Shown: piece by piece, positions 1-64,000 of the stretch
How positions within the stretch are numbered: the first letter of the stretch is position 1
How the letters are laid out: each line of letters opens with the position of its first letter
NCBI RefSeq assembly: GCF_030068615.1
Contig: NZ_JASJOC010000014.1
Coordinates: 1-64,000, forward strand
Direction: 5' to 3'
Length of the DNA stretch: 64,000 bases
DNA from: Halostagnicola sp. A-GB9-2
GTDB lineage: Archaea > Halobacteriota > Halobacteria > Halobacteriales > Natrialbaceae
Notes under the pieces: generated by a model
Databases searched by the model: none
What the model was told of the DNA's origin: nothing
Seen by the model: the letters and a program-made list of their open reading frames with translations, nothing else
Translations under genes and position numbers: made by a program

Positions 1-1
1 G

Positions 2-1210
2 GAGATGGGCGTCCACGCCGACCCGTCGATCGACATGCGAGCGCTCGTCGAGTGGAAGGACGATGTCGTGGATCAACTGACCGGCGGCGTCGAAAAATTA
101 TGCAAGGCCAACGGCGTCTCGTTGGTCGAGGGCACCGCGACGTTCATCGACGAGGACGCCGTTCGCGTCGCCCACGGCGGCGAAGGTCAGGGGAGCGAGT
201 CGATCGAGTTCGAACACGCCGTCATCGCGACGGGGAGTCGTCCGCTCACGATCCCCAACTTTGATTTCGCGAACGACTCGATCTGGTCTTCTCGGGATGC
301 GCTCGATGCCGAGGAAATCCCGGACGAGCTCCTCGTCGTCGGCGCGGGGTACATCGGCATGGAACTTTCGACCGTGTTCGCGAAAGCCGGCGCTACCGTG
401 ACTGTCGTGGAGATGCTCGAGGATGCCCTGCCAACCTACGAGGACGACATCGCACGCGTCGTCAAAGATCGAGCGGAGGAACTCGGTATCGACTTCCGAT
501 TCGGCGTCAGCGCAACCGATTGGGACGAGGCCGACGGCGGCGTACGGGTACGCGCGGAAGACGAGGACGGCGAGGAGTCGGTCTTCGACGCAGATCGCGT
601 CCTCGTTGCCGTCGGTCGGGAACCGGTCACCGAGGACCTTGAGATCGATGCGCTCGGGCTCGAAACCAACGATCGCGGATTCATCGAAACCGACGAGCGG
701 GCGCGAACAGACCTCGAGCACGTCCTCGCGGTGGGTGACGTGGCGGGGGAACCGATGCTGGCTCACAAGGCCAGTGCTGAAGGGCTCGTCGCCGCCGGCG
801 TCGCCGCCGGAGAACCCGTGGCGCTCGATCACCAGGCGATCCCCGCGGCCGTCTTTACGGACCCCGAAATCGGAACGGTCGGGATGACCGAAGCGGAGGC
901 CACCGATTCTGGATTCGACCCCGTCGTCGGAACGATGGCGCTGCGAGCCAACGGTCGGTCGCTGTCGATGGGCGAATCCGACGGATTCGTTCGAGTCGTC
1001 GCCGATTCCGAAACCGGGTTCGTCCTCGGTGGACAGATCGTTGCTCCGGAGGCGTCTGAACTCATCGCCGAACTCGGTCTCGCGATCGAAATGGGCGCGA
1101 AACTCGAGGATATTACGGGAGCCGTCCATGCCCATCCGACACTGTCGGAGGCTATCATGGAAGCGTCCGAGAACGCTCGAGATCGGGCCATTCACACGTT
1201 GAATCGGTAA
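2..1210 (+). CDS. lpdA: Dihydrolipoyl dehydrogenase (E3), 5' end cut by window edge
   Basis: E3 of 2-oxoacid dehydrogenase complexes reoxidises dihydrolipoamide with NAD+ in the cytoplasm. About 402 residues are visible; the frame is open to the window edge, and the FAD-binding N-terminus with the redox-active disulfide is missing, so the ATG at 5 is probably internal. Seen: the NAD-binding GxGxxG element VVGAGYIGMELS, the second FAD motif (VGDVAGEPMLAHKA), and a dimerisation domain ending in the HAHPTLSEA motif that holds the catalytic His. The E1 genes lie just downstream on the opposite strand and converge on it. No E2 is in the window, so it may lie upstream with the start of this gene. 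Confidence 0.93.
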   Translation, partial: EMGVHADPSIDMRALVEWKDDVVDQLTGGVEKLCKANGVSLVEGTATFIDEDAVRVAHGGEGQGSESIEFEHAVIATGSRPLTIPNFDFANDSIWSSRDALDAEEIPDELLVVGAGYIGMELSTVFAKAGATVTVVEMLEDALPTYEDDIARVVKDRAEELGIDFRFGVSATDWDEADGGVRVRAEDEDGEESVFDADRVLVAVGREPVTEDLEIDALGLETNDRGFIETDERARTDLEHVLAVGDVAGEPMLAHKASAEGLVAAGVAAGEPVALDHQAIPAAVFTDPEIGTVGMTEAEATDSGFDPVVGTMALRANGRSLSMGESDGFVRVVADSETGFVLGGQIVAPEASELIAELGLAIEMGAKLEDITGAVHAHPTLSEAIMEASENARDRAIHTLNR

Positions 1211-1314
1211 CCCTCGAGACGGAATTCTGAGTCGTGTTGCTCGTCGAACTGGACAGATCGCATCGAATCGTCCGAAAACGAGCCGCGTCGCAAGAAAACC
1301 CGGTTGCAGGACCG

Positions 1315-2283
1315 TCAGTGACTCATCGTTTCTTCGATCGCTTCTTCGATGCGCGGCGGATGCGGGATGTAGAAATCTTCCATCGACAGGAGCGGAACGG
1401 GAATATCGAATCCGGTGACCCGGTTGATCGGCGCTTCGAGGTACATGAGCGCGTCGTCGTTGATCGCGGCGATGACTTCGCCGCCGAAGCCGCCGGTCTT
1501 GGCCGCTTCGTGGACGACGACACACCGCCCCGTCTTTCGCACGGATTCGAGGACGGTCTCCCTGTCGAAGGGGGAAATCGTTCGGAGGTCGATGATCTCA
1601 GCGTCGACGTTCTCGAGGTTGTCGACGGCCTCTATCGTGTTGTGCATCATCGATCCCCAGGAGACGACGGTAACGTCGGTTCCTTCCCGGCGTACCGCCG
1701 CTTTCCCGAGCGGTTCGGTGTAGGTCTCCTCGGGAACGTCTTCTCGGAGCGAGCGATAGACGTGTTTGGGTTCCATGAACAACACCGGATCGGGATCGCG
1801 GATGGCGCTGATGAGCATTCCCTTCGCGTCGTGCGGGGTCGACGGAATCGCCAGTTTCAGGCCGGGGATGTGCCCGTACGCTCCTTCGAGGCTTTCGGAG
1901 TGGTGCTCAAGCGCACGAACGCCGGCGCCGTAGGGCGTGCGAACGACCATCGGTGCGGTGAGTTCGCCGCGGGTTCGCCAGCGGATTCGGCTTGCGTTCG
2001 TGACCAACTGGTCGAACGCGGGCGGCAGAAAGCCCGAAAACTGGATCTCGGCGACCGGGCGGTAGCCGTGAGTCGCCAATCCAACCGCGGCCCCGGCGAT
2101 GGCGATCTCCGAGAGCGGTGCGTCGAGCACTCGGTCCGACCCGAACTCCGCTAACAGCCCCTCGGTGGCTCGGAAGACGCCGCCGGATTCGGCGACGTCC
2201 TGCCCGAAGACGACAGTCTTGTCGTCGTTTTCCATCTCTTTGTGCAATGCGTCGTTGACCGCTTCGATAATTGTCGCGTTCAT
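1315..2283 (-). CDS. 2-oxoacid dehydrogenase E1 component, beta subunit
   Basis: Beta half of the thiamine-diphosphate-dependent E1 that decarboxylates a 2-oxoacid and reductively acylates lipoate on E2. The 322 residues match the family length. Seen: an N-terminal transketolase pyrimidine-binding domain (VVFGQDVAESGGVF near 24-37, then DRVLDAPLSE) and a C-terminal transketolase domain ending in IPVPLLSMEDFYIPHP. It lies 11 bp behind the alpha subunit and is surely co-transcribed. The substrate (pyruvate, branched-chain 2-oxoacid or acetoin) cannot be read from the sequence. Acetyl-CoA/pyruvate-producing pathways nearby make a pyruvate role plausible but unproven. Confidence 0.92.
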   Translation of the reverse strand: MNATIIEAVNDALHKEMENDDKTVVFGQDVAESGGVFRATEGLLAEFGSDRVLDAPLSEIAIAGAAVGLATHGYRPVAEIQFSGFLPPAFDQLVTNASRIRWRTRGELTAPMVVRTPYGAGVRALEHHSESLEGAYGHIPGLKLAIPSTPHDAKGMLISAIRDPDPVLFMEPKHVYRSLREDVPEETYTEPLGKAAVRREGTDVTVVSWGSMMHNTIEAVDNLENVDAEIIDLRTISPFDRETVLESVRKTGRCVVVHEAAKTGGFGGEVIAAINDDALMYLEAPINRVTGFDIPVPLLSMEDFYIPHPPRIEEAIEETMSH

Positions 2284-2294
2284 GATATTGGCTC

Positions 2295-3452
2295 TTATCC
2301 CTTGGGTCGGCGTTCGATATGGTCGTACACGTCGGGCCGTTCTTCGAGAAAGTCTTCTAATCCTGCTAATTGGCGCTCGAGTTCGGGCGGCATTTCTTTG
2401 TAGAGATACTCAAATATCTCCTCGACATCGCGCTCTTCGAACTCGTCTGCGGCCTCGACGGCCTCCTCGAACTCCGTCCCAAACTCCTCGCGGATCGCCG
2501 CTTCGTCGACCGCGTCCCACCGACCGGTTTCCTCGAGGAACGAACGGTACCGCTCGAGCGGATCACGGTCTTTCCATTTTTCGACCTCCTCGTCGCTTCG
2601 GTAGCGAGTCGGGTCATCGCTCGTGGTATGTGCGCCCCGTCTGTACGTGACCGCTTCGACCAGAACCGGGTTCCCCTCGAGGGCGCGCTCTCGGGCGGTC
2701 GAGACCGCATTGTAGACGGCGAGCACGTCGTTGCCGTCGACGCGAATGCTGTCGATTCCGTACGCGAGTGCCTTCTGTGCGACCGTCTCGGCGTTCGTCT
2801 GCTCGTCGAAGGACAGCGAAATAGCGTACTGGTTGTTCAGACAGAAAAACACCGCGGGAACGCCGAGAACGCCGGCTAAGTTCATGCCTTCGTGAAACGC
2901 GCCGGTCGACGTCGCACCGTCGCCGAGGTTCGTGAACGTGACGGTGTCTTCGTCCCCGAGTTGCATCCCCCACGCCTTTCCGGTTGCGAACGGGACGTGC
3001 GCACCGACTGAGATGGACATCGGAACGATGTTTGCGTTCCTCATTCTCGACGCATCTTCGATGCCGCGCCAATACATGAGGAGGTCTCGCAGCGGAAGTC
3101 CGTGCATCAACAACGCAGCTGCCTCGCGGCCATACGGGAATATCCAGTCGTCCAGTGAAAGGGCGGATCCACTCCCGACAATGCTCGCTTCTTGCCCCCG
3201 TCCCGAAGCGATCGTTCCGAGTTGACCGCGGCGCTGAAGTTTCGTTGCACGATCATCGTACACGCGCTGTACGAGCATCCACCGATAGAGATCGCGAAAC
3301 TCGTCGTCGCTGAGATCGGGCACCCGCTCAGAATCGAACGATCCGTCGGGATCTACCACGGAGTACGTTTCAATATCCACGTCTCCTTGCGAAATCGGGT
3401 CGACGCCGACGTCACCCGGCGTGAAAGAGATGGACTGTGGACTGTTATCCAT
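2295..3452 (-). CDS. 2-oxoacid dehydrogenase E1 component, alpha subunit
   Basis: Alpha half of E1. The 385 residues show the thiamine diphosphate motif, GDGA at 177-180 through NN at 206-207 (GDGATSTGAFHEGMNLAG, then FFCLNNQYAIS), plus the conserved RGAHTTSDDPTRYR phosphorylation-loop region. The first ~45 residues are an acidic, probably flexible extension. The ATG at 3452 has a GGAG about 17 bp upstream and an AT-rich tttatc element near 3482-3488. It is first in an operon with the beta subunit. Confidence 0.92.
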   Translation of the reverse strand: MDNSPQSISFTPGDVGVDPISQGDVDIETYSVVDPDGSFDSERVPDLSDDEFRDLYRWMLVQRVYDDRATKLQRRGQLGTIASGRGQEASIVGSGSALSLDDWIFPYGREAAALLMHGLPLRDLLMYWRGIEDASRMRNANIVPMSISVGAHVPFATGKAWGMQLGDEDTVTFTNLGDGATSTGAFHEGMNLAGVLGVPAVFFCLNNQYAISLSFDEQTNAETVAQKALAYGIDSIRVDGNDVLAVYNAVSTARERALEGNPVLVEAVTYRRGAHTTSDDPTRYRSDEEVEKWKDRDPLERYRSFLEETGRWDAVDEAAIREEFGTEFEEAVEAADEFEERDVEEIFEYLYKEMPPELERQLAGLEDFLEERPDVYDHIERRPKG

Positions 3453-3618
3453 TGTACGATTCTACATCTCCTAACTAACGATAAACGGTTTCTTCTACAG
3501 GTAATATTTTCCTACAGTACGCGATTTGGCTGTGTCGAACTTTGGAGATATAGATGCACTAACACGTGCGTGGCGTGTTACCGTAACACTTTTACCAATT
3601 CTGTATGACTACCAATGT

Positions 3619-4629
3619 ATGCTACCTAGTAGCAGAAGGCAATTCCTTAAAACTGGTACAGCCGCAACAGCTGTCGGTCTCACAGGACTGGCAGGGTGCG
3701 TGGGATCGGATGAAGGGGCGCTTCAATTCAACTTTGTCGTCCCAATCGAAAATCTGGGCTCCTTGCTCGATATTCCCGAGCTCCAAGACGAGTTAGAGCA
3801 CGTCGGCGAAGACTACGAGTTCGAGATTCATCAGGACGCGAGTACACCCGATACCGTAAACGCGCTCGCATCCGGCGAAGCTGATCTCGGATTACTAACC
3901 ATGGAGAGTTTCCCCAATGCAGTTGCCGCCGACGCCGTTCCCGGTGGAATCTCGACGATCGCTATCGACATGTGGGACGCTCACCCGGACTACTTCGCGG
4001 TGAACGTCTGCTCGCTTCCGGACTCGGACATTACTGAACCCGAGGATTTGGAGGGTGGAACGGTCGCCGTTAACGCGGTCGGGACCGGCGTCCACGCAGT
4101 CTACGTCAAAATGTTCGATCAACTCGGTATCGACCACGAGGAAGACGTCGAATTCATCGAGCAGGGGTTCCCGACATTTATTCCGGGGCTCGAAGATGGA
4201 ATCTTCGATGCGGCGATTTTCCCCGGCCTGTATTCCGTCGATGCGCGAAGCGAGGGGCTCACTGAAGTCTTTACAACCCGAGACGCGTTCCAGGAGGAAC
4301 TCCGACCGTACCCATACACGTTCACGACTGCGACGAATGACGCGATCGATGAAAAGGAAGACGAACTCCAGGCGTGGATGGATGACTTCCGAGACGTTAT
4401 CGATTACATCGAAAACAACCGCGACGAGGTTGTCTCGCTCGCCGCTGATCACTTCGAAATCCCCGAAGAGACGGTCGACCAGTTCTTCCTGACGGAGAAC
4501 GACTACTACCGCGACTTCGAGATCGACTTCGACGCTCTCCAGGGAATCGTCGACGAAATGTACGACCTCGGTCTCACCGAGGAGGAGGTCAATATGGAAG
4601 AGCACGCGACGAACGAATTCGTCTCGTAA
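3619..4629 (+). CDS. ABC transporter substrate-binding lipoprotein (SsuA/NMT1-like), Tat-exported
   Basis: Extracytoplasmic binding protein of a nitrate/sulfonate/taurine-type ABC importer. From ATG 3619 it has 336 residues. A twin-arginine motif (SRRQFLK, Arg6-Arg7) and a lipobox (LAGC, Cys27) predict folded export and lipid anchoring, typical of Halobacteria. A longer reading from 3526 would place 31 residues before the twin arginines, so 3619 is chosen; a cttttacc element about 25 bp upstream fits a nearly leaderless start. The ATPase and two permeases follow. A close paralog starts at 63486. The ligand is unknown; an aromatic acid or sulfonate is possible given the surroundings. Confidence 0.85.
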   Translation: MLPSSRRQFLKTGTAATAVGLTGLAGCVGSDEGALQFNFVVPIENLGSLLDIPELQDELEHVGEDYEFEIHQDASTPDTVNALASGEADLGLLTMESFPNAVAADAVPGGISTIAIDMWDAHPDYFAVNVCSLPDSDITEPEDLEGGTVAVNAVGTGVHAVYVKMFDQLGIDHEEDVEFIEQGFPTFIPGLEDGIFDAAIFPGLYSVDARSEGLTEVFTTRDAFQEELRPYPYTFTTATNDAIDEKEDELQAWMDDFRDVIDYIENNRDEVVSLAADHFEIPEETVDQFFLTENDYYRDFEIDFDALQGIVDEMYDLGLTEEEVNMEEHATNEFVS

Positions 4630-4700
4630 TGGGATCGATGCTGTGTGGTCGTATCGCATGAGAACAGTTAAATAGCGTTTCGCCGCATTCCTAATCAAAA

Positions 4701-5486
4701 ATGGTTGAAGGACACGTCACAATCTCGAATCTGGAAAAAGTATACGAATCGGGGGCTGAACGAACGAAGGCGATCGACGACCTCTCCTTAGAGGTACCAA
4801 GCGGCGAGTTTTTGAGCGTCGTCGGTCCCAGCGGGTGCGGAAAAAGCACGCTCTTGTATCTCGTTGCTGGGTTTCTCGAGGCGTCGTCGGGCACGATGGC
4901 GGTCGACGATCAGTCGATCAACGGACCGGGGACCGACCGAGGTGTCGTCTTTCAGGACTACGCGCTCTTTCCGTGGCGCACCGTCATGGGAAACGTCACG
5001 TACGGTCTCGAACAGAACGGTGTCGCCAAGGAGGAACGCCGCTCGAGAGCGCAGCGATTCATCGATATGATGGACCTCGACGGGTTCGAGGATAAGTACC
5101 CGAAGGAGCTCTCTGGCGGAATGAAACAGCGGGTTGCTCTCGCGCGAACCCTCGCGTACGATCCGAAGATTCTCCTCATGGACGAACCGTTCGGTGCGCT
5201 GGATCAACCGCTCCGCGAACTGCTCCAGGATCACCTTCTCGACATTTGGCGCGATCTCGAGAAGACGGTGATGTTCATCACTCACGACGTGGAGGAAGCG
5301 GTCTACCTCTCGGAGCGTGTGATGATCATGACTCGCCATCCTGGAACGAAAAAAGCGTCCGTCGAAATCGATGTCGACCGATCGCAGGATCGGGAGGATA
5401 TCATCATGTCCGACGAGTACACCGATATGAAAAACCAAGTTTGGCAGTCACTTCGCGAAGAAACCCAACCGGAGAAACAACTGTAA
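4701..5486 (+). CDS. ABC transporter ATP-binding protein (SsuB/TauB type)
   Basis: Cytoplasmic ATPase driving import. The 261 residues show Walker A GPSGCGKST (42-50), Q-loop FQDYALFPW (85-92), signature LSGGMKQR (137-144), Walker B ILLMDEP (157-163) and the switch His in FITHDVEEA. The PW after the Q-loop is typical of nitrate/sulfonate/taurine ATPases. It sits 71 bp after the binding protein and 3 bp before the first permease, as part of one operon. Confidence 0.93.
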   Translation: MVEGHVTISNLEKVYESGAERTKAIDDLSLEVPSGEFLSVVGPSGCGKSTLLYLVAGFLEASSGTMAVDDQSINGPGTDRGVVFQDYALFPWRTVMGNVTYGLEQNGVAKEERRSRAQRFIDMMDLDGFEDKYPKELSGGMKQRVALARTLAYDPKILLMDEPFGALDQPLRELLQDHLLDIWRDLEKTVMFITHDVEEAVYLSERVMIMTRHPGTKKASVEIDVDRSQDREDIIMSDEYTDMKNQVWQSLREETQPEKQL

Positions 5487-5489
5487 CCC

Positions 5490-6290
5490 ATGTCCTATGC
5501 CAACCTTCGATTAGCCGATGTCGAAGAAACGGTGCCCGAGTCGATCCAGCGGCCCGTTCGGTTTCTCCTCGAATGGATCCCGTTGTTCATCGTCATAGGG
5601 TTCTGGGAGTTCGCCAGCGGCGTGTTCGTCCCCAGTGTCGTCCTCCCTCCGCCGTCCGAAGTCGCGTCCGTCACGTGGGAGTTGCTTGTTTCCGGTGACG
5701 TGTTGCCCCACCTGCAGATCTCGCTGTTCCGCGTCGGGGTCGGGCTCGCACTCAGCATCTCGATAGGCGTCCTGCTGGGGGTCGGTATGGCCCGCTCGGA
5801 TCCCGTCGAGGACTTCTTTGAAGTCTTCCTCGCGTTGATCTACCCAATCCCCAAAGCGGCGCTCGTTCCGCTCGCGATCCTCTGGTTAGGCGTCGGTACG
5901 GAAACGGCGGTCTTGATCGTCTTCCTGGCCTGCTTGCTTCCGATCGTCTTGAACAGTTATAACTCCGCTCGAGACGTCGATCAGAACCTTATTTGGTCCG
6001 CACAGATGATGGGGATGCCGTCCTGGAAGATCCCGCTCAAGGTGGTCATCCCGGCGACGATACCGAGTATCCTCACCGGGATTCGACAAGCGATACCGAT
6101 TGCGTTCATCGCGCTCGTGAGCGCGGAACTCATCGCCTCGAACGAAGGCGTCGGATTCGAAATTCTGCGCTACAGCGAGGTCGGCGCGTACACGCACATG
6201 TTCGCCGTCCTCGTTATCATTTCGGCGGCCGCTTTCTTCGCGGTCCGTGGGTACGAGTGGTTAGAACAGAAGGTGGTTCGATGGACGTAA
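5490..6290 (+). CDS. ABC transporter permease (SsuC/TauC type), first of two
   Basis: Membrane permease of 266 residues with several hydrophobic helices. The EAA-like loop reads NLIWSAQMMGMPSWK before a VIPATIPSI helix, the coupling-helix region of BPD_transp_1 proteins. It starts 3 bp after the ATPase and overlaps the next permease by 10 bp. Two different permeases in one such operon suggest a heterodimeric channel; many sulfonate systems use a homodimer. Confidence 0.92.
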   Translation: MSYANLRLADVEETVPESIQRPVRFLLEWIPLFIVIGFWEFASGVFVPSVVLPPPSEVASVTWELLVSGDVLPHLQISLFRVGVGLALSISIGVLLGVGMARSDPVEDFFEVFLALIYPIPKAALVPLAILWLGVGTETAVLIVFLACLLPIVLNSYNSARDVDQNLIWSAQMMGMPSWKIPLKVVIPATIPSILTGIRQAIPIAFIALVSAELIASNEGVGFEILRYSEVGAYTHMFAVLVIISAAAFFAVRGYEWLEQKVVRWT

Positions 6291-7060
6291 GCAACAAGCT
6301 CTCGTTCGACCGTACCGATGCGGTCAACGCCGGAAAGTCGGTGTATTCGTTAATCATCGTTCTTCTGATCTGGGAGATCGTGACTCAGCTCGGGATGATT
6401 CACTACTACTTCCTCCCACCCCTTTCGGATATCCTCGTTCGGTTCTTCGAGATGACCGTTGACGGGACGCTCATCTACCACGGCTATCTGACGGTTCGAC
6501 GGGCCCTCGTCGGTCTCGTGATCGCCTGTACGCTCGGGATAGTTATCGGCGTACTGACAGCTCGCAACCGAATTGCGAGCTGGTTCTTCGATCCCATCAT
6601 CGAGGTCGGCTATCCCGTCCCCGTCATCGCTCTCGTTCCGGTCTTCCTGTTCTGGTTCGGGACCGGCGACCTCTCGAAGATCGTGCTCGTCGCGATCGGC
6701 TGTTTCTGGCCCGTCGCGATCAACGTTCGGAACGCGACTCGAGACGTCGACGAGAACCTCATCTGGTCGGCTCGGATGATGGGAACGTCGGATCGACAAC
6801 TGCTCAGAAGAGTGATCGTTCCGGCCTCGGCTCCCGGCATTATCTCCGGCATCCAGATCGCGCTCCCGATCTCGCTGATCATCACCTTCGTCTTCGAGAT
6901 GGTCGCGGGCGGCGGCGGGCTCGGCCACATCGAGATCCAGGGCGTGCGAACGTTCGATTCGGTGCAGGTCTACGCGACGTTGATCGCGATCATGATTCTC
7001 GGATTCGCCCTCGACAGGGGTCTCCGTCAAGTGCGCTTTAGACTCCTTAATTGGACCTAA
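6281..7060 (+). CDS. ABC transporter permease (SsuC/TauC type), second of two
   Basis: Second permease, 259 residues from ATG 6281, which overlaps the end of the first by 10 bp (atggacgtaa), implying translational coupling. The coupling loop NLIWSARMMGTSDRQ and following VIVPASAPGII mirror the first permease, so the two are diverged duplicates. A longer open frame reaching back to 5993 lies inside the first permease gene and was rejected. Last gene of the operon. Confidence 0.92.
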   Translation: MDVSNKLSFDRTDAVNAGKSVYSLIIVLLIWEIVTQLGMIHYYFLPPLSDILVRFFEMTVDGTLIYHGYLTVRRALVGLVIACTLGIVIGVLTARNRIASWFFDPIIEVGYPVPVIALVPVFLFWFGTGDLSKIVLVAIGCFWPVAINVRNATRDVDENLIWSARMMGTSDRQLLRRVIVPASAPGIISGIQIALPISLIITFVFEMVAGGGGLGHIEIQGVRTFDSVQVYATLIAIMILGFALDRGLRQVRFRLLNWT

Positions 7061-7180
7061 CGGGAGCATCCCTCTTTCTTCACTGTCGTAGCGTTCGACG
7101 TGATCGATCGGTACGAGAAAATGTCTCGTCGGACGGCTACTCACTGGGGCGTCTACCGAAGTGGAGACGATTAGAAACGA

Positions 7181-8086
7181 TCACAGCGTCGGCTCCGGCA
7201 ACTCGACTTCGATACCTTCCTGCAGACCCGTCGCCTTCACCGTATTGTACAGAAGCATCGATATCGTCATCGGTCCGACGCCGCCAGGAACTGGCGTAAT
7301 CGCACCGGCTTTCTCTTTTGCACTGTCGAATTCGACGTCTCCGACCAGTTCGTACCCCTTCTCGGTAGCCGCATCGACGCGGTTGACGCCGACATCGATG
7401 ACGACGGTCCCTTCCGAGATCATCGAGCCGTCGATGAGGTTCGGGACGCCGGTCGCCGCGACGACGATATCCGCGTCGCGGGTTTTCTCGCCGAGGTCGC
7501 TCGTGCGCGAGTGGCAAACGGTGACGGTCGCGTTACCGCCCGGCCCTTTTTGCGTTAGTAAGTTTGCCAGCGGTTTGCCGACGATGTTCGACCGGCCGAC
7601 GATGGCGACATCTTTCCCTTCCGGATCGACGTCTATCGCCGACAGGAGTTTTTGGACGCCGTGAGGCGTGCACGGAACGAATCGCGGAGTACCCGAGACG
7701 AGTCGCCCGACGTTTTCCGGATGAAAGCCGTCCACGTCTTTCATCGGATCGATCCGCTGAAGTACCGCCTGCTTGTCGACGTGGTCGGGAACCGGCATCT
7801 GGACGAGGATGCCGTTCACGTCGGGATCCGAATTCAGAGTATCGATATGTTCGAACAACTCCTCCTGTGACGAATCCGCGTCGATCTCGATGTGAATGCC
7901 GTTTACGCCGACCGCATCACACGCCCGCTGTTTCATCGAGACGTACGTCTCGCTGGCGTCGTCGTCGCTCATGAGAACGGTCGCGAGGCTCGGGGTGACC
8001 TCCGAGTCCGATAACGCGGCTACGCTCTCCGTCAGTTCGTTCTTGATCCGGTCTCCGATCTCGTTGCCGTCGATAATTTGGGTCAT
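7181..8086 (-). CDS. folD: Methylenetetrahydrofolate dehydrogenase / methenyltetrahydrofolate cyclohydrolase
   Basis: Bifunctional FolD interconverts 5,10-methylene-, 5,10-methenyl- and 10-formyl-tetrahydrofolate using NAD(P). It has 301 residues, the usual length. Seen: the YxxxK element (TYVSMKQRACD), GILVQMPVPDHV, the dinucleotide motif VGRSNIVGKPLANLL and the C-terminal PVPGGVGPMTISMLL. It closes a folate run (folCP, pabB, pabA, folD on the same strand). In this window it would link MetF to PurU, turning one-carbon units from the O-demethylase into 10-formyl-THF. Confidence 0.97.
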   Translation of the reverse strand: MTQIIDGNEIGDRIKNELTESVAALSDSEVTPSLATVLMSDDDASETYVSMKQRACDAVGVNGIHIEIDADSSQEELFEHIDTLNSDPDVNGILVQMPVPDHVDKQAVLQRIDPMKDVDGFHPENVGRLVSGTPRFVPCTPHGVQKLLSAIDVDPEGKDVAIVGRSNIVGKPLANLLTQKGPGGNATVTVCHSRTSDLGEKTRDADIVVAATGVPNLIDGSMISEGTVVIDVGVNRVDAATEKGYELVGDVEFDSAKEKAGAITPVPGGVGPMTISMLLYNTVKATGLQEGIEVELPEPTL

Positions 8087-8286
8087 GTTGTGGCGAACAC
8101 CTTTAGTTTGGGTTTCCGTGTACGAATACGAGTCGATTCAGGCTGGTCCGTCGATTACTCCGGAATATCGCTCGCCCTCGTCCACTCGGTGGGTACCAAG
8201 TCACAATCAACCTAAAAAATGATTTCGATGTCTGTAACGCCGAAGCGACGCGTACGCGAGTAATCGACCGGCGTCCAGCGTCGCTT

Positions 8287-8898
8287 TCACTCGACAACCG
8301 CAATCGAACTGCAAAAGTTCTCGACCATTCGCTCTCCCATCTCGGTGAGAACGCTTTCCGGGTGAAATTGAATCCCGAAATGGGGCTTTTCCGCGTGTCG
8401 GACGCCCATAAGCACGCCTCGCTCGTCGTCAGTTCGTGCTGTCGGGACGATGCAATCGGGAAGTTCGCTACCCGTCGCCGCGAGCGAGTGGTACCGGCCG
8501 GCCGTAATCGGGTTCGGAAGGCCGGCGAACAGTCCTTCGTCGTCGTGTACGACAGTCGATGATTTTCCGTGGACCACTTCGGGCGCGTGGTCAACGGGTA
8601 CACCGTTGGCCGCACAGAGCGCCTGATGGCCGAGACACACGCCCAGCGTCGGATACTCGGTTTCAACGAAGATATCCATCGAGACGCCGGCATCGTACGG
8701 TGTTCCGGGTCCCGGCGACACGACGATTCCGTCCGGATCCAGTTCGCGAACCCCCGCGATGTCGATTTCATCGTTGCGTCGGACCACGACTGGCGACGAA
8801 CTGCGCGCTTCGGTCCCGTGCGTTGCTGGGACGGCATCACCGATGTACTGTACCAGATTGTAGACGAACGAGTCGTAATTGTCGATAATCAGGATCAT
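8287..8898 (-). CDS. pabA: Glutamine amidotransferase of aminodeoxychorismate/anthranilate synthase
   Basis: Supplies ammonia from glutamine to the chorismate-using partner. The 203 residues show a class I amidotransferase: N-terminal IIDNYDSFVYNLVQYIG, oxyanion SPGPGTP, nucleophile Cys in GVCLGHQAL and the His-Glu pair in FHPES. It overlaps the upstream synthase subunit by 4 bp (ATGA). PabA and TrpG cannot be separated by sequence alone; the folCP and folD neighbours favour p-aminobenzoate for folate. Confidence 0.92.
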   Translation of the reverse strand: MILIIDNYDSFVYNLVQYIGDAVPATHGTEARSSSPVVVRRNDEIDIAGVRELDPDGIVVSPGPGTPYDAGVSMDIFVETEYPTLGVCLGHQALCAANGVPVDHAPEVVHGKSSTVVHDDEGLFAGLPNPITAGRYHSLAATGSELPDCIVPTARTDDERGVLMGVRHAEKPHFGIQFHPESVLTEMGERMVENFCSSIAVVE

Positions 8899-10409
8899 TT
8901 GACATCCTCGAGTGTGCCGGTCGGCGTTTCGACGTCGAAAGACCCGCTTTCGTCGAGTGCCGTGTCGATAGCGGTGATCAGTGCGGCAGCTTTGTCCAGC
9001 GTCTCGTAGTATTCACTACCCGGATCGGAGTCGTGGACGATTCCCGCTCCCACCCGAAGGTGGTACTCGTCTTCGTGCCGGACGAGCGTTCGGATAATGA
9101 TGTTCAACGTAGCGCGGTCGTCGAAACCGAGGACGGCGATACTGCCGGTGTACGGCCCGCGACACGTGTGTTCGACTTCGTCGATAATTTCCATCGTTCG
9201 CGGTTTGGGTGCGCCGGTGATCGTTCCGCCGGGAAAGACCGCGCCGATGGCGTCCGCGATCGAAGTCTCGGCACGCCGTTTCCCTTCGATCAGTGAGACG
9301 AGGTGCATCACCTCCGAATACCGGTCGATGCGGCGGTATTCGGTAACGTCGATGGTTCCGTACTCGCAGACTTTTCCGAGGTCGTTCCGTTCGAGGTCGA
9401 CCATCATTGCGTGTTCCGCGCGCTCTTTTTCGTCTGCGCGTAACTCCGTCTCGAGCGATTCGTCTTTCTCCTGGGTCTCCCCGCGAGGACGAGTTCCGGC
9501 GATCGGTTCCGTCGCCACCCGATCGTCTCTGACCTCGAGCAGAAGCTCCGGGCTCGCACTCACCAGATCGACGCCCGGGTATTCGAGCAGTCCCGAGTAG
9601 GGGGCCGGGTTAACAGCCCGGAGCGCCGAGAACGCTTCGACCGGATGGACGTTCGCCGGTGCCGTGAGCCGGTGAGAGACGTTCGCCTGGAACGTGTCTC
9701 CGTTGCGGACGTGCTCTTTGACCGTTCTCACTCGGTCGGCGAACCCCTGCGGGCCGCAACTGCTTTCGAAGCTGGCCGATTTCGCGGCCGATGTCGGCAT
9801 CGATATATCGGACGAACCCGTCGTCGCGTCTTCGGCTAGTGCCACCGCTTTTTCTCGTCCGCGCTCGTACGCCGCCCTCGGATCGTCTTTCACGACCGGA
9901 CAGGCGGTAACGTGGAGTGTAACCTCCCCGTCGCACGGCTGACGCCAGGCGGCGACGCAGTCGAATACACCGAGCTGGAGGTGGGGCAGTCGTCGCTCGT
10001 TTCTCGTCGTCGTCGGCAGATCCTCGAGTTCGCGGGCGACATCGTACGAGAGCCAACCGAACGCACCGCAGGGGTAGGGCACGTTGCAGTGACCCCGGAC
10101 CAGCTGTTCGCGTTCGAGGAGTTCGTCGATAGCCGCTAACGACGGACTCGAGTCGCTGTCCTCGCGGAAGACGTCCTCCGTGTCGATCCGAACGCGTTCG
10201 ATCGGTTCGATGCCGAAGTACCCCCAGCCGTCCTGACCGCCGGAGGTCTCGAGATAGAACCCGCCGGCCCCGTCTCGAGCGTTTCGGTACGCGTCGAACG
10301 TGTCCGAAACGACGACGCGCACTTCGACCGGAACTCTGGCGTTCGAGGGTGCGTTCTCGGCGACGCTTGCGAACGTCTCGACGTCCGTTTTGACGGCTGG
10401 TTCAGTCAT
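8895..10409 (-). CDS. pabB: Chorismate-binding subunit of aminodeoxychorismate (or anthranilate) synthase
   Basis: Component I converts chorismate plus ammonia to aminodeoxychorismate (PABA/folate) or anthranilate. The 504 residues carry the chorismate-binding domain: ATEPIAGTRPRG, EHAMMVDLERNDLG, FPGGTITGAPK and RVGAGIVHDSDP. The position that is a catalytic Lys in Escherichia coli PabB (PIKGT) is Ala here (PIAGT), as in TrpE. Folate context argues for PABA; the motif alone does not. No aminodeoxychorismate lyase (pabC) is in the window, although haloarchaea often keep it beside pabAB. Confidence 0.85.
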   Translation of the reverse strand: MTEPAVKTDVETFASVAENAPSNARVPVEVRVVVSDTFDAYRNARDGAGGFYLETSGGQDGWGYFGIEPIERVRIDTEDVFREDSDSSPSLAAIDELLEREQLVRGHCNVPYPCGAFGWLSYDVARELEDLPTTTRNERRLPHLQLGVFDCVAAWRQPCDGEVTLHVTACPVVKDDPRAAYERGREKAVALAEDATTGSSDISMPTSAAKSASFESSCGPQGFADRVRTVKEHVRNGDTFQANVSHRLTAPANVHPVEAFSALRAVNPAPYSGLLEYPGVDLVSASPELLLEVRDDRVATEPIAGTRPRGETQEKDESLETELRADEKERAEHAMMVDLERNDLGKVCEYGTIDVTEYRRIDRYSEVMHLVSLIEGKRRAETSIADAIGAVFPGGTITGAPKPRTMEIIDEVEHTCRGPYTGSIAVLGFDDRATLNIIIRTLVRHEDEYHLRVGAGIVHDSDPGSEYYETLDKAAALITAIDTALDESGSFDVETPTGTLEDVK

Positions 10410-10557
10410 GGCCGGGGAGATTCTACTCGTGGCGATCGTTTTGGGTGTGTCCAGTAGCTATCCGGAGGTACGTCGGTGGTCAAAATAACTGGTTCCCCGG
10501 GCCGGGGCCGCTGTTGGGAGGTCCGGAAACTGGGTGCCGCGAGAAATGTGTTATCCA

Positions 10558-12990
10558 TTAGAGGTTGTCTCCTGACTGCTTTACAGATCTCGCCGTTCGG
10601 ACCGCCGCCGCGTTCTCGGCGACATCGTGGACCCGAATAATGTCCGCACGGCGTTCGGCGGCCAGTGCGGTCGCCGCGACTGTCGGTGCAAGCCGATCGT
10701 CGGGCCCGCACCCGACCTCGCTGAACAGCGATTTGTGAGAGTGCCCGAGAAGCACCGGACAACCGAGCGCCTGCAGTTCGTCGAGTCGGCCGATCAGTTC
10801 GAAGCTCTCCGACGCGTTCTTTCCGAACCCGATTCCGGGATCGACGATAATTCGTTCCCTCTCGATTCCGTTTCGCTCGGCGAGCAAGATTCGCTCCGTC
10901 AGATCGTCGATCACGTCCTCCACGATATCGTCGTACGGTACCGTTTGATCGGGATTCACCGGCGTCTCTAGGCTGTGCATCACGACGACGGGAACGTCGT
11001 TCTCGGCGACGACCTGGCGCATCTCGGGATCTACAAGCCCCGAGACGTCGTTGATGATATCCGCTCCCGCGTCGAGAGCCGCTTTCGCGACCTCAGCTTT
11101 TTGCGTATCGACGGCGACGAGACTCGAGCGATCCGCGAGCCGTTCGACGACCGGGATAACGCGATCGATCTCCTGGTCGGCGGGCACCGGCTTTGCCCCC
11201 GGTCGCGTGCTTTCGCCGCCGATATCGACGATGTCTGCACCGTCTTCGATGAGGCGAGTGGCTCTCTCGACGGCGTCTTCGGTCCGGTTGTACTCGCCAC
11301 CGTCGTGGAAGCTGTCCGGCGTCACGTTCGCGACCCCCATGATGGCCGGCGAGTTCTTGGCCCATGGATACTCGCTCCACGGGTTGTCCTCGTCGAAGCC
11401 AAGGGTAGTGCGAAGTTGGGACGCAATATGGGAGAGCTCGCCGTCGGTTTCCTCAAGCGCTTCGATGAGTTGGCGGAACTGGTTGTGAGATCCATTCAGA
11501 ACGACATCGACGTGCTGGTGAACGCCCTCGATGGCCGAGGCGGTCGCCGCTCCGCCCACAGACCGCATGCGTTCCGTTAGCTCGTCTACACTCCTCGGTC
11601 GACAGAAGGTCTTGACCGTCTGTTGCTGAAAATCCTCCAGCACACTCGAGGCGCGTGTGGGCGAGATCTGACTATTCTCGAGCACTTTCCGTAAGCTCGC
11701 CCGTGAGCGAGTTCGTTTCGGAATGAGGCGTCTCGTCCATCGATCTCGAGCTTCGGCGACCGTATACAGTGATCCCGTCACGAGCACGAAATCGTCGGGT
11801 TCGGCGCGGTCGATCGCTCGTTCGACCGCGGTGAGAACCGTCGGGGCAGTAGTGACGTCGGCAGCTGTTTCCCGGTCGACGATACTCTCGAGCGTTTCAG
11901 GTGACTCGGCGCGGTCTACGTCCGGTTGGCAGACGACGGCCGTGTCGAACCGGGGGAGTGTAGCGACCATCTCTTCGTGGTCTTTGTCCTGTAGTACCCC
12001 GAGGACCACGTGGAGTCGATCGTAGTCGTATCGGTCCACGAGTGACGCGAGTTTTGAACAGGCATCCGGGTTGTGAGCGCCGTCGAGCGCGACGTACGGC
12101 TCCGACGTGACGATTTCGAAACGCCCCGGCCACTGCACTCGCCGGAGTCCCTCCTCGACCGTCGACCGTTCGACGTCCGCGACCTGCGTTGCGAGCACTG
12201 TCGCGATGCCAGCGTTTATCGCTTGATGAGTTCCGAGGAGCGGGATCCGCGCCTCGAGATCCCACTCTGGGGTCTGTACGGTTACGCGCTCTTCAGTTTC
12301 GGATACGACCCCGTGGCTCTCGACGCGGACATCCGAACCCCGGCCACCGACGGTTACGGTCGCCGTCTCCTCGCGGATGGCCGAGAGCGCTTCGCCGATT
12401 GCACCGGTCACTAACGGTCCGTCTGAAGGGGCAACCTGAGCCTTATCACGGGCGATTTCTTCGACGGTTTCGCCGAGCAGATCCGTGTGTTCCAAACTGA
12501 CCGACGTGACCGCACTGGCGACGGGGTCGACGACGCTCGTCGCATCGTATCGTCCGCCGATCCCGACCTCGAGTATCGCAATATCGACGTCCTGTTCGGT
12601 AAAGTATGCGAACGCGAGAGCGGTCAGTACCTCGAACTGCGTCGGTGCGTCGCCGGCGGCGGCACGTTCGTTCACGTGTGATTGTATTCGCGAAACGAGC
12701 GATGTCAGCCGTGATTTCGGTATTTTCCTTCCATTGAGGCAGATCCGTTCGCGAAGATCGTTCAAATCGGGCGACGTGTACAACCCCACGTCTACCCCTT
12801 CCCTTTCGAGAACGCTTGCGAGCATACTCGCTGTGCTTCCCTTCCCGTTGGAGCCGGCAATCTGGATGTAATCGATTGTGTCGTATGGGACCTCGAGATC
12901 TCTGAGCATATTCTCCGTCGTTTCTGTCCCAAACTTCGGTCTAGATCGCTGTAGGGTAGCTAGATAATTGACTGCCTCGAAATACTCCAT
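10558..12990 (-). CDS. folCP: Fused dihydrofolate/folylpolyglutamate synthase and dihydropteroate synthase
   Basis: A two-domain folate enzyme known from haloarchaea, 810 residues. Residues 1-420 are FolC (Mur-ligase type): P-loop GSNGKGST at 46-53, LEVGIGGRYDATSVVD, and DGAHNPDA at 303-310. Residues ~420-545 form a linker region of unknown role. From ~547 the FolP domain follows: MGVANVTPDSFHDGG, VDIGGESTRPGA, DVSGL and a closing GHSHKS element. It makes dihydropteroate from PABA and adds glutamate. It heads the folCP-pabB-pabA-folD run. Two candidate operators (13285, 13537) lie 295 and 550 bp upstream. Confidence 0.95.
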   Translation of the reverse strand: MEYFEAVNYLATLQRSRPKFGTETTENMLRDLEVPYDTIDYIQIAGSNGKGSTASMLASVLEREGVDVGLYTSPDLNDLRERICLNGRKIPKSRLTSLVSRIQSHVNERAAAGDAPTQFEVLTALAFAYFTEQDVDIAILEVGIGGRYDATSVVDPVASAVTSVSLEHTDLLGETVEEIARDKAQVAPSDGPLVTGAIGEALSAIREETATVTVGGRGSDVRVESHGVVSETEERVTVQTPEWDLEARIPLLGTHQAINAGIATVLATQVADVERSTVEEGLRRVQWPGRFEIVTSEPYVALDGAHNPDACSKLASLVDRYDYDRLHVVLGVLQDKDHEEMVATLPRFDTAVVCQPDVDRAESPETLESIVDRETAADVTTAPTVLTAVERAIDRAEPDDFVLVTGSLYTVAEARDRWTRRLIPKRTRSRASLRKVLENSQISPTRASSVLEDFQQQTVKTFCRPRSVDELTERMRSVGGAATASAIEGVHQHVDVVLNGSHNQFRQLIEALEETDGELSHIASQLRTTLGFDEDNPWSEYPWAKNSPAIMGVANVTPDSFHDGGEYNRTEDAVERATRLIEDGADIVDIGGESTRPGAKPVPADQEIDRVIPVVERLADRSSLVAVDTQKAEVAKAALDAGADIINDVSGLVDPEMRQVVAENDVPVVVMHSLETPVNPDQTVPYDDIVEDVIDDLTERILLAERNGIERERIIVDPGIGFGKNASESFELIGRLDELQALGCPVLLGHSHKSLFSEVGCGPDDRLAPTVAATALAAERRADIIRVHDVAENAAAVRTARSVKQSGDNL

Positions 12991-13284
12991 ACTCTCGGTA
13001 ATATTCTGTGAAGTATTAAGCTAACGGTGTCTTCTGAACGTATTTTGGTCTCGCTTTCGAGAAGCCGCTGGCTCGCGCCGTCGTTCTCCGGTAGTATTGT
13101 GGACGTTTCATGCGACTAGCTACTAGTGTCCCGATTCCGTTTGATCCGAGTATATGGGAAGAAATACGCGAAGCATTGGTGGGTGGTAACATACAACCTT
13201 CGATAAATTGCGCACGTGGATAGCGTTTTTTGGAAGCTTTTTGGAAGCCGCTCGTTCGTCCGCTCGTCACGCTCTCGGATTTAT

Positions 13285-13301
13285 TTCCGAAATAATCGGA
13301 A
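13285..13301. promoter_or_regulatory. Candidate IclR-type operator, upstream of folCP
   Basis: The 17-bp sequence TTCCGAAATAATCGGAA has perfect 6-bp arms around an AT-only spacer. It matches the palindrome over the IclR gene promoter (23145-23163). The nearest gene reading away from it is folCP, whose ATG is 295 bp off. Binding is inferred from recurrence and symmetry only. Confidence 0.5.
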
Positions 13302-13536
13302 GAATATACTCATTCCGTGTAGGGGCGTCTAGGCCGGTTACCCCGCGCAGAATGGTGGTATGTTATCTTTCAACAAGGGCGAGGGATGCTGTGGCGTTCG
13401 CCCTCATGTGGGCGATCCGGATCGGAGACTCGAGAAATCCGAGCCAATTTACAATAATATGGGTGTAATAATACTCGCTGAGACAGACGGGCATAGGATT
13501 GTAATGGAAATTGAGTGCCGGCTTGTTCAGGCGATG

Positions 13537-13553
13537 ATCCGATAGTATCGGAA
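13537..13553. promoter_or_regulatory. Candidate IclR-type operator, second copy upstream of folCP
   Basis: ATCCGATAGTATCGGAA contains the core TCCGA-N5-TCGGA without mismatch (13538-13552). It is 236 bp (core start to core start about 251 bp) from the copy at 13285 and lies 240 bp past the end of the thioesterase gene. Two sites in one intergenic region could allow looping, or could have served a gene now lost. Confidence 0.45.
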
Positions 13554-13777
13554 ATAGAAATAACCCCTCGTGTAGAAGCCGGAATTTAGGTGGCTAGCGG
13601 CGCGATCGACGATATGAGCGATGTCGTGTGCTGTCAGCCGGTCTCGCAATAGCACCACCTCTTTGTCGTCGCCTCGCGTGTCGTAAAAACCGAGATCGCT
13701 CTCGAGGCTCGTCGAAGATCGATTCAGGAGTGAATACGCATCGGGCTGTGAATCAACACAGCCTGTTCAGAACGGGG

Positions 13778-14179
13778 CTATTCAGCCGTGTCGCCGAGAA
13801 TCGCCTTGATCTCGTCGGGTAGCGGTCGACTCTGATTGTCCTCTTCCGAGACGCAGACGTGTTGCTCGTGTCCCGTGTACGCCGTACCACCGTCCTCGTG
13901 TGTCGCGGTGAACTGCATCCCGAGGCTCTTGTTTCCGATTTCGGGCTCGACCGAGATCTGGAGCACGTCCCCGACCATCACGGGACGTTCGAACTCCATG
14001 TCCATCGCGACGATCGGCAAGAAAACTCCGTACTCCTCTGGGATATCCCAGTACGCGATTCCGTTGTCGTCCATGTATTCCTCGCCGGCGCAGTGCATCG
14101 CGTTAATGAGCCGTGGATAGTAGGCGATACCTTGCGGATCAGCCTCTCCCCACGCACATTTCCATTCGTGCTGAAACAT
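13778..14179 (-). CDS. Acyl-CoA thioesterase, 4-hydroxybenzoyl-CoA thioesterase family
   Basis: Hotdog-fold thioesterase of 133 residues. The active-site helix reads WGEADPQGIAYYPRLINAMH, with the Asp/Gly/Tyr pattern of the 4HBT group (catalytic Asp14 by position). It would hydrolyse an acyl- or aroyl-CoA in the cytoplasm. It is transcribed divergently from the acyl-CoA synthetase at 14371, sharing a 190-bp promoter region, so the pair may balance activation and release of the same acid. Substrate unknown. Confidence 0.8.
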   Translation of the reverse strand: MFQHEWKCAWGEADPQGIAYYPRLINAMHCAGEEYMDDNGIAYWDIPEEYGVFLPIVAMDMEFERPVMVGDVLQISVEPEIGNKSLGMQFTATHEDGGTAYTGHEQHVCVSEEDNQSRPLPDEIKAILGDTAE

Positions 14180-14370
14180 CGTTCGAAATTGGTTTTCCCT
14201 TGTATAAGTAACTTCCCCTCGATTGATACCACGTTCTTATCGGCTGGAAACTAGCGCACTCGACCGAATTCAACGTATTTCCGCTTTCTATCCCCTGAAC
14301 GATGTGGTCCTATGACACGTAGCAGGATAACACTCAAACTATAAGTAAAACCACTACAAGCGTATCTACT

Positions 14371-15933
14371 ATGCACCACACTTCGACAGTCGAAGTACCG
14401 GCGATCAAGGATCTCTCGAGTATTGCGGCCGAAAACAATCCCCACAAACCGGCCTTTGGCAACGGTATCGACGGCAGGGGAGTAACCTGGCAAGAGTTCA
14501 ACGACGAGAGCAACCAGGCCGCGAACGCCTTCGGGGAACACCTCGGACAGGGTGACCGAGTCGCGCTTCTCTGTGAAAATTCCCTCGAGCATACGACCCT
14601 CTGGAACGGCGCGCTCAAAGCGGGGTGTACCGTCTCGAATCTCCACGTCCGAGCCTCCCCGAACACGCTCAAGTACTGTATCGACTCGTTTCGGCCTCGA
14701 GCGCTCGTCGTCGACGAATCAACCGTCGAATTCTTCGAGGAGCGCGTTCGCGATAAGCTCTCGACCGACATCGACGTGATCGTCAGCACGGGCGAGTCAC
14801 AGTTTGACTTCGATCGATCGTTCGAAACGTTCATCAGCGATCAACCGACCGACCAACCGGACGTCCGCGCTCGAGAGGACGACACTGCCGTCGTGATGTG
14901 GACATCGGGGACCACGGGAAAACCCAAGGGCTGGTGCCACACTAATCGCAGTCTGTACATGCGCGCAACGGCGGTAGTCGACGTCCTCGAGGTGAATCGG
15001 TCGACGAGGCAACCCCACGTCTTTACGCCGTCGTTCGCGGCGTGGTACTCGGTGGTGCTTCCGGCGCTAGTCTCTGGTGCGACGACGTATTTCCTCCAGA
15101 CCTGGGATCCCGAGGAGTATCTCCGGACGATCGACGAGTACAATCTGACGACCGCGCTGCTCGTCCCGACGATGTGGCGGGAACTCCTCAACCTCGACTC
15201 GTTCGGTGATTTCGACGTGAGCTCCCTTCAAGCGATCACGTCGGCGGGAGAGGTTCTCGACGCGACGACGCTCGAGCGGTTGCGGGAGAACATCTGTGAC
15301 ATCGTCAAAAACTCGTACGCGGCGACGGAGGCGTATGCGACGGTGATGACGAACGACGAATTGGAGGAGGGCCGGATCGAAAGCGTCGGAAAGCCGGTGC
15401 CGGGGGTACAGATCAGGATCATCGACCGCGACGGCTCGTATGAGGATGTCAAACCGACGGGTGAGGTCGGAGAGATAGCAATCAAGGCACCCGATTGTCC
15501 GGTTTGGGCGTGGGGGCGTACGGAGAAAACCGAAAGCACGTTCGAGGACGGGTGGTGGCATTCCGGCGATCTCGGCTACCGGGACGAAGAAGGATTTCTG
15601 TACCTCGAGGGGCGGACCGATTTCCTCATAATGTCGAAGGGGATCAAGGTTTATCCGAACCCCGTTGAGGAACGTCTTAACGCGCACGAAAAGGTGAACG
15701 AATCCGCGGTGGTCGGCGTCGAAGACGAGGAGTACGGGGAGAAGGTCACCGCGTACGTCTACCCCGCGACTTCCGACCTCACTGTCGATGAACTTGACGA
15801 GTGGTGTCTTTCGAGCGATGAACTGGCCCGCATGGAGCGGCCCCGTACGTACCACTTCGTGGACGAATCCTTGCCTCGCACTTCGACGGGGAAACTCGAT
15901 CGGAAAGCAACGAAACGCGAGGACATTCGGTAG
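14371..15933 (+). CDS. AMP-forming acyl-CoA synthetase (ANL superfamily)
   Basis: Activates a carboxylic acid with ATP and CoA through an acyl-adenylate. The 520 residues show the P-loop TSGTTGKPKG, the NSYAATEA A5-type motif, HSGDLGYRDEEGFLYLEGR (A7), MSKGIKVYPNPVE (A8) and the C-terminal Lys motif TSTGKLDRKA. The start has a ctataagtaa TATA-like element about 25-30 bp upstream, fitting a leaderless transcript. The acid could be aromatic, medium-chain or other; location between the 4HBT thioesterase and the aryl O-demethylase suggests an aromatic acid, by inference only. Confidence 0.88.
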   Translation: MHHTSTVEVPAIKDLSSIAAENNPHKPAFGNGIDGRGVTWQEFNDESNQAANAFGEHLGQGDRVALLCENSLEHTTLWNGALKAGCTVSNLHVRASPNTLKYCIDSFRPRALVVDESTVEFFEERVRDKLSTDIDVIVSTGESQFDFDRSFETFISDQPTDQPDVRAREDDTAVVMWTSGTTGKPKGWCHTNRSLYMRATAVVDVLEVNRSTRQPHVFTPSFAAWYSVVLPALVSGATTYFLQTWDPEEYLRTIDEYNLTTALLVPTMWRELLNLDSFGDFDVSSLQAITSAGEVLDATTLERLRENICDIVKNSYAATEAYATVMTNDELEEGRIESVGKPVPGVQIRIIDRDGSYEDVKPTGEVGEIAIKAPDCPVWAWGRTEKTESTFEDGWWHSGDLGYRDEEGFLYLEGRTDFLIMSKGIKVYPNPVEERLNAHEKVNESAVVGVEDEEYGEKVTAYVYPATSDLTVDELDEWCLSSDELARMERPRTYHFVDESLPRTSTGKLDRKATKREDIR

Positions 15934-16433
15934 ACAGGCTTCCGTCTCGATGCCGTATTGGCGTTTCACTCGCGTAACCCCTTCCCCGTCAATGTCGCCG
16001 GAAGGGTCGTGTGAGGCCGGGCAAAAGCGTTCTCGCAAAACGGTACTATGGAATCTGCTGTCGGATGGAATCGGCTGTCGGCGTGTTCCCGTCTCAATGG
16101 GCGATATCGTTGTTCTCGGATAGGGCCCGCCGATCGTTCTCGGATGGGGCCGCTGATGACTGTTCGTGCGCACGGTTTATGACTGCTGTTCGTGCGCGCG
16201 GATCGAGTAACTTGAGCGCTTGCACGCTTCGGTCTCTCACAGTTCGGCGAGGAGTTTCGCGAACACTCGATCCGAGATGGAATCATCCCGGTACGGTCGG
16301 TACGATGAGACTCTCGAGGGATGTAGTGGGTCCTTCCTTCGTTTTATCGGTGGAACGAGAACCGTTTCCGCTCGGTGACTAGTCTGCGGAAATTATAAAT
16401 ACTCGAAGGCCATCCATCAAATCGCACTACACA
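15934..16433. repeat. Intergenic region with short imperfect tandem repeats and the ligM promoter
   Basis: No gene seen. Two short imperfect duplications lie side by side: GTTCTCGGATAGGGCC.. (16112-16134) repeated at 16136-16157, and GACTGTTCGTGCGCACGG.. (16158-16180) repeated at 16181-16201. A TATA-like TTATAAAT follows at 16393-16400. The function of the repeats is unknown; the rest is featureless. Confidence 0.45.
16393..16400 (+). promoter_or_regulatory. TATA-like element of the aryl O-demethylase gene
   Basis: TTATAAAT lies 33-40 bp before the ATG at 16434 in otherwise mixed sequence. Archaeal TATA boxes sit about 25 bp before the transcript start, which predicts a leader of only about ten bases. 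Confidence 0.55.
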
Positions 16434-17786
16434 ATGAGCGAAAGAGCATGGTCCTTTAGCGACAGTATGGAAGAGGCAGTCGAAGCTGCCGGCAATCCAG
16501 TTGAACTGATGCAAGATCTGGGAGTCGGCCAGTTTACCAAGGTCCGAGACGAGTACACTCACTGGATCGAAGAACAGCGGTCGTGGCGGGAGTCGGTTGC
16601 GCTCGCTGATCAGTCCTATCACATGACCGACCACCACGTGAAAGGCCCCGACGCCGTCGAGTTCTACTCGGACTTCGGTATCAACAACTTCGAGAATACC
16701 GAACCCGGGAAGGCGAAGCAGCTGGTCGTTTCCAATCCGAACGGCTACTTCATCGGCGACGCTATTCTCTTCCACCTCGATGACGACGAGTTCCTGAGCG
16801 TTGGCGGCGCGGCCGCCCACAATTGGCTCCAGTACCAGATCGAGACGGGCGAGTACGACGTCACTGGCGAGCTTCAGGGTCGGCCGGTTCAAACCGGCGA
16901 CGATCCGACGAACTTCAGGTTCCAGGTCCAGGGCCCCGAAGCGATCAAGGTCATGGAAGAGGCGGCCGACGAACCGTTACCAGATCTCGGATTCTTCAAC
17001 TTCGAGCCGATCTCGATCGATGGAAAGAGCGTCAACCTCCTGCGTCACGGGATGGCCGGCGAGCCCGGATTCGAGTTCTGGGGGCCGTACGAGTACGGTG
17101 ACGAGATCAAGTCTGCCGTTCTCGATGCGGGCGAAGAGTACGACATTCGTCGCCTCGGTGCTGAGAGCTACCAGACGCCGAATGCCATCCTCGGATGGGT
17201 CCCGCTCGTCGTGCCCGCTATCTTCGACGAGGAGATGCAGGATTACCGCGAGTGGTTGGACGTCGGGCAGGGCCTGCTCTCGATCGGCGGAAGCTTCGAA
17301 TCGGACGACATCACGGACTACTACTTCACGCCGGTGGAGCTCGGATATGACCACATTCTCGACCTCAGTAGCGATTTCGTCGGCCGGGACGCCCTCGAGG
17401 CCGAAGCCGACGACCCCGACCGCGAGAAGGTAACGCTGGTCTGGGACGGTGACGACGTGGTCGATGTCTTCGCCTCGCTGTTCGAAGAGGGAGATACGTA
17501 TCAGTTCATGGAGTTCCCACACCCGAGATCGTCGGCGTGCCCGTACGACGAAGTGCTGAAAGACGGTGAACACGTCGGAGTTTCCACGGACAAGAGTTAC
17601 ATCTACAACAAGCGAGAAATGCTCTCGCTGGCCGTTGTCGATACTGAGTACAGCGAACCGGGAACCGAGGTCACCCTCACTTGGGGCGAACCAGAAGGCA
17701 CGGAGAACCCGAAAGTGGAACGTCACGTCCAGAAAGAAATCACGGCAACCGTCGCAACCGCTCCATACAGTGAGGACAAACGATAG
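16434..17786 (+). CDS. ligM: THF-dependent aryl O-demethylase, LigM/DesA-like (GcvT family)
   Basis: GcvT-fold enzyme of 450 residues, predicted to transfer the O-methyl group of a methoxylated aromatic acid (vanillate, 3-O-methylgallate or similar) to tetrahydrofolate, giving the free phenol and 5-methyl-THF. Its layout follows Sphingobium LigM (about 470 residues) rather than glycine-cleavage T protein: His63 in SYHMTDHHVKGPDA, NPNGYFIGDAI, RHGMAGEPGFEFWGPYE (204-220), and Tyr246 in LGAESYQTPN, which lines up with the catalytic tyrosine region of LigM (Tyr247). C-terminal KKVTL-like GcvT_C segments follow (EKVTLVWDGDDV). Neighbouring metF, purU and folD would consume the methyl-THF. Dimethylglycine or DMSP demethylases are the main alternatives, but the motif match is to aryl demethylases. 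Confidence 0.82.
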   Translation: MSERAWSFSDSMEEAVEAAGNPVELMQDLGVGQFTKVRDEYTHWIEEQRSWRESVALADQSYHMTDHHVKGPDAVEFYSDFGINNFENTEPGKAKQLVVSNPNGYFIGDAILFHLDDDEFLSVGGAAAHNWLQYQIETGEYDVTGELQGRPVQTGDDPTNFRFQVQGPEAIKVMEEAADEPLPDLGFFNFEPISIDGKSVNLLRHGMAGEPGFEFWGPYEYGDEIKSAVLDAGEEYDIRRLGAESYQTPNAILGWVPLVVPAIFDEEMQDYREWLDVGQGLLSIGGSFESDDITDYYFTPVELGYDHILDLSSDFVGRDALEAEADDPDREKVTLVWDGDDVVDVFASLFEEGDTYQFMEFPHPRSSACPYDEVLKDGEHVGVSTDKSYIYNKREMLSLAVVDTEYSEPGTEVTLTWGEPEGTENPKVERHVQKEITATVATAPYSEDKR

Positions 17787-17875
17787 ACAGCGGTCGACTC
17801 CCGTACGGCGTGTTTCCACGACCCTGCCCCCATTCGAGCCGTAGTTTCGGATACCCGTTTTACGTCTTTTCTTGA

Positions 17876-18361
17876 TCAGCGCGTAGAGGAGGTATCGTCG
17901 GTAGACTGGGGAGACACGGTGCCGAATTCATCGATCTCTCCGCTAACGATACGCGTGCTCGAAATGATTCCCCCATCCTCCGCCCGGACGTGCGGAACGA
18001 CGTCGATTTCTAACGGTTCGTGACCGTGCTCGAGACGGATTTCGTTGATACGCTTCGCACCAGGTTCCGTCTCCGGCGAAACGACGAGAACGTCGAACTG
18101 CGGCTTCGTCGCGATTCCTGTCGGCTCGTTCAGGCGGCGAATCTCGAACGAGCGGCCGCCGGAGTGCTTCGCCAGTTCGGGACGAAGGTTCCGTCTCCGC
18201 GTTTCGAATGGTCGGACGTGTCGTTCTTTTCGGCGCGTTTCTTGTGCGAGACAGTCGTTCGTGAGTCCGACCGTGACGTTTCCTCGTTCGAACGCCCGTT
18301 CGAGGAGCGCTCGATGACCGTCGTGTACCGGGTCGAATGTGCCGCCCAGCGCAACCTTCAT
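17876..18361 (-). CDS. coaD: Phosphopantetheine adenylyltransferase (archaeal type)
   Basis: Catalyses the penultimate step of coenzyme A synthesis: 4'-phosphopantetheine plus ATP gives dephospho-CoA. The 161 residues show the nucleotidyltransferase motif GGTFDPVHDGH (7-17) and the second signature ISSTRIVSGEI near 133-143. The tail after ~145 is rich in Ser/Thr/Asp and probably disordered. It is a housekeeping gene set convergently against the O-demethylase gene (90 bp apart). Confidence 0.93.
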   Translation of the reverse strand: MKVALGGTFDPVHDGHRALLERAFERGNVTVGLTNDCLAQETRRKERHVRPFETRRRNLRPELAKHSGGRSFEIRRLNEPTGIATKPQFDVLVVSPETEPGAKRINEIRLEHGHEPLEIDVVPHVRAEDGGIISSTRIVSGEIDEFGTVSPQSTDDTSSTR

Positions 18362-18573
18362 ACGAAACGATTGGGGGAATACCGACTAAACCAGCTTCGG
18401 TTCGAGAGAACAGTTACGAACGCAATAATCCGGTTACTCGAGACGATCAGGTTGCGTACGCCACGCGAGTAGCGTCACGATATCAAGACATGCTGTCGTT
18501 TGCTGCTGAGGGTACCCACCGTCGGAGCCGTTTCCCGCGGATTTGACGACTCGAATCCCGTCATAAGGAAAAG

Positions 18574-18580
18574 CTTTTAT
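18574..18580 (+). promoter_or_regulatory. TATA-like element before the metF leader ORF
   Basis: CTTTTAT sits 23-29 bp before the ATG at 18603 and 126 bp before the metF ATG. This spacing predicts a transcript that begins at or within a few bases of 18603, that is, leaderless for the small ORF rather than for metF. Confidence 0.5.
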
Positions 18581-18602
18581 GACTTTGCCATAAACTCACA
18601 CA

Positions 18603-18716
18603 ATGTGCCGAGCCCAACCGGACACGGGACAGTCGACAAACACCCGCGAACCAAATCGCCTCCCGATGAGCTACAATCCAACCAGTATAATAGAGGTTGC
18701 AACCAATGACAGTTAA
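18603..18716 (+). CDS. Possible 37-residue leader peptide overlapping the metF start
   Basis: A small open frame starts MCRAQPDTGQ and ends EVATNDS, stopping at 18714-18716, 11 bp inside metF. With the TATA-like element placed 23-29 bp before its ATG, it would be the first thing translated on the metF mRNA. The overlap would allow coupling or translational control. No homolog is recognised, and base composition is less GC-rich than true genes here, so it may be a chance ORF in a 5' leader. Confidence 0.35.
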   Translation: MCRAQPDTGQSTNTREPNRLPMSYNPTSIIEVATNDS

Positions 18717-19560
18717 TTCTCAGGCGGCCGCGACGACGGATACGGTATCGAACCTACTCAACGATCTCCGATACGAGCTAATGCCATTCGAGAGCTTCGG
18801 CGAGCAAATCGAGCACCTGCCGGACGGTGCCACGGTCACGATCACGGCTTCGCCGACGCTCGAACTCGAGTCGACGATCGAGTGGGCGGAGAAAGCCGCA
18901 GAGCGCGGGTTCGAAGTCGTGCCCCATGTATCGGCCAGATACGTCGAAGATGTCTCTCACCTCGAGGAGATCGCCGAACGGTTGCGGGCGGTCGGGATCA
19001 CGGATATCTTCGTCCCAGGGGGCGACCGAGAGGAACCGATCGGCGAATTCGAGTCGGCGTACGAGCTCCTCGAAGCGCTCGAGACGATCGAGTGCGAATT
19101 CGAGGAGGTCGGCATCACGGGGTATCCCGAGGGCCACGCGTTTCTCTCGGAGGAGACCTTAGCCGAGTCGATGAAAAAGAAAGCGCCCTACGCTACCTAC
19201 ATAACGACCCAGCTCTGTTATGATTCCCAGGCGGTCATCGACTGGATCGAAGACATTCGCGCTCGTGGCATCGAACTCCCCGTGGAGGTTGGGATCCCGG
19301 GCGTGATGAAATACCAGAAGCTGATAAACATCTCACAGAAGGTCGGCGTCGGCGATTCCGTGCGTTTTCTCAAAAAGACGAGCGGGATCCTCGGATTCGT
19401 CCGCCAATTCATCGGTTCGCGCGGGAAGTACGAACCCGACGACCTCGTCGACGGTCTCGCGTCCTACGCCAATGATCCGGAGTACGGCATCCGGGGGCTG
19501 CATATTTACACGTTTAATCAGGTCCCTGACACCGAATCTTGGCGTACCGGCCGATTATAG
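18706..19560 (+). CDS. metF: Methylenetetrahydrofolate reductase family protein
   Basis: MetF-type FAD enzyme that interconverts 5-methyl-THF and 5,10-methylene-THF. From ATG 18706 it has 284 residues, near the bacterial MetF length. A TTG at 18697 is an alternative start, but GAGG at 18693-18696 suits the ATG. Seen: the beta-barrel with PHVSARYVEDV, FVPGGDREEP, GITGYPEGH (the GYPE motif) and TQLCYDSQAV. In this context it probably runs in the oxidative direction, taking methyl-THF made by the O-demethylase to methylene-THF; a role in methionine synthesis is the alternative. Confidence 0.87.
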   Translation: MTVNSQAAATTDTVSNLLNDLRYELMPFESFGEQIEHLPDGATVTITASPTLELESTIEWAEKAAERGFEVVPHVSARYVEDVSHLEEIAERLRAVGITDIFVPGGDREEPIGEFESAYELLEALETIECEFEEVGITGYPEGHAFLSEETLAESMKKKAPYATYITTQLCYDSQAVIDWIEDIRARGIELPVEVGIPGVMKYQKLINISQKVGVGDSVRFLKKTSGILGFVRQFIGSRGKYEPDDLVDGLASYANDPEYGIRGLHIYTFNQVPDTESWRTGRL

Positions 19561-19618
19561 CTGAAATAGTCCTTTGTAGTCGATTGTAACTGAAGTAGTC
19601 CTTCGTGTCTCATCGTGA
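19561..19618. repeat. Tandem 29-bp duplication after metF
   Basis: CTGAAATAGTCCTTTGTAG.. at 19561-19589 is followed at once by CTGAAGTAGTCCTTCGTG.. at 19590-19618. The first 17 bases differ at two positions and the rest decays. It lies directly after the metF stop codon. Function unknown. Confidence 0.5.
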
Positions 19619-19756
19619 GCAAATGGTCTTGTCCTCCGTCGGTCGACGACTATACGCTCGTGAGAAACGCGTCGAATTTTCCGTACTCGTCCGCCGAGAA
19701 AATCGATTTTCGCTCGCAATCCAGTCGACAGCAGGGGGATCTTCGATTACGTGTCG

Positions 19757-20716
19757 TCAGTCGTCGGCTGGCTCGGCCAGGTTTTGTGCTTTGACCGAGT
19801 CCTTATCTACCGGGCCATCGGGATTTAATTCGGTAATTTCTTCGGGGAGGCCGAGTTCCGTATCGTCGGCCTGAACGTTGGTTCGTCCTTTTCCAGCGAT
19901 AATGTCGTTATTCAGATGGAGTTTGATCGCTTCGATCAGCGCATCTGCTTCGAGCGGCTGACCGCGTTCTTCTAGCTCCGCTTCGGTTGCGTCGTCGGGG
20001 ACGTTAAACGCTCGTTGCGTGATGATCGGGCCCTGATCCAAATCCGGCGTCACGTAATGTGCCGTAACGCCGGCGATTCGGACGCCCTCTTCGATTGCTT
20101 GCATATATGCTGCTGCGCCGGGGAACGCAGGAAGCAGGCTCGGATGGACGTTGATAATGCGGTTCTGGTACCTGAAGACGACGTCCGGACTGAGAATGCG
20201 GATGTATCGTGCGAGCGCGATCAGGTCGACGTCGTACTTGTCAAGTAGCTCGATCAGTTCATCTTCGTCCGGGACGCCTTCCTCGTCGCCGATATCGTGG
20301 AACGGGACGTCGTGTTTTTCGGCGAGTGGCTGCAGTTTGGCGTGGTTGCCGATCACGACGTCGATGTCGGCACCGAGCTCTCCGCTTTCTGCCTCCTCGA
20401 GCAGGGCCTGGAGACAGTGACTCTCTTTCGTCACGAGCACCGCGACCGATTCACACTCGTCGCCGTCCGTGAACCGAACCCGTGCATCGACGTCTAACTC
20501 CTCACACAGTGTTGCTAAGTCGTCCTCGAGCTCGTTTTCCGAGCAGTCCATTTCGGATGTGTCGACGCGCATCGTCATCCGAAACACGTCGTCTTTCACC
20601 TCTTGATCGAGATCTTCGATGTTGATATTGTTCTCGAACAGGAGGGACGTGATTCGTGCTAAAAGGCCAGTGTCGTCGTCACCGACGACTGTTATTTCGG
20701 TTAGTTTCGTATCCAT
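19757..20716 (-). CDS. purU: Formyltetrahydrofolate deformylase
   Basis: Hydrolyses 10-formyl-THF to formate and THF. From ATG 20716 it has 319 residues; a GTG nine bases upstream is an alternative start. An N-terminal ACT domain (EITVVGDDDTGLLARI) is followed by a formyltransferase domain with VVIGNHAKLQPLAE and the catalytic Asn-His stretch INVHPSLLPAFPG, then the Asp in TPDLDQGPI. A ~40-residue acidic tail after GRTNVQADD extends past the usual end. In bacteria PurU feeds PurT or balances C1 pools. Here it would release formate for the formate dehydrogenase at 25740, keeping THF free for the demethylase. Confidence 0.93.
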   Translation of the reverse strand: MDTKLTEITVVGDDDTGLLARITSLLFENNINIEDLDQEVKDDVFRMTMRVDTSEMDCSENELEDDLATLCEELDVDARVRFTDGDECESVAVLVTKESHCLQALLEEAESGELGADIDVVIGNHAKLQPLAEKHDVPFHDIGDEEGVPDEDELIELLDKYDVDLIALARYIRILSPDVVFRYQNRIINVHPSLLPAFPGAAAYMQAIEEGVRIAGVTAHYVTPDLDQGPIITQRAFNVPDDATEAELEERGQPLEADALIEAIKLHLNNDIIAGKGRTNVQADDTELGLPEEITELNPDGPVDKDSVKAQNLAEPADD

Positions 20717-21011
20717 CTCTAACACTGCCGCTGTTACTTGCGGTCGTCTGCATAGAATACGTTCTGGACCAAAAATCTACCGCCATAGACCCTCCTGTTC
20801 AGCTCGATCTCCGTCGCCTTTTCAGCGCGGATCAGCATACCGATTCGGCGAGTGACGGCACTGGCCGGGCGTATCCACGGGTACGATACCGACGACGTTT
20901 TCGCTTTGTGCACGATCCTCCTCGAGTATTCCCCAAGGCCCAGAAGAACCCGTACGGACGCGTTATACGGCTGATCGGTACAATCAAGTGCCTGCGAAGA
21001 CGACTCGTGAC

Positions 21012-21965
21012 ATGGTTCAGGTAATCATCGACCAAGACATCACTCCGACTTCGCGGCTTCTCACTCAATTGCCTGATTCGTGGGAGACCACCGTCGGGAT
21101 AGACAACGACGAATACGCGCGACAGATCGCTGGCTATGACGTTGCGCTCGTTACTTCCCGCATCCCTTTTTCGCCGGAACTGATCGAACAGACGTCACAA
21201 CTCGAGGCTATCGGCAAACTCGGAACCGGGATCGATTCGATCGATCTCGAGGCGGCCGAAGACAACGACATTTCGGTCACGCACACGCCGGGGCACAACG
21301 CCCTTTCGGTGGCGGAACACACGCTTTGTCTCACGTTGGCGACGCTCCGTCGACTCACGGCGGCACGGGAGCTGATCGCGACGGATCGGTGGCGAGACGA
21401 GTACCCGCTCGGGTCGACCCTCTCGGGATCGACGGTCGGTATCGTCGGGTTCGGAGACGTTGGTAAACGAGTGGGCACGCTCCTCTCAGGGTTCGACGTC
21501 GAAATCCTCGCGTCCGATCCGTACGTCCCGAGCATTGACACCGAACTGGTCGGCGGCGAGGGGGCGTCGTTGGGCACTCTTCTCAAGGAGAGCGACGTCG
21601 TTATACTCACAGCCGAGCTAACCGACGAAACGCGCCATATCATCGACCAACGGGAACTGTCCATTATGGATTCCTCCGCAATCCTCATCAATACAGGCCG
21701 CGGCCCCCTCGTTCGAGAAGACGCGTTACTAGACGCCCTTTCCTCGAATTCGATCGCAGGAGCGGGGTTAGACGTGTTTTCGACGGAACCGCTCGGTTCC
21801 GATTCGGAGCTTCTCGAGTTGGATACCGTTGTCACAACGCCACACGTGGCCGCGATGACCACCGAGGCTCGCTCCGAGAATATCGATCAGCTCGCGTCGA
21901 ACGTTACGCGAATAATGGACGGAGAGCGTCTCTCCGAACGGTATATCGCGACGGCGAAAAAATAA
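21012..21965 (+). CDS. D-isomer-specific 2-hydroxyacid dehydrogenase family protein
   Basis: NAD(P)-dependent oxidoreductase between a 2-hydroxyacid and a 2-oxoacid, or a phosphoglycerate-dehydrogenase relative. From ATG 21012 it has 317 residues. Seen: dinucleotide motif VGIVGFGDVGKRVG, catalytic Arg in NTGRGPLVRE, Glu in VFSTEPLG and His in TTPHVAAMT. A GTG at 20988 would add eight residues. It converges on the HpcH-type aldolase gene, 90 bp away. Substrate not determinable; a 2-oxoacid from aldol cleavage is plausible. Confidence 0.88.
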   Translation: MVQVIIDQDITPTSRLLTQLPDSWETTVGIDNDEYARQIAGYDVALVTSRIPFSPELIEQTSQLEAIGKLGTGIDSIDLEAAEDNDISVTHTPGHNALSVAEHTLCLTLATLRRLTAARELIATDRWRDEYPLGSTLSGSTVGIVGFGDVGKRVGTLLSGFDVEILASDPYVPSIDTELVGGEGASLGTLLKESDVVILTAELTDETRHIIDQRELSIMDSSAILINTGRGPLVREDALLDALSSNSIAGAGLDVFSTEPLGSDSELLELDTVVTTPHVAAMTTEARSENIDQLASNVTRIMDGERLSERYIATAKK

Positions 21966-22054
21966 CGAGTGCAGAAGCGTCCGACAAGTTTCGAGCGAAA
22001 CGTTTTGAGAGGTTCAAACCGATGTTCGTCGAGGAAGATCTGATCGAGCCGCGG

Positions 22055-22834
22055 TTACAGTTCTCCGATTTCGCTCAGTCGTTCCGCCAAGGTATCCTGG
22101 ATTGCCGAAAGGTCGCCACCCATACGGACGATCTGATAGCCGTCTTCTACGACGGATTCGATCTTGTCGGGGCTGTTCGCGATACACCCCATCGGAACGT
22201 CCGCCGATTTGCAGGCGTCCTCAATTTCCCCAATCTGTGCCGTAACGTCCGGGTGATTTTTGTTCGTCGGATGGCCCATTTGTACCGAGAGATCTGACGG
22301 GCCGACGAATACGAACCCGAGTTCAGGGACGGATAGTATTTCGTCCAAATTGTCGACCGCCGTCGTCTTTTCGATCATCACTCCGACGCACACCTCGTCG
22401 TCTTCGGTCGAGACGTAATCCTCCGAAAGACCCCACGTTCGCGCTCTCCCGCTGGCCATTCCGCGCTCGCCGGGCTCGTTTTCGTAAACGAAGCGAGACG
22501 CCTTTACGGCTTTGTGCACCTCTTCGGCGTCGTCGATCCGGGGAATGAGGATATTCCGAACTCCCGTATCGAGGACTTTTCGAACGAGCGATGGCTCTGC
22601 GGAGGGGAGTCGCACGAACAACTCGATTCCGCCGACATCGGCGGCGCGCGTTAACTCTTCGAACATCGTGCTATCGTACGGGCTGGGTCCCATGTGCTCG
22701 AAGTCCAGCCAGACGAAGTCGAGTCCCAGTTCTCCGTAGATCTCTATCACGGCGGGTGAGAACGTCGAGGATCTGGCCCCGAGTACGGATCCATTATTCT
22801 CGATCGTTCTGCGGAAATCGTTTGTCTGGTCCAT
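22055..22834 (-). CDS. HpcH/HpaI family class II aldolase
   Basis: Metal-dependent pyruvate-type aldolase or citramalyl-CoA lyase relative, 259 residues from ATG 22834 (an upstream-extended frame to 22963 has no matching family sequence). Seen: DFVWLDFEHMGPSPYD, FVRLPSAEPSLVRK, metal-ligand Glu in GVMIEKTTAVDNLDEIL and Asp in FVGPSDLSVQMG. It would split a 4-hydroxy-2-oxoacid into pyruvate and an aldehyde. It could serve a parallel branch of aromatic breakdown (4-hydroxy-2-oxo-heptanedioate type) or sugar-acid catabolism. Confidence 0.87.
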   Translation of the reverse strand: MDQTNDFRRTIENNGSVLGARSSTFSPAVIEIYGELGLDFVWLDFEHMGPSPYDSTMFEELTRAADVGGIELFVRLPSAEPSLVRKVLDTGVRNILIPRIDDAEEVHKAVKASRFVYENEPGERGMASGRARTWGLSEDYVSTEDDEVCVGVMIEKTTAVDNLDEILSVPELGFVFVGPSDLSVQMGHPTNKNHPDVTAQIGEIEDACKSADVPMGCIANSPDKIESVVEDGYQIVRMGGDLSAIQDTLAERLSEIGEL

Positions 22835-23194
22835 AGTGCACTTCCCATTGGATGGTACACTCCAATATACATTCCGGTCCCAGAAGAGACGACACGCAGT
22901 TGTCCATCTTTCTATCGGTCCGATCAAAGAATGTGGGCCACCGGGGTGAGCTATGAGTCTCACCGTATATGAGCTACGGAGGGGTAGACTCTCAAATGGC
23001 TGATGACCTCCCAGAGCCAGGGAAGTGATGAGTTACTCTACCCTTAGAATACTAACATAGTCTCCAACGTGTTAATAGTTGTGTTCAATGCAGTTTAGCC
23101 TGGCCTCGTTCGTTGCGGAGTCCACTATCGTTCACCGACGACTGTTTCCGAATAGATCGGAAATTACAAGACGCATCCGGTCCAATGTTCTCGC
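22835..23194. other. Divergent intergenic region between aldolase and IclR genes
   Basis: About 360 bp shared by two divergent promoters. Seen: a hairpin-like GGTGAG-N8-CTCACC at 22945-22964, an ATCGG-T-CCGAT palindrome near 22915, and the 19-bp operator at 23145-23163. The inverted pair GGGGTAGACT / ACTCTACCCTT lies about 50 bp apart (22981 and 23034). Divergent layout suits an IclR regulator controlling its neighbour. Confidence 0.45.
23145..23163. promoter_or_regulatory. Candidate IclR autoregulatory operator
   Basis: TTTCCGAATAGATCGGAAA has perfect 7-bp arms around ATAGA, the longest symmetric copy of the recurring TCCGA-N5-TCGGA motif. It ends 31 bp before the IclR ATG, right where a haloarchaeal promoter is expected, so bound protein would block its own gene. 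IclR proteins are known to bind palindromes of about this size. Confidence 0.6.
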
Positions 23195-23956
23195 ATGACA
23201 CGCGAGACAAGCTCACTCACAACGATTCACCGGGCGTTCGAAATACTCGAGCTCCTGTGGGAGTTAGACGGCGCCGGACCCACCGAGTTGGCTAACCGAA
23301 TGGACCTTCCGGACAGTACCGTCTACGATTACTTGCGATCGCTGAGTGATACGAAGTACGTTACGCGCGAAAATGGAACGTATTTCTTGAGTTCGTATTT
23401 CCTTACGATCGGGGGGAAAATGAAACACCGCAACCGCCTTTTTCAGGTTGCGAAACCGGAGATGAAGCGAATCGCCGCTGAGACGAACGAGTTGGTCGGA
23501 TTGACGATCGAGAACGACGGAATCGCGGTGGTCTTTCACCAGGAGGAAGGGAAACAGGCGTTGAGTCTCGGGACGCATCCGGGAGCTGCGACGCCGCTTC
23601 ACACGCTCGCCACGGGGAAAGCTATACTAGCCTATTTACCGGATGAACGAGTGGACGAGATTATCGCCGAACGCGGCCTCGAACAGCGGACGGACCATAC
23701 GATAACGGACGTCGATCGGCTGAAGGATGAATTAGCTGAAATTAGGGATAACGGGTACGCCGTCGACTGGAACGAGCAAGTTACCGGCATGGGGATGGCT
23801 TCGGTTCCGATTCTTATCGACGATCAAGTACTGGGTTCGTTTGGTATCGTCGTGCCAACCGGGCGTATTCAGGACGAACAATATCAGCAAGAATTATTGC
23901 GAAAATTACAGGAGATGGAGGAAACTGTAACGATTAATTACCAGTTCGGGGAATAG
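23195..23956 (+). CDS. IclR family transcriptional regulator
   Basis: DNA-binding regulator with small-molecule sensing, 253 residues, the normal IclR length. Residues ~8-65 are the winged helix-turn-helix (TTIHRAFEILELLWEL, then GPTELANRMDLPDSTVYDYL). Residues ~75-250 are the IclR effector domain (ETNELVGLTIENDGIAVVFH, ATGKAILAYLPDERVDEI, GMGMASVPI). It lies among aromatic and C1 genes and is the only regulator in the 14-37 kb block. IclR members often control aromatic pathways, as activator or repressor. Confidence 0.93.
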   Translation: MTRETSSLTTIHRAFEILELLWELDGAGPTELANRMDLPDSTVYDYLRSLSDTKYVTRENGTYFLSSYFLTIGGKMKHRNRLFQVAKPEMKRIAAETNELVGLTIENDGIAVVFHQEEGKQALSLGTHPGAATPLHTLATGKAILAYLPDERVDEIIAERGLEQRTDHTITDVDRLKDELAEIRDNGYAVDWNEQVTGMGMASVPILIDDQVLGSFGIVVPTGRIQDEQYQQELLRKLQEMEETVTINYQFGE

Positions 23957-24578
23957 GCCAGGGCCCGGTGAGACGGAGAACGGCTACTCTGGTCTTGACG
24001 GTACATGGAGACGGAAGCCGTCGTGGAAACAATCCGAAGCCGTCGCCAAAGTACTGCTTCCGAGATAGTCGGAATCATACCTCGTGGATGGTTTACCCCT
24101 CGCTGAATTACATTGTACGATTGTAAATGTTGGTGTGGTTGGGAGATGAATACACGGAAATTCATGGGCTTGTACAAGCTTCCACTCCCGATTCGGTCTG
24201 AATCGGATCGAATCGGTGAAGTCTCTCCGCATATATCGGTGCTATTTCCCCATAATTGTATATTTAATTAATACTATTGAGTTGTGAGTATACCTTAGAT
24301 TCCGTAATGCGTCGAGAGACGGTTGTAGACTAGCGCGTAGAAACACCGCACGGCCGTCTCCCACATCCGATTAAATCGGATACAATATCTCGAGCCAGTC
24401 CCGACGCACCGGTCGAGTATCCGGAAAAGCGATCTTCGTTCGAGTGCGGATCGGTCCATGATACAGAACGTCGATTTGTCGCCTGTCGAAGGTCGTTCGT
24501 GCTATCCGAAGATCCGTGTTTCAACCGAACACCTACTATATCGAATGAATTAATAGGGTGGCTCACGTCTCGCTATCC
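23957..24578. other. AT-rich intergenic region before the extradiol dioxygenase gene
   Basis: No gene seen in ~620 bp. It contains TTACA-N9-TGTAA (24108-24126), a perfect 7-bp stem CCGATTC-GGTCT-GAATCGG (24188-24206), an AT-only run near 24255-24275 and the operator palindrome at 24365-24381. The stem may end the IclR transcript or be another binding site; neither can be decided by eye. Confidence 0.45.
24365..24381. promoter_or_regulatory. Candidate IclR-type operator upstream of the extradiol dioxygenase
   Basis: ATCCGATTAAATCGGAT is perfectly symmetric with 8-bp arms around one base, and matches the site over the IclR promoter. It lies about 200 bp before the ATG at 24579, too far upstream for simple promoter occlusion, so activation or a long leader would be needed. 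Confidence 0.55.
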
Positions 24579-25514
24579 ATGTCTCCGGAACTGTCCCGTC
24601 TCGGTCACGTCGCACTCGAAGTACCCGATCTCGAAGCGTCGCTTCGGTTTTACCGGGATTCGGTCGGCCTCGAGGAGGTAGAACGAGAAGGTGACACGGC
24701 GTATCTCCGCGCCGTCGAAGAGTTCGATCACCATTCGCTGCGTCTTCGGGAGTCTGGTTCCGCTGGCGTCGATCACATCGGCTGGCAAACGGAAGATCAA
24801 CAAAGCATCGATGGGTTTGCGGAGCGACTCCGCGATCAGGGTATCGACGTGGCGCGAGTGGAAGCCGGCGAAGAGCGCGGTCAAGGGGAGGCGATTCGGT
24901 TTCAGGTTCCACACGGCCACGAGTTCGAAATCTACCACGAGATGGAAAAACCCGATCCGCCGAAGGAGCGGCGGTCGAAGCTGAAAAACAAATCGTACAT
25001 CTCGGCTGAAACGAGCTCGATCGCTCCGCTTCGCGTTGACCACGTTCAGATCTGGGATACGGACGCGTTCGAAGCCGCCGAGTGGATGCAGGAAACGCTC
25101 GGACTATCGGTGATGGAGTACTATGATCAGAAGGACGGCTCTCGCTGGGGGACCTTTTTGAGCGCGTCAAAGAACAAAATCGAGGCCGCGGTTATTCAAG
25201 GCGAGAGCGACGACGATTGTCCGGGGTTACATCACATCGCATTCACGTCCGAGAGCGCGGAAGATCTGTTCAATGCGGCGGATACGATGAACGAACGCGG
25301 GTACCCGATCGACGGACTCGGCCAGCATTCGATCTCGAGGGGAAAATTCCTCTACGTCAGGGACGACTCAAGCGGCCACCGAGTAGAATTCAACGTCCGC
25401 GGATACCTGGTGTTCGATCCGAACTGGGAGCCGATCGCCTGGCAGGAAGGCGACTTAGACGACCGGCAGTGGATCGGCGAGATCAGGGGATTGGATACCG
25501 TGAAATACAATTGA
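24579..25514 (+). CDS. Extradiol ring-cleavage dioxygenase-like protein lacking the catalytic His
   Basis: Two-domain vicinal-oxygen-chelate protein of 311 residues, of the catechol/homoprotocatechuate 2,3-dioxygenase type. Iron ligands are in place: His155 (RVDHVQIW), His219 (GLHHIAFT), Glu270 (GHRVEFNV). At the position of the acid-base His (His200 of homoprotocatechuate 2,3-dioxygenase) it has Ile201 (NKIEAAVIQG). ATG 24579 is chosen over the GTG at 24558 because the paralog at 30633 begins at the same point relative to the LGHVA motif. It may act on another substrate, by another mechanism, or not as a dioxygenase. Confidence 0.8.
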   Translation: MSPELSRLGHVALEVPDLEASLRFYRDSVGLEEVEREGDTAYLRAVEEFDHHSLRLRESGSAGVDHIGWQTEDQQSIDGFAERLRDQGIDVARVEAGEERGQGEAIRFQVPHGHEFEIYHEMEKPDPPKERRSKLKNKSYISAETSSIAPLRVDHVQIWDTDAFEAAEWMQETLGLSVMEYYDQKDGSRWGTFLSASKNKIEAAVIQGESDDDCPGLHHIAFTSESAEDLFNAADTMNERGYPIDGLGQHSISRGKFLYVRDDSSGHRVEFNVRGYLVFDPNWEPIAWQEGDLDDRQWIGEIRGLDTVKYN

Positions 25515-25739
25515 GGACGTACCGAATCGCGGCCAGATCAGCCAAGGCGGCCCGTGACCGGCGTATCCCGATTCCCGCGTTGTCTGATTCGTCTCGAGGA
25601 CAATCGTGAGCGAGCGGGCGTCCTTCTAATTGTCAACTATTGGTTATACTCCCGGAACTGAGTAGACGACGGTTACGTAATCGGTTTGCCACGACTTGCC
25701 GACTCGATCAACTGGTTGCACGCGAACCGAAGTACCCCG

Positions 25740-27857
25740 TTAATCGTCGGCCGGTGTTTCGGGGCTGTCTTTCTCGAGCGTGACCTCGATATCAGTCGCC
25801 GCGGCCTTGTACTCGGGGATTTTGGCTCGCTCGTCAAGGACGTCGTTCGTGAGCTTGTTCGCGGAGGCGGCCGCGAAGTGGGGCGTCGTCCAGACGACGC
25901 CTTCCTTGATATCTTCGGTGACCTGCGCCTCGACGGTAATTTCACCCCGTCGAGATCTGAGCGTGACTTCCTCGCCCGTTTCGATCCCGTACCGTTCGGC
26001 GTCATTCGGGTGGATATCGACGAAGTTTTCGGGCGTCTGTCTGTTGAGCGTCGGCGACCGACGGCTCATCGTCCCCGTGTTGTAGTGTTCCTCGAGGCGA
26101 GCGGTCGTCAAGATGAGCGGGTACTCGTCGTCGGGCGTTTCGGCTGGCGGCGTGTGACTCACACCCTCGATGTGACCCAATCCGCTTTCCGTGTCGAACT
26201 CTTCCTCGTAGAGGAACGGATCGCCCTCGTCGCCCAGTTCGTAGCAGGGCCAGTGAAGCCCCTCTTCGCCGAGCAGGTCGTAGGTCATCCCGTGGTAACT
26301 CGGACAAACCTGGCGTAACTCTTCGAAGACCACTTCGGGGTCGTCGAAGTCAAACCCGTCGGCGCCGAACAGACGAACACCGACTTCCGAGAGGATGTCC
26401 AGGTCGTGGCGGGTGTTTTCGTGGACTTTCTCGATTCCGCGCATGCGCTGGACGCGGCGGTCGGTGTTGGTGACGGTCCCACCTCGTTCGGCCCACGAGG
26501 TCGCCGGGAGGATGACATCCGCGTACTCTGCGGTCTCGGTCATGAATATGTCCTGGACGACCATGAACTCGAGTTCCTGGATTCGTTCGGCGACCCGGTT
26601 CGCGTCGGGTTCGCTCATGACAGGGTTTTCACCCATGACGTAGACCCCTTTGATCGAATCCCCGAACTCGTGTGAGATTTCGACGTTCGTCAAACCCGGC
26701 TCGGGCGGGACCTCGAAGCCCCAGACGTCCTCGACCGATTTGCGGGCCTCGTCGTCGTCGACCAGCTGATAGCCGGGCAGGACGTTGGGCATCGCTCCGA
26801 CGTCACAGGTTCCTTGCACGTTGTTCTGTCCGCGCAACGGATTGACGCCCGTTCCGGGCCGACCGAGGTTGCCCGTGATCAGCGCCAGATTAATCTCGTT
26901 TTGGACGTTGTCGACGCCGCACCGATGCTGGCTCATCCCCATCCCGGTGAAGATCGCCGCGTTGTCGGCCGTGGCGTACTTTTTCGCGGCCAGTTCGATG
27001 TCCTCGAGCGGGACGCCACACTCCTCGGCGGCCGCTTCCTTGTCGAAGTCTTCGAGCGTCGCTTTGAGGTCGTCGAATCCTTCGGTTCGCTCCGCGATGA
27101 ACTCCTCGTCGATCCAGTCGTTCTCGAGGGCCGTCTTGATGACGATGTTCAACAGCGGAATATCGGTTCCCGGGTTCAACTGGAGGTGCATGTGCCGTTC
27201 CGTCTCGTCGATCTGGAACGACTGGGTCGTCTTGTTCGCGTGGGGATCGACCTGGATGACGGTCGCACCGTCGAGCATCGCCTGCCGGAAGTATTGACTG
27301 TTCGCGATCGGATGTTGCTCTCCGGGGTTCGCCCCTTGTATCCAGAAGACATCCGTTTCGTCTCGAAGATCCCGCATGCTGTTCGTCATCGCGCCGGCAC
27401 CCAGACTCGTCCGGAGCGCCCACACCGTCGACGCGTGACACATTCGGGTGCAGTTGTCGACGTTGTTGGTTCCGTAGCGCCGAGCCAGCTTTTGAAGGAG
27501 GTAGTTCTCCTCGTTCATCGTCTTCGAGGAGCCGAAAAAGCCCATCGCATCGGGCTCGTACTCCGATCGGATTCGCTCGAGTTCGCTTACAATGTACTCG
27601 TAGCACTCCTCCCAGGTCGCCTCGCGGAACTCCCCGTCCTCCTTGATCAGCGGTTCGGTCAATCGATCCTCGTGGGCAATGACTTCTGTCGCCGCACCGC
27701 CTTTGATGCAGATGCGCCCTTCGTTGACCGGCGCGTCACCCCAGGGCATGAACCGAACGTCGTCGGGTTCTTCGCCCTGTTTGACCTGAATTCCGCATCC
27801 GACGCCGCAGTACGGACAGATCGTTTTGGTGGGAGATTCTGTCTCATCCGTCGACAT
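25740..27857 (-). CDS. fdhA: Formate dehydrogenase catalytic subunit (molybdopterin, Cys type)
   Basis: Oxidises formate to CO2 at a bis-MGD Mo/W centre. From ATG 27857 it has 705 residues, close to E. coli FdhF (715). A [4Fe-4S] cluster is bound by Cys14, Cys17, Cys21 and Cys50 (CPYCGVGC..GRICIKG). Cys140-His141 in NCTRMCHAS stand at the Sec140-His141 site of FdhF, so it is a Cys enzyme. The molybdopterin-binding C-terminal domain ends in VWTTPHFAAASANKL. It lacks the NuoG-like N-terminal iron-sulfur domain of NAD-linked forms, and no electron-transfer subunit or fdhD lies beside it. It would finish oxidation of PurU-derived formate. Confidence 0.9.
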   Translation of the reverse strand: MSTDETESPTKTICPYCGVGCGIQVKQGEEPDDVRFMPWGDAPVNEGRICIKGGAATEVIAHEDRLTEPLIKEDGEFREATWEECYEYIVSELERIRSEYEPDAMGFFGSSKTMNEENYLLQKLARRYGTNNVDNCTRMCHASTVWALRTSLGAGAMTNSMRDLRDETDVFWIQGANPGEQHPIANSQYFRQAMLDGATVIQVDPHANKTTQSFQIDETERHMHLQLNPGTDIPLLNIVIKTALENDWIDEEFIAERTEGFDDLKATLEDFDKEAAAEECGVPLEDIELAAKKYATADNAAIFTGMGMSQHRCGVDNVQNEINLALITGNLGRPGTGVNPLRGQNNVQGTCDVGAMPNVLPGYQLVDDDEARKSVEDVWGFEVPPEPGLTNVEISHEFGDSIKGVYVMGENPVMSEPDANRVAERIQELEFMVVQDIFMTETAEYADVILPATSWAERGGTVTNTDRRVQRMRGIEKVHENTRHDLDILSEVGVRLFGADGFDFDDPEVVFEELRQVCPSYHGMTYDLLGEEGLHWPCYELGDEGDPFLYEEEFDTESGLGHIEGVSHTPPAETPDDEYPLILTTARLEEHYNTGTMSRRSPTLNRQTPENFVDIHPNDAERYGIETGEEVTLRSRRGEITVEAQVTEDIKEGVVWTTPHFAAASANKLTNDVLDERAKIPEYKAAATDIEVTLEKDSPETPADD

Positions 27858-28046
27858 CGTGATCACCTGCTTGATTGTGGGTCATGATATGGTATACTAA
27901 CGCTTCCCACGGGTATGAACCTTTCTCTCATCGCGATTCGGTTCGCCGGGCTGTCTGTCGTTTTTGTGACCGATCCGTACGTCCGCCTGCAGGGGTCAGT
28001 TCCAAGGGCAACATTCACGCTCTTGGCACACGTACCCTCCGTTACG

Positions 28047-28625
28047 ATGGATCTCTCAGCGGAATCTGTCGGTCGCCTCGTCGAAGCGTACCCGGATACC
28101 CAACCCCTCGCCGGGGTCGAGGCGGACCACCTCGAGATGCTTCCCTCGACGCTGGAAAGCGGTTCGTACGGTCGGCGCGACGTAGAGTGGATCGTGCAGT
28201 GGTACTATCGACGGTTTTTGGGTGATTATCCCGATGCCGAACGACGCGAAGCCGAAGACGCCTTCAGCGACAACGAGTTCGACGATATCCGCCGAGCGAT
28301 CGACGGCGCGTTGCAGCGCGAGACGACGGGAGCGAGACTCGAGTGCCTCACGGACCTTACCGGCGTCGACGTTTCGGTTGCGACCGCGTTCTTACAGTTT
28401 CTCGACCCGAAAACCTACCTTGTACTGAGCGAAACCGAGTGGGAGTCGTTGCGACGGTGTGGCGAACTCTCGAAGCAGTATCCGTCACGGCCGTCGTCAG
28501 CTGATTACGACCGATACCTACGGGTGTGTCGATCGGTCTCTGATCGGTGTGAGTGTACGCTTCAGACGCTCTACCGAGCATTGTGGCAGATCCAGATAGG
28601 ACAAGGTCGAGCCGATAGCGATTAA
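28047..28625 (+). CDS. Conserved haloarchaeal protein of unknown function
   Basis: A 192-residue acidic protein from ATG 28047; an upstream frame to 27915 lacks gene-like sequence. I do not recognise a named family. The segment LTGVDVSVATAFLQFLDP near 110-127 followed by TYLVLSETEW resembles the helix-hairpin-helix region of DNA-glycosylase-like folds, where a Gly/Val turn precedes a Pro and Asp. That is a weak resemblance and no catalytic residue is assigned. It is divergent from the formate dehydrogenase gene (190 bp apart). Confidence 0.65.
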   Translation: MDLSAESVGRLVEAYPDTQPLAGVEADHLEMLPSTLESGSYGRRDVEWIVQWYYRRFLGDYPDAERREAEDAFSDNEFDDIRRAIDGALQRETTGARLECLTDLTGVDVSVATAFLQFLDPKTYLVLSETEWESLRRCGELSKQYPSRPSSADYDRYLRVCRSVSDRCECTLQTLYRALWQIQIGQGRADSD

Positions 28626-28771
28626 CGAGCACGGCTTTGAGTCCGGATATCAAAACTCAACTTTGTAGGAGCATTGTTCTCCGTTTCCCGACTCGCATCG
28701 ACACGGACGATGCGGCGTTCGTCTCGCTTCGTATCCCAATCTATTTGCTGGTGACCGCTTCTTGTATACGT

Positions 28772-29548
28772 ATGCTTGACGACGAGACCCGCAATCGGCT
28801 CGCGGAATCGCTCTACGAGGCACTGCAAACGAACGACCCCATCGACAGGCTCACCGAAGCGCACGACATGACGACCGAGGATGCCTACGCCATCCAGTCG
28901 AACCTCGTCGACCGTCGTCTGCAGGACGGCGCGTCTCTCGTCGGTCACAAGATTGGGCTCACGAGCACGGCGATCCGCGACCAACTCGGCGTCCCCGAAC
29001 CCGACTTCGGTCGGTTGCTGGACACGATGTTTATCGACGGGCGGAAAATTCCCGGCGACGAACTCATCGAACCGCGCATCGAACCCGAGATCGGATTCAT
29101 GATCGGCGAGGATCTCGAGCCGCCGGTGTCGTCCCTCGACGTCCTGGCCGCGACCGAGTTCGTCGTTCCGGTTCTCGAAGTGATTGATAGTCGCGTTCGC
29201 GACTGGGATATCCGAATTCAGGATACCATTGCAGACAACGCGTCGTCTGCGTTGTATCTCACCGGCGAGACCCGAAGTGCCGTCGACGGGATCGACCTCT
29301 CCCTGGAGGGGCTGAAGCTCTATCGCAACGGCGAGCTCGAGGCCTCGGGTGTCGGCGCAGCGGTTCTCGATCATCCCGCGCGAGCGGTCGCGTGGCTCGC
29401 GAACACGCTCGACGATTTAGACGAGACGCTCGAGGCTGGGCAGTTTATTTTGAGTGGTTCAGTAACACCCGCGGTCGATATCGAATCCGGAGACGTGTTC
29501 ACGGCCGAATTTGCTTCGATCGGGACGGTTACTGTGACCGTCGAGTAA
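28772..29548 (+). CDS. mhpD: 2-hydroxypenta-2,4-dienoate (2-keto-4-pentenoate) hydratase
   Basis: Adds water to 2-hydroxypenta-2,4-dienoate to give 4-hydroxy-2-oxovalerate. From ATG 28772 it has 258 residues. Seen: GHKIGLTSTAIRDQLGV, the metal-binding Glu pair region PRIEPEIGFMI, and IADNASSALYLTG, whose DNASS form is usual in hydratases (MhpD/DmpE). A longer frame back to 28637 was rejected. It faces, tail to tail, the related decarboxylase at 29670, and together with the aldolase and acylating dehydrogenase completes the lower meta pathway. Confidence 0.87.
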   Translation: MLDDETRNRLAESLYEALQTNDPIDRLTEAHDMTTEDAYAIQSNLVDRRLQDGASLVGHKIGLTSTAIRDQLGVPEPDFGRLLDTMFIDGRKIPGDELIEPRIEPEIGFMIGEDLEPPVSSLDVLAATEFVVPVLEVIDSRVRDWDIRIQDTIADNASSALYLTGETRSAVDGIDLSLEGLKLYRNGELEASGVGAAVLDHPARAVAWLANTLDDLDETLEAGQFILSGSVTPAVDIESGDVFTAEFASIGTVTVTVE

Positions 29549-29669
29549 AAACGGTGTTTCGGCCGTTTTCGGGGGAGCGTTTCCGCCGTCTCACTGAGAC
29601 TCACTGTGGCTGATGAGAGTGGACAAAAATCGAATTATTGTCACATGAGAACAGCGGACAAATCGGTGT

Positions 29670-30452
29670 TCACTCGGCGGTGAGCGTAATCTCTCCGATG
29701 TTTGCGAACTTGATCTGATACACGTCGCCCGGTTCGATGTCGATCGCGGCGTTGATGCCGCCGGTGAGGATCAACTCGCCCGCTTTGAGCCCTTCGTCGA
29801 GTTCGTCGAGTCTGTTTCCGAGCCACGCGACCGCTCGAGCGGGGTGTCCCATGATATCCGCGCCGACTCCCGTCGCCTCGAGTTCCCCGTTGACCGAGAT
29901 GACGACGCTTTCCATCGCGAGGTCGACGTCGGTCACGTCACGAAGCGTTTCTCCGACGAAGACGCGGCCGGCCGACGTGTTGTCGGCGATGACGTCTTGG
30001 GCCGAGGGGATAGTCCACCCCTGGAACCGACTCTCGAGGATCTCGACGACCGGAACGACGGCGCGCGTGGACGTGAGGATATCGGTCGGGGTCACCGGCG
30101 CGGAGATGTCCTCGTCGAGGATAAGGCCGATTTCGGCCTCGAGTCGGGGGGAGATCAGCGAGTCGGTCGGTATCGTCGCCTCGTCGAGTACGGTTTCTTC
30201 GGTCACGGAGCCGAATATCGGCTCCTGAATCCCGAGCTGTTCTTGTTTCGCCTCGCTTACGAGGCCCAGCTTGTGGCCGGTTATCCGCCCGTCATCGCCG
30301 CAAATGCGGTCGATGACCCCTGACTGTATCTCGTAGGCTTCGTCCACCGAAATTTCCTTCTCGTCCGTAAGCGGTGGAATCGGCGAACTCGTCTTCTGTG
30401 CCTCGTAAAGCGATTCCGCGAACTCAGTCGTTTCGTTTTTGCTAAGAGTCAT
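29670..30452 (-). CDS. dmpH: 4-oxalocrotonate decarboxylase-like / second dienoate hydratase
   Basis: Paralog of the hydratase, 260 residues. Seen: TGHKLGLVSEAKQEQLGIQE, PIFGSVTEE, the metal site PRLEAEIGLIL and VIADNTSAGRVFVGE. The PIFG and DNTSA forms resemble 4-oxalocrotonate decarboxylases (DmpH/XylI), which make 2-hydroxypentadienoate by a vinylpyruvate step and often pair with the hydratase. Assignment rests on these short motifs; it could be a second hydratase. No oxalocrotonate tautomerase was found. It is last in the minus-strand run with the dioxygenase and amidohydrolase. Confidence 0.75.
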   Translation of the reverse strand: MTLSKNETTEFAESLYEAQKTSSPIPPLTDEKEISVDEAYEIQSGVIDRICGDDGRITGHKLGLVSEAKQEQLGIQEPIFGSVTEETVLDEATIPTDSLISPRLEAEIGLILDEDISAPVTPTDILTSTRAVVPVVEILESRFQGWTIPSAQDVIADNTSAGRVFVGETLRDVTDVDLAMESVVISVNGELEATGVGADIMGHPARAVAWLGNRLDELDEGLKAGELILTGGINAAIDIEPGDVYQIKFANIGEITLTAE

Positions 30453-30632
30453 CCGGTTTGTTCTTTCGTTGATTGCTTATTTAGTGTTCCGCCTCTCCCG
30501 CATCGATAGTCCCGTTTCAACGGATGGACAACGATGAACGGCGACCGAAATCCGAAATGGTCGAGTCGACTCGGACTCCACTCCGATACGTTGTCTTGAA
30601 GTCGAACGGCGTATCGGAGCTGGTGATCGCGC

Positions 30633-31589
30633 TCAATTAACGTACTCGAGGCCGTCCCATGCCGGTCCTTGGCCGACCCACTGGTGATTAGTTTCGCCGC
30701 CGATGTCTTCTTCCGTCCACTCGATCGGCTCCCAGTCGGGTTCGAAGTTGAGGTACCCGGGACCGGCGAACAGTTCGATGCGGAACCCGCTTGCGGGATC
30801 GGACACGTACAAGAAGTCCGCACGCGTAATCGCGTGACGGCCCGGACCGCCGTCCGGTTCGATACCGTGTTCGCTCAGGATGTCGGCGGCGCTCCAGAGT
30901 TCGTTGAGACTATCGAGGTGATAGGAGAGATGATGGAATCCTTCGGAGGACCCCGGTGGTTCACGATGAATCGCAATATCGTGGGGCAGCGGCGTCACCG
31001 CGAGCCACCATCCCCAGAGCTCGTCGTCTTCCGCTCGGTACCGTTCGTTTAGTCTGAAGCCGAGTTCGTCTTCCAACCAGACTGCGTGGTCCGTGGCCGT
31101 TTCGCTCGGGTCTTGGACGTGAACGTGATCGATGCGCCGCGGTGCGATTCGATTCGCGACGGCTTCGGTGTAGTTGCGATTCTTGAGCCCCGACCGTTGG
31201 TCTTCGGGGGCTCGAGGCTTTTCGACGTCGTAATAGAACTCGTAGGGATGGCCGAACTTCTCGATTCGAATCGCCTCTCCCTGTCCCGATTCGACTCCCG
31301 CGTCGAGATAGGTAACGTCAGTGCCGTTTGTTTCGAATTGGTCGGCGAGTTCGCTCAACGCGTCGGCACTAGACGTCCGAAACGCGATGTGATCGACCCC
31401 TTTCTGTCCCGATTCGGTGATGCTTAGCGTGTGATGTTCCCAATCTCGTTGGCCGCGGAGATAGGCGGTATCGTTGGTCTGTTCGACTATTTGAAGCCCG
31501 AGAACCTCGTTGAAGAACCAGAGTGATTCCTCGAGGTCGGGCGTGTGTATCGCGACGTGGCCGAGTTTTGCGATTTGTGACTTCATCAT
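30633..31589 (-). CDS. Extradiol catechol 2,3-dioxygenase (homoprotocatechuate/catechol type)
   Basis: Fe(II) enzyme that opens a catechol ring beside the hydroxyls. The 318 residues form two vicinal-oxygen-chelate domains. Iron ligands: His155 (RRIDHVHV), His220 (GFHHLSYH), Glu272 (FRIELF). The acid-base His is present, His203 in LPHDIAIH, matching His200 of the homoprotocatechuate enzyme, as does GPGRHAITRADFLYVSDP. It is therefore the likely active ring-cleaver of the cluster. The ring substrate could be protocatechuate, catechol or homoprotocatechuate. It lies between the ACMSD-family decarboxylase and the oxalocrotonate decarboxylase genes. Confidence 0.88.
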   Translation of the reverse strand: MMKSQIAKLGHVAIHTPDLEESLWFFNEVLGLQIVEQTNDTAYLRGQRDWEHHTLSITESGQKGVDHIAFRTSSADALSELADQFETNGTDVTYLDAGVESGQGEAIRIEKFGHPYEFYYDVEKPRAPEDQRSGLKNRNYTEAVANRIAPRRIDHVHVQDPSETATDHAVWLEDELGFRLNERYRAEDDELWGWWLAVTPLPHDIAIHREPPGSSEGFHHLSYHLDSLNELWSAADILSEHGIEPDGGPGRHAITRADFLYVSDPASGFRIELFAGPGYLNFEPDWEPIEWTEEDIGGETNHQWVGQGPAWDGLEYVN

Positions 31590-31593
31590 TCAT

Positions 31594-31609
31594 ATCACCA
31601 GCTAGTGAT
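31594..31609. promoter_or_regulatory. Palindrome at the start of the extradiol dioxygenase gene
   Basis: ATCACCAGCTAGTGAT (5-bp arms ATCAC/GTGAT, AGCT centre) begins 5 bp upstream of the ATG at 31589. A related TCACTAGT lies near 32816 upstream of the amidohydrolase start. It is a possible operator distinct from the TCCGA motif. Confidence 0.35.
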
Positions 31610-31785
31610 AGCCGCGTTCCTGTGTCTCCTGTTGACACAAACCACCGTTGGCGGCTTGCTAAAACTGTTCGTAAGACAGATATATAGGTATTTTCCTCCG
31701 ACCGCTTGCTCTCGAACCGGACATCGGACGACCGAGTACTTCGATGTCGACGACAAAATCCGCAACTGGCCGCCGTTCGAGCGCG

Positions 31786-32745
31786 TTACTCGATCAACTC
31801 GAGGAGGTTTTGGGAGTAGATCTGCTCTCGTTCCGATTCACCGATATCCATCTCCTCGATGGCGTCGAGTCCGTTTTCGATGCCTGCGCGTCCTCGACCG
31901 GGTCCGAACGGGTAGTCGGTGCCGTAGATGAACGTGTCCCCGAAGAGGTCGTACGCGCATTCATGGGCCGAGACGGAGTTCCCGAGACAGCTGTCGGCGT
32001 AAAACTCGCCGAAGTAGTCGCTCACCGGTTGCTCTAGGTCGGGAAGGTCAGTATCGGCGTAATTGTCCGGATACTGCATGCGGGTCTCGTAGAACCCGTC
32101 GATGCGCCCGCTGAAATAGGGAATCATGCCGCCGCCGTGATGGGAAACGATGTCGAGATCGTACTTCTGGACGACGCCGCCGAACACGAGCCGCGAGAGC
32201 GCGAGCGTGGTGTCGAACGGCCAGCCGAAGAGTCGATGATCCATGTACTCGCTCGCCCAGTCGTACCACTCGAACAGTTGTGGGTGGATCCACAGGGGCG
32301 CGTTTTCGGCGTCGGCCTTGGCGAAGAGCGGATCGAACTCTGGTCGATCCAGCGGCTTGCCGTCGATGTTCGAAAAGATCTGAATGCCGGCCATGTCGAG
32401 ATCGTTGACGCACCGGTCGAACTCGTCGATGAACCCGTCGTTGACCTTCGGAATCGTGCCGACCGGAACGAACCGATCGGGGTGCTGATCGGCGATACGC
32501 TTGATCTCGTCGTTCGCTAATTTCGTGAGTTCCAGCGCCGTCTCGTCGCCCATCCCCTGCCAGATCGGTGGCAGGGCGATCGTGATAACCTGCTTGTCGA
32601 TGCCGAACTCGTCCATGTCCCCGAGGCGCTGATCGAGATCCCACAGAAACGACGGCGAGCCGCTGAGACCTTGAAATTCGTACTCCTCGAGCAACGTTTC
32701 GTAGAACCGTTCCGTCAGCGCGTGGGTGAATGCGTCGATTTTCAT
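31786..32745 (-). CDS. Amidohydrolase-2 (ACMSD-family) decarboxylase or hydrolase
   Basis: TIM-barrel metal enzyme of 319 residues. Seen: N-terminal MKIDAFTHALTERF (the usual first His of HxH is Phe6, His8 kept), HPQ in PLWIHPQLF, the double His in DIVSHHGGGMIPYF and the late Asp in YGTDYPFGPG. The family includes aminocarboxymuconate-semialdehyde decarboxylase, 5-carboxyvanillate decarboxylase and oxalomesaconate hydratase. Directly ahead of the ring-cleavage gene, the best fit is decarboxylation of the carboxylated ring-fission product made by 2,3-cleavage of protocatechuate, but decarboxylation of an aromatic acid is possible. Confidence 0.8.
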   Translation of the reverse strand: MKIDAFTHALTERFYETLLEEYEFQGLSGSPSFLWDLDQRLGDMDEFGIDKQVITIALPPIWQGMGDETALELTKLANDEIKRIADQHPDRFVPVGTIPKVNDGFIDEFDRCVNDLDMAGIQIFSNIDGKPLDRPEFDPLFAKADAENAPLWIHPQLFEWYDWASEYMDHRLFGWPFDTTLALSRLVFGGVVQKYDLDIVSHHGGGMIPYFSGRIDGFYETRMQYPDNYADTDLPDLEQPVSDYFGEFYADSCLGNSVSAHECAYDLFGDTFIYGTDYPFGPGRGRAGIENGLDAIEEMDIGESEREQIYSQNLLELIE

Positions 32746-32964
32746 CGTTGGAAGTGTGTGAGCGGTCGTCGAACCCGTTCTCGGACAGTGCTCGGGTTGT
32801 GATACCGATGATACATCACTAGTAACGAATACGCATCATATAAACCTCACGTCCATGCGGCGAGTTCTTCGCCTCTCGTACTCCGTCGGCGCGAGCCCTC
32901 GGGCGTCGGTCGTTTCGCCGCGTTGTTCCGACGATTTTATGCTTTCAGCTATCCATCCACTCCT

Positions 32965-33336
32965 ATGGACGTCATACACAGTGCGCTGTGGGTATCGGAC
33001 ATCGACGAAACGCTGTCGTTTTACGTCGATTCGCTCGGCCTCGAGAAGACGCGGGAATTCGAGAGCGGCGAGGGCGCTCGAAACGTGTTCGTCGCCGGCG
33101 ACTCCGACACGGAGATCCAGTTCAAGTCCCATCCGGACCGCGAGGCGTCCTCGGACGGGTTCGACCACGTGGCAATTGAAGTCGACGATACCGACGCCGA
33201 AGTCGAGCGACTCGTCGAGGAAACGGGCTGTCGGGTTCGGCGGGGCCCGCTCACCTCGGACGGCGCGAACGCTCGAGTCGCGTTCATCGAGGATCCGGAC
33301 GGGTACGGCATCGAACTGGTTCAGGAGTTCGACTGA
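32965..33336 (+). CDS. Glyoxalase/VOC family protein (lactoylglutathione-lyase-like)
   Basis: A single glyoxalase fold of 123 residues from ATG 32965. Metal-ligand positions: His5 (DVIHSALWV), His in GFDHVAIEV and Glu in GYGIELVQEF. Such proteins isomerise methylglyoxal hemithioacetals, bind antibiotics or, rarely, act on aromatic compounds. It is the only plus-strand gene within the minus-strand catabolic run, convergent with the aldolase gene 66 bp away, so it may be an insertion or an independent detoxification gene. Confidence 0.82.
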   Translation: MDVIHSALWVSDIDETLSFYVDSLGLEKTREFESGEGARNVFVAGDSDTEIQFKSHPDREASSDGFDHVAIEVDDTDAEVERLVEETGCRVRRGPLTSDGANARVAFIEDPDGYGIELVQEFD

Positions 33337-33402
33337 CGACCGGCGGTTCGCGACGCTTCTCCGATCGGTTAGCAAAACGAGACGGGACCACTCGAGAGTC
33401 CG

Positions 33403-34440
33403 TTAGTCGTCGGCCTCGGCTTCGTCCGCCCGCTCCTCCGCGATGCTCGCGGCGACGTCGGTAATCATATCCTCTTGTCCACCGACGACGCCCATCTCGC
33501 CCAGTTCGACGAGGATCTCTCGAGGGTCGAGATCGAATTTCTCGCCGACGCGACGGGTGTGTCGCAGGAACGACGAGTAGACGCCCGCGTAGCCCAGGAC
33601 GAGCGAGTCGTTATCGAGTTCGGGCATCGTCTCTTCGGTTAACATCGGAACCAGAACGTCCTCTGCGGCGTCCATCGTACTGAAGAAATCGGGCGTCACG
33701 TCGTACCCGGCTTTCTCGAGCGTGCCGACGAGCACTTCCATCTGGGCGTTCCCGGAGCCGGCACCGAGACCGCGAAGACAGCCGTCCACCGTCGTCGCCC
33801 CGGCTTCGATGCCGGCGAGCGTGTTCCCGATCCCGAGGCCGAGGTTGTTGTGCGCGTGGAACCCGACATCGATTGATAGCTCGTCGGCGAGCAGTCCGAC
33901 CCGCTCGCGAACGTCTTCGGGAAGCATCGCGCCCGCCGAATCCATCACGTAGACCGCGTCAGCGCCGTACTCTTCCATGAGTTTGGCCTGCTCTAACACC
34001 TTCTCCGGCGGCTCCATGTGCGAAAGCATCAGGAGTCCGTTCGCCTCGAGACCCCTGTCCGTGACGAATTCGAAGTGTTCGGCGGAGACGTCCGCCTCCG
34101 TCACGTGGGTCGCGATGCGGCAGATGTCGGCACCTCGGTCGACCGCGAGATCGATCTCTTCGACGGTTCCGATCCCGGGAAGCATCAGCACCGAAAGCTC
34201 GGTATCCGTTAGTTCGGGGACGACCGCCTCGAGGTACTCCGAAGTGTCCGCGGCCGAAAATCCGTAATTGATCGACGAGCCGCCCATGCCGTCGCCGTGG
34301 GAGACTTCGACGACGTCCATCCGCGAGTCGTCGAGGGCGCTTGCGATGTCCGCCATCTGCTCCGGCGTGAACTGGTGGTCGACGGCGTGCATGCCGTCCC
34401 GAAGCGTCATGTCGACGAGTCGAACGTCGCGTTCAGTCAT
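33403..34440 (-). CDS. mhpE: 4-hydroxy-2-oxovalerate aldolase
   Basis: Splits 4-hydroxy-2-oxovalerate into pyruvate and acetaldehyde. From ATG 34440 it has 345 residues, the usual size. Seen: [17 protein letters not shown] (catalytic Arg/metal Asp), the metal His pair in [14 protein letters not shown], and the DmpG communication domain ([23 protein letters not shown]). It overlaps the acylating dehydrogenase by 8 bp. In DmpFG the two proteins form a complex that channels acetaldehyde, which the coupling suggests here too. Confidence 0.95.
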
Positions 34441-35374
34441 CGGCATCACCCCCGACGGTCCGCGCCTCGGCGGAGTGCTCCGCGATTCGTTCTGCCGCAC
34501 CGAGCGCGGCGCTGGTCATAATATCGAGGTTTCCGGCGTACGGCGGTAAGTACTGCCCCTCTCCCTCTACTTCGAGCATCGTCGTGATGACGACCGAATC
34601 GCCGAGATCGAAGCCGACGTCGTCCTGGTCTTTGACGCTCGGCTCGAGGGTCACCTCGTATCCGGGGACGTACGACTGAATTTCGCTCTCGATCTCGGCT
34701 ACAGAGTCGCGGACGTCGTCTACGTCGGTCGTATCCGGAACTTTCGTGTACACCGTGTTTCGCATTAGTATCGGCGGTTCGGCGGGATTGAGGATGATGA
34801 TCGCTTTTCCCTCGTCGGCGCCGCCGACTTCCTCGAGGCCGGCAGCGGTGGTCTGGGTGAATTCATCGATGTTCTGGCGGGTTCCGGGGCCGGCGCTTTC
34901 CGAAGAGATCGTGGATATCATCTCCGCGTACTCGACGTCGGCGACTCGGTTCACCGCGTGGACGAGCGGGATCGTCGCCTGTCCGCCACAGGTGACCATG
35001 TTGATGTTGTTCCCGCTGTTCGTAACGTCGTCCATGTTGACGGCAGGGACCGTGTACGGACCGACTGCCGCAGGGGTGAGATCGATCGCGAACAGGCCGA
35101 GCTCCTCGTACACCGGCGCCTGCTGTTCGTGGACCGTCGCGCTTGTGGCTTCGAAGACGATGTCGAATTCGTCGGCGTGTTCTCGGACACTGTCGATTCC
35201 GTCCGTTCCCACGTCGATACCTTCGTCGACGGCGGCCTGAAGCCCCTCGGACTCGTCTACCGGGAAAATACCGATCATCCGTTGTAGATCGATCGAATTG
35301 CTCCGACCGAGGATCTTGTACATGAGGTCAGTGCCAATGTTTCCAGGACCGACTATCGCGGCGTTCACTGCCAT
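34433..35374 (-). CDS. mhpF: Acetaldehyde dehydrogenase, CoA-acylating
   Basis: Turns acetaldehyde, NAD+ and CoA into acetyl-CoA. The 313 residues show the N-terminal Rossmann motif [29 protein letters not shown] and the catalytic Cys129 in [17 protein letters not shown]. It lies first in the mhpF-mhpE pair with an 8-bp overlap, and its ATG is 125 bp behind the aldehyde dehydrogenase gene. Partner of the aldolase in the final step of the meta pathway. Confidence 0.95.
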
Positions 35375-35498
35375 ACGGTAACAGTCGTATTAGCGATATT
35401 TAGTACTACTGCAAAGCGGATGAGTCAATCGCGATGGAAGCGGCGTATCGATCCTCGGACAGTCTTCCACCAAATATTTCGGAATCGCTTCGGGGCTC

Positions 35499-36992
35499 TT
35501 AGAACAGGTAATCGCGCGACTCGCGCTGGACCGACGTCCACTTCACTTCGGTGAATTCGTCGATGATCCAGTCACCGTTGTACCGACCCATACCGGAGTC
35601 CTTCTTGCCGCCGAACGGCGTGTGCGGCTCCGCGTTGACCGGCTGGTCGTTGACGTGCATCATTCCCACCTCGATCTGGTCCCCGACGTCGCGAGCGCGA
35701 CCGCGGTCCGCCGAATGGACCGAGCCTGCCAGTCCGTATTCGGTCGCGTTCGCGATTTCGATCGCTTCCTCGTCAGTACTGAACGGGATGATCGGCGCGA
35801 CGGGTCCGAAGTGCTCGTTACAGGCGGCAGCCATGTCGTTTTCGACGCCGGTGAGGACGGTCGGTTCGACGAACAGATCGTCGTAGTCGCCGCCGGCCTC
35901 GAGCGTCGCGCCTTCGTCGATCGTTTGCTCGATGTATTCGACGATCTCGTCGCGCTGTTCTTCGTTGATGATCGGCCCGATGACCGTGTCCTCGTCGGTC
36001 GGATCGCCGATCGGAAGTTCGGCCGCGCGGTTCGCGAGCCGCTCGGCGTACTCGTCGTAGAGCGACTCGTGGACGAGATGGCGGTTGATCGAAATGCAGA
36101 CCTGTCCCTGGTGCCAGAACGAACCGAACGTCCCGGCGTCGACCGCGGCGTCGAGGTCGGCATCCTCGAGGACGACGTGCGGGTTGTTCCCGCCCAGTTC
36201 CAGCGCCGGGAGCGCGAAGTGGTTCACGGCGTTCTCCCCGACGAGTCGTCCGGCTCCGGTCGAGCCAGTGAAGGCGACGACGTCGCTGTCGGGATGGGAC
36301 GCCGTCCGGTCGCCCGCCACGGTGCCGTGGCCGGGAACGACGTTTATGACTCCGTCGGGCAATCCGGCCATTTCGAATAGCCGAGCGATGACGAGTCCGC
36401 CGGAAATCGGCGTCTCGGTCGGCGGCTTGAGAACGACGCTGTTCCCGAGGGCGATGGCGGGAGCGACGGCGCGAATCGCGAGTTTCAGTGGCACGTTCCA
36501 CGGGCTGATGACGCCGACGACGCCGGCGGGGTCGCGCTGGATGATGTTTTCCTTCCCTGGAATCTTCGATTGGTTGTGGCGGCCGGACATGCGGAACGCG
36601 AACGACGCCGCATCGTGGACGAACGTCACGGCACCGCCGTGCTCGATGTCGAGCTTGGGCGGGGCGCTTCCCGCCTCGACTGCGAGGATTTCGCGGATCT
36701 CCTCGGCGTGGGTTTCTAGCAGTTGTGCGACCGTCCGAACGACCTTTGCACGCTCGTCGGGTGTTGTTTCGGCCCACGCTTGCTGTGCGCCGACTGCCGC
36801 GTCGTACGCGTCGTCGATGTCTTCGACCTCACCTAACGGAACCTGAGCGATCGTCTCTCTCGTCGCCGGATTTTCCACGGCAACCCGCTCCCGTTCCTCG
36901 ACGGAGCGCCATTCGCCGTCGATAAAGAGCGCGTTCCAGTCACCGTCGACTGATATTTCGGGTCCGTCTGGTCGAGCAGTCTGTTTAGCCAT
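35499..36992 (-). CDS. NAD(P)-dependent aryl-aldehyde dehydrogenase (vanillin/benzaldehyde type)
   Basis: Oxidises an aldehyde to an acid. The 497 residues have catalytic Asn166 (SPWNVPLKL), Lys189, Glu265 (LELGGNNP) and Cys299 (HQGQVCISINR). The HQGQxC motif, VNDQPVNAEPHTPFGG and the ending FTEVKWTSVQ are typical of vanillin/benzaldehyde dehydrogenases, not of 2-hydroxymuconic-semialdehyde dehydrogenases. It would feed the O-demethylase with vanillate-like acids. If it does oxidise the ring-fission semialdehyde instead, it would fill the gap before oxalocrotonate decarboxylase. A TCCGA-type palindrome lies 154 bp upstream. Confidence 0.85.
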   Translation of the reverse strand: MAKQTARPDGPEISVDGDWNALFIDGEWRSVEERERVAVENPATRETIAQVPLGEVEDIDDAYDAAVGAQQAWAETTPDERAKVVRTVAQLLETHAEEIREILAVEAGSAPPKLDIEHGGAVTFVHDAASFAFRMSGRHNQSKIPGKENIIQRDPAGVVGVISPWNVPLKLAIRAVAPAIALGNSVVLKPPTETPISGGLVIARLFEMAGLPDGVINVVPGHGTVAGDRTASHPDSDVVAFTGSTGAGRLVGENAVNHFALPALELGGNNPHVVLEDADLDAAVDAGTFGSFWHQGQVCISINRHLVHESLYDEYAERLANRAAELPIGDPTDEDTVIGPIINEEQRDEIVEYIEQTIDEGATLEAGGDYDDLFVEPTVLTGVENDMAAACNEHFGPVAPIIPFSTDEEAIEIANATEYGLAGSVHSADRGRARDVGDQIEVGMMHVNDQPVNAEPHTPFGGKKDSGMGRYNGDWIIDEFTEVKWTSVQRESRDYLF

Positions 36993-37351
36993 CGTGAGAT
37001 CCTTACACCTCTACTTGCTTGAGTTTTATGGGTTATCACTGCCGGGGTCGATTCGGTTCCGTTATCGACCGAGCGAGCACGATCCGCACGCGGAGACCGC
37101 CTGAGCGCTCGAGGACTATTGCGAGTGATCGCGGATCGGATCGAATCCGATTATATCGGTCCAATCGCTCATTCCTTGTGACTGCACAACGATGAGGTAC
37201 TGGTACTAGTTCGAGCGATAGCGTTCGCCCGACGGCAGCCGGTATAGCCAGTGTACAAGTAGCGAGGGTCGTCGCACTCGCTGTTCGTTCCGACCGAGTT
37301 TCGATTTCCCCGTTTCTGCGCCGAAACCGGATAGAAGAGCACAATCGGTGA
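36993..37351. other. Intergenic region upstream of the aldehyde dehydrogenase gene
   Basis: About 360 bp without a credible gene. It holds an AT-rich promoter-like stretch (ataacccataaaact on the minus strand, about 37025-37040) and the operator-like palindrome at 37145-37161. The remainder, GC-rich, shows nothing recognisable. Confidence 0.45.
37145..37161. promoter_or_regulatory. Candidate IclR-type operator upstream of the aryl-aldehyde dehydrogenase
   Basis: ATCCGATTATATCGGTC matches the recurring core with one mismatch (TCCGA-TTATA-TCGGT) and shares ATCCGATTA with the site before the dioxygenase at 24365. It lies ~150 bp before the ATG at 36992, again upstream of where the promoter is expected. 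Confidence 0.45.
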
Positions 37352-38659
37352 TTAGTCGGTTCGTTCGAGGTTCTCGTCCAACCGCTCTTGGAGGTCGTCC
37401 ATGTCGATCTCGTAGACCGGGTCCGAACCCGCCAGATCGAGACTGTGTGCGGCGGCAGCTCCCATCGCGATACAGATACCCATTATCCGGATCGCCGAGA
37501 GGGCTTCGGTATCGGCATCGACACAGCGGCCGACCGTGACGATGTTGTCCGCTCCCTCGGGTATCATACAGGACAGCGGGATGTAGTAGACGTGGCCGTC
37601 TTCGAAGTGCTCCCAGTGAACGTCTTCTGGGGTGTCGTGGAGCTCGACCGACCACGAACCGCGCGCGACGGCGTCGTCTGGCCGGTACCCCTCCCGCAGG
37701 TCGTCGAGCGTCAGTTGCTCACGGCTCTTGATCCAACGGGTTTGGCGGATCCCGGGATTCCCGTAGCGGCGAACGCTCGCGCCATCGAAGATTTCGGAAA
37801 ACTCCGTTTGCAGGAACTCGACTGTCTTGTCGGCCTGCCGGCGTCCCTCGAATACCATATTACCGTACCCGAGCGGGTCCAGCGGCGTCTCGATGTGAGT
37901 GATGTTAGCCAGCATGAAATCCTTCTCGGGAAAGTGCATCAAGTGGCCGTCTTCCCGGACGAGACCGTACTCCTCGCCGACTTCCTCGAGCCGATCGTGG
38001 ACGTCGTCCATGGAGAAGTCCCCAACGGTGTCGGTGTCGTACCCCTCGATGAGAAAGTTCAGCGAGCCGTACACCGGTTCGTTGGGTTCGCGTAGCTCGA
38101 GTCCGGCCTCCCAACAGAGGCTCCCATCGCCGGAGGCGTCGACGAATCCGTCCGCTTCGACTCTGACTGAACCGTACCGCGTCGTGAAATCGAGATGGTC
38201 CACGCGACGGTCGGTGAACTCCACGTCGGTGAGTATCGCAGCGAGCAGCGTTCGCACGCCATGCTGTTGGCACTTTCGTTCCATCCACCGCTGGAGTTCG
38301 ACTTCGTCGTACTGGAACAGGACCGTCGAGAGTTCCGAAGTCTGGGCACTGAGCCGCTGAATCGACCCCTCCGGTTCCAAGTCCTCGATGAGGTCGTCAG
38401 CGATGCCGTGAGTGAGCTGATAGGGATCGTCACCGTGGGAGTACAGTCCGATGAGCGTCCCGATGATCGAGCCGACCGCCTGACCGCCGATCGACTGCGA
38501 CGCGTCGGCCAAGACGACGTCTGCACCCGACTTGGCAGCCTCTAACGCGGTCGAGACGCCTGATATTCCCGCGCCGAGGACGCAGATATCGGCTTCGATG
38601 TGCGTTCGTTCGTCCTGTTCCGACTTGGATACCGTGTCCGTCTGGATGTCTTCTGTCAT
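37352..38659 (-). CDS. FAD-dependent oxidoreductase (FAD_oxidored type)
   Basis: Flavoprotein of 435 residues from ATG 38659; a GTG nine codons upstream is an alternative. Seen: the FAD motif ICVLGAGISGVSTALEAAKSGADV, SQSIGGQAVGS just after it, DGFVDASGDGSLCW and a late Cys-containing segment DNIVTVGRCVDADTEALSAIRI that returns to FAD binding. Family members dehydrogenate diverse substrates, and function is unknown. It lies 101 bp behind the aconitase X small subunit on the same strand, with the TRAP importer further upstream, so it probably processes the imported compound or the dehydrated product. Confidence 0.82.
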   Translation of the reverse strand: MTEDIQTDTVSKSEQDERTHIEADICVLGAGISGVSTALEAAKSGADVVLADASQSIGGQAVGSIIGTLIGLYSHGDDPYQLTHGIADDLIEDLEPEGSIQRLSAQTSELSTVLFQYDEVELQRWMERKCQQHGVRTLLAAILTDVEFTDRRVDHLDFTTRYGSVRVEADGFVDASGDGSLCWEAGLELREPNEPVYGSLNFLIEGYDTDTVGDFSMDDVHDRLEEVGEEYGLVREDGHLMHFPEKDFMLANITHIETPLDPLGYGNMVFEGRRQADKTVEFLQTEFSEIFDGASVRRYGNPGIRQTRWIKSREQLTLDDLREGYRPDDAVARGSWSVELHDTPEDVHWEHFEDGHVYYIPLSCMIPEGADNIVTVGRCVDADTEALSAIRIMGICIAMGAAAAHSLDLAGSDPVYEIDMDDLQERLDENLERTD

Positions 38660-38760
38660 TGTAGCGTCTTCCCCGTTGTGTTTCACTGCCCGTTGACGAA
38701 CCCTGGTAGGGGCCAGAGTTCCCCCGATGATCGTGTCCGGTTCGCGATCGGAAATACCGG

Positions 38761-39210
38761 TTACTCTGGTACGTCCCCGTCGCCGGAGCCAGCGCGTTTC
38801 GTGATCGTTACGATACCCTCGTCACCGTCGACGGCCACCAGATCGCCGCTGTCGATGATCTCTGTCGGATCCTCGTCTAGGTCGGTCACGGCAGGCACCC
38901 GCGTGACGACAGCCCCGAGCGCCACTTTCGTGGTCGTCTCTTCGTAGATCATCGCAGCGGGTGCGGTGTCGGCCAGCCGCGTCGTGTGAAAGACTGACGA
39001 CCAGCCCGAGGAGCCCTTCGCGCCTCGGAACACGAGCACCTTGTCCGTGAACGATTCGCCGTGGAGGTCGTGGCGCATTTCGATAATCGTCCCGTGTTCC
39101 GGATCGACGCCGCCCCAGCCGGAGATCGTCTCGTCGGTGACGATGGCCTCCGCCTCGATATAGCCGTCGACGACGGGGCGTCCCTCGAGAACGATCGTCT
39201 CGTCGGTCAT
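38761..39210 (-). CDS. Aconitase X, small (swivel) subunit
   Basis: A 149-residue swivel-domain protein (former DUF126) that pairs with the large subunit to form a dehydratase. Seen: GRPVVDGYIEAEAIVT, GWGGVDPEHGTIIE and FRGAKGSSGWSSVF, whose Ser loop lies in the active site of aconitases. It overlaps the large subunit gene by 4 bp (ATGA), so equal production is expected. Bacterial forms are often fused; here the two are separate, as in archaeal and fungal-like types. Confidence 0.9.
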   Translation of the reverse strand: MTDETIVLEGRPVVDGYIEAEAIVTDETISGWGGVDPEHGTIIEMRHDLHGESFTDKVLVFRGAKGSSGWSSVFHTTRLADTAPAAMIYEETTTKVALGAVVTRVPAVTDLDEDPTEIIDSGDLVAVDGDEGIVTITKRAGSGDGDVPE

Positions 39211-40493
39211 GGCCGCTCACCGTCCCAGGAACCGGAGATTGCCGCATCGATGACGTCTTCGGTCGAGCCGAACCACGCCTCGACGTCCATGATGGCCGGA
39301 AGATAGTGAACTTGCTTGGCCGAATCGAGCGCGACGACGTCGGTCTCCGGCGGGACGGCCTGACTCATCGACGAACACGTATCGGTCATCATCTTCCCGC
39401 CGGCGGCACGGATCACGTCCGCGTGCCCCTCTTGTTCGGCTTGATCCCGAACCTTTCGAGACGCGAACAGCCACAGTTCGACGTCTTCGTCGAGCTCGTT
39501 CCCCTCCAGGAGACGACTGGCTTCCCGCACCTGTTCTATCGAGTAGTGCGGACAGCCCAGCATCACGAAGTCGATGTCGCGGTCGTCACCGACAGCATTG
39601 AGTTCGTCGTACACCTCCCTGCGGGCCTCCTTGTCGTAGCGATAGACGTCCTCCGGTTCGTTGGGACCGAACGCACTGGCCTCGGTCTCGGCTTCCGGGG
39701 TTTCGCCGACGACGTGGTAGAGTTCGATCCCGCCGGAGGTCGCCGCAGAGGCGCCGAAGTGCTTGTGCTCTACCCGGCTCGGACTCCCGTAGTCACCGAT
39801 CAGAACGGGGATGTCTTCCTGAATGTGTTTACCGACGAAATAGCCTAGCATTCCCCAATTCATGATATCGTCGACCGGCACGTCGACTTCTATCCGATGG
39901 GTTCCGTACCTGTTCTCATCCCGATGGAGCCCCCAGTCGGGAATTTTACCCGTGAGCATCGCGGCACTGGTGCTTTCACGTCCCTCGACGTTCGTCCGCG
40001 CACCGAGGACGGAGTTGATGAACACGACGGCCGACGACTCCATCCACGCACAGTGTTCCCCGTACGACGGGAGGTTTCCCGCGTGGTACGGCGTACACGT
40101 CTTCAGAACTTCGACATCGTGGTCGGCGGCGAATTCCTCGCTTATACGGTCCAGTTCGGCGTTTTTCTGGTCGGTTCCCAGCTCGTCCCAATGTTTGGGT
40201 TCGACCTTCCCCTGCAGTCGGGTGGCACCGGCCTCGGTATCGGGGACGTCAACGACCCGATCGCTATCGAGATCGTATCGCGAGAATATCTCGTCGTGAC
40301 TGGTACTCTCCCCGCCGTAGTAGTTCTCGAGGAATTCGTTGACCGCTCCGGGGACACCAGCAACGTTGTCCGTACTAATGAGGCGGTCGGCGTCTAGCGC
40401 TTCGGCGTACCTGATCAGTAGATCCATCGCCACCTGTTTGGCGGGACCCTCCTCACCGTTCAGCATGGCCCGTTCGTCGGGATCTAGTTCCAT
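39207..40493 (-). CDS. Aconitase X, large catalytic subunit
   Basis: A 428-residue dehydratase (former DUF521). Three Cys motifs fit a 4Fe-4S or metal site: LKTCTPYHAGNLPSYGEH, MLGCPHYSIEQV and MTDTCSSMSQA. Known members are cis-3-hydroxy-L-proline dehydratases in bacteria and phosphomevalonate dehydratases in many archaea. Haloarchaea are thought to make isoprenoids by a mevalonate route without phosphomevalonate dehydration, and this gene sits with a TRAP importer and an oxidoreductase, so a catabolic dehydratase is inferred. The substrate is unknown; cis-3-hydroxyproline is one candidate. Confidence 0.9.
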   Translation of the reverse strand: MELDPDERAMLNGEEGPAKQVAMDLLIRYAEALDADRLISTDNVAGVPGAVNEFLENYYGGESTSHDEIFSRYDLDSDRVVDVPDTEAGATRLQGKVEPKHWDELGTDQKNAELDRISEEFAADHDVEVLKTCTPYHAGNLPSYGEHCAWMESSAVVFINSVLGARTNVEGRESTSAAMLTGKIPDWGLHRDENRYGTHRIEVDVPVDDIMNWGMLGYFVGKHIQEDIPVLIGDYGSPSRVEHKHFGASAATSGGIELYHVVGETPEAETEASAFGPNEPEDVYRYDKEARREVYDELNAVGDDRDIDFVMLGCPHYSIEQVREASRLLEGNELDEDVELWLFASRKVRDQAEQEGHADVIRAAGGKMMTDTCSSMSQAVPPETDVVALDSAKQVHYLPAIMDVEAWFGSTEDVIDAAISGSWDGERP

Positions 40494-40687
40494 CGCTGAT
40501 CACCTGAGCCCCACTCAGGTGAACGGGACGGTCCGATCCCTGTTATAGTCGGTTTAGTAATATGTTTTCTCCGTACAACTAGTCCGTGTGTGTTTATCAT
40601 ACACATACACTATTACCTTATCAGTGGCTAAAAGCTTTCGTCGGTACTCCGGCGAAAAGGATTCGTAAATCGGGAGAACTAATCCAA

Positions 40688-42760
40688 TTAGTCGGAGCGT
40701 GCTGTTAGGCCGGAAGTGTCCACCCTCGGTGAGATAAAATAACTCACGGCCATAAACGTCACCAGCATGCTGGCGACCGCAACCTGGTACAGGTACGTAT
40801 CGAACACTCCAAGGTGAGTACCGAACATACCGAGCAGCGAGAGCCCCAGGAATACGATTCGGTGGATCGACGAGAGATGGTTTCGGCCGTCGAACGCAAA
40901 CATGCTCATACAGAGGCCGATGACACAGATGACGGTCGTCAGTAGCAAGAGTATGGTAACCGGGGTCTCCCAATAGATCAACGAATCGTTCGCGATGAAC
41001 ACGAACGGGATCAGGAACCCAGGGAAGGCGAGTCGCATCGATTGCTTCGCCGTCTCGAGATACGACGCTTCCGCTAATTTCGCTGCGATGATCGTCGACG
41101 GACCAACAGGTGGTGTAAACGATGCGTACAGCGCGAAGTAGAACACGAACATGTGGGCGGTGATATCCCTGATACCGAAGCCAACCATCGCAGTCGCTGC
41201 CAGTGACGCGGTGAGGATATACGCCGCCGGTGCCGGCATTCCGAGACCGAACAGCAGGCTAACGATCATCGCTAGAACGAGCAGGAGGAGCAGATTTCCG
41301 CCGGCGAGCCCGACCATGAACGTACTCAAACGCTGCGCGAATCCAGTTTGCGTTAGCACTTCGATGAGAATCCCGATGGATCCGAGTACGGCGATCAGTG
41401 CGGCCATGTCGACGGCACCCTGTCGGAGCCCGCGTACCGTTTTGACGGTGGCCTCTTTCGCGCCGTTTCTCCCGTCTTCGACGATCGTTTTGACGAAGAA
41501 GACGCCTATCAGTGATAGCACAGTGTAGTAGCCAGCAATTAGCGGGCTGAACCGCAACACTGCGAGAAGATAGATGAGAACAGCGAACGGGACCATGTAC
41601 CAGACGGACTGGAGGAAGAGACGATAGTCGACATCGCCCGACGTGTTCGACGTCCAGCCGTGCTTGAAGATCAGGAGTTGGACGGCAACGACGATGCTGA
41701 AGTAGAACAGGAAGGCCGGAATCAGTCCCGCCTGTACGATCGAGAGATATGGTACGCCGACGAGGTCGGCCATAATGAACGCAGCGACGCCCATAATCGG
41801 GGGAACGAGTTGACCGCCGATCGACGCGACCGTTTCGACTGCGCCGGCATAGGCCTTATCGACGCCCTGCTTTTTCATCATGGGAATCGTGAAGTTCCCG
41901 GTCGTTGCAGTGTTCGCAGCGCCGCTCCCGGTTATCGATCCGAAACCGAGACTCGCGACGACGGCCACGTGGACGATTCCGGTTCGAGTGAGTTTACTGA
42001 TTTCCTCGCTCACTTCGACGATGTAATCGAGAATACCGTAGGACTTTGTGAACCCTGCTAATAGGAGGAATATCGCGACCCAGGTGGCGCCGATCTCGAG
42101 GATGAACCCGTAGACGCCGCCGAGACCGATCGCCGCGATTCTGATCATCTGTTCCAAACCGAGACCGCCGTGGTAGAACAGACCCGGGAGATACGGGCCT
42201 AAGAAACCGAAGAGGATTCCGATAACGACGACGGCGCCCATGATCTTCCCGAAAGCCCGCGTCGTGACGTCCGTAACGAGCACGATGACGATCGCACCGA
42301 CGAGGAAATCCAGTTGGGTATTTCCGGCGATAGGCGCCTCGGTGAGGAGACGAGAGAAGTGAAACTGAATGTAGAGGGCAGTCGCCAGCGAGAGCGCCGT
42401 GAGGGTGAGAAACAGCGCCGGTTTTATTTTCTCGTACGACCGACTGACGGCTAACCAGACATGCTTCACCTCGGCGTCGATTTGTGGAAGGTATCGCCCG
42501 ATACGGATGTATTTAAAAATCGGAACGGCCACGTTGTCCTCATCGACCGCATCCGAAGCCTCTTTTTCGCCGTAGATCTCTCTAAACTGAAGCATGTAAT
42601 AGATAGCCATGCTCAGTCCGAGGATGAGATTGGCGTGTTGCGTGCGGACACCGTACAGTGAGAACGCGTAGTAGATGAGGAGCAACGACATGATGACTCC
42701 GAGAACCCAGATCACGCCGTCTCCGAACCGATAGAGCGACTTTCGATTGGTCCAATTCAT
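40688..42760 (-). CDS. TRAP transporter fused permease (TAXI type)
   Basis: A 690-residue membrane protein fusing the small and large TRAP permease subunits. Many hydrophobic helices are seen, with DctM-like motifs such as GSITGSGAANTATTGNFTIP and FTPPVGPSTIIAAKLAEA. It imports an organic acid or amino acid using an ion gradient. It starts 60 bp behind the binding protein, and 195 bp separates it from aconitase X, all on one strand. Confidence 0.93.
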   Translation of the reverse strand: MNWTNRKSLYRFGDGVIWVLGVIMSLLLIYYAFSLYGVRTQHANLILGLSMAIYYMLQFREIYGEKEASDAVDEDNVAVPIFKYIRIGRYLPQIDAEVKHVWLAVSRSYEKIKPALFLTLTALSLATALYIQFHFSRLLTEAPIAGNTQLDFLVGAIVIVLVTDVTTRAFGKIMGAVVVIGILFGFLGPYLPGLFYHGGLGLEQMIRIAAIGLGGVYGFILEIGATWVAIFLLLAGFTKSYGILDYIVEVSEEISKLTRTGIVHVAVVASLGFGSITGSGAANTATTGNFTIPMMKKQGVDKAYAGAVETVASIGGQLVPPIMGVAAFIMADLVGVPYLSIVQAGLIPAFLFYFSIVVAVQLLIFKHGWTSNTSGDVDYRLFLQSVWYMVPFAVLIYLLAVLRFSPLIAGYYTVLSLIGVFFVKTIVEDGRNGAKEATVKTVRGLRQGAVDMAALIAVLGSIGILIEVLTQTGFAQRLSTFMVGLAGGNLLLLLVLAMIVSLLFGLGMPAPAAYILTASLAATAMVGFGIRDITAHMFVFYFALYASFTPPVGPSTIIAAKLAEASYLETAKQSMRLAFPGFLIPFVFIANDSLIYWETPVTILLLLTTVICVIGLCMSMFAFDGRNHLSSIHRIVFLGLSLLGMFGTHLGVFDTYLYQVAVASMLVTFMAVSYFISPRVDTSGLTARSD

Positions 42761-42820
42761 ACAGGCTCCTCTCCCGTATTCATAACTAGTATCATATTTT
42801 GTATTGTGGGTGGAGTTCCG

Positions 42821-43870
42821 CTACTCCGATGCGCGCTCGAGGTCGTCGTCCCAGGCTCCGACATCCTCGTAGAAGTCGGCCGCGGCCGAGTGAAACGGGA
42901 ACCCGTCGAAACTGAACCGCGTCCAGTGGTCATCGTACTGGTGGAACGTCAGGAAGTCGTGGTACGTGCCCATGTCGTCGCGCTGGTCCCACGCCGTTTC
43001 CATCATCGTCGTAATAAGGTCTCCCTCCGCATCGGCAGGTGCACAGAGATACGTCGTCTGGACCATTCCCGGAATGGAGTCCGGGGTACTATCGTACCCG
43101 TCTACCAAGTCCGGATCGATGGCGAACGTCGTGAACTCGTCGGAAACAGTTTCGAACTGGTCTTCCGCCATTTCGAGAGGATGGACATCAGACGACCCCT
43201 GTAGTTGCTGGACCCAACCCGGGGTGATTAGATCGGTGCCTTCTTCTTCATCGGCCGTGGGTGCGTTGTTGGTCGCCGAGAGTCCGATGTCTATCCGTCC
43301 TTCTTCGAGAGCAGAGCCCATGTCACCGAAGCCGACCGGGGTCTCGTCGAACTCGATCTCGAGTAGCTCCATGATTTCGACAAAGTAGTCCATGACTGCT
43401 GTACCGGACGGACCTGCAGAGACGCTGGTATCCGCATCGATGTCGTCGTACGAGGTGATGTCCTCGTCGTTAGATACCAGAATCCACTCCGTCGTGGCCG
43501 TTTTCAGTAGTTGCGTGAGTTCGTAGTCGATATCGGCGTATTCGTCTTCACCACGCTCGATCAGGAGGGCGTTGTAATCAGTGAGCAACGCGAGATCCAT
43601 TTCGCCTCGTGCCATGTCACCGACGTTGGCGGCCATCCCGTCGTTGGGACGCACGTCGAGGTATATATCGTCTGTATTCTCGTTCACCGCGGAGCCGAAG
43701 CCCTGCATCGACGCGTAGTTCGCCGTCGCTGAGGCGGCGGTACCGATAACCAATTCGTTCTCGCCTCCCCCTTCTCCCAGACAACCGGAAAGCGTTGCGA
43801 TACCCACTGCACTTGCTGCACCCGTGCCTTTCAGGAAGCTACGCCGATCGATAGTGGTGTCTTGGTTCAT
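42821..43870 (-). CDS. TAXI family TRAP transporter solute-binding lipoprotein, Tat-exported
   Basis: Binding protein of the TRAP system, 349 residues from ATG 43870. Twin-arginine motif DRRSFLKG (Arg9-Arg10) and lipobox LSGC (Cys30) predict export and anchoring. TAXI-family features: LVIGTAASATANYASMQGF near the N-terminus and VSAGPSGTAVMDYFVEIMEL. Cognate permease is next to it. Many TAXI ligands are glutamate or dicarboxylates, but the ligand here is not readable. Confidence 0.92.
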   Translation of the reverse strand: MNQDTTIDRRSFLKGTGAASAVGIATLSGCLGEGGGENELVIGTAASATANYASMQGFGSAVNENTDDIYLDVRPNDGMAANVGDMARGEMDLALLTDYNALLIERGEDEYADIDYELTQLLKTATTEWILVSNDEDITSYDDIDADTSVSAGPSGTAVMDYFVEIMELLEIEFDETPVGFGDMGSALEEGRIDIGLSATNNAPTADEEEGTDLITPGWVQQLQGSSDVHPLEMAEDQFETVSDEFTTFAIDPDLVDGYDSTPDSIPGMVQTTYLCAPADAEGDLITTMMETAWDQRDDMGTYHDFLTFHQYDDHWTRFSFDGFPFHSAAADFYEDVGAWDDDLERASE

Positions 43871-44339
43871 GTTATCATATCCCTGTATCTGTGCTAATAG
43901 CACATCAGCATAAATCTATTGCTTCGTAGGATCGTTAGACAGAGCTTGATTTCGGGGTTTTCACTCACCCAGACGATCGGTAGAAACCGAAACACTGCGC
44001 TTGAATCTGCGGATATCTAACCGTTCGACGAAGATTGTAGACGGCACATTTGAGAACCTGCTCGCGGAATTCGAGATGCCAGCTTCGCGCACGTACGGCG
44101 GGAGCGGCCAGCGCAAGTCTTGAATATCCAGCCGGAACGCGGTGGAGGTGTTCGGTCGATGAACGACGTCGACCGTATTGAAGTCGTTCCCCCGCCGAGT
44201 TCGAGAACGGCGAGACGAAGAGTATCGCCGTCGGTCGGACAGAAGTCGGCTGTTTCTCACGATGTTCGCGGATCGACCGTAAAGGGACGACGCTGTACCA
44301 CAACAGAACACTTTTCCATTTTTCCTGCTACGTACTAGC
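43871..44339. other. Intergenic region, no gene seen
   Basis: About 470 bp between the TAXI binding protein and the MaoC gene. Open frames are short and unlike any family I know; GC content varies from AT-rich near 43880-43920 to GC-rich near 44090-44240. Only promoter sequence for the two divergent genes is expected. Confidence 0.4.
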
Positions 44340-44792
44340 ATGCAGTATTACGACGATATCGAAGTCGGTGAGACTCGAGAATACGGCGACTACCACGTCC
44401 CGAAGGAGGAAATCATCGAGTTCGCAAAGCAGTACGATCCGCAACCGTTTCACACCGACGAGGAAGCCGCGAAAGACTCACTCTTCGGCGAACTTGTCGC
44501 CTCGGGCTGGCACGTCGCGGCGATCTGTATGCGGTTGAGCGCCGACGGGATGGGTGAGGAGTACGCGACGATCGCCGGTATCGGTGTCGATGAACTCCGA
44601 TGGAAAAACCCGGTTGCGCCCGACGACACGCTTTCGCTTCGAGTCGAGATCGTCGATAAACAACCGTCCGAAAGCAAGCCCGACCGCGGACACATAGAAA
44701 CCCTGCGAGAAGTCACGAACCAGGACGGTGATATCGTGCTCTCGATGATCGGACTGTCGCTGGTTGAGCGCAAACGGACTGAAAACGACTAA
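44340..44792 (+). CDS. MaoC-like hotdog dehydratase
   Basis: A 150-residue single-hotdog enoyl-CoA hydratase/dehydratase relative. The catalytic Asp-His pair lies in FAKQYDPQPFHTDEEAA near 28-44, followed by ASGWHVAAICMRLSADGM. It hydrates an enoyl-CoA or related thioester. It stands alone, with no obvious partner and 160 bp from the regulator gene. Substrate unknown. Confidence 0.88.
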   Translation: MQYYDDIEVGETREYGDYHVPKEEIIEFAKQYDPQPFHTDEEAAKDSLFGELVASGWHVAAICMRLSADGMGEEYATIAGIGVDELRWKNPVAPDDTLSLRVEIVDKQPSESKPDRGHIETLREVTNQDGDIVLSMIGLSLVERKRTEND

Positions 44793-44922
44793 CGTCGGGA
44801 ACGGTCCGGGTCGATTTTAGGGGTGTCGTACGCCCTCGAGAAACTTTTCGTATCCTCGAGCCCCTTCATCGAAGTGTACCGGTACTTTTTTGCCTGGCAA
44901 ACGCTTTATATAACAAAATGAC

Positions 44923-44940
44923 TGACTGGCTGGCCAGTCA
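44923..44940. promoter_or_regulatory. TetR-type operator before the tetR-MATE operon
   Basis: TGACTGGCTGGCCAGTCA is a perfect 18-bp inverted repeat (8-bp arms, TG centre). It lies 12 bp before the TetR ATG and 7 bp after a TATA-like TTTATATAAC (44905-44914), so a bound dimer would cover the transcript start. TetR family regulators usually repress their own gene through such sites. Confidence 0.75.
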
Positions 44941-44951
44941 AATTGAGCACA

Positions 44952-45551
44952 ATGAACGAAACCACCGACGAACTCATGGATGCGACCTATGCAGCCCTCT
45001 GCAAACACGGCTACGCATCGCTTCGGATGCAGGATATCGCGGACGAGTCCTCGAAGAGCAAATCGACGCTGCACTACTATTACGATAGTAAACAGGACCT
45101 CCTCTACTCCCTGTTCGATTACCTGCAGCGCTCGTTCGCCGAACGCATCGCAGGGCTGGAGGGAGACACGCCCGACGAACAGCTCGTGGCCCTCATCGAG
45201 ACGTACCTCGCCCCCCGAAACGAAGAGACCTTTCAGCGCTTCAGGACGGCGTTGCTCGAGATCAAGGCCCAAGGGCCCTACGACGATCGATTTCGCTCTG
45301 AACTGGCGGACTTCGATCGACTCCTCCACTACCGGTTTCAGTCGATCCTCGAGAGGGGCCAGGAAGCGGGAACGTTTCGCGATGAGATCGACCCGGACCA
45401 GACGGCCGATTTCATCGTGACGGTGCTCAACGGCGTCCAGACTCGCCACGTCGCCGTCGGACATCCCCTCGAACGGAGCTGTGAGACGCTCGAGACGTAC
45501 ATTTCGGAACACGTGCTCGTGTCGGATCGGGTGGAGGTTAGCGTCGAGTGA
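44952..45551 (+). CDS. TetR family transcriptional regulator
   Basis: Repressor of 199 residues from ATG 44952; a TTG at 44943 is not needed. The N-terminal helix-turn-helix is typical: LCKHGYASLRMQDIADESSK and STLHYYYDSKQDLL (~15-50). The rest is the effector-binding, dimerising helical domain. It overlaps the MATE gene by 4 bp and sits behind a perfect operator. It probably senses a compound exported by that pump. Confidence 0.94.
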   Translation: MNETTDELMDATYAALCKHGYASLRMQDIADESSKSKSTLHYYYDSKQDLLYSLFDYLQRSFAERIAGLEGDTPDEQLVALIETYLAPRNEETFQRFRTALLEIKAQGPYDDRFRSELADFDRLLHYRFQSILERGQEAGTFRDEIDPDQTADFIVTVLNGVQTRHVAVGHPLERSCETLETYISEHVLVSDRVEVSVE

Positions 45552-47038
45552 CCCTTCGAGAACATCTGAACGCGATATTCAAATCGTCGGATCAACTCAA
45601 TCTCACATCGGGGGGAATCGCAAAACCGCTTATTTACCTCTCGATTCCGCTGATTATCACGAATCTCCTTCAGGTCACCTACAACCTCGCGGATACGTTC
45701 TGGCTCGGCCAGCACAGCACCACCTCGCTGGCTGCGATCAGCTTCGCGTTTCCAATGGTCTTTTTCCTCATCGCGCTCGCGCTCGGCGTTTCGGTTGCCG
45801 GGAGCGTGCTCGTCGCCCAGTACACCGGCGCGGGCCAGGAACAACAGGCGGAGTACGCCGCGTCGCAGACGGTGACGTACTCGGTTATCACGTCGGTTAT
45901 CCTCGGCGCGTTCGGCTACGTATTCGTCGACGATGTCCTCGGATTGCTCGGTGCATCACCGGAGGTCGCACCCCTCGTCGCCGATTACATGCGCGTATAC
46001 TCCGTCGGGTTGGTCTCAGTTTTCGGCTTCTTCGTCTTCCTCGCGCTCATGCGCGGGTACGGCGATACGGTCACGCCGATGCTCGTGATGTTCGGATCGG
46101 TCGTGATCAACATCGTCGTCGACCCCTTTTTCATCTTCGGCTTCGAGAACAACCCCCTATTCGGCTATCTGGGGATCCGTGGCTTGGAAACTGAACTGTT
46201 CGCCCTTACTGGCTACGCAGGGTCGGGAATCGAAGGCGCGGCCATTGCGACCGTTCTCTCGCGAACGCTGGCGTTCGGCGTCGGACTGGTGATCCTGTTT
46301 CGGGGTACTCACGGCGTTCAGATCCACCTCTCGGAGATGTCGCCGGATCTAGAGTACGGTCGCCGATTGATCGATATCGGGATGCCTGCCTCCGTCGAGG
46401 GGACGGCTCGAGCGCTTTCGATCAACCTGCTGTTAGTTATCATCGCGGTGTTCCCAGAGACGGTCGTCGCGGCGTTCGGCATCGGCACTCGAGTCTTCTC
46501 GGTCATCTTCCTTCCCGCGATCGCATTCTCACAGGGCGTGGAAACGATGACCGGACAAAATATCGGTGCCGGAAAGATCGACCGGGCGGAGCGGACCAAT
46601 CACTTCGGCGCGAAGGTGATGTTGCTCGTGTTGAGCGGCCTCGGCGTACTCGTTTTCTTCGCCGCCGAGCCGATCGTGTCCGTCTTTACGACCGACCCCG
46701 AGGTCGTCGCCGAGGGCGCGTTGTTCCTGCGATACACGGCGTTGACGTTCGGATTTATGGGCGTTATGCGGGCGTACAGCGGCGGATTCCGCGGCGCCGG
46801 AAAGACGCTGATCGCGGCCGTTATCTCCATCCTCACGCTCGGCGTCATTCGGTTTCCGCTCGCCTGGATCGGCGCGGAACGCTTCGGTTCGGAGGGCGTG
46901 TGGCTCGCGTTCGCCGTCTCGACGGTCATCGGCGGCATCATCGCCTTCTTGTGGTTCGGCCGAGGAACGTGGCGCGACGGAAACGTCACTGACGAGCAGA
47001 AGGGACTTGAGGATGAAACCATGGCGGTCGATGACTGA
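45548..47038 (+). CDS. MATE family efflux transporter
   Basis: Twelve-helix multidrug/toxin extrusion protein of 496 residues, starting with GTG at 45548 that overlaps the tetR stop. Seen: the first half with LADTFWLGQHSTTSLAAIS and VSVAGSVLVAQYTGAG, the second with GMPASVEGTARALSINLLL and GIGTRVFSVIFLPAIAFSQG, the two repeated MATE motifs. It would export a cationic or toxic compound by Na+ or H+ antiport. Regulated with tetR; ligand unknown. Confidence 0.95.
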   Translation: MTLREHLNAIFKSSDQLNLTSGGIAKPLIYLSIPLIITNLLQVTYNLADTFWLGQHSTTSLAAISFAFPMVFFLIALALGVSVAGSVLVAQYTGAGQEQQAEYAASQTVTYSVITSVILGAFGYVFVDDVLGLLGASPEVAPLVADYMRVYSVGLVSVFGFFVFLALMRGYGDTVTPMLVMFGSVVINIVVDPFFIFGFENNPLFGYLGIRGLETELFALTGYAGSGIEGAAIATVLSRTLAFGVGLVILFRGTHGVQIHLSEMSPDLEYGRRLIDIGMPASVEGTARALSINLLLVIIAVFPETVVAAFGIGTRVFSVIFLPAIAFSQGVETMTGQNIGAGKIDRAERTNHFGAKVMLLVLSGLGVLVFFAAEPIVSVFTTDPEVVAEGALFLRYTALTFGFMGVMRAYSGGFRGAGKTLIAAVISILTLGVIRFPLAWIGAERFGSEGVWLAFAVSTVIGGIIAFLWFGRGTWRDGNVTDEQKGLEDETMAVDD

Positions 47039-47537
47039 GCGTTCCGTTCCTCAGTGACGGGTTCCGTGTGGTTTCCTTCTACGTTTCCTCGCCGATCAGT
47101 TCCAATGGGTGTCGACTGCGCCGTCGCGCCGGTTCCGATACGGTGTCGACGGTCGGACGAACGACTCGAGGCGCTCGGCATTGCTCAGTGGAATACGGTC
47201 GCCGCAATCCATCCCCGACAGCGACTCCTATGGCCGTATTCGAGCGGCAGTTCGTCGCCGCTGGTCGGTAAACCGGCCGACTCGAGCAGCGATTCCCGGC
47301 GTCACTTGCCGCACCGCCGGCCTCCCATCCCATCACGGATTCCGTCGATCCCGTTTTGTCCGACGTTGGCCCCGTTCTGACGGTCAGCCACGTCGAGTTC
47401 CGAAACCGGCGCTTCGAGTTTTGAAACGGCGTGTAGAACGCTCGATTAGACGACATCTCTCGAGCGGGTGCTTGTTCGTTTCAGTCGTCGTCCAGCGTGA
47501 ACGTCTTGGCACCGAAAAAGGGTCGAAGGTGTCCGAT
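47039..47537. other. GC-rich intergenic region, no gene seen
   Basis: About 500 bp between the convergent MATE gene and dppB. It stays GC-rich and contains open frames on both strands, but their residue content is dominated by Arg/Ser and fits no family. Perhaps an eroded gene; no evidence of function. Confidence 0.4.
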
Positions 47538-48521
47538 TTAGTCTTCGATCGTGATCCGCGGATCGATAACCGTGTAAAAGATATCGACAATAAGGTTGCC
47601 GAAGATGATCCAAATCGCGACGATGATGAAGAGGAATTGGATTACCGGCGTATCCCGCGAGAGGACGGAGTCGAACAGGAGCGTCCCGATACCCGGCCAG
47701 TTGAAGACGGTTTCGATGAGGACGAGTCCGCTGATCGCGGTCGCCGTCTGTGCCGGCAAAAGAGTGATAACCGGGAGTGAGGAGTGTTTCATGAGGTGTT
47801 TGAACCGAGTTTTACTCGGTAGTCCCGCGATGCGCTGGAAGTAGGTGTACTCCTGTCCTTTGACGTCGATGACGCTCCCGCGCATGATCAGCGCCGGATA
47901 GTACAGGAACGTCAGTACGATCGTCGTGAACGGAAGCACGTAGTGACTCCAGAAGTCGGTCGTGAGGTAGATCTCGTAGTGCGACTCGACCTCGGCGTAC
48001 GTCTCGTACCCCGCCATACCGCCGACGGGGAACCACCCTAACGCCGAGGAGAATATGAGCAGGAGCAAGATCCCGATGAAGAAGTTCGGGGTCGTTCCGG
48101 CGAGCGTCGGCGGGAGGATCCCGTATCGCTCGAAGGCCGTTCCCGACTTCGTTCCCAGCAATGCGCCGTAGATCGAACCGATGGTGAACGCGACGAGGAT
48201 CGCGGGGATAACAAGGATCAGCGAGTTCATCAGCGGGGCGCGAACGTAGCTCAAGACCGGCTCGTTCGAGACGTGGGAGGTACCGGGGTCTCCCGTTACC
48301 ATATTCGCCATGTAATGGTAGTATTGCATGTACAGCGGCTCGTTCAGCCCCCACGATTCTCGAATCTCTTCTAATTCGCTGGACGATGCACCGCCGCCGG
48401 CCAACGTCGTCGCGTAGTCCCCCGGCATGAGCCGGAACGCGATGAACAGGAAGGACACGACACCGAATATCAAAAGCACCGTCACGAAGAGTCGACGGAT
48501 GTAGTATTTGATTTTACTCAT
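47538..48521 (-). CDS. dppB: Dipeptide/oligopeptide-type ABC transporter permease DppB
   Basis: Membrane permease of 327 residues. An N-terminal helix precedes FRLMPGDYATTLAGG, a typical DppB/OppB start, and a coupling loop is seen in YFQRIAGLPSKTRFKH and HSSLPVITLLP. It is last of the operon and overlaps the ATPase gene by 4 bp. Related systems import peptides, nickel or sugars. Confidence 0.93.
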   Translation of the reverse strand: MSKIKYYIRRLFVTVLLIFGVVSFLFIAFRLMPGDYATTLAGGGASSSELEEIRESWGLNEPLYMQYYHYMANMVTGDPGTSHVSNEPVLSYVRAPLMNSLILVIPAILVAFTIGSIYGALLGTKSGTAFERYGILPPTLAGTTPNFFIGILLLLIFSSALGWFPVGGMAGYETYAEVESHYEIYLTTDFWSHYVLPFTTIVLTFLYYPALIMRGSVIDVKGQEYTYFQRIAGLPSKTRFKHLMKHSSLPVITLLPAQTATAISGLVLIETVFNWPGIGTLLFDSVLSRDTPVIQFLFIIVAIWIIFGNLIVDIFYTVIDPRITIED

Positions 48522-49585
48522 GACTCCGACACCCCCGTTTTATTGACTCCGATCGGAGAATCACCGACGGGTTGCTCGTCGTACAGGTGGCAGGCGACCT
48601 GGTGTGTGGTCTCTTCGTCGTGGACTTCGAACGCCGGTTGCTGATCGCACACGTCCATTCGCTCCGGACAGCGATCCTTGAACCGACAACCGCTCGGCAG
48701 GTTTTGCGGATCGCCCGGCGTTCCGTCGAGTTCGGTCCAGCTTCGATCGTGGAACGGATCGGGAACCGGGATCGCGTTGATCAGCGCCTGCGTATACGGG
48801 TGCTTCGGATCGGAAAGAATCTTCCGCGTCGGCGCGCTTTCGACGATCCGACCGAGGTACATGACGTTTACCTCGTCGCACACGTACGACACCGTGGACA
48901 GGTCGTGAGAAACGTAAAACATCGCGACATCGTACTCCTCGGTGAGTTCGCTCAGGAGCTTCAGGATCGACGCCTGGGTCGACACGTCGAGCATAGACAC
49001 CGGTTCGTCGGCCAGCACGACATCCGGCTCGAGAATCAACGCTCGAGCGATCGAGACGCGTTGTTTCTCGCCCCCGGATAGCTGCGATTCGCGGCGATCG
49101 ATGTACTCTTCGGCCGGCGTGAGTCGAACCGTCTCGAGCATATCGAGCAGTTCCTCCTCGTCGGTCTCGATGCCGTGTATCTTGAACGGTTCTTTGAGCG
49201 TTTCTCGGACGGTGAAATGGGGGTTCATCGTGTTAAACGGATCCTGGAAGATCACCTGAATTTTCCGACGGAGTGCCTTCCAGTCCGCTTTGTCGAACTC
49301 CGATATCGGCTGCCCGTTGTACAGGATTTCGCCGCCCGTCGGCTCGTGTTCTCCCATAAGCGTCAACAGGAGCGTCGACTTCCCGCATCCGCTTTCTCCG
49401 ATGATACCGTGTACCTGGTTCTCCGCTAACTCGAGGTTAACGCCGTCGACGGCACGGACCGGCTCTTGAGCGCCCTCTCCGAAGAACGTTTGGCGCAGAG
49501 TTTCTGCGATATTTGTCGACTGTTCGAAGTGCTTTTCGACGTTTCGAAGTTCCAGTATCGGCTCGGTCTCGTTGTTAGTCGTCAT
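48518..49585 (-). CDS. dppF: Dipeptide-type ABC transporter ATP-binding protein DppF
   Basis: ATPase of 355 residues with Walker A GESGCGKST (63-71), signature LSGGEKQRVSIARAL, Walker B VVLADEPVSMLD and the C-terminal oligopeptide-transporter domain with a Cys cluster (CRFKDRCPERMDVC). The early segment FFGEGAQEPVRAVDGVN is the usual DppF insertion. It overlaps dppB by 4 bp and dppD by 11 bp. Confidence 0.94.
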   Translation of the reverse strand: MTTNNETEPILELRNVEKHFEQSTNIAETLRQTFFGEGAQEPVRAVDGVNLELAENQVHGIIGESGCGKSTLLLTLMGEHEPTGGEILYNGQPISEFDKADWKALRRKIQVIFQDPFNTMNPHFTVRETLKEPFKIHGIETDEEELLDMLETVRLTPAEEYIDRRESQLSGGEKQRVSIARALILEPDVVLADEPVSMLDVSTQASILKLLSELTEEYDVAMFYVSHDLSTVSYVCDEVNVMYLGRIVESAPTRKILSDPKHPYTQALINAIPVPDPFHDRSWTELDGTPGDPQNLPSGCRFKDRCPERMDVCDQQPAFEVHDEETTHQVACHLYDEQPVGDSPIGVNKTGVSES

Positions 49586-50633
49586 CTTCGTATCCCTCGT
49601 TTTCGATAGCGTTCGCCTGTGGTCTCCCGATCGTGTTCAGGTGCTCGCTCGCGAGCGATTCCATCTCGTCGCTTCTGAAACACGAGACAGCGTGACTGTC
49701 GTTTCCGTTCATCGATTCGATCGGCGGAAGCGATTCTTGGCATTCCTGTTCGGCCCACGGACACCTGCTCGCGAACGTACAGTAGTCGACCTCCTCGCGT
49801 AGTGCTGGAGGGCTTCCCTCGATAACCTCGAGTTCGCGATCGGGGTGTCGAGCGTCGGGGAACGACTGCTGTAAGAGTATCGTGTACGGATGTCTCGGTG
49901 TGGAGAATATCTCCTTCGTGGTTCCTTTCTCCGCGATCTGTCCCCCGTGCATGACCGCCATCGAATCGCAAGTCTCGAAGACGACCGCGATGTCGTGCGT
50001 AATGAGAAGCAACGCGAGGTCCCGCTCGTCTCGCAACCCGTCGATGTGTTTGAGGAACTGATCCTGCATGATCACGTCCAGCGCCGTCGTCGGTTCGTCG
50101 GCGATGATCAGAGACGGATTCAATAGCAACGACATCGCGATTATCGCGCGCTGTTTCATCCCCCCTGAGAACTGGTGTGGATAGTCGGTGACTCTCGATT
50201 CCGGAAGACCGACGATATCGAATAGCTCCTTAAGCCGATCCACCGACTTTTCGGCCGACCAGTCGGTGTGGACGTTCGCGATTTCGATCGCTTGGTCGCT
50301 CAGCTTTGCGAGCGGGTTGAGGCTGTTCATCGCCGCCTGTGGAATCACTGAGATCTCTTTCCAGCGGATTTCCTTGTTGTACTCTTTTTCGGAGAGATCT
50401 TGAATTTCCCGGCCCTTGTATCGAATCGTTCCCGCGGAGACCTCCCCGTTCGAATCGAGCCCCTTAATCACTGATTTTGCGAGCGTACTCTTTCCACAGC
50501 CGCTTTCGCCCACGAGTCCGAAGTACTCGTTCGCACCGATCTCGAACGACGCATTGGTTACGGCGTGGACGTCTTCGCTATCCATCCGATACGTGATGTC
50601 TACGTTTTCGACTTCGAGTAGTGGTTCTGTCAT
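49575..50633 (-). CDS. dppD: Dipeptide-type ABC transporter ATP-binding protein DppD
   Basis: ATPase of 352 residues: Walker A GESGCGKST (42-50), signature FSGGMKQRAIIAMSL, Walker B LIIADEPTTALDVI, and a C-terminal Cys motif CTFASRCPWAEQEC as in OppD/DppD. It starts 5 bp behind dppC and overlaps dppF. The two ATPases form a heterodimer below the DppB/DppC channel. Confidence 0.94.
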   Translation of the reverse strand: MTEPLLEVENVDITYRMDSEDVHAVTNASFEIGANEYFGLVGESGCGKSTLAKSVIKGLDSNGEVSAGTIRYKGREIQDLSEKEYNKEIRWKEISVIPQAAMNSLNPLAKLSDQAIEIANVHTDWSAEKSVDRLKELFDIVGLPESRVTDYPHQFSGGMKQRAIIAMSLLLNPSLIIADEPTTALDVIMQDQFLKHIDGLRDERDLALLLITHDIAVVFETCDSMAVMHGGQIAEKGTTKEIFSTPRHPYTILLQQSFPDARHPDRELEVIEGSPPALREEVDYCTFASRCPWAEQECQESLPPIESMNGNDSHAVSCFRSDEMESLASEHLNTIGRPQANAIENEGYEDDD

Positions 50634-50637
50634 TGTC

Positions 50638-51558
50638 TTAGGAAACCTGGTTAACTTGCTCTTCGTTTACTCGCTCGTAGCTCCGTCCGAGAAGGAAAAT
50701 CGCGAGCACCGTAAAGGAAATCATCGCTCCCGGCGGAATCGACCACCACCACGCCTCGGTCATGCTCCCGGATGAGTACGCGTTTCGGAGCATCACACCC
50801 CACGATGGAACGTACGGGTCCATGAAGCCCAGGAACGCGAGACCGGCACTGATTAGAATGGTTATCCCGGTTCCGAGAGCCAAGAAAAGCACCACCATCC
50901 CCATCATATTCGGCAGAATGTGGCGCGTGATGACGTACCGGTCGCTTGCGCCCAACATTTTTGCGGCCTTGATGTGTTCGCGCTCTTTGATCTGTAACAC
51001 CTGCGACCGAAAGACGCGGGCGTTCCCCCGCCACAGTAATAACCCGATGATGAGGACCGAACTCCAGAACCCCATTCCGAAGTAGGCGACAAGCACGATC
51101 GCAGTTGGGATGATCGGAATCCCGTAGGCGAAGTCAGTTATTCGCATGAGTAAGCTATCGACCCGTCCGCCGTAGTATCCTGACACCATCCCAACGGTGA
51201 GCCCGATACCGACGATAATCAGCCCGCCGACCAGGCCCGTGAGCAGGGTCGAGCTCGCACCAAAAAGTAATCGGGAGAAAACGTCTTCTCCGGACGTAGT
51301 CGTACCGAGCGGGTGCGCCATCGACGGCGATTCTAGTCTGGCGATTTCTCCGTCCGGAGTGCGATGGACCGTCGTGTGTTCGTACGGCATCAAGAATTGA
51401 TCGAACACGCTAATGAATACGAGTATCGCCAGAAAGACGAGACAGGCTATCGTTATTCGGTCCGAAAGGTACTTGTTAATTCCATCCCTGAAACTTTCTA
51501 CAAAGTTGTTTTTCAGTAATGAATTGAGGCGGGCTTCTATGTCGGTGGATTCACTCAT
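50638..51558 (-). CDS. dppC: Dipeptide-type ABC transporter permease DppC
   Basis: Membrane permease of 306 residues. Seen: N-terminal OppC-like helix (ITIACLVFLAILVFISVF), HPLGTTTSGEDVFSRLL, and the coupling loop HIKAAKMLGASDRYVITRHIL. It follows the binding protein gene by 203 bp and precedes dppD by 4 bp. The order dppA-C-D-F-B places the two permeases at opposite ends of the operon, which is less common than dppABCDF. Confidence 0.93.
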   Translation of the reverse strand: MSESTDIEARLNSLLKNNFVESFRDGINKYLSDRITIACLVFLAILVFISVFDQFLMPYEHTTVHRTPDGEIARLESPSMAHPLGTTTSGEDVFSRLLFGASSTLLTGLVGGLIIVGIGLTVGMVSGYYGGRVDSLLMRITDFAYGIPIIPTAIVLVAYFGMGFWSSVLIIGLLLWRGNARVFRSQVLQIKEREHIKAAKMLGASDRYVITRHILPNMMGMVVLFLALGTGITILISAGLAFLGFMDPYVPSWGVMLRNAYSSGSMTEAWWWSIPPGAMISFTVLAIFLLGRSYERVNEEQVNQVS

Positions 51559-51761
51559 ATTGAGCTAATTGTTAAAACGTCACACAGGGAACCTACATAA
51601 AAGTTTCCTTCAAACGCCGCTATCACAGTATTTAGACTAACTGACACTATCCCGTTCTGGCTCCCCCGTGCTAGTACCGAACCCAATTGACTCGTCCGCT
51701 TCTTCGTATTGTCGTGTTTCGGAGGCTCGTTGAAGGATCTATGAAATTGGGGCCGAGCGAG

Positions 51762-53525
51762 TTACTCGAGACACGAGTATTCGCCGGGATGATCGGCGGG
51801 TTCGTCACCCTGCGGCCAGCGCGGGTCCGTGTCGATGTCGTCTGGATACACTAACCGGTCATCATCGTCCCAGGTCCAACCCGCTTCTTCAAGGATTTCT
51901 CGCGCTCGTTCGGTGTCTCCGCTCGGCGACTGAGCGATCTGGGTTAGCCCTTCCGCGTCATCGGGGTAGAACGGATGTTGCTCTCCCCACGGGGCCGAGT
52001 GCAAGTGTATCTCACCGTTGCCTCTCGACAGGAGCTCCCTGAGATACTCCCGGTCGATGGCTTCCGAGAGCGCGAGACGGAACTCTCTGAACTGTGTCAC
52101 TGGGAAGCTGTGTTGTGGTGTCAGCTCCCAATCGCCGAATCCTGGCACCCCGTCGATCTCGATTTCGTCGTCGTCTTCGATATTTGCCACGAGGTCGCTC
52201 CCGAGACTGAATATTGCGTCGAGGTCGCCGTCTTCCAACTCTCGAACGGCACCGGTCTGATCTTCGAACGATCGCATGACCAGTTCGCCCTCGGTATCGA
52301 TCCAGTGGTCGTCGTACGGCTCGAGGTGCAAGATTTCGTCTCGCTGCCAGTTGACCACCTGGTACGCGCCGGAGCCGACGATCGGATCCAGATCGACGTT
52401 GTCCGGGTTCTCTTCTGCCCCGCCGTCCAGCCAGACGTCTTTCGGCACGATACCCCACGTCGTCGCCGTTCCGCGAAGGAAGGGTGCGTGCGGTTCGGCG
52501 AAATTGAATTCGACGGTGTGATCGTCGATGACGTCTATCGATTCGTAGGGGACCTCGCTGGCCTCCTGGAAGTGAGCCGTGTTCTCGTTGACGAACTCGA
52601 ACGTCCACTGGACGTCCTCGGCCGTGATGGGATCGCCGTTGTGGAACGTGGCATCCTCGCGGATATCGAACCTGAACGTGGTCGCGTCGTCCTCGATCTC
52701 CCAATCCGTCGCGAGGAAGGGCTGGAGCTCGTTGTTCTTGTCGAAGTACACCAACGGCGAGTAGACGACGGTCCCCCAGACCGTCGTCGGTGTGTTCACC
52801 ATGTAAGTGGACGACTGCATCGCCGTACTCGTCAGGTTCGTCTGGATCGTGTCGCCGTCTGCAGGGCTCATCTCCATGAAGAGGTCCGTATTTCGATCGG
52901 CGACCCCCTGGTCGCCGGTATCGTCGGGAATGTCCACCCCGTCCGGCCGGTATGCAGATTGAACGTACATCGAGAAGAGATTGATCGTGCCGATATCCTC
53001 CGAGAAGGTGCTCACTGCATCTTGAATCACCGCTTCGCGCTCGTCAGGATCCGAGATGGTGACTTGCTCGTTGACGAGATCTGTGTATTCACAGTTTGCG
53101 TACTGGCTTACGTTTCCTAACCCGTTTGCGCCCGCCCGCTGGGCCTGGAACTGTCGAAGGACATTGTGCGGCTCGAGAAACTGCGGCATGTCCGGGGTGA
53201 CGTCGAGATGGAGGTGACGCGACCGATCGTCGTTGTATATCTCGTCCCACATCGTGTTTATTTCTTTCGTCGAAACATTTGCTGGGACCCCCAACTCGTC
53301 CTCGAGCACTTCGGCGAGGTGAAGGTGGGCTTGTTCGATTGAGGATTCACCCGTAACGCCTGTCATCGAATCGATTTGCAACGTCGGCACCGGTTCACCC
53401 GGTTCGTGTTCTTCGGTGCTACCCCCCATGCACCCTGCCAGAGCCGCCCCAGCCGCCGCCGAAAGCGCCCCCAGGTATGTTCGTCTATCGGTACACCACT
53501 CGTGAGTTGTGTCTTTATCACTCAT
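51762..53525 (-). CDS. dppA: Dipeptide-type ABC transporter substrate-binding lipoprotein, Tat-exported
   Basis: Family-5 solute-binding protein of 587 residues. Twin Arg (TDRRTYLGAL, Arg14-Arg15) and lipobox LAGC (Cys32) mark a Tat lipoprotein. Seen: PLVYFDKNNELQPFLATDWEIEDD and TFRFDIREDATFHNGDPITAEDV, standard for DppA-like proteins, then EFRLALSEAIDREYLREL. A run of about 170 residues before the TYMVNTPTTVW segment resembles the C-terminal portion (NLFSMYVQSAYRP), so the domain order looks permuted. A TATA-like TATATATATAA lies near 53600. Ligand unknown. Confidence 0.87.
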   Translation of the reverse strand: MSDKDTTHEWCTDRRTYLGALSAAAGAALAGCMGGSTEEHEPGEPVPTLQIDSMTGVTGESSIEQAHLHLAEVLEDELGVPANVSTKEINTMWDEIYNDDRSRHLHLDVTPDMPQFLEPHNVLRQFQAQRAGANGLGNVSQYANCEYTDLVNEQVTISDPDEREAVIQDAVSTFSEDIGTINLFSMYVQSAYRPDGVDIPDDTGDQGVADRNTDLFMEMSPADGDTIQTNLTSTAMQSSTYMVNTPTTVWGTVVYSPLVYFDKNNELQPFLATDWEIEDDATTFRFDIREDATFHNGDPITAEDVQWTFEFVNENTAHFQEASEVPYESIDVIDDHTVEFNFAEPHAPFLRGTATTWGIVPKDVWLDGGAEENPDNVDLDPIVGSGAYQVVNWQRDEILHLEPYDDHWIDTEGELVMRSFEDQTGAVRELEDGDLDAIFSLGSDLVANIEDDDEIEIDGVPGFGDWELTPQHSFPVTQFREFRLALSEAIDREYLRELLSRGNGEIHLHSAPWGEQHPFYPDDAEGLTQIAQSPSGDTERAREILEEAGWTWDDDDRLVYPDDIDTDPRWPQGDEPADHPGEYSCLE

Positions 53526-54842
53526 TATAATCCACTTGGCCTCCGCATCGGACCCTTGTCACTTGTGCGTGTGTGGCACACCCTTGTGTTATTCGTCGTT
53601 ATATATATAAGTTTCCCATCGCGTGATGAAACGTGACAAACGTGTTCCGCGAGAATTCCCGTCACAGCACGGGTCAAGCCGGAGAAATCGCCGTCCTATC
53701 GCGAGAAATGCTTCGAATCGGACTCCCATTCGATTGCAGGCCTTATGATAGGTCGTCCGAATCGGTAGGGAGGATTCATTCGTCCGGCCTTCAAATCCCT
53801 GTTTGTCGCACCGATAGCATTCGTGAGCGCGTTTAAATTACTAGTACTCGACGATACCTCTAGTATTCGATGACGCCTCTCATTCTGCCCATCTCGTATT
53901 TGACACTGTCAAATTCGAGTAGCCCGTTCAGTACAACAGACGGTAACGTACTTCAACCGGTTGAATCCTTTCTAAAAGCAAATTTGCGACGCTCGTTCAG
54001 CGACGGGGTGCGTAATTTCTTGAGACATGCTACCATGATATGTGGAATTTCACCAAGTGACTAGAGAAGACGCTGAATGAGCCATATCGTTCGTTATAAT
54101 TACAATTCTTCAACTCAAACTCCGCTTTCACACCGTCTTCAAAGACATCACTCAAGCAAGTAATTACAACCATATGTATGTATAAAATGGCCCCTCGCGG
54201 GACTTTCTTTTTTGACGCTGCCAAAATAGGATTGTACTAACGCCGATGGAACGGTCCGTTCTCGGAAGCACTCGGCCCGTCGAGTGTTCCCGGCGTTCCT
54301 CCGTTTCGGGGCGTCTCCGTTTACCAGTTGCGTCACCCGGTAACGAATTCGATTACGGTGCTCTTCCGGTGTGTCGTTCAGCGGTCCAATTCCGCTCCCG
54401 GAAAGTGACCGGTTCGGTTGTCCGTCTCTTTTGAACGTGGCGGTCACGGTCGACAATACTTCCACCGGGCGGCCTCGGGCGAATGCCTTCCTCCTCGAGA
54501 TAGCGTCGGTACCGTTCCGTTGTTCTACCATGGTGGTTGTTCACACTTCGATTTGAGAGAGTCAAAGAACGTGCGGCCGTTATCATTGTCTCGGGCGTTT
54601 GCGGATACGGCGTAACTCCCTGAGAATGTAAACCAGTACGCGAATTGTGATACCGTGTCTCGCCGTTGAGTGACAGATTATCGGCCTCGATGCGAGCCGT
54701 CGATGTTCGGACCGGCAATTCGATGTTCGAACCGCCGATCGTCCGCTTCCGCGACCGAGTTGCGGGAGCGACAAAGTCTCGTGGCGCGAACGAGGGTCAG
54801 TTCCCCTTCACACTTATAGTCTTGCACTGATAATGATGGAGT
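53526..54842. other. Long intergenic region (1.3 kb), partly AT-rich
   Basis: Contains the dppA promoter (TATATATATAA near 53599-53610; palindrome GTGTG-G-CACAC near 53570-53580), then AT-rich DNA from about 53830 to 54240 with no credible gene, then GC-rich DNA from 54240 with long minus-strand open frames that look like an eroded gene but match nothing known to me. TATA-like CTTATAG at 54813-54819 precedes the aldehyde oxidoreductase ATG by about 25 bp. Confidence 0.45.
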
Positions 54843-56519
54843 ATGATTCACGCTACAGGTCCGCTGTTGAGTCTGGATGTCAGTAAACGAACGGCAACAG
54901 AAACGAATATCGACTCGCTGCTCGAGACGCACGTCGGCGGCCGCGCCGCGGCGACCGCACTCGCCCACGAGCGGATCCCCTTCGATGCAGATCCGTTCGG
55001 TCCGAAAAACAGGGCGTATCTGTCGACTGGCCCGCTCCAACAGTCGCAAATGTCTTTTACGGGTCGGATGAATATGACCGGCCTCTCGCCGTTGACCGAC
55101 GGACTGGTTTCGAGCAACGCGGGCGGGTATCTCTCCCGCAACTTCGTCAGTACGGGCATCAGCGTCCTCGAGGTGACGGGCGAGAGCGACGAACTACTCG
55201 CGATTCACGTGACCGACGACGGCGTCACGTTCGAAGAAGTGCCGGAACTCGAGGGGGCGACCGTTCCCGAGGTTTCGGAGTACGTCGAAACCAACCACGA
55301 CCTCGGACCCGAACATTGTATCGCGATCGGACCGGCTGGCGAGAATCTCGTTCGATTCGCCTCGGTGATGACGTTCGACTCCCGGACGTTCGGCCGCGGC
55401 GGGCTCGGCGCGATACTCGGCTCGAAAAACGTCAAGTGCGTCACCTTTTCGGGAGACGTCGAGCCGCCGATCGAGATTCCGGACCCGCCGGAGACGGACG
55501 TCCACCGCGAGGCCGCACAGTCGGACGATCCGATGCGTCGGCAGGGAACGGCGGGCGGAACGGAGTTCATCAACGACAATTTCTCGCTTCCGACGCGGTA
55601 TTTTGAGGAGTACGAATTCGAGCACGCGGCGGATATCGGCGGGAACGCCGTCGAAGAGAAAAAGTACAAGAAGGGGGCGTGCTCGGCGTGTGCGTATGCC
55701 TGTAAACTCCCGACGCGCGACGAAGAGACCGGCCTCGAGACGGAGGGGCCGGAGTTCGAAACGATCTACGCGTTCGGTTCGAGTCAGGGTGTCGACGATG
55801 TCGTCGACGTCATGAAGGGGAACGAGCTGTGCGATTCGCTCGGAATGGACACCGTCTCCGCGGGCGTGACGGTCGCTGCGTATCTGGCGAGCGAAGACGA
55901 GTTCGGAAACGCCGCCCTGGCACAGGAGGTAACGGAGAAGATCGCTTATCGCGAGGGCATCGGAGACTCCCTCGCGGAAGGCGTTGCGCGCTGTCACGAC
56001 GAACTGGGCGTCGAAGACTTCACGGTCAAGGGGATGGAGTTCGCCGCCCACGACGGCCGCGTCCTCCACGGCCAGGGGCTCTCTTACGCCGTCGCGAACC
56101 GCGGTGCCGATCACATGTACGCCGGCATGCTGTCGCTCGAGTACAGCGGGCAGATCGATCCGGAGGGGACGCTCGGAAAGGCGGAGACGCTCGTTCGAGA
56201 GGAAAACTCGGCCGCGTTCCGGGATACCGGGATCGTTTGTGCCTTCGGAAGCGAGTACGTCACCGAAGAGCGTCTCGAGACGCTGTTCGACGCGCCCTAC
56301 GAGGAACTCCTCGAGATCGGGGCCCGAACCGTCCAGCTCGAGCGCCACTTCAACAACCGTCGCGGCATCGATCGCTCGGACGACGAACTCCCCTACGAAA
56401 TCCCGGATCTCGAGGCGGCGATCGCGGAGTACTACGACGCTCGCGGGCTGAACGACGACGGCACCGTCCCCGACTCGACGGTCGAAACCGCCGCCTCTAG
56501 CGCCGTCCCGACGAACTGA
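54843..56519 (+). CDS. Aldehyde:ferredoxin oxidoreductase family protein (W/Mo pterin)
   Basis: Tungsto- or molybdopterin enzyme oxidising aldehydes to acids with ferredoxin. The 558 residues begin with the pterin-binding domain (VGGRAAATALAHERIPFD), show FGRGGLGAILGSKNVK near 183-198, three cluster Cys in ACSACAYACK (280, 283, 287) and the late Cys in DTGIVCAFGS. Physiological substrate is unknown; in this window it could take an aldehyde from aromatic or amino-acid breakdown. A MoaD-like gene follows at 80 bp. Transcript probably leaderless (TATA at -24 to -30). Confidence 0.92.
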   Translation: MIHATGPLLSLDVSKRTATETNIDSLLETHVGGRAAATALAHERIPFDADPFGPKNRAYLSTGPLQQSQMSFTGRMNMTGLSPLTDGLVSSNAGGYLSRNFVSTGISVLEVTGESDELLAIHVTDDGVTFEEVPELEGATVPEVSEYVETNHDLGPEHCIAIGPAGENLVRFASVMTFDSRTFGRGGLGAILGSKNVKCVTFSGDVEPPIEIPDPPETDVHREAAQSDDPMRRQGTAGGTEFINDNFSLPTRYFEEYEFEHAADIGGNAVEEKKYKKGACSACAYACKLPTRDEETGLETEGPEFETIYAFGSSQGVDDVVDVMKGNELCDSLGMDTVSAGVTVAAYLASEDEFGNAALAQEVTEKIAYREGIGDSLAEGVARCHDELGVEDFTVKGMEFAAHDGRVLHGQGLSYAVANRGADHMYAGMLSLEYSGQIDPEGTLGKAETLVREENSAAFRDTGIVCAFGSEYVTEERLETLFDAPYEELLEIGARTVQLERHFNNRRGIDRSDDELPYEIPDLEAAIAEYYDARGLNDDGTVPDSTVETAASSAVPTN

Positions 56520-56599
56520 TCGTCGAGGACGTGCGCGAATCCGATTTTCGGCGTTTCGTTCGCAGAAAGATCTAATAGCGTCATCTCCGAAGTCGACGT

Positions 56600-56881
56600 A
56601 TGAACGTGGAAGTTCGGGCCTTCGGACCGGTTCGCGAGGCCATTGGCACGAAATCCTACGACTGTACGCTCGAGTCGGACGCGACCGTCGGCGACCTGTT
56701 AGCGACGTTGCGTTCGGAGTTCGACGGCGCGCAAGCCGTCCTCGACAGCCGATCCGAGAGCGGTGAGCTATCCGCGATCGTCACCGTCAACAAACAAAGC
56801 GTCCGGACGCTCGAGGGGGACGACACGGCGTTGTCTGACGGTGATGTCGTGCGTCTCTCGCCGCCTATTCACGGCGGGTGA
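56600..56881 (+). CDS. moaD: MoaD/ThiS-like small sulfur carrier
   Basis: Ubiquitin-like protein of 93 residues ending in Gly-Gly (SPPIHGG), the C-terminus that is thiocarboxylated to deliver sulfur for molybdopterin. The fold signs are ATVGDLLATLRSEF and DDTALSDGDVVRLSPP. Its place 80 bp behind an aldehyde:ferredoxin oxidoreductase suggests pterin cofactor supply for that enzyme. Other archaeal members can also tag proteins (SAMP), so a second role is possible. Confidence 0.88.
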   Translation: MNVEVRAFGPVREAIGTKSYDCTLESDATVGDLLATLRSEFDGAQAVLDSRSESGELSAIVTVNKQSVRTLEGDDTALSDGDVVRLSPPIHGG

Positions 56882-56919
56882 AAATCGGTACCCGAATGTT
56901 GCACGGCGACCCCGATCCG

Positions 56920-57843
56920 TTACGACCTCGAGTTCGTCTCGACGTGCGATCGCGCCGACCGGACGGCGGTAACGCCGTCACCAACCGCGGCGGCGACTTC
57001 CAGCGGGCTATCCCTTCGCACGTCTCCGGCCGCGTAAATGCCTTCGACGGACGTCTCCATATCCGGGCCGACGATCACGCTGCCGTCGTCGTCGAGTTCG
57101 ACGGTCTCATCGAGGAACGACGTGTTCGGAACTGCGCCGACGTTGACGTTCAATCCGCCCACCGGTTCGGTTCGCGTCTCGTCGGTCTCGTGATCCCGCA
57201 GTCGGATCGAGCTGACAACGCCGTCTTCGCCCCGTATCTCGGTCACCGACGTCCCGGTCAGAACCTCGAGCTGGTCGTTCGCTCGAGCGTCCGCTGCGAG
57301 CGATTCGTCGGCGGTCAGCGCTTCGGCCGCTTCGACCAAAAGCACCTCCGAGGCGTGGTTCGTCAGGAACAGCGCGTCGATAACGGCGTGATTTCGGCCG
57401 CCGACGACGGCGATTCGTTCGCCCGCGTAGAGCGGCCCGTCGCAGGTCGCACAGTCGAACACGCCTCGTCCCCAGTAGTCCGATTCTCCGGCGACCTCGA
57501 GTCGCTCCGGACTGCTTCCGGTCGCGATGACGACCGCCGCGGCCTGAAACTGTCCGTGTTCCGTGTGAAGTTCGTGGGGCCGTCCGGGATCGATGCGTTC
57601 GACGGCGTCCATCTCGACATCAGGTTCGTATGATTCGGCGGTGTTGACGAGCCGAGATCGAAGCTCCGTTCCGGCTATTCCGTCCGGGAATCCCGGGTAG
57701 GACCGAATCTCGTGTCGATTTACGAGCTCCCCGCCGATCGATTCGTCCTCGAAGAACAACACCTCGTATCCTCTGCGTCCCGCGTAAGCGCCCGCGCTGA
57801 GCCCGGCCGGTCCGGTGCCGATAATTGCGACATCGTATACCAT
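56920..57843 (-). CDS. Thioredoxin-reductase-like flavoprotein with a CxxC motif
   Basis: FAD/NAD(P) oxidoreductase of 307 residues. Seen: FAD motif DVAIIGTGPAGLSAGAYAGR, NAD(P) motif IAVVGGRNHAVID, the redox CATC motif in VFDCATCDGP and the second FAD site GIYAAGDVRRDSP. The NADP loop is GGRNHAVIDA instead of a clear HRRxxxR, so cofactor preference is unclear. It faces the MoaD gene tail to tail. Partner thioredoxin or other carrier not identified. Confidence 0.9.
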   Translation of the reverse strand: MVYDVAIIGTGPAGLSAGAYAGRRGYEVLFFEDESIGGELVNRHEIRSYPGFPDGIAGTELRSRLVNTAESYEPDVEMDAVERIDPGRPHELHTEHGQFQAAAVVIATGSSPERLEVAGESDYWGRGVFDCATCDGPLYAGERIAVVGGRNHAVIDALFLTNHASEVLLVEAAEALTADESLAADARANDQLEVLTGTSVTEIRGEDGVVSSIRLRDHETDETRTEPVGGLNVNVGAVPNTSFLDETVELDDDGSVIVGPDMETSVEGIYAAGDVRRDSPLEVAAAVGDGVTAVRSARSHVETNSRS

Positions 57844-58045
57844 TGTCTAGGAATAGTTGCTATCTACCCGGTAAAAAACGTTCCCCTGTTTCCGGTGGGC
57901 AACCAAGTTTTGCGAGCGGCGAGTTGTGATCCTCTGGTTCCCATGTTGTGATCGCCGCGCTATCGCGCCGTCGCCTCGCCCACAACCCGCTCTCTGATAC
58001 AATTTCTTAAGTGTGTGGTCCGCAATGTGGAACTCGAGAAGGCCA

Positions 58046-59815
58046 ATGACAGAAGATACCACTCGAGGAGGCGACAGCGAACCACCCAAGTACGCCGATA
58101 CGAACCGAGCGACGCGGTGTGACGGCGGCCGCGCCGCGGCGACGGAATCACGCGACGTGTGGGAATCGCCGGTCGAAGGAGTTGCGACCGGAATTAGCAA
58201 GGAGACCGACGTTCCGATCCCGATGCGCGACGGCTTGGAGCTGGCCGGCAACGTGTACCGACCCGAAGAGCCCGGCGAGGAGTTCGGCGAGGTCCCCGGC
58301 GAGTACCCGGTGATCATGGAGTTTACCGGCTGGGGGAAAGACATCTACTGGGGGCAAGCCCAAGAGCTGTTCGGCGAGCAATGGCCGGGAACGGGAGTCG
58401 GCTACGAACCGTGGAGCCCGCCGGTCGCACATTCGTGTACCTTCGAGTCGGAGAATCCCAACTTCTGGGTCCCGCACGGATACGTCAACATCGTCGTCGA
58501 CGGACGAGGGTTCGGTCGCTCGCCGGGAGAGTTCGCCGGATTCGAGGCGTGGGGTCGCGACATGTACGACGCGATCGAGTGGGCGGCGCGCCAACCATGG
58601 AGCAACGGAAAGGTCGGCATGAGCGGCGTTTCGATCCTTTCGATCCTCCAGTACTACGCGGCCGAGGCGAACCCGCCCCACCTCGAGGCGATCTGTCCCT
58701 GGCAGGGCGCTCCGGACGATCTGTACAGACACGGCGGTATCGGGCCCGTGACGTCGCCGACGTCGACCGATGACTTTCCCGTTCCGAACGATCCCGCTTG
58801 GCCCGCGCCGGAGGAGACGAACCCGCCGACGCCCGATCCCAGATCCGAGGACGAGCTATTCGCGGAGATCACCCAACCCGCCCTCATCTGCGGCTCTTGG
58901 TCGAGTCACGGCCTCTTTAGCCGGGGCGATTTCAGGGCGTTTCGAAACATCGCCTCCGAGGACAAGTGGCTCTACAACCACGGCCGGGAAAAGTGGGCAA
59001 CGTTCTACGAAACGGAGGCCCAGGCCTTCCGAAAGCGGTTCTTCGATCACTTCTTGAAGGGTACCGATTCGAGGATTTTAGACGAGAAGCCGGTCAGGGC
59101 TGAAGTTCGCGACTCGCTTCGGAGTTGGTCTGTTCGGACAGCGGACGACTTCCCGCTTCCCGAGACGCAGTATCGGACGCTGCATCTCGACGGGACGGAT
59201 CGCTCGCTGACTGACCGAGGAACTCCCGCCCGGGCGAGCGCAGTCAGCTACGACGCGACGACGACCGACAGTGTCGCGTTCGAGCACACGTTCGAGGAAG
59301 AGACCGCGCTGGTCGGGTACCAGGGGCTGAAGCTGTGGGTTGCTCCCGAAGACGCCGCGGACGCCGACCTCTTCGTTACCGTCCGGAAGCTCGATCGGAA
59401 CGGCGACGAAGTAAAATTCCACGGGTACTCCGCGCCGCTGGCGCATCCGGTTGCGCTCGGCTTCCTTCGACTGTCACACCGGACCCTGAACGCGGCGAAA
59501 TCGACTCGGTGGGAACCGTTCCTCGAGCGAGACGCGGATCCCGAGCCGGTAGAGCCGGGCGACCCCGTGGCGTGTCAGATCCCGATCCGGCCGTCGGGAA
59601 CCCGTTACCGGGAGGGGGAGACGCTGCAAGTCGAAGTTTCCGGAACGCTGTTCGGACATGAGGACATGACGGAGACCTACCCCGCTAGGAAGCGAGGGGA
59701 AACGGCGCTCGGACTCGAAACGATCAACGAAGGGGAGCACACGATTCACACCGGTGGAGAGTACGATTCCCGGCTCGTGATACCCGAGGTGCCGCCGGAG
59801 CCACCAACTCGATGA
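58046..59815 (+). CDS. CocE/NonD family hydrolase (X-Pro dipeptidyl-peptidase S15 fold)
   Basis: Alpha/beta hydrolase of 589 residues from ATG 58046 (an upstream ATG at 58013 adds 11 residues). Seen: an N-terminal CocE/NonD domain with DGRGFGRSPGEFAG and nucleophile region GKVGMSGVSILSILQYYA, the late acid/His loops and a C-terminal jelly-roll domain with GTLFGHEDMTE. The exact nucleophile context is GVSIL. Family members cleave ester or peptide bonds. No signal peptide is seen, so it acts inside the cell. Confidence 0.87.
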   Translation: MTEDTTRGGDSEPPKYADTNRATRCDGGRAAATESRDVWESPVEGVATGISKETDVPIPMRDGLELAGNVYRPEEPGEEFGEVPGEYPVIMEFTGWGKDIYWGQAQELFGEQWPGTGVGYEPWSPPVAHSCTFESENPNFWVPHGYVNIVVDGRGFGRSPGEFAGFEAWGRDMYDAIEWAARQPWSNGKVGMSGVSILSILQYYAAEANPPHLEAICPWQGAPDDLYRHGGIGPVTSPTSTDDFPVPNDPAWPAPEETNPPTPDPRSEDELFAEITQPALICGSWSSHGLFSRGDFRAFRNIASEDKWLYNHGREKWATFYETEAQAFRKRFFDHFLKGTDSRILDEKPVRAEVRDSLRSWSVRTADDFPLPETQYRTLHLDGTDRSLTDRGTPARASAVSYDATTTDSVAFEHTFEEETALVGYQGLKLWVAPEDAADADLFVTVRKLDRNGDEVKFHGYSAPLAHPVALGFLRLSHRTLNAAKSTRWEPFLERDADPEPVEPGDPVACQIPIRPSGTRYREGETLQVEVSGTLFGHEDMTETYPARKRGETALGLETINEGEHTIHTGGEYDSRLVIPEVPPEPPTR

Positions 59816-60010
59816 CAGGGAAAGCGACGAGAAAGCCGAGACGCGAATCGCGTGAGGGTGTGTAGCGCAAACACTAATAACGGTCCCCCCGAATTTCTGG
59901 ATGATGCTGAATCACAGTAGCGTCCACGCAATTTTCCTACCCGCGGGTACCCACGCACTATCGGAATCCGGCGTGTGGTCAGCGCGCGAGAACGGCGGAG
60001 GGAGGAACCG

Positions 60011-61204
60011 ATGACCCAGACCGCGGCAATCGTCGGCGGCGGCCACACTCGCTGGGGCGACCGACAGGCGACGTGGAAGGACCTCGCCCAGGAGGCCGGG
60101 AAAGCGGCCTTCGACGACGTTCCCGGTGTCACGCCGGACGACGTCGAGGGGCTGTTCGTCGGCGCCGTCCAGCCCGAACGGTTCGCCTTCCAATCGCACG
60201 TCGCACCGCTCGTCGCGGAACTGCTCGGCGTCGACGTCGACTCGATGATCGCCCGGACGGAACTCGCCTGTGCGAGCGGACAGGCCGCGCTCCGGTATGC
60301 CTGGCTCGCCATCGCCGCTGGGCAACTGGACGTCGCGCTCGTCATCGGTGTCGAAAAGATGAACCTCCCGGACGACCGTACAGAGGAGATGCAATCGAGC
60401 ATGACGAACGTCGTCGACAGGGAGTTCGACGGCGTCAACGGACTCAACGCGCCGTCGTACTTTTCGCTCATCGCCCAGCGACACATGCACGAGTACGGGA
60501 CGACTCGAGAGCAACTCGCGGCGGTAAGCGAGAAAAACAAAACCCACGCGGCGAACAATTCCTACGCGCAGTTTCAGAAGGCGGTTGATGTCGACGACGT
60601 GCTCGAGTCCTATCCGATCGCGCCGCCGCTCAATCTGCTCGACTGCAGCGGGATCACGGACGGCGCGGCGGCGCTCTTGCTCGTGAGTGAACGGAAAGCC
60701 CGCGAACTCACGGATACGGCCGCGTACGTGACGGGAAGCGGGCAATCGTGCATGGCGAGTAACTCGATCAACAACCTCCCGTCGCTGTCGGCGTGGCCGC
60801 AGGCGACCGTCGCAGCCGAAAAGGCGTACGAACAGGCGGGTATCGAGAACCCCGTAGACGAACTCGACGTCGCCGAGATACACGATTGTTTCTCCATCAG
60901 CGAGATCATCGAGTACGAGGACCTCGGCTGGGTCGAAAAAGGCGAGGGTGGGCGCTTCATCGAGGAGGGTCGAAGCGCTCTCGACGGCGACATCGCCGTC
61001 AACCCCCGCGGCGGCCTCCTCGGCTGTGGCCACCCGCTCGGTGCGACCGGCATCTCGCAGGCCCTGGAGATCTACCGCCAGTTTACTGGGGATGTTCCCG
61101 ACGCCAGACGGGTTCCGGACAGCCCGGAGACCGGCCTCATTCACAATCTCAGCGGTAGTGCATCCGTTCACAGCGTCATGACTCTCGCGAGGGATCCACA
61201 ATGA
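60011..61204 (+). CDS. Thiolase family protein (SCP-x type)
   Basis: Claisen-type enzyme or lipid-transfer thiolase of 397 residues. The ATG at 60011 has a strong GGAGG (60001-60005) 5 bp upstream, which decides the start over the GTG at 59975. Seen: nucleophile Cys87 (ELACASGQAALR), VGVEKMNLP, the His in VAEIHDCFSISE and GLLGCGHPLGATG. It overlaps the OB-fold partner gene by 4 bp. Such pairs act in ketoacyl-CoA cleavage or in acetyl-CoA acetyl transfer; the substrate is unknown. Confidence 0.92.
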   Translation: MTQTAAIVGGGHTRWGDRQATWKDLAQEAGKAAFDDVPGVTPDDVEGLFVGAVQPERFAFQSHVAPLVAELLGVDVDSMIARTELACASGQAALRYAWLAIAAGQLDVALVIGVEKMNLPDDRTEEMQSSMTNVVDREFDGVNGLNAPSYFSLIAQRHMHEYGTTREQLAAVSEKNKTHAANNSYAQFQKAVDVDDVLESYPIAPPLNLLDCSGITDGAAALLLVSERKARELTDTAAYVTGSGQSCMASNSINNLPSLSAWPQATVAAEKAYEQAGIENPVDELDVAEIHDCFSISEIIEYEDLGWVEKGEGGRFIEEGRSALDGDIAVNPRGGLLGCGHPLGATGISQALEIYRQFTGDVPDARRVPDSPETGLIHNLSGSASVHSVMTLARDPQ

Positions 61205-61704
61205 CCGACGATACGACGCCGTCGCGGGACACCGTCGCCGTTCCGGAGCGGATCGACTTTCCGCGATTGCTCGATTTCTACAACCTCCAGTCCGAGGAGG
61301 AAACGCGCATACACGAGTTCTACGATCGCCTTCGCGAAGATTCCTTATCGACGACGCGGTGTGACGAATGCGACGCGCTTCACTTTCCGCCGCGCATCGT
61401 TTGTCCGGAGTGTACCGGTGACGACCTCTCCTACACGTCGCTCCCGCACGAGGGAACGCTGTTCGCGTTCTCTGTCGTCCGCGGAAGTGCGCCGATCGGC
61501 ATGACGGACGATGTCCCGTTCGTCATGGGTATCGTCGATCTCGAGGGCGTCGACGTTCGGCTCTCGGCTCGTATCGACGGAGCCGCATACGACGACCTCT
61601 CGATCGGCGATCGAGTGACGCTAAAAATCGTGGATATCGACGGCCCGCGAGACGAGGACCGCGTGTTTTACCGTTTCGAACCCGTGAGGAGTGTATCAGA
61701 GTGA
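61201..61704 (+). CDS. OB-fold protein with zinc ribbon (DUF35 type)
   Basis: Partner protein of 167 residues. The zinc ribbon is seen in RCDECDALHFPPRIVCPEC (two Cys pairs), then an OB-fold with HEGTLFAFSVVRGSAP. It starts 4 bp inside the thiolase gene. In archaea this pair accompanies HMG-CoA synthase or thiolase complexes, bridging the two enzymes. Here it may bind the thiolase. Confidence 0.9.
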   Translation: MTDDTTPSRDTVAVPERIDFPRLLDFYNLQSEEETRIHEFYDRLREDSLSTTRCDECDALHFPPRIVCPECTGDDLSYTSLPHEGTLFAFSVVRGSAPIGMTDDVPFVMGIVDLEGVDVRLSARIDGAAYDDLSIGDRVTLKIVDIDGPRDEDRVFYRFEPVRSVSE

Positions 61705-61780
61705 CGATGAAGCCGTAAGCGGAGCGTCGGGTGTTCGCCAGAGCGTTCGACGCGCCTTTGATCATATTCTGGACTAATTG

Positions 61781-61955
61781 AAGGTCGAAGCGGAGTTCCA
61801 GTGGAGGGGGTATGCAGGGACGCAGTCTTGGGACACGAAGACGTTCCGCGTCGTCGGCGTCCGCAACGAAGACGCCGCCGACTACCATTTATCTATCACG
61901 AATCTGCCGCTAAAAGGTTTTTACCGGAAGATCTAGCGATATTCTACCGCTGTGG
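61781..61955 (+). pseudogene. Remnant of an IS4-family (ISH8-like) transposase
   Basis: A plus-strand frame reads KVEAEFQWRGYAGTQSWDTK, then FRVVGVRNEDAADYHLSITN, and a shifted frame continues FLPEDLAIFYRCG. These match the middle of haloarchaeal IS4/ISH8 transposases around the catalytic Glu region. The start, the end and the frame are lost, so it is a dead fragment. Identification is by memory of the family; no search was run. Confidence 0.7.
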
Positions 61956-61960
61956 GTTGA

Positions 61961-62032
61961 GGCGAACTTTCGGTTCGCCGACCATTGGAGAGCTCTGTTC
62001 TCCAAGAGGCTGCACGAGAACTCCGTTCTCGT
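61961..62032. repeat. Three consecutive perfect 7-bp-stem hairpins between two transposase remnants
   Basis: GGCGAAC-TTTCG-GTTCGCC (61961-61979), TTGGAGA-GCTCTGT-TCTCCAA (61985-62005) and ACGAGAA-CTCCG-TTCTCGT (62014-62032). Stems are perfect, loops 5, 7 and 5 bases, and gaps 5 and 8 bases. Hairpin ends are known for IS200/IS605-type elements, but three in a row with equal stems are unusual. Possibly an element end or a structured RNA. Confidence 0.55.
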
Positions 62033-62038
62033 AGATGT

Positions 62039-62266
62039 CGGCGGGTTACTCTGGGCCTCTGAGAGTTTGTGCGTCCAGTTCCAAATTGCGCCGTGAGACA
62101 GATCAATGTCGAGTAATTCGAGCACTGCGACGACATCTCGAACCGATAATCCCATCGAATGTAATCGCATCCCGAACACCCTGACGGGTGTCGGAATGCG
62201 CTCGTTCTCCCAAACCTCATCACCGTCTACGTCTACGGTCTCTCTGAGCAGGTTGGCGAGTTGCAT
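62039..62266 (-). pseudogene. N-terminal remnant of an IS6-type transposase
   Basis: From ATG 62266 about 76 residues match the start of haloarchaeal IS6-like transposases: WENERIPTPVRVFGMRLHSM and DIDLSHGAIWNWTHKLSEAQ. The match stops abruptly after SNPP at about 62039, where the hairpin segment begins, and the DDE catalytic part is missing. The break probably marks insertion or recombination with the neighbouring remnant. Confidence 0.75.
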
Positions 62267-62331
62267 GGTCACTTCTCACCGCCACCTGCTCGTTCCTCGA
62301 ACTCTCATCTAGACAGTCCCGAAGAATCAAA

Positions 62332-63393
62332 TCACGGATGGAGAACGATTTTGACTCCCTGTCGGTCAGCTTCGGCGGCAAAAGCCGCTTCGAAGTCGCT
62401 CATCTCGAATCGTGGCCCGACGACGGGCGACAGATCGATCGCGGGCGCGATCGCGAGCGTCCGGCGCCAGTCCGACTCGCGGCGGGCATTGACCGTTTGG
62501 ACCGAAATCTCCTCCTTTAGGAGGTCGTTGAAGCCGAACGGGACGCGCTCGGCACCATGATAGACGCCGATCTGGACGAGTTCGCCGCCCGAGCGGATGC
62601 TCGACTCCGCGAGCCGAAGCGCAGATTCGTGGCCGGACGCCTCGAGGAACACGTCGGCCGAATCGTCGAGCGCGCCCTCTGTAACGTTTCGCGTCGACGT
62701 GGCGCCCATCTCCTCGGCGATCGGGAGTCGCGTCCCCTCGTCGACGTCGGCGCCGATCATCACTATCTCGCTCGCACCCGCTTCGCGCGCTGCGAGCAGC
62801 GCGCTTAATCCCGCCGATCCGGGGCCGGTGATCGCGACGCGATCCCCGACCTCGAACGATGACGCCTCGATCCCGTGGACCCCGATGGCGAGCAACTCGA
62901 GGAACACGCCCTCGTCGAACGTGATTTCGTCGGAGAGCGTGTAGAGGTTGCGTGCGGGCACTACCACGTACTCCGCGAGCGCGCCGGGCACCTCGGTGTC
63001 GATCCCGATCGCCTTCCGACCGTGCGGCGAGAATCCGGTTTCGTTCGTGCAAAGATTGCTGCGTCCCTCCCGGCAGTTCCGGCACCGTCCACAGGAGATC
63101 CGCGGCTCGACTGCGACGCGCTCACCGCCCTCCCAGCCCTCGACGCGCGGCCCCACGGCGTCCACCACGCCCGCAAATTCGTGGCCGAACACCTGTGGGA
63201 GGTGTGGCTTGTAACGGTGGTAGGACTCCTCCCACCGGTAGAATGGGGCTTCGACGCCGCCGTCGATGCCGACGGACTTCACGGCGATCCGCACTTCACC
63301 CTCGCCTGGTTCCGGGATCGGTCGTTCCGCGAGATTCATGCCTTCGCTCGCCTCCCGCTTCTCCAGCACCGTCATCTTGCCCGTAGTCGCCAT
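62332..63393 (-). CDS. Zinc-dependent alcohol dehydrogenase (MDR family) with altered catalytic zinc ligand
   Basis: Medium-chain dehydrogenase of 353 residues. Structural zinc Cys: 101, 104, 107, 115 (CGRCRNCREGRSNLC). Catalytic zinc: His71-Glu72 (VFGHEFAG) and a Glu in FLELLAIGVHGIE are present, but the usual first Cys (GICGSD) is Asp44 (GIDGGVE). NAD site: ITGPGSAGLSALLAAREAGA. Substrate unknown. It lies alone after the transposon remnants, divergent from the ABC binding protein. Confidence 0.88.
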   Translation of the reverse strand: MATTGKMTVLEKREASEGMNLAERPIPEPGEGEVRIAVKSVGIDGGVEAPFYRWEESYHRYKPHLPQVFGHEFAGVVDAVGPRVEGWEGGERVAVEPRISCGRCRNCREGRSNLCTNETGFSPHGRKAIGIDTEVPGALAEYVVVPARNLYTLSDEITFDEGVFLELLAIGVHGIEASSFEVGDRVAITGPGSAGLSALLAAREAGASEIVMIGADVDEGTRLPIAEEMGATSTRNVTEGALDDSADVFLEASGHESALRLAESSIRSGGELVQIGVYHGAERVPFGFNDLLKEEISVQTVNARRESDWRRTLAIAPAIDLSPVVGPRFEMSDFEAAFAAEADRQGVKIVLHP

Positions 63394-63450
63394 TGTGGAA
63401 CTAGTTTGTGGGAGTAGAGTTACTTCTTTTGGGCAACTCCCACGGGAAAG

Positions 63451-63458
63451 TTATATAT
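63451..63458 (+). promoter_or_regulatory. TATA box of the ABC binding protein gene
   Basis: TTATATAT sits 28-35 bp before the ATG at 63486, predicting a transcript start within a few bases of that codon. In-frame ATGs at 63462 and 63471 lie between the TATA box and this point and are less likely starts. Confidence 0.6.
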
Positions 63459-63485
63459 GATATGCGGAAGATGGTGGCAAATAGC

Positions 63486-64000
63486 ATGGGAAATTACACA
63501 CGGCGAGCCGCACTAAAGCGTGGTACGGCTCTGGGAGCAACTGTCGGTCTGTCTGGAATAGCTGGCTGTAGTAGCATTCTTGGAGGGGGCGATAATTCAG
63601 AATTGGGGTTTAATTTCACTGTCCCGATCGAAAATACTGGATCCTTATTTGATATCCCAGAGATTCAGGATGCACTTCCGAACGTCGGTGACGAATACGA
63701 ACTAAATGTTTCACAGGATAGTGCTACCACGGACTCGGTCAACGCTTTAGCCACTGGTGAGACGGACGTAATTTTGGTTGCGAACGTCAGTTATGCGAAT
63801 ACTGTTCTCGAAGAAGCCGTTCCTAGCGGTTTAACTACAATTGCGAGCGGGTTTGGTGACGCTTATCCAGACCATTATGGGGTTACTGTGTACTCTCTCC
63901 CCGACTCTGACATAACTAATCCAGAGGATCTCGAAGGAGCAACACTTGCTGTGAATACTCTTGGTGGTGGAATTTATGCAGTTTGGATGCACCAATTACA
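63486..64000 (+). CDS. ABC transporter substrate-binding lipoprotein, paralog of 3619-4629, cut by window edge
   Basis: 171 residues visible, open to the end. Twin Arg (YTRRAALKRG, Arg6-Arg7) and lipobox IAGC (Cys28) predict a Tat lipoprotein. It shares many positions with the protein at 3619, e.g. FNFTVPIENTGSLFDIPE versus FNFVVPIENLGSLLDIPE and SLPDSDIT-PEDLEG in both. The DNA is more AT-rich than its neighbours, hinting at a different history. Permease and ATPase genes would be expected beyond the window. Confidence 0.85.
   Translation, partial: MGNYTRRAALKRGTALGATVGLSGIAGCSSILGGGDNSELGFNFTVPIENTGSLFDIPEIQDALPNVGDEYELNVSQDSATTDSVNALATGETDVILVANVSYANTVLEEAVPSGLTTIASGFGDAYPDHYGVTVYSLPDSDITNPEDLEGATLAVNTLGGGIYAVWMHQL

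Follow-up and report, generated by a model that had tools for sequence, protein, structure and literature searches.

Aromatic breakdown characterised in haloarchaea proceeds, to our knowledge, largely via gentisate. Among described systems, the dehydrogenative branch of the bacterial dmp/xyl meta-cleavage pathway, as in the cluster of plasmid pDK1, shares with the locus described here, as its genes are read, an extradiol dioxygenase, an aldehyde dehydrogenase, a hydratase, a decarboxylase, an acetaldehyde dehydrogenase (AcDH) and an aldolase (HOA), the last two in the same order. In contrast to dmp/xyl, the haloarchaeal cluster lacks a 4-oxalocrotonate tautomerase and an alpha/beta hydrolase, adds an ACMSD-family protein and a VOC protein, takes its decarboxylase from a haloarchaeal paralogue and not from the DmpH clade, and is laid out in two minus-strand blocks, with the plus-strand genes (hydratase and VOC) standing separately. 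Kasai et al. reportedly described, in 2009, a protocatechuate 2,3-cleavage pathway in Paenibacillus sp. JJ-1b, encoded by praABEGFDCHI. The praA gene encodes protocatechuate 2,3-dioxygenase (PMC7814577). If the haloarchaeal substrate is protocatechuate, the two systems would be alike, as judged by description, in their dioxygenase, ring-product decarboxylase, semialdehyde dehydrogenase and common lower pathway, whereas the haloarchaeal cluster has neither a tautomerase gene (none of the praC type was found in the cluster or its genome) nor a recognised 4-hydroxybenzoate hydroxylase (the FAD_binding_3 proteins examined included no recognisable 3-hydroxylase of this kind). A Brevibacillus cluster (L161), considered as a pra operon, proved to be an ordinary catechol cluster that includes both a hydrolase and a tautomerase.

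Extradiol meta-cleavage is also reported in the archaeon Sulfolobus solfataricus 98/2, where catechol 2,3-dioxygenase is induced during phenol meta-degradation and the genome is reported to have yielded no further meta-pathway gene (PMC3859572); the haloarchaeal locus, by contrast, has a nearly complete clustered lower pathway, as read from the genes. The Mn-dependent BphC of Geobacillus sp. JF8 is 49% identical to the dioxygenase of this locus and adjoins a hydratase, AcDH and aldolase, but it has a pocket of the N157 type and no ACMSD-family amidohydrolase, aldehyde dehydrogenase or decarboxylase paralogue alongside.

The window is a stretch of 64,000 nucleotides from Halostagnicola sp. A-GB9-2, in which a first-pass annotation had named five enzymes of a lower meta-cleavage pathway within 8 kb. 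Each of the five corresponds to an open reading frame, at the position given or close to it, with significant family matches, and three further conserved members had been missed: an Amidohydro_2 protein, the VOC protein and the aldehyde dehydrogenase. At least 13 further distinct clusters in haloarchaea show the same arrangement, which excludes chance; the cluster recurs in Natrarchaeobius, Halobellus and Halarchaeum, and is spread over at least six haloarchaeal genera. Family matches, residues and synteny agree, so that a meta-cleavage route in an archaeon, predicted to end in pyruvate and acetyl-CoA, is well supported. The claim of such a route in an archaeon stands, although it is not unique, given the several haloarchaeal genera and the Sulfolobus strain. 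The term "full" has to be softened, since the clustered set is nearly complete but falls short of the bacterial standard, there being no PF01361 tautomerase in the genome. As to the statement that pyruvate and acetyl-CoA arise from a catechol, the products are supported, but the substrate is probably a carboxylated catechol, as argued below. The aconitase X, FAD and TRAP-TAXI genes at 37352-43903 were rejected as pathway members, because aconitase X accompanies the cluster in no other genome examined.

The end of the pathway is the part assigned by curated models. HOA (33403..34446, minus strand) is a 4-hydroxy-2-oxovalerate aldolase with a DmpG communication domain (PF07836, DmpG_comm), scoring 471 bits against TIGR03217 (cut-off 286), and AcDH (34433..35374, minus strand) is an acylating acetaldehyde dehydrogenase that reaches 397 bits against TIGR03215 (cut-off 282) and carries C129 within a CGGQ motif. 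The longest HOA frame runs from 34500, and the start is the ATG at 34446 or that at 34440, giving an overlap with AcDH of 14 or 8 nt; the overlap claimed to resemble dmpFG is thus borne out, and AcDH precedes HOA, which is the dmpFG order too. The dioxygenase, both FAA-hydrolase paralogues and the aldehyde dehydrogenase fall below their equivalog cut-offs.

These two paralogues, HYD2 (28772..29548, plus strand) and HYD1 (29670..30452, minus strand), had been called a hydratase and an oxalocrotonate decarboxylase-like protein, and their residue signatures, from which we infer the roles, fit each assignment. HYD2, a 2-oxopent-4-enoate hydratase-type enzyme, matches TIGR03220 at 264 bits against 221 for TIGR03218, both under cut-off, and has the hydratase-type residues I68, D78, T152 and S230; HYD1, a probable 4-oxalocrotonate (2-oxo-3-hexenedioate) decarboxylase, matches the dmpE and dmpH models at 203 and 192 bits, again under cut-off, and has the residues of the bacterial decarboxylases (K69, I79, F143, V154, G232). 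HYD1 is confined to dehydrogenative-type clusters, and HYD2 is also found in haloarchaeal clusters that lack HYD1. Transfer of a bacterial DmpH was rejected as the origin of HYD1, which in the tree groups with haloarchaeal HYD2 (UFBoot 98), outside the bacterial DmpH clade. The aldehyde dehydrogenase ALDH (35499..36992, minus strand; PF00171, 532 bits), probably a 2-hydroxymuconate semialdehyde dehydrogenase, scores 390 bits with the HpaE model and 327 with TIGR03216 (cut-off 693), reaching no equivalog cut-off, and is syntenic with HYD1/HOA in most clusters.

The beginning of the pathway bears on the substrate. DO1 (30633..31589, minus strand) is a type I (VOC) extradiol dioxygenase whose metal triad H155/H220/E272 is intact and which also has H203, H252 and Y261, in agreement with the claim that all catalytic residues are present. 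Its best model is the catechol 2,3-dioxygenase equivalog TIGR03211, but the 252 bits obtained lie under the cut-off of 320, outside the equivalog. Its class has invariant H157 and H302, where the catechol enzymes, haloarchaeal ones included, have N and no basic residue, and it is this class that is found beside AmH2, the ACMSD-family amidohydrolase (PF04909; 31786..32745, minus strand), which lies here about 0.2 kb from DO1. Among 292 genomes searched, all 13 with an AmH2 orthologue have DO1 (hypergeometric p of about 1e-21 across genomes and 3e-9 across genera, kinship ignored), and the DO1-AmH2 pair spans seven haloarchaeal genera. Since some pairs (L091, L094, L112, L175) have no lower pathway nearby, the two genes are linked to each other and not merely to the pathway. 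Where haloarchaeal dioxygenases have the catechol-type N157 (L102, L103, L190), their clusters contain no AmH2, and one of these clusters (L190) retains ALDH, HYD1, VOC, HOA and AcDH. Some DO1-class genes, on the other hand, have no AmH2 next to them (Halobellus singletons, L098, L119). The pairing with an ACMSD-family protein, together with a pocket that differs from that of the catechol enzymes, makes a carboxylated catechol the more likely substrate of DO1, with protocatechuate as the best guess, so that DO1 is a probable protocatechuate 2,3-dioxygenase.

AmH2 itself would then probably decarboxylate the ring-cleavage product, which still bears the carboxyl group. Its nearest characterised relative is ACMSD, an enzyme that works on a ring-cleavage product (113 bits with the human structure in the PDB), ahead of LigW (87 bits) and gamma-resorcylate decarboxylase (66 bits). 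Residues H8, H154, H202/H203, R214 and D277 are invariant, but the metal site of ACMSD (HxH, a His and an Asp) and its substrate arginines are incompletely conserved: H8, H154 and D277 are kept, the first His of HxH is replaced by F/Y, so that one of the two metal ligands of this motif is missing, and of the substrate arginines the one from the neighbouring subunit is kept (R214) and the other aligned position is not Arg. An AlphaFold model of AmH2 built from seven sequences had a mean pLDDT of 56 and was set aside. The matches to LigW and gamma-resorcylate decarboxylase recall that aromatic acid decarboxylases are among the members of the Amidohydro_2 family, and AmH2 could thus act first, converting for example protocatechuate or 2,3-dihydroxybenzoate non-oxidatively into catechol, which DO1 would cleave as a plain catechol 2,3-dioxygenase. 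This order would suit the best model of DO1 and its closest bacterial relatives (43-50%), which lie in HYD2-AcDH-HOA clusters without AmH2; we regard it as unlikely, in view of H157 and H302, the ACMSD affinity, and the bacterial AmH2 relatives of Sagittula and Pacificitalea, which are paired with aldehyde dehydrogenases. The affinity to ACMSD might also suggest that AmH2 and ALDH belong to the kynurenine pathway, as ACMSD and aminomuconate semialdehyde dehydrogenase respectively, and are placed by chance beside a catechol cluster. That proposal was rejected as highly improbable: AmH2 tracks DO1, it has no Arg at the position noted above, and the genome has no match to 3-hydroxyanthranilate dioxygenase (PF06052), although control genomes also gave no match above cut-off and a true enzyme may be missed.

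The model that we prefer, with a probability of about 0.58, proposes that the cluster degrades a carboxylated catechol, most likely protocatechuate, supplied for example by demethylation of vanillate by a nearby DesA-like enzyme. DO1 would open the ring adjacent to the carbon that bears the carboxyl group, to give a carboxy-2-hydroxymuconate semialdehyde, which AmH2 would decarboxylate to 2-hydroxymuconate semialdehyde and ALDH would oxidise to 2-hydroxymuconate. This enol would be ketonised, either spontaneously or by VOC, and decarboxylated by HYD1 to 2-oxopent-4-enoate; hydration by HYD2 would provide the substrate that HOA splits into pyruvate and acetaldehyde, the latter being handed over to AcDH and converted to acetyl-CoA. 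We infer all of these reactions from sequence, and the least certain points are the substrate, whether AmH2 acts before or after DO1, and the VOC step.

The latter arises from the absence of a tautomerase. No PF01361 match was obtained at E up to 0.01 in the genome, and 12 cluster-bearing genomes gave just partial, marginal matches in three; a tautomerase is present in five clusters of bacteria that carry a pair of FAA-hydrolase paralogues. VOC (32923..33336, plus strand) is a single-domain glyoxalase-I-like metalloprotein with invariant H19, E64, H82 and E131, and its best folds are GloA2 and E. coli glyoxalase I; having this fold and not that of PF01361, it could be tautomerase-like in function at most, not a member of the family. 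It is a candidate replacement for the missing enzyme because it tracks HYD1 where no tautomerase is present: the close VOC type is found in 14 of 14 distinct clusters with HYD1, in none of the three without it (hydrolytic type), and in all 11 HYD1 genomes. The odds are nevertheless even that VOC is a glyoxalase or detoxification protein with no part in the pathway, and that 2-hydroxymuconate ketonises non-enzymatically or is used directly by HYD1, since 198 of the 292 haloarchaeal genomes contain VOC paralogues, and VOC proteins 80% (G137) and 58% (G183) identical are located away from clusters of this kind. A specific and testable gap is now the identity of the protein, if there is one, that ketonises 2-hydroxymuconate without the bacterial tautomerase. 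The pathway would be of a known type with parts unlike the bacterial version, possibly including a new enzyme at this step. It may even be, though we say so tentatively, that haloarchaea have a dehydrogenative meta-cleavage of their own, combining an H157/H302 dioxygenase with a dedicated ACMSD-like decarboxylase, a HYD1 that evolved from a hydratase paralogue of haloarchaea, separately from DmpH, and a metalloenzyme with the glyoxalase-I fold in place of the tautomerase.

A module for aryl O-demethylation and folate C1 metabolism lies upstream, 12 kb from the cluster. Its DesA/LigM-like tetrahydrofolate-dependent aryl O-demethylase (16434..17786, plus strand) scores 472 bits with the DesA model (cut-off 800), 400 with the LigM model (cut-off 580) and 351 against LigM of the PDB; the family models are under cut-off, but Y246 and H63 align with the catalytic Tyr and His of LigM, presumably Y247 and H60. 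C1-tetrahydrofolate oxidation genes syntenic with it are MetF (18697-19560, plus strand) and PurU (19757-20725, minus strand), and FolD (7181-8086) and a formate-dehydrogenase-like protein with molybdopterin oxidoreductase domains (25740-27866) are also present; the same C1-folate genes are annotated in Halostagnicola larsenii. Of the 13 genomes with AmH2, 9 also have the DesA-like gene (p of about 1e-11 across genomes and 1e-4 across genera), which favours supply of vanillate and protocatechuate over 2,3-dihydroxybenzoate. The latter, cleaved at the 3,4 position and then decarboxylated, would also give 2-hydroxymuconate semialdehyde and an identical lower pathway, and the sequence evidence on DO1 would fit both substrates equally; we nevertheless consider it distinctly improbable. 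The cluster would represent an archaeal route in salt lakes by which aromatic acids, including methoxylated ones, enter central metabolism.

The module also encodes a second extradiol-type dioxygenase, DO2 (24558..25514, plus strand), whose acid-base His is missing, and the Ile208 that stands in its place is shared by all nine DO2 sequences in the comparison; the DO1 and DO2 classes offer natural variants for studies of extradiol dioxygenase specificity. The IclR-type regulator at 23195..23956 (plus strand; PcaR/PcaU/PobR subfamily model, 127 bits) has copies 59-80% identical in the O-demethylase module elsewhere, and the clusters of relatives contain other IclR genes.

The window takes in the initial 64 kb of a 90 kb contig from this 4.68 Mb haloarchaeal genome, and its segment 28772-36992 harbors eight genes: the hydratase-type HYD2 (28772-29548, +), the probable 4-oxalocrotonate decarboxylase HYD1 (29670-30452, -), the extradiol dioxygenase DO1 (30633-31589, -), the ACMSD-family amidohydrolase AmH2 (31786-32745, -), the glyoxalase-I-like VOC (32923-33336, +), the 4-hydroxy-2-oxovalerate aldolase HOA (33403-34446, -), the acylating acetaldehyde dehydrogenase AcDH (34433-35374, -) and the aldehyde dehydrogenase ALDH (35499-36992, -). 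Open reading frames and family models confirm the meta-cleavage genes reported here by the first-pass annotation, including the overlapping HOA and AcDH, although its list lacked AmH2, VOC and ALDH. HOA and AcDH score above the cut-offs of their curated models, and their genes share 8 or 14 nt according to which start codon is used, whereas HYD1, HYD2, DO1 and ALDH belong to the expected families below equivalog cut-offs. When loci from other genomes were searched by tblastn with proteins of the window, the same gene set was found in two strains of Natrarchaeobius chitinivorans, several species of Halobellus, two of Halarchaeum and further genera. Therefore, the cluster is an established haloarchaeal module and not a local accident.

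The identity of the substrate is suggested by DO1 and AmH2. Among 292 Halobacteria, DO1 (at least 50% identity) is present in 13 of the 13 genomes with an AmH2 orthologue (>580 bits), a co-occurrence whose p values ignore the relatedness of the genomes, and at four loci (L091, L094, L112, L175) both are neighbours with the lower pathway not nearby. Alignment with homoprotocatechuate 2,3-dioxygenase, in a sequence where the numbering of the known catalytic residues agrees, gives DO1 the complete catalytic set. Two residues invariant across the DO1 class distinguish its pocket: His at position 157, where catechol-type relatives have Asn, and His at position 293, where homoprotocatechuate 2,3-dioxygenase has an Arg that binds the substrate carboxylate. 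The catechol-type Asn occurs in dioxygenases of haloarchaeal clusters lacking AmH2 (L102, L103, L190). L190, a second cluster in genome G064, has a complete lower pathway (ALDH, HYD1 and VOC included) together with a catechol-type dioxygenase and no AmH2; therefore, the presence of AmH2 goes with the type of dioxygenase rather than with the lower pathway. L098 is an exception, with the DO1 signature and no full AmH2 nearby; judged locus by locus, DO1-class singletons of Halobellus also depart from the pattern, AmH2 lying elsewhere in those of their genomes that were searched. Among characterised proteins AmH2 is closest to ACMSD, an enzyme that decarboxylates a product of ring cleavage. Taken together, co-occurrence, pocket residues and ACMSD kinship favour a carboxylated catechol as substrate, which would be cleaved first and decarboxylated second. 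Of the 13 AmH2 genomes, 9 carry DesA-like O-demethylases, and protocatechuate is therefore probably a better candidate than 2,3-dihydroxybenzoate. In 7/7 orthologues, Phe or Tyr takes the place of the first His in the HxH metal motif of AmH2, and the uncharacterised PDB entry 3ij6 likewise has Tyr there. AmH2 paralogues (40-46%) lie directly beside DesA paralogues in a Halobellus-type genome (G126, L194 10400-12900) and in Halarchaeum (G222, L195 8900-11400), which suggests that some O-demethylases have a partner decarboxylase or hydrolase.

Annotated DmpE and DmpH proteins encoded on plasmids served as references for HYD1 and HYD2. At the positions separating these bacterial groups HYD2 has hydratase residues and HYD1 mostly decarboxylase ones (K69, I79, F/Y143, V154, G232), so that HYD1 would be the decarboxylase; among the clusters compared, it is restricted to those of dehydrogenative type. 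In a thinly sampled tree (LG+G4+F, 47 sequences; deep nodes weak, 39-64) both form one haloarchaeal clade (UFBoot 98) outside the DmpH clade (100), and thus the decarboxylase-like residues of HYD1 are either convergent or old.

No PF01361 tautomerase was found in this genome, and of 12 cluster-bearing genomes just three yielded partial matches, near the cut-off and inside longer frames; 5/5 bacterial clusters with two FAA-hydrolase paralogues have one. VOC is present in all 14 distinct HYD1 clusters and absent from L098, L102 and L103 (Fisher p 0.0015, uncorrected), which are without HYD1 and ALDH and carry an alpha/beta hydrolase instead. The close VOC type occurs in 11/11 HYD1 genomes, with one other genome above 180 bits. 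Its metal ligands are invariant and equivalent to the glyoxalase I ones, and its predicted structure (mean pLDDT 73) has GloA2 and the E. coli glyoxalase I as best matches. Glyoxalase I transfers a proton through an enediolate, the kind of chemistry that ketonisation needs. VOC is a tentative candidate for the 2-hydroxymuconate tautomerase, a role rated less likely than not. Ketonisation without an enzyme may be enough; VOC itself may have another role, as relatives in G137 (80% identical) and G183 lie outside such clusters. The G137 protein (L189, ~9800) adjoins a peptide-type ABC transporter and a ketol-acid-reductoisomerase-like gene.

Archaeal meta-cleavage has a precedent in Sulfolobus solfataricus 98/2, which degrades phenol by this route, only the dioxygenase gene being recognised there (PMC3859572). 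Haloarchaeal work cited in the review PMC4005966 includes a Haloferax gentisate 1,2-dioxygenase and benzoate breakdown through gentisate; a partial literature search found no report of haloarchaeal O-demethylase or protocatechuate 2,3-cleavage. In its workings the cluster would resemble the bacterial dehydrogenative meta pathway, perhaps also the pra pathway of Paenibacillus, but it is a strict member of neither, since it lacks the tautomerase and DO1 falls below the cut-off of the catechol equivalog. Of the full pathway from a catechol proposed initially, the pathway type is well supported; "full" fails, by bacterial standards, on the tautomerase, and catechol is probably imprecise given the DO1 pocket and the AmH2 pairing.

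A separate conserved module comprises CoA ligase, DesA (16434-17786, +), 2-hydroxyacid dehydrogenase, IclR, MetF, HpcH and the second dioxygenase DO2, with folate and C1 genes; in the window it and the meta-cleavage cluster together fit within 37 kb. DesA is found in 13/292 Halobacteria, with up to five copies per Halobellus genome. The interval 7181-27866 encodes the DesA/LigM-like O-demethylase, MetF, PurU, FolD, enzymes of folate synthesis and a formate-dehydrogenase-like protein; together these apparently make up a haloarchaeal pathway that takes methoxyl groups to CO2 via tetrahydrofolate. The extradiol-type DO2 (24558-25514, +) keeps the metal triad; its position 157 is Gln and its position 293 Arg, and I208 replaces the conserved acid-base His, as does Ile in 9/9 DO2 sequences, several near O-demethylase genes. 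This natural loss is of interest given that, in one enzyme, changing this His to Phe reportedly switches extradiol to intradiol cleavage.

An aldehyde ferredoxin oxidoreductase is encoded at 54843-56519 (+); in Natrarchaeobius, Halobellus and G064 its ~66% homologues adjoin the pathway and may oxidise one of its aldehydes, and L089 has a pathway-adjacent one with no ALDH nearby. An FAD oxidoreductase, a two-gene aconitase X and a TRAP-TAXI transporter (37352-43903, -) adjoin the pathway, aconitase X not being seen together with the cluster in the other genomes examined. A second aromatic cluster of the same genome (G000 contig C37, L197 3500-13400) encodes a salicylate/3-hydroxybenzoate-monooxygenase-like protein, an extradiol-type dioxygenase and two HpaG-like hydrolases.
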